The translations under genes were made by a program, and so were the position numbers. A stretch of 32,040 nt of DNA from Armatimonadota bacterium (GTDB lineage Bacteria; Armatimonadota; UBA5829; DTJY01), in the NCBI GenBank assembly GCA_025358205.1, contig JANYKG010000108.1, forward strand, positions 1-32,040, given 5' to 3'. Within the stretch, counting starts at the first letter, position 1. Each line of letters opens with the position of its first letter. This document shows, piece after piece, positions 1-32,040 of the stretch. The notes beneath the pieces are model-generated. The model ran no database searches. It was not told where the DNA came from and worked only from the letters and a program-made list of their open reading frames with translations.

Positions 1-512
1 CGGTAGTCTTGGGGGTTGCTGCGGATACCGCTGCACACGAACTGCTCCGCGCGCTTGGGATCGCCGCTTCGGTAGAACCAATATGTACCGGTTGACCACG
101 CCTCCACAAGACTAGGGTTGAGCCGGGTTGCCACCACAAACCAGGGAAGCATCTCCTTGCTCTCGCGGCCTTCCAAATGTCTGTGAAGCTGCGGCGCGGT
201 TGAAGTCTGCATTTGTTGAATCCAACTCGCGAGCGGAAGGTTGGCTTGCATGGGTTCCGCTACGCCATCATGGTGATTGCACTCCGCGGTGCCACCTTCA
301 TGCACGCATTTGGCGTGAGTGCCGGCATGGAAGTAGACGTCCGCTTCCTGGTATGCCTCGTCAGCCGCATAGTCAGCGGTCCCACCCATAACCTGCGCAA
401 GAATATCGGCGCTTTGTGGGTTGGCGGACTGCAGTTTCGGCACCAGTACGAAAGCGATCAACAAAGCTGCCACGCCACATGCGAGACCAATTTTGACCGG
501 CACACTGTCCAT
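1..512 (-). CDS. Membrane-anchored TPR-like protein with His/Cys-rich loop (partial, C-terminus outside window)
   Basis: Reading the minus strand from an ATG at 512 gives an open frame of about 170 codons to the window edge without a stop. The N-terminus has one hydrophobic segment (residues ~8-24), so the protein is probably anchored in the membrane with the rest outside. Residues ~60-80 form a loop rich in His and Cys (HAGTHAKCVHEGG followed by CNHHDG), which looks able to bind a metal. The visible C-terminal part (LNPSLVEAW...GDPKRAEQF...NPQDY) has the spacing of a TPR repeat. The start codon shares one base with the permease stop (TAATG), so the gene is translationally coupled to the ABC transporter and probably works with it. 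Function unknown; start and reading frame are well supported, the TPR call is moderate. Confidence 0.7.
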   Translation of the reverse strand, partial: MDSVPVKIGLACGVAALLIAFVLVPKLQSANPQSADILAQVMGGTADYAADEAYQEADVYFHAGTHAKCVHEGGTAECNHHDGVAEPMQANLPLASWIQQMQTSTAPQLHRHLEGRESKEMLPWFVVATRLNPSLVEAWSTGTYWFYRSGDPKRAEQFVCSGIRSNPQDY

Positions 513-1279
513 TAGAGCCACCTTTTGCGGAAGACGGCTGCGGCGAGCGCTACAAAGAAGATGGAGCAGATCAGTCCGTAAGCCATCGCCTGAACGAATA
601 GGCTCGTCGGCAGTGGACCCCACCCATGCACCACTCGCTGCGAGACGTTGAAGAACTCAAAGTGCGGTATCAGCAGATAAGCCCCCCACGCCACATCACG
701 CGATGCCTCAGGCATCTGCTGAACGCGGTTCATAATGGCCGCGCTGCCGTATCTGGTCGCGCAAAGCATAAGCAGTGCGAACGTGATAGCCCCACCGGGA
801 CTGGATACCGTGGACAAACACAAGGTGAGTGATGCCAGTGTGATAAGCGCCATCACCTGCAGCAGATACGCCTGCCAGAGAGATGGATCCGCCAAACTGC
901 CTGCGCCCTTGACGGCAAGCATAAGAATGAGCACGGCGTACATGCTGGTGAAGCATATCGCGGAGGCCGTGATGGCCCCGACCGCGCGGCCTACCACGTA
1001 CTGCCATCTGTGTATGGGGCGGGACATGAGCACGTAGATGCTCTTTTGCTCCACATCTGCGGATATCTGACGAGCGGCAAGCGGCACGGTGAGCGCGAAC
1101 GATGCCAACCACACCACCTGCATGACGATGTCTTTGGCAAACCGACCTGCGCCGGATGAAGTCATGTTGAGAGAGTACATCCAGACTGCCAGAACGGCGA
1201 TGAAAACGAAGACTATGTAGAATTCCTTGCGCCTCAGGGTCTCAAGAATCGAGAGCCGAGCGATGGCTAAGCTGCCCAT
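512..1279 (-). CDS. ABC-2 type transporter permease
   Basis: A 255-residue membrane protein with about six hydrophobic segments: residues ~19-38, ~52-70, ~100-125, ~137-157, ~163-178 and a last one at ~230-250. Residues ~70-95 (AARQISADVEQKSIYVLMSRP, then a W-x-Y-V-V-G-R segment) are typical of the cytoplasmic loop of ABC-2 permeases, which meets the ATPase. The gene starts 13 nt inside the end of the ATPase gene and ends on the start codon of the TPR-like gene, so the three form one coupled operon. Substrate cannot be read from the sequence. ABC-2 permeases usually export lipids, polysaccharides or drugs, or act in membrane-protein maturation. Confidence 0.88.
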   Translation of the reverse strand: MGSLAIARLSILETLRRKEFYIVFVFIAVLAVWMYSLNMTSSGAGRFAKDIVMQVVWLASFALTVPLAARQISADVEQKSIYVLMSRPIHRWQYVVGRAVGAITASAICFTSMYAVLILMLAVKGAGSLADPSLWQAYLLQVMALITLASLTLCLSTVSSPGGAITFALLMLCATRYGSAAIMNRVQQMPEASRDVAWGAYLLIPHFEFFNVSQRVVHGWGPLPTSLFVQAMAYGLICSIFFVALAAAVFRKRWL

Positions 1280-2025
1280 GCCGCCACCTCCTGTTCTGTG
1301 CCTAACAGTCTGAGGAACGCCTGCTCAAGGTTGCCATCCGTGCCGACAATACCGGAGACCGGCCCCTCATAGGCCAGTGTACCCTGATTCAGCGCCAAAA
1401 CCCTGTCCGCTACCATCTCAATCTCGCCAAGTTCGTGAGAAGAGAAAAGGATGGTCTTGGCCTCAGCGCGAAGCTCGGCCAGCGTCTGGCGCATCCTCAT
1501 GCGGGCGATGGGATCAAGCCCGGACATCGGTTCGTCCAGTATGAGTATGTCGGGATTGTGTACCAGCGCCTGTGCGAATCCCGCCTGCTGGAGCATACCT
1601 TTTGAGAAACTGGATAATCTGGTTTTCAGGTGACTTGTCATACCCACGCGCTCTGCCACCGTGTTCACGGCTTCCTTGCGCACCCAGCCCGGCACACCGG
1701 ATATAGCGGCACACGTATCCAGAAACTCTGAGAGCGTCAGGTACTTGGGATAGTAGGACATCTCCGGCATGTACCCCAGGTGTTCTCGCGCACGAGGGTC
1801 CGAACACGGCACGCCCGATATCGAGCAACTTCCGCTGAACACCGGCGAAAAGTCCAGGAGCGCCTTCATGGTGGAAGTTTTTCCCGCTCCATTCGGACCG
1901 ATGAAACCGATGATTTCGCCGTGGTTTACCCGGAACGACAAATCACTGACCGCGAGCTTCTTCTTGCCGCGCCCGGTCCTATATTCAATGTTAAGTCCAT
2001 TCGCCTCGATGGCCGCTATTTCCAT
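1267..2025 (-). CDS. ABC transporter ATP-binding protein (ABC-2 type)
   Basis: The ATPase subunit of the exporter. Walker A GPNGAGKT lies at residues ~43-50, the signature region LSSFSKGMLQQAG at ~138-149, Walker B ILILDEP at ~160-166 and the H-loop SSHE at ~195-198. Length is 252 residues, short for an ABC-2 ATPase but holding the complete nucleotide-binding domain. A GTG nine bases upstream (2034) is in frame but overlaps the SD; the ATG at 2025 sits 8 nt after AGGAAGG, so it is preferred. It is first in the three-gene minus-strand operon with the permease and TPR-like protein. The 250-bp gap upstream separates it from the divergent OsmC gene and should hold its promoter. Confidence 0.92.
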   Translation of the reverse strand: MEIAAIEANGLNIEYRTGRGKKKLAVSDLSFRVNHGEIIGFIGPNGAGKTSTMKALLDFSPVFSGSCSISGVPCSDPRAREHLGYMPEMSYYPKYLTLSEFLDTCAAISGVPGWVRKEAVNTVAERVGMTSHLKTRLSSFSKGMLQQAGFAQALVHNPDILILDEPMSGLDPIARMRMRQTLAELRAEAKTILFSSHELGEIEMVADRVLALNQGTLAYEGPVSGIVGTDGNLEQAFLRLLGTEQEVAAWAA

Positions 2026-2239
2026 AATTCGCACCTTCCTCAGAAAATGCAGAGCATTTTCGTTCCAATCGCGGTGAGACTGGCAGCGCTGCTACCTGCG
2101 GTGCGAGAAGTCTCCTCCGCGACTCCATATCTGATTTTCGGCATTAAACATCGCAATTTGGAGGCATTGGACTCCGAAAAACCGGTATTATTGCGGGGGG
2201 ATTTCAATCGAAAAGCGATTAGAAACGTTCATGTGTTGG

Positions 2240-2245
2240 TACAAT
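2240..2245 (+). promoter_or_regulatory. Possible -10 element for the OsmC gene
   Basis: TACAAT lies about 30 bp upstream of the OsmC start, but no good -35 hexamer is seen at the right spacing. The rest of the 2,026-2,277 gap shows no gene. Confidence 0.3.
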
Positions 2246-2277
2246 AACCTCAGCAGTGCTATCCGTAGGAGGAAAAT

Positions 2278-2700
2278 ATGCCAGCAAGAAAAGCCGAAGC
2301 TCAGTGGGAAGGCAATCTTCTCGAGGGCAAGGGTAAAATCAAATTCGGTTCATACGAGGCCCCATACTCGTTCGCATCACGTTTCGAAGATGGTAATGGT
2401 ACAAACCCAGAGGAGTTGATAGCGGCGGCGCATGCCGGATGCTTCACCATGGCGTTTTCTTCGCATCTCGCGAAGGCAGGACACACGGCCACAAAGGTTC
2501 ACACGACCGCGACTGTACACATACAGAAGGTTGGGGACGGCTTCGAGATCACGAAGATAGATCTGGTCTGCGAGGCGCAGGTTCCGGGTATTGAAAATGC
2601 AGAGTTCCAGGACCTGGCGAAAGGGGCGAAGATTGGATGCCCGGTTTCGAGGGCTCTCGCGGCTGTCTCGGAGATTACACTAGACGCGAAGTTGGTATAG
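2278..2700 (+). CDS. OsmC/Ohr family peroxide-stress protein
   Basis: A 140-residue OsmC-fold protein. Members reduce organic hydroperoxides or hydrogen peroxide with a pair of cysteines. Both are present in the expected settings: Cys55 in AAHAGCFTM and Cys121 in KIGCPVS. The N-terminal WEGNLLEGKGKI and the PEELIAAAHAGC helix are typical of the OsmC rather than the Ohr branch. A strong SD (AGGAGG, 2,268-2,273) precedes the ATG. It is divergent from the ABC operon and convergent with the next gene, so probably a single-gene transcript. Subfamily (OsmC versus Ohr or YhfA) is inferred by motif only. Confidence 0.9.
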   Translation: MPARKAEAQWEGNLLEGKGKIKFGSYEAPYSFASRFEDGNGTNPEELIAAAHAGCFTMAFSSHLAKAGHTATKVHTTATVHIQKVGDGFEITKIDLVCEAQVPGIENAEFQDLAKGAKIGCPVSRALAAVSEITLDAKLV

Positions 2701-2706
2701 ACGAAA

Positions 2707-3903
2707 TCATCCTTGGGAGCGTGGACGTCCTCGTCCTCTTCTTTCCGATAAGGAAGCGGACGAGGACGTCCGCGCTCCCGAAAACAGCCCCAGCGCCTTG
2801 TGTAGGTTCAGCAGAAACGCACGGTTGTCCACGCTGATGTAGTCCAGCGCACCACCCATACGGTGAAACGACTTGCAGAAGCGCAGGTAGTACGCGGGAT
2901 TATCCATCGGCGGTTCGCCTTCACTCCAGTCCCAGTCGCCGCCGTCCTGGATGTCCACCACCACCATGTAGTGATCGTCAATAGGTTTGCCGGTGTACTG
3001 AATGGCGAGGTTGTTTGCCATGGACATGGATTTCTCGAAAATCATTGGGGCCATGACCGCCGACCCAACTGCAAGATGCACCCCGCCTGAGAGCTTCGAC
3101 ACACTGTCGGCATAGGTCAAGAAGTCCCGAACTGCGCCCCGCCCAATAGCGCCGCCGGAATTCACCGGATGAGTGTAGATGATGTCATACCCTATACCGG
3201 GATGGACTGTGAACAGCACGCCTTGCCGGTACGCGGCGGCCTGAATGCTGAACTGCTTGAACGGGTGTGTAATCTCCACCCAACCCGGCGGCATGTCAAA
3301 TTCGGTGACCAGGTAGAGTAGATCGGCCAGCGCACCCAGACTCTCATTAGGCTCATCGGCGCACATCTTTATCAGCGCCTTCAGGCTCTCGCGTGACGGA
3401 ATCATCAGGCCGTCCTCAGTCATCATTTTGCCGACCGACCAGCCATACCCGAGGCCGTCAACTCCCCCGACCGCGATGGCGAGGTTCAGGAACCGGCAGG
3501 TCTCCTCCCAGATTCCGAACTGCCCGCGCGTAATGTTTTCTCGCACATCCTCCGAGCTTTCGCCTATCGCCGCAAACTCCCAGTCGTGGATTGAACCCGC
3601 GCCGTTCGTCGCGAGGTGGGTAATCCAGCCCTGCTCCATCATGTTGATGACAATCGGCGCGAGGCCGTTCTTAACCAGGTGCGCGCCGTAGGTGAATATG
3701 ACCGGTTTGTCGGCTTTGCGGGCTTCGATCATGCGGTGGGCGGTTCTCTGAACCTGAGCCAGAACGCGGTCCGAAACATCGGTCACCGGCGCGTCAGGCT
3801 CAATAGCGATCTCCTTGATCCTGAGTTTATTCACCCGATCCGAGAGCGGCTTTATGATCAGTTGTTTGCGGTCAAAACATGGTGATGACATATGCGAAAT
3901 CAT
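2707..3903 (-). CDS. Conserved protein of unknown function
   Basis: About 398 residues, soluble, no signal peptide or membrane segment. I cannot name the family. Visible blocks that look conserved are VIFTYGAHLVKNGLAP (~70-85), ATNGAGSIHDWEFA (~98-111), HPVNSGGAIGRGAVRDF (~252-268) and VVVDIQDGGDWDWSEGEPP followed by NPAYYLRF (~315-345). These hint at an alpha/beta ligand-binding enzyme. The last ~20 residues (Ser/Arg-rich, after ALGLFSGA) are encoded by a palindromic repeat at 2,715-2,779, so the natural C-terminus was probably replaced. Starts at 3903 and 3891 are both possible: AAGGA directly abuts the first and is 12 nt from the second. It lies upstream of the OsmC gene in convergent orientation and downstream of the epimerase in the same direction. 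Confidence 0.75.
   Translation of the reverse strand: MISHMSSPCFDRKQLIIKPLSDRVNKLRIKEIAIEPDAPVTDVSDRVLAQVQRTAHRMIEARKADKPVIFTYGAHLVKNGLAPIVINMMEQGWITHLATNGAGSIHDWEFAAIGESSEDVRENITRGQFGIWEETCRFLNLAIAVGGVDGLGYGWSVGKMMTEDGLMIPSRESLKALIKMCADEPNESLGALADLLYLVTEFDMPPGWVEITHPFKQFSIQAAAYRQGVLFTVHPGIGYDIIYTHPVNSGGAIGRGAVRDFLTYADSVSKLSGGVHLAVGSAVMAPMIFEKSMSMANNLAIQYTGKPIDDHYMVVVDIQDGGDWDWSEGEPPMDNPAYYLRFCKSFHRMGGALDYISVDNRAFLLNLHKALGLFSGARTSSSASLSERRGRGRPRSQG
2715..2779. repeat. Large palindromic intergenic-type repeat / possible bidirectional terminator
   Basis: Two 22-nt arms (2,715-2,736 and 2,758-2,779) starting GGGAGCG and containing GGACGTCC pair with a single mismatch (T opposite G), around a 21-nt loop. 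It sits where the convergent OsmC gene and the minus-strand gene meet, and forms the 3' end of the latter. No T-tract follows, so termination is inferred. It looks like a REP-like dispersed element; no second copy is seen in this window. Confidence 0.8.
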
Positions 3904-3946
3904 TCCTTTTCGGATACCGCATCGCCGGATATGTGATCGGACACAG

Positions 3947-4981
3947 TTAGAAAAACCACTTGGCGATCTTTAGAATCCCCTGGCTCCACGGCACTCGGTG
4001 CGAGATGCCGCTGCTCTTGGCAAACGAGTCCAGATTGTCCAGATACCACTGGTAGTTCCGAATCAGTGCGTCCTGGTTCGAGCGCTTCGGCGCGAAGCCA
4101 AGCGTCTTCTGCGCCTTCTCAATGGACACCCACGAGTCCGTGGAGGCGGTATCGTATACCCACTTGTATAGCGGCGACAGCTTCAGCTTTTCCAGCAGCT
4201 TTAGTACAGCCACCGCAGGACCCGCCGGGATACACTTGATCCGTCTGCCGAAACCTGCGTAATCCAGCACTGCCTGGAAATCTTCCTTCATCGTGCCAAA
4301 CTCCGCTGCGCCTATGTTGAACACATCGTTGACACGCTCCCGTTCGCCGGTAAGGCATATCCATATGGCGGCGCAGAGGTCCTCCACGTCCAAAAGTTGA
4401 TACTTGTTTTTCCCATTACCGAGCAGCGGAAAGCCCTTGCCGTCTTTGGCCCAATCGTAGAACAGCGCGAAGACGCCCAGCCTTTCCGGCCCAATGAAGG
4501 ACTTAGGACGAAGTGTTGGAACGCACAGTCCCTGGCTTCTGAACTCGTTGCACACTTCCTCGGCCAATATCTTCGCTTGGCCGTAGTCGCCCACGCCTAC
4601 TAGTTCATCCGTTTCGTACAGAGGATGGTGATCGGGTACGCCGTACACGGCTGTGGAGGAAATGTGTACAACTCTGTCTATCCCAAGCTTCACGGCCGTT
4701 TCCAGCACAACGCGAGTGCCATCTACGTCCGTGGAGTAAATGTCTTCTTTGGAATACAGAGGAAGAGCTGCCGCGCAATGAACAACATGCGTGCAGCCTC
4801 GCATGGCATCTTCAACCGCCTGGGCATCGCGTATATCTCCAAGCACACAGCGAACCTTGTCACGCTCCGGGTAGTCGAAAGCGGCGATGTCATAGGACAC
4901 TACGCCGCAGCCGTTTGCGAGAAGATATCGCACCAGGTTGATGCCGAGAAATCCAGACCCACCGGTTACGAATACATTCAT
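3947..4981 (-). CDS. NAD(P)-dependent sugar epimerase/dehydratase (extended SDR)
   Basis: Extended short-chain dehydrogenase acting on nucleotide-activated sugars or related substrates. The Rossmann motif TGGSGFLG is at residues 6-13, the Ser/Thr site at HISSTAVYG (~107-114) and the catalytic YGQAK at 133-137 (Tyr133, Lys137). About 344 residues, normal for the family. An upstream in-frame extension of 23 residues exists, but the SD AGAAGG lies inside it, 8 nt before the ATG at 4981, which fixes the start. It follows the dehydrogenase gene by ~37 nt in the same direction. A 4-epimerase, a dehydratase and a 3-beta-hydroxysteroid-type dehydrogenase are all possible; the active-site residues do not tell which. 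Confidence 0.88.
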   Translation of the reverse strand: MNVFVTGGSGFLGINLVRYLLANGCGVVSYDIAAFDYPERDKVRCVLGDIRDAQAVEDAMRGCTHVVHCAAALPLYSKEDIYSTDVDGTRVVLETAVKLGIDRVVHISSTAVYGVPDHHPLYETDELVGVGDYGQAKILAEEVCNEFRSQGLCVPTLRPKSFIGPERLGVFALFYDWAKDGKGFPLLGNGKNKYQLLDVEDLCAAIWICLTGERERVNDVFNIGAAEFGTMKEDFQAVLDYAGFGRRIKCIPAGPAVAVLKLLEKLKLSPLYKWVYDTASTDSWVSIEKAQKTLGFAPKRSNQDALIRNYQWYLDNLDSFAKSSGISHRVPWSQGILKIAKWFF

Positions 4982-5018
4982 TGGTGATGCCTTCTGCGCG
5001 CACATCAGAGGTACGCGC

Positions 5019-6053
5019 TTATCCGTTTGGCAGCATAACCGCCTTAACAATCGGCATACTACCGTCCACTATCGCCCGGAATGTCTCCTTCGCGTCTGCA
5101 AAGCCAAAGGTGTGGTTGATCAGGGCATCGGCATCAATCACGCCGTCCTTGAGCAACCTGTTCGACACCGGGAAGTTGATCGCGGGTTCGGCGAACGTCG
5201 GGTGAAGCGTGATCTTGCGGAAGATCATGTCGTTCACGTCCAGGTTGATCACGTTCTTGCCGCCGAAATGCAGGCCGAAGTACACGATAGTCCCACCGAA
5301 GCGGATGATCTTGAACGCATCGTACATGCTCTCCGGCGGTGAGCTGACGATCACGCGGTCAACGCCGTTCGGGAACTTGCTCAGAATTTCATCCTCGACA
5401 CAGTGCTTGCCGACTTGTATGGTCATATCGCAGCCGAACTTCTCCGCGATGGCAAACCGCACGCTCTCACGCTCGTTGTCCGCGGGCAGACCGGTGATCG
5501 CCACGAATCCCGCGCCTCTGACCTTGGCGAGTCTGGCAGCCATGAGACCGAGGGGGCCGTTGCCCAATACAACTACGCTTCCGCCGATGGGTATATCCGC
5601 ATCCAGCACCGAGGTCAGCGACACAGCGAGCGGCTCGGTCAGACACGCCGTCTTGAAATCCAGCCCATCGAACTTGTCGCAGGAGTTGAAGCGCACGGAC
5701 ATATACTGACCCATGCCTGGCTGACCGTCCATGGTGTACATGTTCCGGCAGTATTTCACGTCGCCGCTCTTGCAGTTTTCGCAGACGCCGCACATGGTGC
5801 AGTCCTCCACGATTACCCTATCGCCCGGTTTCAGGTTGGGGACGTTCTTGCCAACCTCGATCACTTCACCGGCGATCTCGTGTCCCAGCGCCATGTGATC
5901 GTCCGGCCAGTCGCGCACGAAGTTGATGTCCGTGCCGCAGACCCCGCACGCCATGACCTTCACGATGACCTGATCCTCGCCGGGAGGAGCGATCTCTATC
6001 GTGCGTTCTTCTATATCCAGATAGGCCTTACCGTATAAACCGTTGCTCTTCAT
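5019..6053 (-). CDS. Zinc-dependent alcohol/polyol dehydrogenase (MDR family)
   Basis: A 344-residue medium-chain dehydrogenase of the sorbitol/threonine dehydrogenase type. The catalytic zinc ligands are Cys39 (GVCGTD) and His58-Glu59 (GHE). The structural zinc site is complete: Cys88, Cys91, Cys94 and Cys102 in CTMCGVCENCKSGDVKYC. The nucleotide-binding motif GNGPLGL lies at about 174-180. SD GAGAGG precedes the ATG by 7 nt. It lies between an aminotransferase and an epimerase in the same direction, which suggests oxidation of a sugar or polyol to a keto-sugar, the natural substrate of a DegT aminotransferase. The exact substrate is unknown. Confidence 0.9.
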   Translation of the reverse strand: MKSNGLYGKAYLDIEERTIEIAPPGEDQVIVKVMACGVCGTDINFVRDWPDDHMALGHEIAGEVIEVGKNVPNLKPGDRVIVEDCTMCGVCENCKSGDVKYCRNMYTMDGQPGMGQYMSVRFNSCDKFDGLDFKTACLTEPLAVSLTSVLDADIPIGGSVVVLGNGPLGLMAARLAKVRGAGFVAITGLPADNERESVRFAIAEKFGCDMTIQVGKHCVEDEILSKFPNGVDRVIVSSPPESMYDAFKIIRFGGTIVYFGLHFGGKNVINLDVNDMIFRKITLHPTFAEPAINFPVSNRLLKDGVIDADALINHTFGFADAKETFRAIVDGSMPIVKAVMLPNG

Positions 6054-6067
6054 TGGAATACCTCTCT

Positions 6068-6226
6068 AAACCACCGAGACACAGAGATCACGGAGAAGAA
6101 TAACACGGATGTTCAGGATGAAATGCCGAGCATAATTCTCTTCACCGGCCCCTATCATGTCAATCCTGTCTATCCATGTTAATGTCTTTCCCTCTCCGTG
6201 TTCTCCGTGTCTCTCGTGGTTATTTA
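6068..6226. repeat. Imperfect inverted repeat of 'cacgga' type intergenic elements
   Basis: Left arm (~6,068-6,124) reads CCACCGAGACACAGAG... and runs into a block containing CGGATGTTCAGGAT. The reverse complement of ~6,156-6,226 reads CCACGAGAGACACGGAG... and runs into CATGGATAGACAGGAT. The two are related, with small indels. A short relative (ATAACACGGATGGC) occurs near 24,369. It fills the gap between the dehydrogenase and the aminotransferase and could form a long hairpin in the transcript. Confidence 0.6.
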
Positions 6227-7558
6227 CTACGCCGCGCCGTACAGCTTTCCATCCGCGCCGGGGTAGATTTCATCGTCCGCGTGGGCGATTGCCACATCCA
6301 GGTTCGCGAAAACCTTGTGGAACGCCGCGATGAACTTGTCCATCAATTCTTTTCCGTTGGGCGGATGAATGCCGTGGACAACCGTGTAGGTATCGCAAAG
6401 CTCTTGTGACACCGGGAACTGGTCCACGTTGTAGTCATACTTGATGCCCTTGGCCTCGTTGATGCTCCACGGGTAGCCCGAGCTGCCGTAGCCCAGCTTG
6501 CTCTGGAACAGGTCCTGTGCAGGCACCGGCATCGTCTGCCACTGCCCAACCAGCATACCCTCTTTGTACAGAGCCTTCTCCACGGCCACGCGGAACTTAC
6601 GCGGCTCGCAGTCCACACCGGCAAACTTCGGGGCGAACCGAACGTTATACATGAAGTAAACGTGAGTGCAATCCGACGGGCAGTACGGCGGTATGATGCC
6701 GTCAATCTTGCCGAGTTCCTGAGTCAGGTAGTTGCAGTTCGCGATGCGGACGGCGTTGTGCTCGTCCAGGTGCATGAGTTGCGCCCTTGTCAGCGCTGCC
6801 GGAAGCTCCTGGTTGCGGTACATATAGCCAAGGATGGACGCGTTGTAGACTCGCCGCCTGCTGACTTCGTCCACCTCGTCGCCAAAGCAGCGGACAAGAG
6901 CGGCTTTATTCAGCAGCGACTCGTCCTCGGTGTTGAAAAGCCCGCCCTCTCCTCCGCAAAGGTTCTTGAAATTGTTGAGGCTGAAGCAGCCGGTATTCCC
7001 CATGCTGCCAACCTTCTTGCCCTTGTACATCGCGCCGTGGGCCTGGCAGGCATCCTCAATCACGAACAGGTTGTACTTCTTTGCAACCGCCATCACGGCA
7101 TCCATGTCCGCCGGACAACCCTGTATGTGAACCGGAATAATCGCCTTGGTGCGCTCATTGATTGCCGCTTCGAGCTTGGACGCGTCCATGCAGTACGTTC
7201 GCGGGTCTATATCAACGAACACCGGTATCGCGTTCTGATGAATCGCACATGACGCAGACGCGAGGAATGTGAACGCGGAGGTTATTACCTCATCGCCCGG
7301 GCCGATGCCGCCCGCAGCGAGGGACATGTGCAACGCCGACGTGCCGCTGACCGTCGTCAGGCAGTACTTGGAGCCGACGTACTCCGCCCACTCCTTCTCC
7401 AGCGCGGTGACCTGAGGGGCCGTCCCACCCGCCACTATGCCGCTGTCCAGTACGTCGTTCACCAGTCGTCGGTCGTCTGCAGTAATAATCGGCCAGTTGC
7501 CGAAATCGCTTCTCTTCAGGACCGGAGTCCCGCCTTCAATCGCAAGCTTCTCTGCCAT
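6227..7558 (-). CDS. DegT/DnrJ/EryC1/StrS family PLP aminotransferase
   Basis: A 443-residue fold-type I aminotransferase. Members usually transfer an amino group from glutamate to a keto-sugar or inosose. The substrate/cofactor segment SGTSALH is at ~71-77, the PLP-ring aspartate at IEDACQAHG (Asp169), and the Schiff-base lysine is Lys198 in SLNNFKNLCGGEGG. It is longer than the usual ~370-400 residues, like the StsC/AHBA-synthase-like branch with an extended C-terminus. SD AAGGAG lies 7-8 nt before the ATG. It stands upstream of the MDR dehydrogenase and SDR genes, a set that could convert a sugar or cyclitol alcohol to the ketone, then aminate it. The substrate is inferred only. Confidence 0.9.
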   Translation of the reverse strand: MAEKLAIEGGTPVLKRSDFGNWPIITADDRRLVNDVLDSGIVAGGTAPQVTALEKEWAEYVGSKYCLTTVSGTSALHMSLAAGGIGPGDEVITSAFTFLASASCAIHQNAIPVFVDIDPRTYCMDASKLEAAINERTKAIIPVHIQGCPADMDAVMAVAKKYNLFVIEDACQAHGAMYKGKKVGSMGNTGCFSLNNFKNLCGGEGGLFNTEDESLLNKAALVRCFGDEVDEVSRRRVYNASILGYMYRNQELPAALTRAQLMHLDEHNAVRIANCNYLTQELGKIDGIIPPYCPSDCTHVYFMYNVRFAPKFAGVDCEPRKFRVAVEKALYKEGMLVGQWQTMPVPAQDLFQSKLGYGSSGYPWSINEAKGIKYDYNVDQFPVSQELCDTYTVVHGIHPPNGKELMDKFIAAFHKVFANLDVAIAHADDEIYPGADGKLYGAA

Positions 7559-7596
7559 AGAGATTCTCCTTCGTAAATGATCTAATAGTCAAAAAC

Positions 7597-7656
7597 AATG
7601 GTCAGAAGATGGTCAGGGTCAGGGATCTGCGTGACCATTCGACCATCTGACCATTC
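7597..7656. repeat. GACCAT/ATGGTC micro-repeat hairpin
   Basis: ATGGTCAGAAGATGGTC (~7,598-7,614) is mirrored by GACCATTCGACCATCTGACCAT (~7,633-7,654), giving an imperfect hairpin between the aminotransferase and the NagA-like gene. The same GACCAT unit recurs at 12,009-12,034. Confidence 0.6.
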
Positions 7657-7661
7657 CCGCG

Positions 7662-8825
7662 TCACTTCTGGTATGTGGTTTCTCCGCCGCAGATAGTGTA
7701 CAACAGATCGAGCTCGGAGTCCAATACCATCAGGTCGGCGTCCTTGCCCGCAGCTATTTCGCCTTTGTTCAGACCCATCAGCCGCGCCGGCGTCGCCGCG
7801 CAGACCTTGCTTGCCGCCGCGATATCCTTGCCGAAAAGCCGGACAACGTTTCGGAAAGCGGCAATGGGCGTCAGTGCGCTTCCGATCAAGACCATATCCC
7901 TGTCCGGCACCCGCAGGCCGTCGTTACTCCCTTGCACCAGCACGTCGCCCCAGCCTCCGGGCAGCGCATAGGTTCCCGGCGGTAGACCAGCGCCCATGTT
8001 GCTGTCCGTGATGAACGCCAGTCTATCCGGCGTCTTGCACCGGAAAGCCTTCTCAACCAGAATCGGAAACACATGGTTCCCATCGCCGATGATCTCGCAG
8101 ACCACCCGATCCTCGATCAGAAGGTAGTCCACAAGGCCAAGGGGATAGACATCCGGGTCGGGGTCAACCTGCTCCGGCCACGGGAAGACATCGAACAAGT
8201 GAGTGACCAGCCGAGCGCCTGCGTCAACCGCCGTGCGGCTCTGCTGGATAGTGGCGCGGGTGTGGGCGATGCTGCAGACGATACCATGCCCCGAAAGCTC
8301 GCGGATGAGATCGGACGCGCCGTCCAACTCCGGCGAAACATCCCACAGTCTGATGTGCCCGCCGCCCGCTGCCAGGAGCATCCTGGTCGTCTCATCGCTG
8401 ATCGGCGCGCAGTCCGCCGGTGTGCCTCCGCTGGGGTACGCAAGATAGGGCGACTCCAGCCGAAACCCGCCGACGTTAGGAGTCTGCTTCAGGTTATCCG
8501 TCTCATGGAGATGCCTGCACATGTGATCTGCGCTCTGGCTTGGCGGCCCGAAAAGAGTTGGGTAGAAAGTCGTCGCGCCGAACGACGCCTCCAGTTTGGC
8601 CATCTCGGTGAGCGACCCTACCCCGGCGTTTTGCCAACCGAGGCCGTGCGTGTGCAGGTCAATCAGCCCAGGAACCACCCAAGCGCCTGAGACGTCTATC
8701 TCCTCATCGCCCGCCTGAACTCCGCCGACCTCAACGATCTTTCCACCGTCAATGAGTACATCTCCCGAACACACACTGCCGTCCGGGAGAAGAATTCTTC
8801 CATTCTTGATAACGAGTGTTTCCAT
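7662..8825 (-). CDS. NagA-like amidohydrolase (N-acetylglucosamine-6-phosphate deacetylase family)
   Basis: A 387-residue amidohydrolase-superfamily enzyme. NagA removes the acetyl group from GlcNAc-6-phosphate in the cytoplasm. The metal motif HTHG is at 58-61, with a possible metal ligand at Glu124 (RLESPYL), His187 (IAHTRA), His208 (THLFD), His250 (DGNHV) and the catalytic Asp273 (ITDSN). Two blocks differ from textbook NagA: LESPY instead of LEGPF and THLFDVF instead of THLFNAM, so the substrate may be another acetylated sugar. The in-frame upstream ATG at 8900 would add a 25-residue tail without family similarity, so ATG 8825 is preferred, though no strong SD precedes it. It is divergent from the acetyltransferase gene. 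Confidence 0.82.
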   Translation of the reverse strand: METLVIKNGRILLPDGSVCSGDVLIDGGKIVEVGGVQAGDEEIDVSGAWVVPGLIDLHTHGLGWQNAGVGSLTEMAKLEASFGATTFYPTLFGPPSQSADHMCRHLHETDNLKQTPNVGGFRLESPYLAYPSGGTPADCAPISDETTRMLLAAGGGHIRLWDVSPELDGASDLIRELSGHGIVCSIAHTRATIQQSRTAVDAGARLVTHLFDVFPWPEQVDPDPDVYPLGLVDYLLIEDRVVCEIIGDGNHVFPILVEKAFRCKTPDRLAFITDSNMGAGLPPGTYALPGGWGDVLVQGSNDGLRVPDRDMVLIGSALTPIAAFRNVVRLFGKDIAAASKVCAATPARLMGLNKGEIAAGKDADLMVLDSELDLLYTICGGETTYQK

Positions 8826-8900
8826 AACGAGTGAATCATTCGACGCGGCGATGGAACTCACCTGCCCGAATGCATCAACTCCGGCACGAACTCCTGGCAC

Positions 8901-8929
8901 TGGCGCACTGATACATCATATGGTAGAAT
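8901..8929 (+). promoter_or_regulatory. Possible sigma70-type promoter of the acetyltransferase gene
   Basis: A weak -35 (TGGCGC, 8,901-8,906) and a good -10 (TAGAAT, 8,924-8,929) are 17 bp apart, about 40 bp upstream of the SD-supported ATG at 8968, in the divergent gap. Confidence 0.3.
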
Positions 8930-8967
8930 TAGCCAGTCTTTGGAAAGCGCTTGGCTGGAGGGCAGAG

Positions 8968-9744
8968 ATGGACGTCACTGAGAATGGTCCGATTGTGACC
9001 CAATCGGATATTGAGAACGGATTGAGTAGCTTGGGCCTCTTGCCCGGCGACACCGTGCTGGTTCACTCATCCCTCAAGTCCTTTGGATATGTGGATGGCG
9101 GCGCTGACACCGTGATTCAGGCGCTGCTGAGCGTAGTTGGTGAACGAGGGTGCGTGGTGATGCCGACGCTGACCCTCGGCGCATCTGAGACTCCGGCCAT
9201 ATTCAGCGTCCGCGAGTCTCCTTCGCGAAGCGGGCGCATCACCGAGGTTTTCCGCACCCGGGCGGATGCATGGAGGAGCCATCACCCCACAGGCTCCGCC
9301 GCCGCAATCGGTTGGGGTGCAGAGCAGATGACAAGCTATCATCTGGACACTCCTTGCGATTTACTCTCACCGTTCGGGCAGGTCTACCTCAGAGACGGGT
9401 ACTCTCTCTTCCTCGGTGCGGGATGGGCGAGTAATACCATGTTCCACGTGGCTGAGGAACTGGCGATGCCGAACTACCTGCGTTTCGCTGATTTCCGTGA
9501 TGCCACTGTAATAGATGAGAACGGAGTACCACACCCGACTTCATTCCGCCGATACAACTGCGGGCAGGCAGGCGTAAAGCGCGACCTGGCCTTGATGGGT
9601 CCTGTGTTCGAGGCCGCTGGAGTGGTGCGTCACGCGCTGATCGGCAAGTCAGACTGCCGGCTCATCCGGGCAAAAGACAATGTGGATATCTCGATGCGGC
9701 AGATAAGAGAACACCCCGAACAAGTCTGGTCATACGCAAGCTGA
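8968..9744 (+). CDS. AAC(3)/YokD family N-acetyltransferase
   Basis: A 258-residue protein of the aminoglycoside 3-N-acetyltransferase fold, which uses acetyl-CoA to acetylate an amine. The acetyl-CoA motif VLVHSSLKSFGYVDGG is at ~30-45 and the active-site HPTGS at 106-110. The longer frame from 8752 overlaps the NagA-like gene; GGAGG 6 nt before the ATG at 8968 decides the shorter start. Family members include resistance enzymes and chromosomal enzymes such as FrbF-like and YokD, with other substrates. Its divergent pairing with a NagA-like deacetylase among amino-sugar genes favours a sugar- or metabolite-directed acetyltransferase over antibiotic resistance. That is inference. Confidence 0.85.
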   Translation: MDVTENGPIVTQSDIENGLSSLGLLPGDTVLVHSSLKSFGYVDGGADTVIQALLSVVGERGCVVMPTLTLGASETPAIFSVRESPSRSGRITEVFRTRADAWRSHHPTGSAAAIGWGAEQMTSYHLDTPCDLLSPFGQVYLRDGYSLFLGAGWASNTMFHVAEELAMPNYLRFADFRDATVIDENGVPHPTSFRRYNCGQAGVKRDLALMGPVFEAAGVVRHALIGKSDCRLIRAKDNVDISMRQIREHPEQVWSYAS

Positions 9745-9809
9745 TTCAGCCCGACCGTCCGTTGGATTATGGCGTTCGGACTGACATATGATGCAAGACA
9801 AACGATCCT

Positions 9810-10037
9810 CTACGCGGCGGAGGCGAGTTTCAGGTTCTCCAGCACAACCTGCGGCAACTCGCCTTTGCCGAGGACAGCCTTCGCGTCAATGATCTCTATT
9901 CCGACGAGTGTTTCGCCTGGACCGATGTTCAGTGCTATCTCGTCGTTCAGCCTGAGAGTGCGGCATTCCTGCTCGCCTTCAATCAAGCGAATGTACAGGG
10001 CATCAACCTCGGAATCATAGGTTATCTTGATCATCAT
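9810..10037 (-). CDS. DUF2283 family small protein
   Basis: 75 residues, starting ITYDSEVDALYIRL and containing GIEIIDA, the pattern of DUF2283. The family has no agreed function; some members sit beside small toxins (DUF4258), but no such partner is next to it here. Two ATGs stand in tandem (10037 and 10034); AAAGG lies just upstream of both. It follows the DUF4838 gene by ~18 nt in the same direction and may be co-transcribed, and it converges on the acetyltransferase gene. Confidence 0.8.
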   Translation of the reverse strand: MMIKITYDSEVDALYIRLIEGEQECRTLRLNDEIALNIGPGETLVGIEIIDAKAVLGKGELPQVVLENLKLASAA

Positions 10038-10055
10038 CCTTTGTCCAGACTGACC

Positions 10056-11891
10056 CTACTGGACGAGCTTGCGCATGCCTGCGAGCCACGGCTCGAAGTC
10101 CGGACCGCCCTCCTGGATGTGTGTGAACTTCTCGCGCCGGGCGATTCGCTCGAACCGATCAAGCGTAGCTTTGAACGCCGCGACATCGGCAGGCTTGCCG
10201 GACTGAGCGCTCTGCACGATATCCGCATAGAGTATCTGGAATTCTTCCTCCTCAACTCGCCGCAGAGTCTGAGGATCGTCAGCAGCCAGTTCGTTCGCTC
10301 GCTTGAAGCAATCCTTCGCCTTCGACATGAACTCCTGATCGAAGATCGTCATCGGATACCGGATGCCGCTCGGTACGCTCTTCAGCTTGCCGAGGTGTTC
10401 CTTCTCCCAGATGCTCCAGAGCAAGTCCTGGTAGTCCCAGATTGGGCCTGCTGCCTTGCCGTAGTAGCCGTAAACAAAGTCCTTCATCAGCGCCTGCGTG
10501 TCCAAAGTCGGGTCCCACAGCAGCTTCGACCAAACCCAACAGCGCATGTAACCGTCCGCAGTGCCAGGCGTCTGATAGTTGCCCTGAAGCATAACGCCCT
10601 TCGCATTATTGTTCACAAAGAAATGGATGCTGTCCGTCACCACCTGCCAGTTCGGCATCGGCCCGACGTAGTTGCTGAAGTTGCAGGTGTAGTCCCAGAT
10701 GTTGATGTCCGCGCCCATCGCGGCCCAAGCCTTCATCCTGTTCTGGAAAGTCGTTGTCTCCTCGATGGTGAGGAACGGCTCACCCCAGGCGTGGCTGTCC
10801 GTACAAAGCTGAATCGCGACGTTCTTGTGCGGACGAACCGTCTTCGGCGGCTCGGCGGTGTCGAGGTATGCAAGGGTTGAAATTCTTACCTTTGGGAACT
10901 CCTTGCCGACCTCGTCCGCCACCGCGTTCACGAACTTCAGCAGCGGGCCGGACATGCTCCCCTCGGCATCAGCGGTCGCCTTGCACAGCGGGCACGAACA
11001 GCACGGCACGCTGTCGTTTTGAGACACGCTGATGATCTGCGCATCCGGCCTGAGCCTAAGAATGCGCTTCACGCTCTCGACCGTGACCTTGAGCGCTTCC
11101 GGGTTGCTCATGCACAACTGGCCGGGGTCGCGTTTGCCGTTGTGCTCGGAGAACCACTCCGGGTGTTCCTTGAAGTACTGGGCGGGTGGCACAAGCGTGT
11201 TGAAGGTGTGTACGAACAGCGCGTAGGCCTTGTTGCCGCCCCACTCCACCGGCACCGGTGCGTTGGACGAGTTGCTTCGATTTCGCAGCGACCACGTGCC
11301 ATCGAACGCTTCCCAGTAGTAAGGGTCTCTTATCTCCAGCACCGGAACGTATGACCGCTTGACCGGACCAAACTTCAGCGTCGGCTTCCTCGGAATGCTC
11401 TGCGAAAACCGCGAATACCATCGGCATCCCAAGTCTTCTTCGAGGAGTGCGTAGACCGCGTTGATCGGCCCTCTCGTCCCGCCGCCGACCAAGAACAGGT
11501 TACCGCCCTGCTCGTCAATCGCGTAGCCCTCATCGCCCAGGTTAGCCTCGCCTATCTTGGAGCCGGAGTTCGCGAGAACCCTCGTCTTGCCGATGCTGAT
11601 GACCTTGCCCGTTGGCGCGACATCGGACTCCATGACTACCGGGAACCTCGCGCCGGTCATCTCGCCCAGCCAGTGAGCAAGATCTTCCGCGGCCTTCTGC
11701 TCCTGAGTCGTGGGCGATTCGGGTATCAGTATCTCGTATGCCGTCCGCCCGCCCCTCGCGAGTGTGATCTCCGCGCCAGGCACGCCCTTCGGCGTCAGTG
11801 CGCTCTTCCATGCGGCATTCGGAACCGCTGAAAGCGCCGGGATCGTCCCGGCGAGAACAACAAGCACCATCATCGCAAATGCGTTTCTCAA
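10056..11891 (-). CDS. Secreted DUF4838 protein, probable glycan-active enzyme
   Basis: About 611 residues starting at a TTG (11,889-11,891) placed 6 nt after GGGAGG, which gives an N-terminus MRNAFAMMVLVVLAGTIPALSA: a clean signal peptide cut near residue 22. The frame extends 57 codons further upstream, but that part is repeat-derived and has no SD. Residues ~25-150 resemble the alpha-glucuronidase N-terminal-like domain often found in front of DUF4838 (EQKAAEDLAHWLGEMTGARFPV). The DUF4838 core contains HTFNTLVPPAQYFKEHPEWF (~225) and SVSQNDSVPCCSCPLCKA (~289). Members cluster with polysaccharide-degradation genes and are presumed hydrolases; activity is unproven. The next gene upstream is a fucose-isomerase-like protein, consistent with glycan use. 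Confidence 0.85.
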   Translation of the reverse strand: MRNAFAMMVLVVLAGTIPALSAVPNAAWKSALTPKGVPGAEITLARGGRTAYEILIPESPTTQEQKAAEDLAHWLGEMTGARFPVVMESDVAPTGKVISIGKTRVLANSGSKIGEANLGDEGYAIDEQGGNLFLVGGGTRGPINAVYALLEEDLGCRWYSRFSQSIPRKPTLKFGPVKRSYVPVLEIRDPYYWEAFDGTWSLRNRSNSSNAPVPVEWGGNKAYALFVHTFNTLVPPAQYFKEHPEWFSEHNGKRDPGQLCMSNPEALKVTVESVKRILRLRPDAQIISVSQNDSVPCCSCPLCKATADAEGSMSGPLLKFVNAVADEVGKEFPKVRISTLAYLDTAEPPKTVRPHKNVAIQLCTDSHAWGEPFLTIEETTTFQNRMKAWAAMGADINIWDYTCNFSNYVGPMPNWQVVTDSIHFFVNNNAKGVMLQGNYQTPGTADGYMRCWVWSKLLWDPTLDTQALMKDFVYGYYGKAAGPIWDYQDLLWSIWEKEHLGKLKSVPSGIRYPMTIFDQEFMSKAKDCFKRANELAADDPQTLRRVEEEEFQILYADIVQSAQSGKPADVAAFKATLDRFERIARREKFTHIQEGGPDFEPWLAGMRKLVQ

Positions 11892-11923
11892 CTGCTTCCT
11901 CCCTGTTACCCGCAGAAACCGAA

Positions 11924-11988
11924 GGGGGGCAGTACGCCCCCCAACCATTTGACCATCCTCCTTCGTTCGTCCGCAGAGGCGGACCGAA
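11924..11988. repeat. Two hairpins in the leader of the DUF4838 gene
   Basis: GGGGGGC (11,924-11,930) pairs perfectly with GCCCCCC (11,936-11,942) around AGTAC. A second hairpin pairs TTCGTCCGC (11,966-11,974) with GCGGAcCGAA (11,979-11,988; one bulged C). Both lie between the SD-supported TTG start and the upstream isomerase gene and look like dispersed intergenic elements. Confidence 0.65.
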
Positions 11989-12008
11989 CTTCGGCGGACA
12001 CGTCTCAC

Positions 12009-12034
12009 CATCCGACCATATGACCATATGACCA
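12009..12034. repeat. Short GACCATAT tandem repeat
   Basis: Three tandem units of about 8 nt (tccgaccat, atgaccat, atgaccat) with a looser relative at ~11,945-11,955. The unit matches the 7,597-7,656 element. Confidence 0.65.
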
Positions 12035-12065
12035 TTTTCCCTCGGCCATCAGCCATTCTCACCGC

Positions 12066-13490
12066 CTACATCGCCTGCGGGATGTCCACTTCGAAACCGA
12101 GATAGTAGCCCAACGCCTCGTCCATAGCTGCGACCACGTTGCCGGGTGTCACGCTCACGTGATGCCTGTGACCGTTCTGCGCGGCGTACATCAGCACAGT
12201 CTGAAGGTCGGGGATCTCCGCCACGCCGGCGCATCCAAAGAAGTCAGCCGGTATCGGGTCCGCCGTGAACTCACCGTCGCCGACGTAGAACTTGAGCATA
12301 CCGTCTTCCGTCATCATGCTGGAGAACGTGAACGGCATCGGTTTGATGCGACCGACGTTGCAGCCGAACGAACAGCCATCACCAACCGCGTTCTTCAGAA
12401 TCGCGTGCTCGGTGATGCAGCCCTTCTGCGCCATCATGCTCTGAGGCACGGGGCCGCAGTGGAAGAGGATGCACTTGTCCTCGTCGTCGCCGTAGTTGTT
12501 ATTCCAGTCCAGGCACGCTGTCACGTCGCCTGATGCACAACTCAGAGCGTGCATCGCCACCGCGTTACCCACGTCCACCTCACACGCCGCGACCTTGAAC
12601 CGGTTGTTCATTTCGCTCAGGAGGACGCATGGCGACAAGCCGAGCACCTGCTGCATCTCAGTCCAGCAACGCAGTGCGATCGCGTCCAGCTTGCCTTCCT
12701 CGACCACCGTATCCAGCACCACGCCGAGCTTGGTCAGGCTGTCGACCTGCGGCTCCGGCACCGTCCCAAAATCACTGTAGCCGACCAACAGGTTCCTCTT
12801 CGCCTTGTACGCGTCGTCTGTCGCAGCCACGCTCTTCATGCGGTTGAAGATGTCGGCCAGGTCGAAGGTCTCCATGGTGATGCCGTTGCGCTGGAGCGCA
12901 AGCTCGTCAATGCGCACGGTCTTGAACGCACTGGTCCTCGCGCCAATAGCGCCGACCTTCATGTTCTTGAGTCCGCCAACCACGCGGCAGACGCGGTCGA
13001 AATGGTCGAGATTATCCGCAAACTCCGGACTCCCCGGAGCCACGGTATGCGGCCTGAGGACCGTGAACTGAACGTCGCTCTGGTAGAAGACATCGCAGAC
13101 GGACATCTTGCCGCAGAACGAATCACGCCGGGTCTCTGGAGCCATTTTGGTCAGTTCGTCAGGATACGCCTGAACGAAGATCGGGACGCCCGCGTCTTTC
13201 AGCGCCGCGACCGCACCCGTTTCGTCGCCAAAATTGGGCAGACTTAGTACAACGCCGTCGAACTCGCCCGCATGCTCTTTGAGGAACTTCGCGTAGATCT
13301 CGCCCTCTGCAGGAGTCTCTACCGCGCCGAACCGGGTAGCCGCTGCGTCGAGCATCAGGGTCTTGTGACCCAACCCCTTGATAACGCGGTCCATCTCCTC
13401 GCGAGCCGATGCCATCAGTGACCCAGGAAAGAAGCCTCTGTTTCCAAAATAGAGCGCAAACGTTGATTTACCGGTACCTGCCATTGTCAT
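12066..13490 (-). CDS. L-fucose/L-arabinose isomerase-like protein
   Basis: A 474-residue cytosolic protein with the fold of the fucose isomerase family, which interconverts aldose and ketose sugars with a divalent metal. The visible C-terminal metal/active-site region has WTEMQQVLGLSPCVLLSEMNN (~277), ACEVD (~300), FHCGP (~344) and GHRHHVSVTPG (~440). The N-terminal half shows the alpha/beta repeats expected for sugar recognition (VVLSLPNFGDE ~79). Slightly shorter than classical FucI (~590), as in the smaller arabinose/fucose isomerase-like families. SD AAAGG lies 5-6 nt before the ATG. It lies between the BKACE operon and the DUF4838 gene, which supports a role in using released sugars. 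Substrate is not determinable here. Confidence 0.8.
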   Translation of the reverse strand: MTMAGTGKSTFALYFGNRGFFPGSLMASAREEMDRVIKGLGHKTLMLDAAATRFGAVETPAEGEIYAKFLKEHAGEFDGVVLSLPNFGDETGAVAALKDAGVPIFVQAYPDELTKMAPETRRDSFCGKMSVCDVFYQSDVQFTVLRPHTVAPGSPEFADNLDHFDRVCRVVGGLKNMKVGAIGARTSAFKTVRIDELALQRNGITMETFDLADIFNRMKSVAATDDAYKAKRNLLVGYSDFGTVPEPQVDSLTKLGVVLDTVVEEGKLDAIALRCWTEMQQVLGLSPCVLLSEMNNRFKVAACEVDVGNAVAMHALSCASGDVTACLDWNNNYGDDEDKCILFHCGPVPQSMMAQKGCITEHAILKNAVGDGCSFGCNVGRIKPMPFTFSSMMTEDGMLKFYVGDGEFTADPIPADFFGCAGVAEIPDLQTVLMYAAQNGHRHHVSVTPGNVVAAMDEALGYYLGFEVDIPQAM

Positions 13491-13573
13491 TCACACCTTT
13501 CAGGGCAGCCGTCTCACTTTAGAAACGAGCCGCCATTCGTTGAGCACATTATGTCAATACATCCAGCGGCTTG

Positions 13574-14431
13574 TCAAGAAGAAGACCGAAGCGATTCGAT
13601 ACTGGGCTTGAGGCCGATCATGGTTCGCGCCTCGTCGGGTGTGGCTATCTCACGTCCGACTGAACGGGCAATGCTTACCACACGCTCTATCAGCTCGGCG
13701 TTGGTGGCAAGTCGCACACGTTCATTGTCGTACCAAATGTTATCCTCCAAGCCGACGCGCACGTGGCCGCCCGCTAGTATCGCCATTGTATTCGCCTGCA
13801 GTTGGTATCGCCCAATCCCTGCGACCGCCCATGTACATCCCTTGGGCAAGGCCTCAACCGCTGCCGTCAGATTGGCCTTAGTGGCGGAAAGAGTACCCAA
13901 CGAGCCGAGCAGAATATTGCAGTAGAACGGCGGGACGAGGATACCACGGCTGATCAGATAGTGCGAATACTCCACCATACCGATCTCGAAGCACTCCAAC
14001 TCAGGCACGATTCCGCGCTCCCGCATCCGCAAGGCGAGCGACCTGATCATCTCAGGATCATTCACCGAGGCTTGCTGTGGAAAGTTCATGGAGCCAAGAG
14101 TGAGCGACGCCATCTCCGGCGCGGGGTCAACAGCATCCAGCGCTTCGGAACGCTGCTCGAATAGCTCGAAATTTCGGCCACTGGTGGAGACGCAGAGAAT
14201 GATATCCGAGCAGGCTTCTCTGACCGCATGCAGAATCTCTTCGTGTATATCTTTACGGTACGTCGGGTTTCCATCTTCAGCGCGGGCGTGGAGGTGGATT
14301 ATGCTCGCACCGGCGTTTCGGCATCGGCGGACGTCGGCGGCGATCTCTTCTACCGTGATCGGCACATGGGGCGTCATCTCCCTGGTCGGGATCATACCTG
14401 TAATCGCCGCGTTAATGATGAGCTTGCCCAT
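13574..14431 (-). CDS. BKACE family beta-keto acid cleavage enzyme (DUF849)
   Basis: 285 residues. BKACE enzymes condense a beta-keto acid with acetyl-CoA and cleave it to acetoacetate and a new CoA ester. The founding member (Kce) works in lysine fermentation. Key Kce residues fall at almost the same numbers here: zinc ligands His46 and His48 (IIHLHAR), Ser82 (STSGR), Arg225, and Glu229-Asp230 (GLEDN), so the protein is probably active. The start ATG at 14431 lies 10 nt after GAGGGG and 4 nt past the stop of the acetyltransferase gene, so it is last in the glycosyltransferase operon. A BKACE here is unexpected; the R-group specificity cannot be read. Confidence 0.9.
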   Translation of the reverse strand: MGKLIINAAITGMIPTREMTPHVPITVEEIAADVRRCRNAGASIIHLHARAEDGNPTYRKDIHEEILHAVREACSDIILCVSTSGRNFELFEQRSEALDAVDPAPEMASLTLGSMNFPQQASVNDPEMIRSLALRMRERGIVPELECFEIGMVEYSHYLISRGILVPPFYCNILLGSLGTLSATKANLTAAVEALPKGCTWAVAGIGRYQLQANTMAILAGGHVRVGLEDNIWYDNERVRLATNAELIERVVSIARSVGREIATPDEARTMIGLKPSIESLRSSS

Positions 14432-14435
14432 GAAC

Positions 14436-15077
14436 TCATTTCCCCTCAATGTTCGTCTTAGTAACCCGCGCCGGTACACCGACTACCTGTACATGATTGG
14501 GAACATCCTGCGTCACCACAGCGCCTGCGCCGACCACGCATCCCTTGCCGATCTTCACCCTGTCCAGTATAACCGCACTCATCCCCACATAGGTTCCCTC
14601 ACCGATCTCCGCAAGACCGCCGATATTCACACCGCACATGATGCTGACATACCTCGCTATACGCACATGATGGCCGATGAGAGCGCCCCTGTTGACGAAA
14701 ACGTGGTCGCCAAGTTCAGTCCGCGTTGAGATAGTACATTGAGGGCTGATGAAACATCCAGTACCAAGGCCGGCCCGTGCGGACACCCTGGCGCTGTGAT
14801 GCACAATTGTCGCAAACGGCATACCCATGGCGGCCACGTCTTCTATGAAGCGGTGGCGATGCGTGCTCCCGAGTGCGCAGATGGCCTCGTGAGTCTCGGT
14901 CATCTCTCTTAAGTCGTCCACCCAAATCACCGGCAGGCCTTCAATGGTCATCTCACAGCGCTTACGATCCATGTTCTCCACAAACGCCGCGACCTCGTAC
15001 CCCGGCATCTCTGAGATCAAGTCATACATTTCCTCCGCCAACCAGTGTGTACCCAGAATCACGAGCGGCTTAGCCAT
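14436..15077 (-). CDS. NeuD/PglD-type sugar O/N-acetyltransferase
   Basis: 213 residues with an N-terminal Rossmann-like domain (KPLVILGTHWLAEE, residues 3-16) and a C-terminal left-handed beta-helix of hexapeptide repeats (~95-195), ending with GVPARV. His136/His137 (GALIGHHVRI) match the catalytic His position of PglD. Enzymes of this type acetylate UDP-4-amino-sugars or sialic acids from acetyl-CoA. An in-frame ATG at 15086 overlaps the SD; ATG 15077, 9 nt after GGAGGG, is preferred. Its gene starts 2 nt after the aminotransferase stop, a classical aminotransferase/acetyltransferase pair for acetamido-sugar synthesis. Confidence 0.87.
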   Translation of the reverse strand: MAKPLVILGTHWLAEEMYDLISEMPGYEVAAFVENMDRKRCEMTIEGLPVIWVDDLREMTETHEAICALGSTHRHRFIEDVAAMGMPFATIVHHSARVSARAGLGTGCFISPQCTISTRTELGDHVFVNRGALIGHHVRIARYVSIMCGVNIGGLAEIGEGTYVGMSAVILDRVKIGKGCVVGAGAVVTQDVPNHVQVVGVPARVTKTNIEGK

Positions 15078-15079
15078 GA

Positions 15080-16198
15080 CTACCATCCCTCCGAGATAAG
15101 CCTGACGACATATGCCACTTCCTTATCGCTTAGACAGGGGTGCATAGGAAGCGAAACCACCTGCGAACAGAACAATTCCACGTTCGGCAGGTTCTGCAGT
15201 TCGTACATGGGATATGCGTCACAACGCTTGAAGTGAACCGCAGCCCCTACCCCGTTCTCTGACAGTTTGCGGATCAGACCGTCACGATCATCCGCCAGAA
15301 CCGCATACAGAAAGTTCGCGCTCACACGATCCTTATCACGTCTGAGAAGCGTAAGGCCCGGCACGTTGGCCAAAGCTGCCGAGTACAGATCAGCTATCCC
15401 CGCGCGACGTTGGTTGTCGGCGGCCAGGCGCTTGAGTTGCGCCAACCCCAGCGCGGCGGCGATGTCGTTCATATGGTATCTGAACCCGATCTCGTTTACC
15501 GCGTATTCCCATGAGTAGCCGGTCTCGCCCTGGTTCATCCGGCTGAACGAATCCTTGTCAACCCCCATGTACCGCAATGCGCGCAGACGTGGCTCGTAGG
15601 CATCACCCGAAAAAGTAACAGCCCCGCCACTGCCTGTGGTCAGGTTCTTGGTCGGATCAAACGAATAAGCCTGGATGGTGTCATGGCTGCCAATCCTGTG
15701 GCCCTTGTAGCTGGACCCGCAGGCATGAGCGCAATCCTCGATGATCGGTATGCCATGTTCGCGGCTGAGGGCGTAGAACTCATCCAGTTCGCAAGGATAT
15801 CCGCCGTAGTGCATTATCATGATCGCGCCGGTCTTCTCGGTGATTTTGCTCCTCACGGACTCAACATCCAGATTTCCTGTATCCGGTTCCACATCCGCGA
15901 AGATCGGAACAAGGCGCTCATACAGTATTACATGGTTGGTGGAGATGAACGTCACCGGAGTGGTAATCACCTCCGTACCCGGCGGAAGATCAAGGATTCT
16001 CACAGCTAGATGAAGCGCGGCGGTTCCCGAGTTGGCTGAGAGGCAGTGAGAAGCGCCGACATAGTCCGCGAAGGCATGCTCGAACTCTGACACCTTCGGA
16101 CCCATGCCAAGCCACCCGGATCTCAGCACCTCGGCGACCATGTTCACGGCATCCTCGCACACATTCGGTCGAAACAGTCTTATCTCCACGTGAGACAC
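15080..16198 (-). CDS. DegT/DnrJ/EryC1/StrS family sugar aminotransferase
   Basis: 372 residues, PLP dependent. SGTAALH is at ~57-63, the PLP aspartate at Asp155 (IIEDCAHACG) and the Schiff-base lysine at Lys184 (SFDPTKNLTTGSGG). The length and motifs fit nucleotide-sugar aminotransferases such as PglE or ArnB. The start is a GTG; 16198 gives MSHVEIR, while a GTG at 16189 has a better-placed SD (AAGG, 8 nt), so the first three residues are uncertain. The gene overlaps the end of the glycosyltransferase gene and is followed at once by the NeuD-type acetyltransferase. Confidence 0.9.
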   Translation of the reverse strand: MSHVEIRLFRPNVCEDAVNMVAEVLRSGWLGMGPKVSEFEHAFADYVGASHCLSANSGTAALHLAVRILDLPPGTEVITTPVTFISTNHVILYERLVPIFADVEPDTGNLDVESVRSKITEKTGAIMIMHYGGYPCELDEFYALSREHGIPIIEDCAHACGSSYKGHRIGSHDTIQAYSFDPTKNLTTGSGGAVTFSGDAYEPRLRALRYMGVDKDSFSRMNQGETGYSWEYAVNEIGFRYHMNDIAAALGLAQLKRLAADNQRRAGIADLYSAALANVPGLTLLRRDKDRVSANFLYAVLADDRDGLIRKLSENGVGAAVHFKRCDAYPMYELQNLPNVELFCSQVVSLPMHPCLSDKEVAYVVRLISEGW

Positions 16199-17103
16199 CT
16201 TACAAGTACACCTACTTTACGCCGACAGTACAAGCCGGCTAGCCTCAACACGCGCCGCCAGAAAAACCAACCTCGCCATGCATCCCGCTCAACACGCGGA
16301 ATCCCATCCATCTCAGTCAACCGCATGGCCAACACACCCATCCCCAGCGTCACACGACGGCGCGGAGTAATCACAATCCGCCGTCCCTCAGATGCAGCCC
16401 ACGTCATAACCTTCTCTTGTATCTGAATGGTAGCAACCCGCCTTAGCCATCTATTGCCGGATAACTGGCCTCTGTGCTTGCGATACCATATTCTGCATTC
16501 AGGGTCCGCAACGAACGGGTATTTGGCTGCAATCCGTATCCACATATCCCAATCGCAACAACACTCCAGCGATTCATCGAACAATCCTACATCCGTGAAT
16601 ACGTCACGCGGGGCCATAACGCAGGATGGAGTGCAGATAAAGCAGTTGCGTACTATGGGATCAAGTGGATCGTGGTTGACAATGCAATGCGGATGCCGCC
16701 CGATAACGGACAGATTTTCGTCCACGTAGATCGCATGGCAGTAGGTTAGCCCGGCTTGCGGATGACTCTCCAGCAACTTCACCTGCTCTTCCAGTTTCTC
16801 CGGCAACCAGATGTCGTCATCATCCATAAGAGCCACATACCTGCCGCGAGCTACCCGAATACCATCGTTGCGACCAGCCGCTGCAAGCCCACGCCGCTTT
16901 TCTGCGCGTATCAGCCGCGCACAATTCGGCAGACGGTACTGCGCCACTACCTCGTCACTACTGCAATCGTCCGCCACGTTAATCTCGTAGTCGGTGAAGG
17001 TCTGCGCGAGAATGCTCTCGATTGCCTGATTCACACAATCAGGCCTGTTGTATGCGGTTATGACAACCGTCACCAGCGGATTGTCGCCGTTCGAACTCTC
17101 CAT
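16180..17103 (-). CDS. Family 2 glycosyltransferase
   Basis: 307 residues with the GT-A fold: VTVVITAYNRPDCVNQAIESI at the start of the domain (11-31), VADDCSSDE (43-51) and the metal-binding DDDD at 94-97 (ALMDDDDIW). CDWDMWIRIA (~198-207) fits the acceptor-side ED/ND-type motif. The C-terminal ~60 residues are Arg/Trp-rich and may sit on the membrane. SD GGAGC lies 5-6 nt before the ATG. It is the first gene of the operon with the aminotransferase, acetyltransferase and BKACE genes, pointing to transfer of the sugar they make onto a surface glycan. Confidence 0.9.
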   Translation of the reverse strand: MESSNGDNPLVTVVITAYNRPDCVNQAIESILAQTFTDYEINVADDCSSDEVVAQYRLPNCARLIRAEKRRGLAAAGRNDGIRVARGRYVALMDDDDIWLPEKLEEQVKLLESHPQAGLTYCHAIYVDENLSVIGRHPHCIVNHDPLDPIVRNCFICTPSCVMAPRDVFTDVGLFDESLECCCDWDMWIRIAAKYPFVADPECRIWYRKHRGQLSGNRWLRRVATIQIQEKVMTWAASEGRRIVITPRRRVTLGMGVLAMRLTEMDGIPRVERDAWRGWFFWRRVLRLAGLYCRRKVGVLVRCLTWR

Positions 17104-17286
17104 GTCACGCTCCGACTGAACATTCGCCGTGGGTGGGCAAATACCCTGCCATTACAACACCAGGCACAGCAGATGGTTTACTAAAATCGCGCATGGTGAT
17201 AAACTACAGGCATACTGTAGAATATACCGGCATTGGCCGATGATTCTAAAGTACCGCAGTCACGATAATGGACGAGGACGAACGAG

Positions 17287-18000
17287 ATGGTTAGCAAGGG
17301 TACGCACGAAACTCTGATAGAAAAGCTGACGCGCGCACTGAGGGCCAAGGCCGTTCTGGCGGAGCGCAGCAAGCAACTCCAGCAGCAGGTGGAGGATTTT
17401 CGCAAACGCGAAGAGTCCATGACCCATGTGGCAACCGAACTCCTGGATCGCCAGCGGGAGATGAATTTTATGCTCCACCGCGCCAGTTCCGTCCTCCACC
17501 AGCTTCAAGACACCAACCTTGCGCTTTCTGCGGAGTTTAGTCACATCGTGAAAGAGCTGCCTGCGCCCGATGACCAGAACTGGAACGAGACTGTTGACCG
17601 CGTAAACGATCTTTTCCGCAAGACGCACGACCTGGCCGGTGATATGCAGGAGGAGATTTTCCGCACCGCGCAGACGCCCACGATACCGCGCGTGGAAGCT
17701 CCGCCCAGCCCCGCGCCACGTCCCGAACCTGTTGTCGCTCAGGTTGAGGAACCGCTCGCGCCGGAGCCGGAAACTATCCACGAGGCTGAGGTGAGCGAGA
17801 TCAGCGAAGAGACTCCTCAGGCCCAAGTAGTAGTTCAAGCCCAGGAGCAGACTCAACAGACCAGTGAGATAGACAGTCTGTTCGCGAGAGTCGAGAGTAT
17901 GCACTTCGAGGACGACAAGCATGTGCCCGCGCTGGCTGCGGAGGAAGCCCGCAAGCAGGGCTTCTTCGCCCGCCTCCTCGGCAAGCGAAACGACGAGTAG
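17287..18000 (+). CDS. Coiled-coil protein with Pro/Glu-rich linker, unknown function
   Basis: 237 residues, no family recognised. Residues ~8-60 are strongly heptad-like (AERSKQLQQQVEDFRKREES), followed by a second helical stretch to ~125. Residues ~128-200 form a low-complexity linker rich in Pro, Glu and Gln (APPSPAPRPEPVV, EEPLAPEPE). The last ~20 residues (KQGFFARLLGKR) form a short amphipathic/basic helix that might touch the membrane. A reverse-strand frame of 255 codons covers the same bases, but the plus frame has the biologically sensible composition and a moderate SD (GAGG). A TAGAAT at 17,218-17,223 could be a -10. It has no obvious operon partner. Confidence 0.75.
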   Translation: MVSKGTHETLIEKLTRALRAKAVLAERSKQLQQQVEDFRKREESMTHVATELLDRQREMNFMLHRASSVLHQLQDTNLALSAEFSHIVKELPAPDDQNWNETVDRVNDLFRKTHDLAGDMQEEIFRTAQTPTIPRVEAPPSPAPRPEPVVAQVEEPLAPEPETIHEAEVSEISEETPQAQVVVQAQEQTQQTSEIDSLFARVESMHFEDDKHVPALAAEEARKQGFFARLLGKRNDE

Positions 18001-18128
18001 TCCAAGCCCCCTGCGGCCATTCGCCATCAGCCGTACTCCGGTTACCTCTACCGAGTGACCAACCCTAGTTCACTCATCACTGATCACTGCCCCATCGAGC
18101 ATCACCCCCGGATGTCGCTCCGAGATGT

Positions 18129-18157
18129 TTGACAACTCGCGGGATTTGGTATATACT
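18129..18157 (+). promoter_or_regulatory. Strong sigma70-type promoter of the arsR-like gene
   Basis: TTGACA (18,129-18,134), a 17-bp spacer and TATACT (18,152-18,157): near-consensus. About 48 bp separate it from the ATG. Confidence 0.8.
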
Positions 18158-18163
18158 GCATAT
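18151..18163. promoter_or_regulatory. Operator-like dyad over the -10 box
   Basis: ATAT-actgc-ATAT (18,151-18,154 and 18,160-18,163) is an AT-rich dyad overlapping the -10 and probable start point, the usual place for an ArsR-family repressor. Binding is inferred. Confidence 0.45.
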
Positions 18164-18204
18164 GTCGTGACTTCTCGATGTTTCCACTATTGCGGAGGTG
18201 TGAT

Positions 18205-18501
18205 ATGAACATACTGCCGAACGACGTTCTGGAGGAATCAGCGGCCTGCTTGAGGATCATGGCGCATCCTGTAAGACTGAGGATTGTTGACATACTCATG
18301 CAGGGTGATCTTGCGGTACACGAGATATCCGAGTTGTGCGGCATGAAGCCCAACCAGATCTGCGAGCACCTGAGGCTGATGCAGACTAGCGGACTCCTGA
18401 CCAGCAAGCGCGAGGGCCGATCGGTGCATTACCGTATCGTCTCCCCTCGCCTACCATCGCTGCTGAAGTGCATCTGCGAGAACTGCAAACCATCAGAGTA
18501 A
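18205..18501 (+). CDS. ArsR/SmtB family transcriptional regulator, Cys-rich
   Basis: 98 residues with the winged-helix fold: MAHPVRLRIVDIL (~19-31) and the recognition region ISELCGMKPNQICEHLRLMQTSGLLTSKREGRSVHYRI (~41-78). GGAGGT lies 5 nt before the ATG; a longer in-frame start at 18178 lacks an SD. The metal motif ELCVCD of ArsR/CadC is absent. Instead there are Cys15, Cys45, Cys53 (recognition helix) and a C-terminal Cys89-x-Cys91-xx-Cys94 (KCICENC). This fits a thiol, persulfide or metal sensor. It is placed just ahead of a sulfur-trafficking fusion, so it probably represses its own operon until sulfide/persulfide builds up. The ligand is inferred. Confidence 0.88.
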   Translation: MNILPNDVLEESAACLRIMAHPVRLRIVDILMQGDLAVHEISELCGMKPNQICEHLRLMQTSGLLTSKREGRSVHYRIVSPRLPSLLKCICENCKPSE

Positions 18502-18539
18502 TTGAATGGCAGGCGGACCATCTATGGGTGCGATCCTGC

Positions 18540-18568
18540 CGTCTTGAGACGCAGGCTGAAGACCTGCG
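18540..18568. repeat. Hairpin repeat between the arsR-like gene and the sulfur fusion gene
   Basis: CGTCTTGAGACG (18,540-18,551) is a palindrome, followed by CGCAGG (18,550-18,555) pairing with CCTGCG (18,563-18,568). This 'GCAGGCTGAAGACCTGC' style sequence looks like a dispersed element inserted in the 101-nt gap. Confidence 0.55.
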
Positions 18569-18602
18569 GCTACAGAATTTCGGAGCCGACAAGGAGCTTG
18601 AA

Positions 18603-21071
18603 ATGGCTGACAAGATGAGACTGGTCGTGATTGGTGGAGTGGCTGGAGGAGCGTCCGCGGCCGCGCGCGCAAGACGACTTGATGAGGACGCGGAGATCAT
18701 CCTACTGGAACGCGGCGAGTTCGTTTCTTTCGCGAACTGTGGGTTGCCTTACCACATCGGCGGCACTATCAAGGAGCGCGAGAAACTGCTGGTTCAGACA
18801 CCTAAGACGCTCTACGCCAACCTCCGCATTGACGTGCGCATTAGAACCGAAGCCGTCCGCATTAACCGTGAACGCAAGGAAGTGGTGGTCCGAAGCGCTG
18901 AGACCGGCACTGAGCAGACGATATCATACGATAAACTAATCATCAGCCCGGGCGCTGAACCTATTCGCCCACCCATCCCCGGAGCGGACGATCCGCGAGT
19001 GAAGACCCTTCGGTCAATGGCCGATATGGACGGCATCATCGCGCTTCTGGGCGAGAAAGCCCCGACACACTCGCTCATCATTGGCGGCGGATACATAGGT
19101 CTGGAGATGGCGGAGGCTCTGCGTGACCGTGGCCTTGGCGTAACACTGGTTGAGCTTGCGCCTCAGGTAATGGGGCCTATTGACGCGGAAATGGCCGCAC
19201 TGCTCCACCGCACGCTCAAGATGAACGGCGTGGACCTCAGGCTAGAAACATCGGTCACCAGATTTGAGGCCGCCGGTAACACGCTGAAGGCATGGCTGAA
19301 CAACGGCGAAAGTGTGGACTGCGGGCTGGTGATGATGGCGATCGGCGTCAAACCGGATATCGGCCTGGCGAAAGATGCCGGTCTGCAGATCGGTGATCGA
19401 GGCGGCATCTTAGTGAACGACCACATGCTCACGAACGACCCCAACATCTATGCAGTGGGCGACGCAGTGGAGGTGAAGGACTTCGTAGGCGGGTTCCAGA
19501 CGCTCATCCCGCTGGCAGGCCCGGCGAACCGGCAGGGACGCATCGCGGCGGACAACGCGATGGGCCGAGACAGCGCATACAAGGATACTCAGGGTACAGG
19601 CATATGCAAGGTCTTCGAACTGGCGGTCGGTATGACCGGCATGAACGAGAAATCGCTTAAGCGCGCGGGGATGCCGTACGAGAAGATTTACGTTCACCCG
19701 GCCAGCCACGCCAGCTACTACCCCGGCGCAAGTCCTATCAGCCTCAAGCTGCTCTTCGACCCGAATGACGGACACATATTGGGCGCACAGGCGGTTGGCA
19801 CGGACGGCGTGGACAAGCGCATAGACGTACTGGCCGTGGCGATTCGTGCAGGCATGACGGTCTACGATCTTGAGGAGATGGAGCTGTCCTATGCCCCACC
19901 CTACGGCTCGGCGAAGGACGCGGTCAACTACGCAGGTTTCGTTGCGTCGAACGTACTTCGCGGGGATGTTGGCATTTTCCATACTGAGGAGGCGGTCAAC
20001 CCGACCGAAGATCAGGTTCTCCTGGACGTACGCACTGCTGAAGAAGTGGCCGCGGGTACCATTCCCGGTGCCATGCATATCCACATACAGGAACTCCGCG
20101 ACCGGCTGGGCGAACTGCCGAAGGACAAGGAACTGCTCGTCTTCTGCCAAGTCGGGCTGCGCGGTTATCTCGCCTGTCGGATTCTCACCCAGCGCGGCTA
20201 CAGGTGCAGAAACCTAACCGGTGGCTACAAAACTTACAGCATCACCATGGACAATGCGCCGATTGAACCCACCCCCAAATGCCATGACATGAAGGACGAT
20301 TCAGGATCAGGCTGCTCAACCGCAGTCAAGGAGCAGAGTACGATGAAGATAGTAAAGACCGTAGACGCCACCGGCATTCAGTGCCCCGGCCCTATCATGC
20401 GCCTTGCCGCCGAACTACAGGGACTGTCCAATGGTGAAGCCCTGACCATCACCAGCAGCGACCCCGGTTTTGCGCATGACGTGCTGCCGTGGTGTCACAG
20501 CACCGGGAACACTCTCATCGAGGTAGCGCCGGAGGGTGGAGCGTACAAGGCGACCGTCCAGAAGGGCGGCGGGCAGACCTCTGTGCAGACCGGTCAGGCG
20601 GGCAAGAACAAGACCATTGTGGTCTTCAGCAGTGATTTCGACAAAGCCGTTGCGGCATTCGTGATCGCGAACGGCGCGGCGGCGATGGGCAGCGATGTCA
20701 CCATGTTCTTCACATTCTGGGGCCTGAACATTCTGCGCAGACCGCAGGGTACACATGTGAAGAAGAACCTGATCGAGAAGATGTTCGGATTGATGATGCC
20801 CAGAGGCGCGGACAAGCTGAGCCTCTCCAAGATGAACATGGGCGGCATGGGCCTGGCGATGATAAAGGGGATCATGAAGTCGAAGAACGTCCCCTCTCTG
20901 CCCGCGTTCATCGGGTCCGCACGAGCGGCGGGGGTCCGCATGGTGGCGTGTACCATGTCCATGGACCTGATGGGCATCAAGGCCGAGGAACTGATAGACG
21001 GCGTGGAACTCGGCGGCGTGGCGATGTACCTGGACAAAGCCGAAGCCGGGAATGTGAACCTGTTTGTTTAG
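18603..21071 (+). CDS. Four-domain sulfur-trafficking fusion: CoA-disulfide reductase-like, rhodanese, TusA, DsrE2
   Basis: 822 residues. Domain 1 (~5-450) is a flavin disulfide reductase: FAD motif GGVAGG (11-16), redox Cys46 in SFANCGLPY, NAD(P)H motif IIGGGYIGLEMAE (~159-171) and IYAVGDAVE. Domain 2 (~458-555) is a rhodanese with Cys515 in the loop CQVGLRG. Domain 3 (~581-650) is TusA-like with Cys594 in QCPGP. Domain 4 (~670-822) is DsrE2-like with Cys783 in VACTMSMDLMGI. Together these can reduce CoA- or glutathione-type persulfides and pass sulfane sulfur between cysteines. The long upstream extension is repeat-derived; ATG 18603 follows AGGAG by 6 nt. It sits downstream of the ArsR-like regulator. 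Confidence 0.92.
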   Translation: MADKMRLVVIGGVAGGASAAARARRLDEDAEIILLERGEFVSFANCGLPYHIGGTIKEREKLLVQTPKTLYANLRIDVRIRTEAVRINRERKEVVVRSAETGTEQTISYDKLIISPGAEPIRPPIPGADDPRVKTLRSMADMDGIIALLGEKAPTHSLIIGGGYIGLEMAEALRDRGLGVTLVELAPQVMGPIDAEMAALLHRTLKMNGVDLRLETSVTRFEAAGNTLKAWLNNGESVDCGLVMMAIGVKPDIGLAKDAGLQIGDRGGILVNDHMLTNDPNIYAVGDAVEVKDFVGGFQTLIPLAGPANRQGRIAADNAMGRDSAYKDTQGTGICKVFELAVGMTGMNEKSLKRAGMPYEKIYVHPASHASYYPGASPISLKLLFDPNDGHILGAQAVGTDGVDKRIDVLAVAIRAGMTVYDLEEMELSYAPPYGSAKDAVNYAGFVASNVLRGDVGIFHTEEAVNPTEDQVLLDVRTAEEVAAGTIPGAMHIHIQELRDRLGELPKDKELLVFCQVGLRGYLACRILTQRGYRCRNLTGGYKTYSITMDNAPIEPTPKCHDMKDDSGSGCSTAVKEQSTMKIVKTVDATGIQCPGPIMRLAAELQGLSNGEALTITSSDPGFAHDVLPWCHSTGNTLIEVAPEGGAYKATVQKGGGQTSVQTGQAGKNKTIVVFSSDFDKAVAAFVIANGAAAMGSDVTMFFTFWGLNILRRPQGTHVKKNLIEKMFGLMMPRGADKLSLSKMNMGGMGLAMIKGIMKSKNVPSLPAFIGSARAAGVRMVACTMSMDLMGIKAEELIDGVELGGVAMYLDKAEAGNVNLFV
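20328..20345 (+). promoter_or_regulatory. Possible internal ribosome binding site at the TusA domain boundary
   Basis: AAGGAG (20,328-20,333) stands 9 nt before an in-frame ATG (20,343) that is exactly the first residue of the TusA-like domain (MKIVKTVDATGIQCPGP). It could start a separate ~242-residue TusA-DsrE2 protein, or be a relic of an ancestral separate gene. Confidence 0.4.
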
Positions 21072-21322
21072 TGAGCAGCCTTGATGTTCTCTGTATAGAA
21101 CACTGAAGGGCGAATGGTCTCTCCTGGCGACCAACCCGCAAACACTGCAAAAAAACATGGATGCGGTACGAAGACGGCAAGTCTTATACAATATAGCGGC
21201 AGGTCTTGCCCGATGAAGACCGCACTGCGGACTTCCGAGATTTGCTGCTGGACGACCGCAGATGGCGAGCTCGGTCCGGAGTCTATGCGCGAGAAAACGT
21301 GGGTATAGGCTGCCATCTGCCG
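21072..21322. other. Gene-free stretch with two hairpin repeats
   Basis: No convincing gene. It holds an imperfect hairpin TGCGGT...GGCAAG / CTTGCC...ACCGCA (21,162-21,224) and a second dyad GCAGATGGC (21,258-21,266) / GCCATCTGC (21,312-21,320). Both are probably dispersed elements; neither has a T-tract. Confidence 0.6.
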
Positions 21323-21351
21323 TTGACAATCTCACTTTCTTGTGGTACGAT
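21323..21351 (+). promoter_or_regulatory. Strong sigma70-type promoter of the transsulfuration operon
   Basis: TTGACA (21,323-21,328), 17-bp spacer, TACGAT (21,346-21,351). The start point would be near 21,358, giving a leader of about 100 nt. Confidence 0.7.
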
Positions 21352-21367
21352 TCAACGAACTAGCTGA

Positions 21368-21424
21368 CTGGAAAACCAGAGGCGAGTAAGTTGCACATCA
21401 TTTGTGCGTCTTGCTCGCCTTTTT
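21368..21424 (+). terminator. Leader hairpin pair ending in an intrinsic terminator (attenuator or small RNA end)
   Basis: A small hairpin CTGG-aaaa-CCAG (21,368-21,379) is followed by GGCGAGTAAG (21,381-21,390) pairing with CTTGCTCGCC (21,410-21,419), with an inner GCAC/GTGC stem, then five T. It has the form of a rho-independent terminator inside the leader, 34 nt before the cystathionine beta-synthase start. No known riboswitch class is recognised. Confidence 0.7.
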
Positions 21425-21457
21425 GCGTTTTCCGTACTATCAACCTGGGGGAAAACC

Positions 21458-22831
21458 ATGAAATACTGCGAAAGCGTACTGGAATCCATTGGAAACACTC
21501 CGTTAATCAGACTCTCGAAAGTGACGGACGGGCTGCCTGTAACCATGCTCGCGAAAGTCGAGTATCTGAATCCCGGAGGCAGCGTGAAGGACAGGATCGG
21601 GCTGGCGATGATCGAGGATGCGGAGCAGCGGGGACTGCTTGCACCTGGCGGCACGATCATAGAGGCTACGGCCGGCAACACAGGCGTAGGTCTCGCGATG
21701 GCGGCGGCGCGCAAAGGTTACAGATGCATATTCGTCATGCCGGACAAGATGAGCGATGACAAGATCAACCTGCTCAAGGCCTATGGAGCCGAGGTAGTCA
21801 TCACTCCTACCTCCGTTCCGCCTGACTCGCCTGAGAGCTACAACGGTGTGGCTGATCGTCTTGCCAGAGAGACTCCTGGATCGTTTCGCCCGAACCAGTT
21901 CGCCAACCAGAGAAACCCGGAAGCGCACTACAAGAGCACAGGCCCTGAGATATGGCGGGATACCGAAGGCAAGATTGACGTGTTTGTTGCCGGAATGGGT
22001 ACCGGTGGCACCATCTCCGGCACGGGCAAATATCTGAAAGAGCAAAACCCCAACGTGATCGTGGTTGGGGCCGATCCCGAGGGTTCAATCCTCTCTGGAG
22101 ACTCGCCCAAATCCTATCGCGTGGAGGGGATTGGCGAGGACTTCATTCCGTCCACATTCAACCGCCAGGTCGTTGATGAGATGGTGCGCGTGAACGACGC
22201 CGAATCATTCTCGATGGCGCGAAGACTTGCTCGCGAAGAGGGACTGCTAGTAGGCGGATCATCTGGAACGGCGGTGGCCGGAGCAATGAAGTATGCCAGA
22301 CGGCTCGATCCGGGCAAGATCATAGTTGTTCTGCTCCCAGACAGCGGACGCAGCTATCTCTCCAAGATATTCTCCGACCGCTGGATGCAAGAGAACGGAT
22401 TTCTGGACTATGTGGCGGATCATGTTACGGCGGGAGACGTTCTCAGAACCAAGCATGGGGTCGCGGCGCTCGTCTCCATCAGCCCATGTGATAAGGTCAT
22501 CGAGGCCATGCGGATCCTGGAGAAGTTCGGCATATCCCAATTGCCCGTGATAGACAGTGGGGCTGTAGTGGGAAGTCTCAATGAGGTAACGCTTGTCAGG
22601 CTTCTTCACGACCACGTGGACCTTAGTGAGAAGCCGGTGTCCGAGGTGATGGGATCGCCGCCTCCACAGGTTGATGAGCTCACTGACATATCCGAGCCGT
22701 ATCGCCTGCTTCTCGCCGGCCACGGCGGTGTGATAGTAACCCGAGGCGGCAGAGCTTTCGGATTCCTTTCAAGGATAGACCTTGCACACTTCTGGGCAAA
22801 CGCCAGGGCCGAGGAAGGGGTAACGGCGTGA
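21458..22831 (+). CDS. Cystathionine beta-synthase with C-terminal CBS pair
   Basis: 457 residues. The enzyme joins homocysteine and serine to cystathionine, the first step of reverse transsulfuration, using PLP. Lys44 in NPGGSVKDRIG is the Schiff-base lysine; ATAGNTGVGLAM (~70-81) binds the substrate carboxylate; GMGTGGTISGTGKYLKE (~172) and the GGSSGTA block (~266-272) hold the PLP phosphate. Residues ~328-450 form two CBS domains that usually bind adenosyl ligands. This separates it from plain cysteine synthase (~310 residues). No N-terminal haem region is present, as expected in bacteria. SD GGGGG lies 6 nt before the ATG; a longer in-frame GTG start at 21404 falls inside the terminator stem. 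It overlaps the next gene by GTGA. Confidence 0.92.
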   Translation: MKYCESVLESIGNTPLIRLSKVTDGLPVTMLAKVEYLNPGGSVKDRIGLAMIEDAEQRGLLAPGGTIIEATAGNTGVGLAMAAARKGYRCIFVMPDKMSDDKINLLKAYGAEVVITPTSVPPDSPESYNGVADRLARETPGSFRPNQFANQRNPEAHYKSTGPEIWRDTEGKIDVFVAGMGTGGTISGTGKYLKEQNPNVIVVGADPEGSILSGDSPKSYRVEGIGEDFIPSTFNRQVVDEMVRVNDAESFSMARRLAREEGLLVGGSSGTAVAGAMKYARRLDPGKIIVVLLPDSGRSYLSKIFSDRWMQENGFLDYVADHVTAGDVLRTKHGVAALVSISPCDKVIEAMRILEKFGISQLPVIDSGAVVGSLNEVTLVRLLHDHVDLSEKPVSEVMGSPPPQVDELTDISEPYRLLLAGHGGVIVTRGGRAFGFLSRIDLAHFWANARAEEGVTA

Positions 22832-23970
22832 AGTTCTCAACAAAGGCAATCCACATAGGCCAGGATGCCGATCCGACCACCGGCGCGACGGTTGTGCCGA
22901 TCTACCAGACGTCCACCTACACGCAAGAAGAGATCGGCAAACACAAAGGCTATGAGTACACCCGTACTGGCAACCCTACGCGCGCCGCGCTGGAGCAATG
23001 CTTGGCCTCGCTTGAAGATGCTGAGCACGGATTGGCATTTGCGTCAGGTCTCGCGGCAACCTCGTCCGTGCTGTCACTTCTTCGGCCAGGAGACAAGGTG
23101 GTCGCGGCGGCAGACCTATACGGCGGAACGTACCGGCTCTTCGAGAAAGTCTATCGTCCGATGGGCATTTCGTTCGCCTACATTGATGGACGTGACCCTG
23201 ACGAGTTCGGGCATGCGGCAGACTCTGACACGAAGCTGATATGGATTGAGACGCCTACCAACCCGCTGCTGCAACTCGTTGACATATCAGCCGTTGCAGA
23301 GATCGCGAAGGCGAAGGGAGCCTTACTCGCGGTGGACAACACTTTCGCGAGCCCCTATTTCCAGAGGCCGATCTCCCTCGGCGCAGACGTTGTAGTCCAC
23401 AGTACCACCAAGTACATCGGCGGACACTCAGATGTTGTCGGAGGCGCAGTCATCACGAGCGATCAGGATGTCTACGAAGCAGTGAAGTTCTATCAGAATG
23501 CGGCGGGCGGAGTCCCCGGCCCATTCGATTGCTGGCTGACTCTCCGGGGCGTCAAGACACTGGCGATCAGGATGCGCCAACACGAGCACAACGCCATGCG
23601 CGTGGCCGAAGAGCTCATAAAACACCCCCTCGTGAAGTCGGTCAACTATCCAGGCCTAACAGAGCATCCACAGCATGAGCTTGCAAAACGGCAGATGGAT
23701 GGGTTCGGTGGAATGGTATCGTTTGAGATCCATGGAGGACGGGACGAAGCGAATCGGTTCTTCAAGAACCTGCGGCTGTTCTCTTTTGCCGAGAGCCTGG
23801 GTGGAGTTGAGTCCCTTGCCTGCTATCCGCCGGCTATGACTCATGGGTCTATCCCCAAGGAAGAGCGCGAGCGTCGTGGTATCACGGATGGGATGATCAG
23901 ACTATCGGTAGGAGTCGAGGATATAGAGGATCTGATAGCAGACCTCAAACAAGCGCTTGCGGCGATCTGA
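22828..23970 (+). CDS. Cystathionine gamma-lyase / gamma-synthase family enzyme
   Basis: 380 residues, PLP enzyme of the Cys/Met metabolism family. Motifs: YEYTRTGNPTRAALE (~42-56), FASGLAAT (~71-78), the aspartate in LLAVDNTFASPYFQRP (~167-182) and the PLP lysine Lys195 in HSTTKYIGGHSDVVGG. The start is GTG within the GTGA overlap with the beta-synthase stop, so the two are translationally coupled. Next to a cystathionine beta-synthase, the lyase role (cystathionine to cysteine, 2-oxobutyrate and ammonia) is more likely than the gamma-synthase role. Such enzymes can also release hydrogen sulfide or make cysteine persulfide, which fits the upstream sulfur module. Confidence 0.92.
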   Translation: MKFSTKAIHIGQDADPTTGATVVPIYQTSTYTQEEIGKHKGYEYTRTGNPTRAALEQCLASLEDAEHGLAFASGLAATSSVLSLLRPGDKVVAAADLYGGTYRLFEKVYRPMGISFAYIDGRDPDEFGHAADSDTKLIWIETPTNPLLQLVDISAVAEIAKAKGALLAVDNTFASPYFQRPISLGADVVVHSTTKYIGGHSDVVGGAVITSDQDVYEAVKFYQNAAGGVPGPFDCWLTLRGVKTLAIRMRQHEHNAMRVAEELIKHPLVKSVNYPGLTEHPQHELAKRQMDGFGGMVSFEIHGGRDEANRFFKNLRLFSFAESLGGVESLACYPPAMTHGSIPKEERERRGITDGMIRLSVGVEDIEDLIADLKQALAAI

Positions 23971-24069
23971 AGCGCAACCCCGCAACCGAAGTGGACATGG
24001 AAAGCTGTCCAGATAGCGACGGACATGACAAACGGCGAGCGATGGCCGCCAAAGAATAGGAGAATCCAA

Positions 24070-24345
24070 ATGAAGAAGAGAATCCTCTCGTTAGCGTTGG
24101 CTCTGGCGTTCGGCATTCCCATATCGGGAACGCTTGCGTATGGTGCGCAGCGTCAGGTAAAGCGGGCGATTCCGAAGATCGTATCCGCAGTGTGTCCCGT
24201 GATGGGAACAAAGATCCCGGACATAACTAAGTCGGCGGGGAAGACCGTCTACAAGGGCAAGACCTACTACTTCTGCTGCGGAATGTGCAAGCCGGCTTTT
24301 GACGAGGACCCCGCAAAATATGTGAAGCAGGAAATCGCCAGATGA
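24070..24345 (+). CDS. YHS (TRASH-like) domain secreted metal-binding protein, copy 1
   Basis: 91 residues: signal peptide (~1-26, cut near AYGA) and a single YHS domain with Cys42 in AVCPVMGTK, then YKGKTYYFCCGMCKPAFDEDPAKY (Cys69, Cys70, Cys73). YHS domains bind copper or similar soft metals; a periplasmic chaperone or sponge role is inferred. AGGAG lies 7-8 nt before the ATG. Its domain is nearly identical to the YHS protein at 31,581, and the two bracket the RND efflux genes. Confidence 0.88.
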   Translation: MKKRILSLALALAFGIPISGTLAYGAQRQVKRAIPKIVSAVCPVMGTKIPDITKSAGKTVYKGKTYYFCCGMCKPAFDEDPAKYVKQEIAR

Positions 24346-24390
24346 TTACTGAACCTCGCAACAAGGGGATAACACGGATGGCGAATTGGT

Positions 24391-24417
24391 TTGTCCAGCA
24401 CAGCAATGTGGTATACT
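24391..24417 (+). promoter_or_regulatory. Possible promoter of the RND efflux operon
   Basis: TTGTCC (24,391-24,396) and TATACT (24,412-24,417) with a short 15-bp spacer, ~90 bp before the adaptor gene. The -10 is good, the -35 and spacing are weak; a metal-dependent activator would fit. No gene is seen in 24,346-24,507. Confidence 0.4.
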
Positions 24418-24507
24418 GATTATAGTGTTATCAAGTTATCTTGGCGCTCCGCGATGTGAGTGGCAAGCTTGCGATTAGTATTGCGCCTAAATACGAGGAG
24501 ATGACAG

Positions 24508-26241
24508 GTGGAAAAACAAGGTACTGCTCGGCGATTGGCGCCTAAGCATTTCTGGGGGATAACCCTGCTGGTCGTGCTGTTCATTCTGTCGAGCTGGGCT
24601 GTCAAGCACTTCAAGAAGCCCGGACAGATGACCGTGATTGAGTCTCAGGCGATGGACATGACCGCGATGAAGCCGCCGGTGGGTTCAGTCCCGGTAGCGA
24701 CGGAGTTCGTCGGTGTTGGTGCGTTCAGTGCGAAAGTGCGGTACACGGGTTCGGTAGTAGCCTACACCGAGCAGAATATCTACCCCCGCGTGGAAGGCTG
24801 GTTGACCGGACTCAAGGTATACAGCGGTGACCGAGTGAAGGCAGGTCAGTTGCTCGCGGTTCTCGATTCGCCGGACATTCAGAACAAGCTTTCGGAAGCC
24901 AACTACGGTCATGCGGCGGCGCTCCAGGAAATTCCCGTAGCACAGTCGAATCTCGCTCGTATGCGCGCTGAGAAAAATGCCTCCCGCAAAGAGATCAAAG
25001 CTGCGCAGACTGAGGTCGCAGGAGCGAAGGCCGGTCTGACCGCCGCACAGCGGATGGTGACGGGCGCAGAGCAGGAACTGAAGAGCGCTCAGGCCAACCT
25101 GAAGTACTGGAAAGCGGAGTTCATACGGCAGGGAAACCTCCTGAAAGCCGGCGCGGTTTCACAGCAGGAATACGATTCCGAGCAGTCACAACTCGGAGCG
25201 GCTGAAGCCGATGTAGCAGGCAAGCAGGCTAAGGTAGAAGAGGCCACGGCGAACGTGGATGCCGCGAGGGCTGAACTAAGCAATAAGCAGGCGCAGGTGC
25301 AGATCGCATCTGACAGGGCAACGTCCGCCGATGCCGCGCTTTCCGGCGCGTCCAGCGAGGTATCTCAGAAGTACGCTATGGCGAACATGGCCGGAGCGCA
25401 GAAAGCCACCGCCGCCACGTTCAACCAGTACCGAATGATTCGATCCCCCCTCGACGGCGTGGTGACCAAGAGATTCCTCAGCCCCGGTGTGCTGGTCAGT
25501 CCGGGAACCGCCATACTGAACATCGCGCAGATAGACAAAGTCAGGCTGCAGGCAAACGTCGCGGAGCAGGACTTGGCCAATATTCGCATCGGCGCAGAGG
25601 TGACCGCACGCGTGACTAAGGGTAAAGGCATGACGATACGCGCAGTTGTGTCATCGGTATCGCCGTCTTCTGACCCGTCCAGTCGCACCGCGGTCGTCGA
25701 GGCAATCGTAGACAATCGCGGCCACGCACTTATCCCCGGTGATTTCGTGAGCATGGAGATATCCACATCCTCAGACCCGAGCGTCCTCACGGTTGCTTCA
25801 AGCGCACTCGTCTCTAAGGACGGACGAGACGCTGTATGGATCACGCAGTGTACGAAGAGCGGCGGCAAGGTATCCTATTACTGCACCATGCACCCGAACG
25901 TAGTGTCCGATAAACCCGGTCTGTGCCCAAAATGCAACATGGCGCTTGAGAAGAAGCAGGCAGATACCGGCAAGGTGGCACACCTTGCATACGTCACGCT
26001 CGGCAAGACCGACGGCAACAGAACGGAGATTATCTCAGGTCTCAACCAGGGTGATGAGGTAATATACAAAGGCCAGCGATATCTGCACGAGGGCGACGCG
26101 GTCACCCCAGTCAAATGGGGCGCTGACGGTCTGGAGCAGCTTCCTCCACCGCCGAGCGGAGCAGCCGACTTGCAGATGCCCGGCATGGGCGGCGGTGACA
26201 AGGGCAAGGCGGACAACAGTATGCCTGGAATGAAGATGTGA
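24508..26241 (+). CDS. RND efflux periplasmic adaptor (HlyD/CusB type) with heavy-metal-binding domain
   Basis: 577 residues. One N-terminal membrane anchor (~19-32), lipoyl/barrel halves around ~75-120 and ~300-400, and a long alpha-helical hairpin (~125-290) rich in Ala, Glu and Gln. Near residue 459 lies a heavy-metal-binding insert, YYCTMHPNVV ... PGLCPKCNMAL, typical of CusB/CzcB relatives. The C-terminus is Met-rich (two MPGM motifs), suiting Cu(I) or Ag(I) binding. The start is GTG, 7 nt after GAGGAG. It begins the adaptor-permease-accessory-TolC order. Usual copper/silver efflux adaptors have the metal domain at the N-terminus; here it is near the C-terminus. Confidence 0.9.
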   Translation: MEKQGTARRLAPKHFWGITLLVVLFILSSWAVKHFKKPGQMTVIESQAMDMTAMKPPVGSVPVATEFVGVGAFSAKVRYTGSVVAYTEQNIYPRVEGWLTGLKVYSGDRVKAGQLLAVLDSPDIQNKLSEANYGHAAALQEIPVAQSNLARMRAEKNASRKEIKAAQTEVAGAKAGLTAAQRMVTGAEQELKSAQANLKYWKAEFIRQGNLLKAGAVSQQEYDSEQSQLGAAEADVAGKQAKVEEATANVDAARAELSNKQAQVQIASDRATSADAALSGASSEVSQKYAMANMAGAQKATAATFNQYRMIRSPLDGVVTKRFLSPGVLVSPGTAILNIAQIDKVRLQANVAEQDLANIRIGAEVTARVTKGKGMTIRAVVSSVSPSSDPSSRTAVVEAIVDNRGHALIPGDFVSMEISTSSDPSVLTVASSALVSKDGRDAVWITQCTKSGGKVSYYCTMHPNVVSDKPGLCPKCNMALEKKQADTGKVAHLAYVTLGKTDGNRTEIISGLNQGDEVIYKGQRYLHEGDAVTPVKWGADGLEQLPPPPSGAADLQMPGMGGGDKGKADNSMPGMKM

Positions 26242-26251
26242 GGCGCAGACC

Positions 26252-29200
26252 ATGAGCACACTAACACCTGACACCCAACACCAAGCGCCTGCCCCCCACC
26301 GCTACAATGCTTTGCACATGATCCACAAGTGGTCCATTGAGCACCCGTACATGATTATCGCGTTCTACCTTGCTGCAATGATTATGGCGGTAATCACCAT
26401 CGGATTCTACCTGCCGAGGCGGTTCATGCCTTATGTGGAAAGTCCGATGATTGGCGTTGTCACGATGATGCCGGGACTCTCCTCACAGGAGATGGAGACC
26501 TATGTCTCCAAGCCTATCGAGGAGCAGATCGTCAACGTCAAGAACCTGCACTTCATCCGGTCCACATCGCAGGACGGCTTCAGCATAGTCAGCCTGGAGT
26601 TCAACTACGGCACGGACATGAAGAAAGCGCTGTTCGACGTGCAGTCGCTGATGAACGTCATCCAAGCGAACCTGCCCGCTACCGGCGCGAATATCAAGCC
26701 TTCATGGGTACTGGCCATTGACCCGCTGAATGTGCCAATTCTCGCCCTATCGGTGACGGGTGACGAACGCTGGGATAAGGTGAAACTGCGGGAGTTTGTA
26801 GACAACGATGTGGTCAACAAGCTGAAAACGATACCGGATGTTTACTCCGTGGTTCCCTTCGGCGGATACAAGCGGCAACTCCAGGTCGTGGTTGACCGGG
26901 ACAAGCTCGCGGGCTACAAGCTCTCGATACTTGACGTGAAGAACGCGATTGACCGAAACAACGTGGGCCGATCCGCAGGCACGCTCACGAGTGGGTCGAA
27001 CGAGGCGATAGTACGAATTGATACCAAGGCGCTTGACCCCCAGACGGTGATGAACTACCCGATCACCAGTGTCACTGCTTCCGGTGTCCAGCCGCGACCT
27101 GCTCCCTCTAGTGGAGGCTCCGGCGGTATGGGCATGGGCGGTGGCACAAACCAATCCGAAATCCGAAATCCGAAATCCGAAATATCGCAGGGCGATTCCA
27201 TGACGGTGTACGTGCGTGATGTTGCAAAAGTGATTGACAGCCACTGGGAGCGGAGAAGCGCCTACCACTATGTTGACAAGGGCAAGATCAAAGAGGCGAT
27301 AGAAGCCGCGGTGGTGCAGGACCCTGGTGCCAGTTCGGCAAAGGTAGTTCCCGCCGTCCAGAAGATGCTCCGCCAGCTTGAAATGGATAATCCAGGCGTC
27401 AAGTTCGAGGTCGCCTATGACAACGCGCACTTCGTTAATATCCTCTTCAAGAATATGTTCGATGAACTGGGTATTGCCATCCTGCTCACCGGCATCGCGG
27501 TGCTGTTGTTCCTGGGCGAGTGGCGCGGGACTCTCATATCCCTGATCACCATACCTGTCTCGCTTGCCATCGCGATAACGGCTCTGGCTCCCATGGGAAT
27601 GACGCTGAACAGCGGCACTCTCATAGGCCTTCTGCTATCCATTGGGCGATTGGTGGACGACTCGATCATTGATATCCACGCGGTGGAGCGCCACATGCGG
27701 ATGGGCAAAGACCCGAAGACCGCGACCATTGACGGCATCGCCGAAGTCCGGCTTGCGGTTATCGCCTCCACCATCATGCTGGTCATGGCGTTGTCCCCTC
27801 TCCTGTTCTCCGGTGGCATTGTGGAACTGATGTTCCGTGAATTGGTATGGCCGATCATCCTCGGTCTGATGGCTTCGATGCTGGTATCGTTCACCCTGAC
27901 TGCTTTGCTGTGCGCGAACCTGCTGAAACCACACTCTGAGCTGGAATCCGAACGCGGCAAGTGGTTCTATCGGAGAGTGCTGGGGCCGATTCAGGTATCT
28001 CTGGACAAGATGGAGCACGGATACGCCAATGTGATCAAGTGGATGCTTCTCCACAGGTTCACTAACATGGCTCGAATCCTGGCGACGGTGATCATCGGGT
28101 TCACATTCTACCACTTCATCGGCAGCGAGATGATGCCGCTTGCCGATGTCGGCCAGGCATACGGCATCCTTGAGATGGATTCCGGCGCATCGTTCGCGGA
28201 GACTGAAAACGCCACCACCGCTGTCGAGAAGATCATGGCGAAACACCCGGAGATCGAGAAGGTCTCCACCGAGATCGGCGCTGAGTCCATGTTCGAATCG
28301 TTCAGCCCGCTCTACACCGGGTACGCGATGCCGTCCGCCAACGCCGCAACCTTCATGATCACACTCTCCGACAAGGATGCGCGGAAACACGATGACATCT
28401 GGAAGATCATAGACTCGGTACAGAAAGAGGCCACATCAACCATCCCCGGCATACGCCGTTTCCAGATCAAGGAGATGGGCTCGGACGTGATGGCATCCTC
28501 ACTCGCGCCGGTCTCGCTTATCGTGTACGGTAAAGACATGGACCAACTGTCGCTGATCGGCAACAAAGTTGCGGAGATCGCGAAGAACACGCCCGGCATG
28601 TACCAGGTCGCCACAAGCTGGTCGCTCGACAAGCCGTCGTACAAGATAGACGTCATCCCGGAGAGGGCGCAGGCGCTCGGCCTGACACCGGAAGAGATAT
28701 CGCAGCAGGCGTACTACTCACTGCGAGGCGGCCTGACGAACGAGTGGTACCGGCTGCCGAACGTCCGGCAGGACACGGTTTTGGTGCGCTATGACCAACA
28801 AGACCGTGGAAACGCCATTGACCTGGAGAACATGTACATCACCGGCGCAAATGGAGTTCAAGTGCCGCTGAAGAGCATTGCGAACATCAAGTACGAGCCG
28901 ACTCCGACCATCGTGGAGCATGACGGCGGGCGCAGAGTCATTAGCATCAACGGCTTCTATCGGAAAAGCGGTCCGCCATCCATGGGCCTGACGATGGACG
29001 TCCAGATGAAGGCGATGAGTCAGATCAACTTCCCGCCTGGCTACGGGATAGAGGCGCGCGGTGACATGACGCAGATGATGGACTCGTTCGCACGGCTTCT
29101 GAAAGGGTTGCAGATCGCGCTAATCTTCATCTTCCTGGTGCTGGTCGCGCAGTTCAGAGGATTCCTGCAGCCGTTGCAGATGGTCTTCTCCCTGCCGCTG

Positions 29201-29692
29201 GAACTCTCCGGCGTGTTCGTCGCGCTTTTCATTGCACATCAGGCATTCTCGACTGTATCTATAATGGCAGTCCTGGTGCTCACCGGTATGGATATCACGA
29301 CGGCCATCCTGCTGATTGATATGATCGCGCGCTATCGAGATCGCGGTATGCCGAGAGATCAGGCGGTGGCTGAGGCGTGTCCGCAGAGGCTCCGACCGAT
29401 CCTTATGACCTCGCTCATCACCATGATCGTCATGGCGCCGGTCGCGTTCTGGCCGAAGACGGGCATGGACGCCTACCAACCGCTCGGAACCGTGATCCTT
29501 GGAGGTCTCCTGATAGGAACGATTCTCTCGCTCTTCGACATTCCTATCATGCACACCTACGTGGACGACTTCATCGTGTGGATCAACCGCCGGTTCATGA
29601 AGCGCGAGTGGGAATGGCCCGTGACAGAATCTTTCCACGAGAACGAGCGACCGAACAGACTGACTGCGGAGCATCCCGATGAAACAAGCTGA
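26252..29692 (+). CDS. RND family efflux permease
   Basis: 1,146 residues, inner-membrane proton-driven pump with twelve expected membrane segments: one at ~29-50, a cluster at ~400-560, one near 605-622 and a C-terminal cluster at ~965-1100. TM4 has RLVDDSIIDIHAVERH with the paired aspartates of the proton relay. TM10 reads GMDITTAILLIDMIARYRDRG, so Thr-Thr replaces the Lys-Asn of AcrB. The first periplasmic domain carries a Gly/Met-rich stretch and the 4 x AATCCGA-derived NQSEIRNPKSEIS near residue 300-312, probably a surface loop. Sequence is divergent from AcrB and CusA; metal specificity is inferred from the neighbours. It overlaps the next gene by 14 nt. Confidence 0.9.
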   Translation: MSTLTPDTQHQAPAPHRYNALHMIHKWSIEHPYMIIAFYLAAMIMAVITIGFYLPRRFMPYVESPMIGVVTMMPGLSSQEMETYVSKPIEEQIVNVKNLHFIRSTSQDGFSIVSLEFNYGTDMKKALFDVQSLMNVIQANLPATGANIKPSWVLAIDPLNVPILALSVTGDERWDKVKLREFVDNDVVNKLKTIPDVYSVVPFGGYKRQLQVVVDRDKLAGYKLSILDVKNAIDRNNVGRSAGTLTSGSNEAIVRIDTKALDPQTVMNYPITSVTASGVQPRPAPSSGGSGGMGMGGGTNQSEIRNPKSEISQGDSMTVYVRDVAKVIDSHWERRSAYHYVDKGKIKEAIEAAVVQDPGASSAKVVPAVQKMLRQLEMDNPGVKFEVAYDNAHFVNILFKNMFDELGIAILLTGIAVLLFLGEWRGTLISLITIPVSLAIAITALAPMGMTLNSGTLIGLLLSIGRLVDDSIIDIHAVERHMRMGKDPKTATIDGIAEVRLAVIASTIMLVMALSPLLFSGGIVELMFRELVWPIILGLMASMLVSFTLTALLCANLLKPHSELESERGKWFYRRVLGPIQVSLDKMEHGYANVIKWMLLHRFTNMARILATVIIGFTFYHFIGSEMMPLADVGQAYGILEMDSGASFAETENATTAVEKIMAKHPEIEKVSTEIGAESMFESFSPLYTGYAMPSANAATFMITLSDKDARKHDDIWKIIDSVQKEATSTIPGIRRFQIKEMGSDVMASSLAPVSLIVYGKDMDQLSLIGNKVAEIAKNTPGMYQVATSWSLDKPSYKIDVIPERAQALGLTPEEISQQAYYSLRGGLTNEWYRLPNVRQDTVLVRYDQQDRGNAIDLENMYITGANGVQVPLKSIANIKYEPTPTIVEHDGGRRVISINGFYRKSGPPSMGLTMDVQMKAMSQINFPPGYGIEARGDMTQMMDSFARLLKGLQIALIFIFLVLVAQFRGFLQPLQMVFSLPLELSGVFVALFIAHQAFSTVSIMAVLVLTGMDITTAILLIDMIARYRDRGMPRDQAVAEACPQRLRPILMTSLITMIVMAPVAFWPKTGMDAYQPLGTVILGGLLIGTILSLFDIPIMHTYVDDFIVWINRRFMKREWEWPVTESFHENERPNRLTAEHPDETS
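27153..27180. repeat. In-frame AATCCGA x4 repeat within the RND permease gene
   Basis: Four exact 7-nt units AATCCGA in tandem, followed by a degenerate unit (AATATCG). This type of repeat is normally intergenic; here it is translated. Confidence 0.85.
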
Positions 29693-30224
29693 TGTAAAGC
29701 CGCGCAGACGGTGGATCGTCATCGGACCTGGCTTGGTTCTGGCCGTGATTCTCGCGATACAAGTAATGATCGCGAATCGGCCAAAGCCTGCCGGGCGACC
29801 CATCATCGAAAGACAGGTTATCGGAAGCGAAGTTATACAAACTGCCACGCCCGCACCGGCGATCAGCTATATCCTTGAACGCAAACAGCAATTGGCTCTC
29901 GGTGATCGGCAAGTGAAGGCGTTGAACGCACTCCAGGTAGACTGGCAATCCAAGTCCAAGCCGCTCTCGGCTGAACTGAACAAGGCTGCCGGTGAGTTCA
30001 ATGCGTTCATGAAAACTGCGGAAAACAAAGCAACCATGAAAGATATTCAGTCTCACTCCGGGCCTGTCTCCGAGTTGTCCCGCCAGGTCTCCAGTCTTCG
30101 GCGGGTGTACTGGGAGAAAGCGCGCCAGATTCTCTCCGCACCCCAGCAGCAAACGCTTGATAAAGAACTATCTCGCGGTTACCATCCGAAATCCGCGCAA
30201 CTAACAGGAGGTACCAGCCGATGA
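29679..30224 (+). CDS. Membrane-anchored Spy/CpxP-like periplasmic protein
   Basis: 181 residues. A basic N-terminus and one membrane segment (~12-32) anchor a periplasmic helical part. LERKQQLALGDRQVKALNAL (~66-85) and YWEKARQILSAPQQQTLDKEL (~145-165) resemble the helix ends of Spy/CpxP-type (LTxxQ-like) proteins, which bind unfolded proteins or metals. The match is weak. It starts within the permease gene and ends on the ATGA start of the TolC gene, so it is an integral part of the efflux operon. SD GGAG is 7 nt upstream. It could instead be a small assembly factor of the pump. Confidence 0.7.
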   Translation: MKQADVKPRRRWIVIGPGLVLAVILAIQVMIANRPKPAGRPIIERQVIGSEVIQTATPAPAISYILERKQQLALGDRQVKALNALQVDWQSKSKPLSAELNKAAGEFNAFMKTAENKATMKDIQSHSGPVSELSRQVSSLRRVYWEKARQILSAPQQQTLDKELSRGYHPKSAQLTGGTSR

Positions 30225-31561
30225 ACAGGCATCCGGCAATGTGGATATTGACCACCGCTCTACTATGGGCCATCGCGCCGCCCTTGTCCGCCGACATTCA
30301 GACGACAACTGCAGGCGCTTCCCAACCCACAGTCTCCGGGCCGCTCAGCCTCGCTGACGCCGTGAACACCGCGCTGAAGTACAGCCCAATGGTTCAAGCC
30401 GCCGGTGACCAAGCTCTGGCTGCTCAGGCCAGGGTTGGCATGGCGCGCGCTATGACCAGACCGCAAATCTCCGCAACGGCTTTCGGTGGAAACTCCAAGA
30501 TGGGCGACATCATCACCTCGCCGCCGAGTGTCATGCCGTCAGCCGTCTTCGCCGTTCCAAGGAATGGCAGCGTCACCGGGCAGGTGGGGCTGATGCTTCC
30601 GCTCTACACGGGCGGACGGCTCTCCGGCGCGGTGCATGGAGCAGAGGCGCTCTCAACAGCGGCTGCTTCCGACCGGGCTTCGGTGGAACGGAACACCACA
30701 CTGGAGACCAAAACCGCCTATCGAACGACCCTGCTCGCGCGGGCTACCATTGAGGTGTACGCCGATCTCGTCAAGGAGGAGCAGGAGCGCGTCCGAATCG
30801 CTGAAGTATCGTTCACTGAGGGTCGAATCGCCAAATACGATCTCCTGCGAAACCAGGCAGGACTCGCGGAGGCACAGCAGCAACTCGCAAATGCCGAACG
30901 GGATGCTCAGGTCGCAATGATCGGTCTCAAGACCGTGATGGGTGTGGCTCCTGCTTCGGACTTCACGCTATCGGACCAGCTTGCCTATGAGCAGGTGACT
31001 GGAACAGCCGAGTCATACCTCGCGACTGCACTGAAGAATCGCCCGGAGTTGGCCTCTGCGAAAGCCAGACGCAGTTCGGCAGACGCGAACGTTGGTGTCG
31101 CGAAGGGCGCATACTCTCCGCAGGTGTATGTGAGCGCGATGGAGGGTGTGATATCCACATCGGATGGCACCGACACCGGTTCGACCGTGGGTATCGTGGT
31201 CGGGCTGCCGATCATTGACGGCGGACTCCGGCGCTCTGCCGTAAAAGAGGCCGAATCAATGCGCGATGCCATGAGGAGTGACGAGCAGCAGGCCGTTCTT
31301 GCAGTGCAGCAAGATGTGAACACCGTCTGGGCCGAACTCCAGGCTGCCGATAAGAACGTTCAGCTATCGCAAGCGGCGGTGACACAGGCGGAGGAGGACT
31401 ACCGCGTTATTAGACTTCGCTACGAATCGGGTAAAACCGTAAATGTGGAGGTTCTTGATGCTCTGGCATTGCTGGTCAGGGCAAAGAACAACAGGCTTAT
31501 GGCGTTGTACGAACACAATGTGGCCAGGGATAGACTGGTAAGAGCAGTCGGTAAGCTATGA
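30221..31561 (+). CDS. TolC-family outer membrane efflux protein
   Basis: 446 residues with a signal peptide (~1-24, ending PPLSA). The two repeated halves of the OEP family are visible: the first from LSLADAVNTALKYSPMVQAA (~42) with long helices to ~230, the second from ATALKNRPELASAKARR (~268) to the end. LPLYTGGRLSGAV (~126) and LPIIDGGLRRSAV (~328) are the paired turn motifs before the helices. GGAGG stands 9 nt before the ATG, which overlaps the previous stop (ATGA). It forms the outer-membrane channel for the RND pump, which also shows that the organism has an outer membrane. Confidence 0.93.
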   Translation: MNRHPAMWILTTALLWAIAPPLSADIQTTTAGASQPTVSGPLSLADAVNTALKYSPMVQAAGDQALAAQARVGMARAMTRPQISATAFGGNSKMGDIITSPPSVMPSAVFAVPRNGSVTGQVGLMLPLYTGGRLSGAVHGAEALSTAAASDRASVERNTTLETKTAYRTTLLARATIEVYADLVKEEQERVRIAEVSFTEGRIAKYDLLRNQAGLAEAQQQLANAERDAQVAMIGLKTVMGVAPASDFTLSDQLAYEQVTGTAESYLATALKNRPELASAKARRSSADANVGVAKGAYSPQVYVSAMEGVISTSDGTDTGSTVGIVVGLPIIDGGLRRSAVKEAESMRDAMRSDEQQAVLAVQQDVNTVWAELQAADKNVQLSQAAVTQAEEDYRVIRLRYESGKTVNVEVLDALALLVRAKNNRLMALYEHNVARDRLVRAVGKL

Positions 31562-31580
31562 TCACCAGAGGAGAACACAA

Positions 31581-31847
31581 ATGAAAAAGACCATCATCTC
31601 GTTGGCGCTGCTACTGACACTTGGCATACCTACTGTGGGAACATTGTCCTCCTGCGCGAAACAGCATGCGTCAAAACCAATGACGGAGACCAAGACAGTA
31701 TCCGCTGTGTGTCCCGTGATGGGAACGAAGATTCCGGACATAACCAAGGCGGCAGGCAAAAGCGTTTACAAGGGCAAGACTTACTATTTCTGCTGCCCGG
31801 GATGCAAACCGACGTTTGACAAGAATCCCGCGAAGTACGCGAAGTAG
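31581..31847 (+). CDS. YHS (TRASH-like) domain lipoprotein, copy 2
   Basis: 88 residues. The signal sequence ends in a lipobox LSSC (22-25), so the mature protein should be lipid-anchored at Cys25. The YHS domain has Cys44 in AVCPVMGTK and YKGKTYYFCCPGCKPTF (Cys71, Cys72, Cys75). GAGGAG lies about 8-9 nt before the ATG. It is 20 nt downstream of the TolC gene, in the same operon. Domain identity with the copy at 24,070 is very high, including at the DNA level, but that copy lacks a clear lipobox and is probably free in the periplasm. Confidence 0.88.
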   Translation: MKKTIISLALLLTLGIPTVGTLSSCAKQHASKPMTETKTVSAVCPVMGTKIPDITKAAGKSVYKGKTYYFCCPGCKPTFDKNPAKYAK

Positions 31848-31977
31848 GTAATAACGGCGTCGTACCCTGCAGGCTTTGTGTTCGAGTACCCTCACAGACA
31901 TATTCGCTTCTGTGGAAAAGTTGTGCTGGGCCATGGGGTGTGTCAAGTAAACTGTGCTTCTGCCCTCACCGGTCGTG

Positions 31978-32040
31978 TCAGGCAACGACGTGTTTGACCC
32001 GGTCCGGGAAGAACACCGCCAGTTGCGCCAGTATCTGCCC
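31978..32040 (-). CDS. Possible transposase C-terminus (partial, enters from right edge)
   Basis: Reading from the right edge on the minus strand, 20 codons (GQILAQLAVFFPDRVKHVVA) end at a TGA (31,978-31,980). About 20-45 nt beyond, GGGGTGTGTCAAGTAAACTGTGC (here split: GGGGTGTGTCAAG, then TAAACTGTGC, 31,935-31,957) looks like the end of an insertion sequence. With so short a piece the family cannot be named; a non-transposase is possible. Confidence 0.3.
   Translation of the reverse strand, partial: GQILAQLAVFFPDRVKHVVA

Follow-up and report, generated by a model that had tools for sequence, protein, structure and literature searches.

An arsR-type repressor gene that directly precedes a gene for a fusion of four sulfur-transfer domains raises two questions, namely what the enzyme does with sulfur and whether the repressor senses it. 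We analysed a 32,040-nt stretch of DNA from an Armatimonadota bacterium (the window), in which the sequence-only reading had seen a self-contained persulfide-handling unit under a regulator responding to the same sulfur species. The features on which the argument turns are the following.

18129..18157, + strand: sigma-70-type promoter, TTGACA-17-TATACT, agreeing with the consensus at 11 of 12 positions
18160..18183, + strand: predicted ArsR operator, ATATGTCGTGACTTCTCGATGTTT, in the same place in six of the six loci with this ArsR clade
18205..18501, + strand: arsR-type repressor gene, 98 aa (HTH_5, HTH_metalloreg, alignments, tree, AlphaFold2)
18603..21071, + strand: gene for a CoA-disulfide/persulfide reductase - rhodanese - TusA - DsrE2 fusion, 822 aa (Pfam, NCBIfam, PDB, alignment of 12)
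18738..18740, + strand: codon of C46, flavin-proximal cysteine of the reductase domain (SFANCGLPY), found in every homologue that reaches this segment and aligned with the same motif in 3NTA
20145..20147, + strand: codon of C515, rhodanese active-site cysteine (CQVGLRG), 12 of 12 homologues
20382..20384, + strand: codon of C594, TusA cysteine (CPGP), 12 of 12 homologues
20949..20951, + strand: codon of C783, DsrE2 cysteine (ACTMSMDLMG), 12 of 12 homologues

The fusion enzyme, its relatives and its genome

Pfam places Pyr_redox_2 at residues 6-312 of the fusion, Pyr_redox_dim at 335-435, Rhodanese at 467-545 (7.9e-14), TusA at 585-654, and DrsE_2 at 668-821. The nearest solved proteins for residues 6-547 are the Npsr-type 3NTA (E 1.5e-200) and 3NTD (E ~1e-200), the CoA-persulfide reductase 8A56 is matched at E 5.7e-146, and the DsrE part matches PDB 3PNX at E 1.5e-32. 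Like Npsr, CoADR-Rhd, and CoAPR, the protein has a PNDOR fold (FAD/NAD) with a single flavin-proximal cysteine and, C-terminal to it, a rhodanese domain with an active-site cysteine; like BF638R_0572 of Bacteroides fragilis, it carries all four domains in the same order on one chain. The reactive cysteines at 46, 515, 594, and 783 that had been picked out from the 822-residue translation were borne out by Pfam and by the alignment of 12 homologues, none of which departs from C515, C594, or C783; C46 is kept in every homologue that covers its segment (one of the 12 rows begins after it). Domain order and conserved cysteines together support the earlier proposal of a four-domain sulfur-transfer enzyme in a single polypeptide. 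The monomer model has a pTM of 0.62, with the linkers 556-580 and 657-666 at pLDDT <50. Cysteines facing apart in a model would not refute sulfur transfer between them, because CoA bridges a long gap in the CoAPR of Enterococcus faecalis, where the two active-site cysteines lie ~27 A apart across protomers (PMC9405070).

Full-length copies of the fusion occur on contigs of Planctomycetota, Kiritimatiellota, Verrucomicrobiota, Fibrobacterota, Bacillota, and Chloroflexi, and, within the phylum to which the window belongs, in 10 of 201 genomes sampled; one of these 10 copies has internal stop codons. In one locus (L126, G115:C110), the same parts, CoADR-rhodanese, TusA, and DsrE2, are encoded by three consecutive same-strand genes in the order of the fusion, which therefore looks like, and is likely to be, a collapsed operon. 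That series differs from the fusion in consisting of three separate genes, and no ArsR of the clade described below was found in the stretch around it. All six members of this ArsR clade are encoded directly upstream of a fusion. The enzyme can do without this regulator, since no ArsR of this kind directly precedes five other fusions, those in G130, G001, G016, G170, and G056.

In the genome, which is 97% complete, family searches detected one rhodanese and one TusA, both within the fusion, together with three HTH_5 matches, and found neither ACR3 nor ArsB arsenite pumps. These results support the view of the locus as an isolated, self-contained sulfur unit and weaken an arsenic reading of it.

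The promoter, the predicted operator, and the extent of the operon

The near-consensus promoter described from the letters stands, with its -35 box at 18129-18134 (TTGACA), a spacer of 17 nt, and its -10 box at 18152-18157 (TATACT). The arsR reading frame ends at 18501 and most likely starts at the ATG at 18205, which has GGAGG just upstream. Starts at 18178 and 18187 were rejected: the ribosome site belongs to 18205, and the ATG at 18178 lies within the conserved operator, for which reason the start was taken as 18205. The fusion gene begins 101 nt past the arsR stop and runs from the ATG at 18603 (AAGGAG upstream) to the stop at 21071. A search of the + strand between arsR and the fusion gene revealed neither a promoter-like nor a terminator-like site, so we take the two as one operon. 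A CBS-CGL pair further on (21461-23970) was not adopted as part of it for three reasons. First, it has a promoter-like site of its own at 21323-21351. Second, a strong hairpin lies between, and the operator motif is missing there. Third, no gene resembling CBS was seen after the fusion in locus L015. A YHS/HMBD/RND efflux cluster lies ~3 kb downstream, beyond the CBS-CGL pair. An Rfam search of the window gave no match.

The upstream regions of all six loci that carry this ArsR (the window, L015=G150, L050=G005, L051=G174, and the Phycisphaerae loci L004 and L012) have in common the dyad consensus ATRTCGWGANNTCWCGATRT, which is preceded by TTGACA in L015, L050, and G174 too. By this cross-species comparison the core dyad in the window is ATGTCGTGACTTCTCGATGT, at 18162-18181, 4 nt past the -10 box and overlapping the expected transcription start. 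The operator-like dyad noticed earlier is thus real, but it had been placed imprecisely, and the stretch proposed for DNA-binding work, 18,120-18,170, would cut it in half. When a position matrix was trained on the five other loci, with the window left out, the window site scored 25.7-29.0 bits, against 5.2 bits for the runner-up in the 32-kb window, and in each of the five other loci its own operator was the top site when held out. The genome was scanned by pattern search and family search. In its 4.08 Mb, the site at 18162-18181 is the sole exact match to the consensus; one further site, at C151:40845-40864, departs from it by one nucleotide and lies where one gene ends, just ahead of a ceramidase-like gene. 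By a hand estimate, ~0.1 such sites would arise by chance. Sites with three mismatches occur about as often as with a reversed-pattern control. Because the operator is the only exact match and the three-mismatch sites stay at control level, the repressor looks local and autoregulatory.

The regulator and its position among ArsR sensors

The 98-residue regulator is an ArsR/SmtB protein by its ArsR-type winged HTH, which scores above the curated cut-offs: HTH_5 at E 2.4e-07 (31 bits, cut-off 22) and NF033788 at 70.8 (cut-off 55). HTH_metalloreg matches at E 6.2e-20. Its AlphaFold2 model (pLDDT 90.9) has fold matches in the PDB at TM ~0.8. It is the small, cysteine-rich protein that had been described, with six cysteines at 15, 45, 53, 89, 91, and 94, a terminal CxCxxC (C89-I-C91-E-N-C94), and no ELCVCD motif. 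C15, C45, C53, C89, and C94 are invariant in the six-member clade; C91, the central cysteine of the CxCxxC, occurs in the window alone, the relatives keeping the outer two cysteines only. The model places C15 in alpha1 and C45 where alpha3 ends; C53 falls in alpha4, the recognition helix, and C89 and C94 fall in alpha5. The column of C53 holds serine in all 38 other aligned ArsRs, the references included.

The six proteins form one clade in the tree (support 100/98). It is joined to a neighbouring group at 80/87, a moderate to weak support, and the deep placement is weak since the alignment has only 91 columns and several branches are long. In the neighbouring group C89 occurs in all members and C45 in 11 of 14. 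An NCBIfam search of the regulator gave no specific equivalog at or above its cut-off. The protein does not group with the zinc or arsenic sensors among the references, a placement on which the earlier proposal had been made to depend. The E. coli-type alpha3 motif ELCVCDLC reads DLAVHEIS here (A and H at columns 37 and 39), the alpha5 Asp/His site of SmtB and CzrA (DHH in SmtB) is occupied by S80 and R82, and the CmtR Cd/Pb sensor family reaches 32.8 bits against a cut-off of 150. Nor does it belong with SqrR and BigR. The alpha2 cysteine of BigR (RLMLVC), SqrR, and HlyU, which is one half of the alpha2/alpha5 sensing pair (PMC10509353; PMC12423496), aligns with Asp29; the BigR equivalog reaches 40.1 bits against a cut-off of 155; and the tree shows no clustering with SqrR, BigR, or HlyU. 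On these three grounds we rejected SqrR/BigR membership. C89 and C94 do lie in alpha5, and the reference BigR, SqrR, and HlyU stretches that were compared stop short of their own alpha5 cysteine.

Because the regulator stands apart from SqrR, BigR, and HlyU and has no alpha2 cysteine, it is the gene neighbourhood that carries the idea that it senses the same sulfur species as the enzyme. Of 20 loci in the similarity class of the neighbouring group, 5 have a TusA, rhodanese, or CoADR gene no further than 4 kb away, whereas none of 20 loci of other ArsRs does (one-sided Fisher p = 0.024). The contrast is suggestive and not strong, the groups having been picked by similarity rank to the window protein plus motif and related genomes not being independent. 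The clade, distinguished by its cysteine pattern and by a conserved predicted operator of its own, has apparently not been described as a subgroup before. Quite tentatively, it may be a separate reactive-sulfur sensor in which this set of cysteines replaces the alpha2/alpha5 pair. In that case, contact with the operator DNA would be broken directly once C53 is sulfurated, whether by itself or in a bridge to C45, C89, or C94, since C53 replaces a near-universal serine of the DNA-recognition helix.

Function of the pair and comparison with known systems

We favour, with fair confidence and no more, the reading of the pair as a locally autoregulated reductive persulfide-clearance unit. It would work as follows: 1) an ArsR dimer, bound to the dyad across the transcription start, keeps the operon silent; 2) reactive sulfur, whether persulfide, polysulfide, or an equivalent species that reacts with thiols, modifies conserved cysteines of ArsR, the repressor comes off the DNA, and the fusion is expressed; 3) sulfane sulfur is collected on the rhodanese, TusA, and DsrE2 cysteines of the fusion, in the rhodanese as Cys-SSH; 4) the sulfur is passed, probably via CoA, to the flavin-side C46; and 5) NAD(P)H acts at C46, so that H2S is released and the thiol restored. 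We infer sulfur as the inducer and likewise the direction of its flow through TusA and DsrE2, whose cysteines are most simply taken as additional acceptors that supply the rhodanese/CoA step; that persulfide is reduced with NAD(P)H and shuttled by CoA is suggested by analogy with known families. In favour of clearance, in E. faecalis an enzyme of this kind is under the persulfide-sensing repressor CstR (PMC9405070). Against it, the canonical persulfide pair of ArsR proteins is absent, and the B. fragilis fusion, with its MarR-type control and the diamide sensitivity that follows its loss, also fits a general disulfide stress (PMC6158253).

The latter observation leads to the alternative of a thiol/disulfide stress unit, which we regard as doubtful, in which the main task of the enzyme is to maintain CoA or other thiols in the reduced state and ArsR senses oxidants, by disulfide formation, and not sulfane sulfur. 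The four-domain B. fragilis homologue BF638R_0572 is up 50-fold in a mutant without the MarR protein BmoR, and its deletion raises sensitivity to diamide (PMC6158253); RexT, an ArsR protein with another cysteine pair (in alpha3), senses H2O2 (PMC10509353). The CoA-disulfide reductase family TIGR03385 does match the fusion at E 2.3e-145, but with 484.8 bits it stays below the curated cut-off of 578.8. Moreover, it is not obvious what plain disulfide reduction would need rhodanese, TusA, and DsrE2 for, and still the cysteines of these domains are invariant.

It is unlikely that ArsR is instead a soft-metal or metalloid sensor (As(III), Sb(III), Cd, Cu, or Hg), binding through C15, C89, and C94, with the fusion supplying sulfide or thiols for metal detoxification. 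Three-thiol metalloid sites outside alpha3 are known in some ArsR proteins, which counts for this reading. So do a Fusibacter arsenic operon with ArsR and CoADR-rhodanese (PMC5525254) and the efflux cluster downstream of the fusion. However, that cluster follows the CBS-CGL pair with its own promoter-like site, the operator motif occurs in the window only at the ArsR promoter, the regulator has neither the ELCVCD motif nor the SmtB-type DxH site, and neither ACR3 nor ArsB turned up in the genome. Similarly improbable is a role in sulfur trafficking, in which the rhodanese-TusA-DsrE2 half delivers sulfur outward, to biosynthesis or to a pathway of oxidation, the reductase half serving only to regenerate the carrier: three Clostridia loci (L016-L018) do encode rhodanese-TusA-DsrE2 as a separate protein without the reductase, the family search found no other TusA in the genome, and TusA/DsrE-type proteins of M. 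cuprina move thiosulfate (PMC4175335), but the window protein and its homologues carry the reductase on the same chain.

The reading as a clearance unit makes the fusion a compact persulfide relay, and the genome around it has no other detected rhodanese or TusA. Its architecture is already known and the enzyme is an ordinary member of it; the regulator and the operator are the new part of this locus. The repressor CstR is a member of the CsoR family, not of ArsR. The E. faecalis CstR-CoAPR pair resembles the window pair in placing a repressor, persulfide-sensing in that case, over a CoA-persulfide reductase-rhodanese, and differs in that CoAPR ends after the rhodanese domain (PMC9405070; PDB 8A56). 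BF638R_0572 has the four domains in the same order, with almost the same length and coordinates (CoADR 14-440, Rhd 462-540, TusA 589-657, DsrE 671-825), but is under a MarR protein and not an ArsR with this operator (PMC6158253). A study of lake metagenome bins lists the same domain set, Npsr-DsrE-TusA-rhodanese, as a 'novel gene' for sulfur reduction, described there with two rhodanese regions, unlike the fusion (PMC7887784).

As for the regulator, the sulfane-sulfur sensors SqrR, BigR, HlyU, and SoxR (PMC10509353; PMC12423496) resemble it in the ArsR fold, in the association with sulfur genes, and in cysteine-based sensing, which is suspected here; SqrR, BigR, and HlyU differ from it in having the alpha2 cysteine in place of Asp29, in the rest of their cysteine set, and in their position in the tree. 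Many ArsR regulators near sHdr sulfur-oxidation genes are also without the alpha2/alpha5 pair, and their mechanism may be another one (PMC12423496). The locus makes the sensing question directly testable, because its ArsR clade has five invariant cysteines and a defined operator and there is one obvious target gene. The known ArsR sensors of sulfane sulfur have one alpha2/alpha5 cysteine pair in common, and the locus is a concrete case of an ArsR clade without it.

ArsR genes ahead of fusions

ArsR control of the four-domain CoADR-Rhd-TusA-DsrE2 fusions was probably gained more than once, because three other fusions lie behind ArsR genes of clades other than that of the window:

L005 1661-1957, ArsR gene, Kiritimatiellales
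L006 5626-5922, ArsR gene, Verrucomicrobia
L014 5657-5947, ArsR gene, Eubacterium callanderi

These regulators have neither the cysteine set nor the operator of the window clade. The genome of the window holds a sole other near-match to this operator, with one mismatch:

C151 40845-40864, operator-like site

It lies where a membrane-protein gene ends, just 5' of a ceramidase-like gene, and may be a chance occurrence.

At two loci (L083 and L092), a rhodanese comes after an ArsR of the neighbouring clade, which carries C45 and C89; L083 additionally has a metallo-beta-lactamase-fold protein similar to a persulfide dioxygenase behind the regulator.

Unfused and partly fused relatives

The same domains are found spread over three genes in a row, arranged as in the fusion, and in clostridial three-domain proteins from which the reductase is absent:

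L126 (genome G115) 2178-4609, minus strand, CoADR-Rhd, TusA and DsrE2 genes
L016 5914-7008, L017 5875-6987, L018 433-1497, Rhd-TusA-DsrE2 proteins

In L016, a ThiF/MoeB-like gene precedes this protein.

Other genes of the window

21461-23970, cystathionine beta-synthase / gamma-lyase pair
24025-31561, YHS-domain protein, adaptor, RND pump, 181-aa protein and channel, consecutive

Within 21323-21470, the first has a promoter-like site of its own and a leader with a very strong hairpin, terminator-like and with a T-run at its end (~21379-21425; -42.5 kcal/mol, z -4.5), to which no Rfam family matched when the window was searched. It is possibly an attenuator. The second is probably a cluster for the efflux of metals or drugs, since the YHS-domain protein, a CusB/HlyD-type adaptor with a heavy-metal-binding domain, a large RND pump (1146 aa) and a TolC-type channel stand in a row, together with the 181-aa protein, which is without family.
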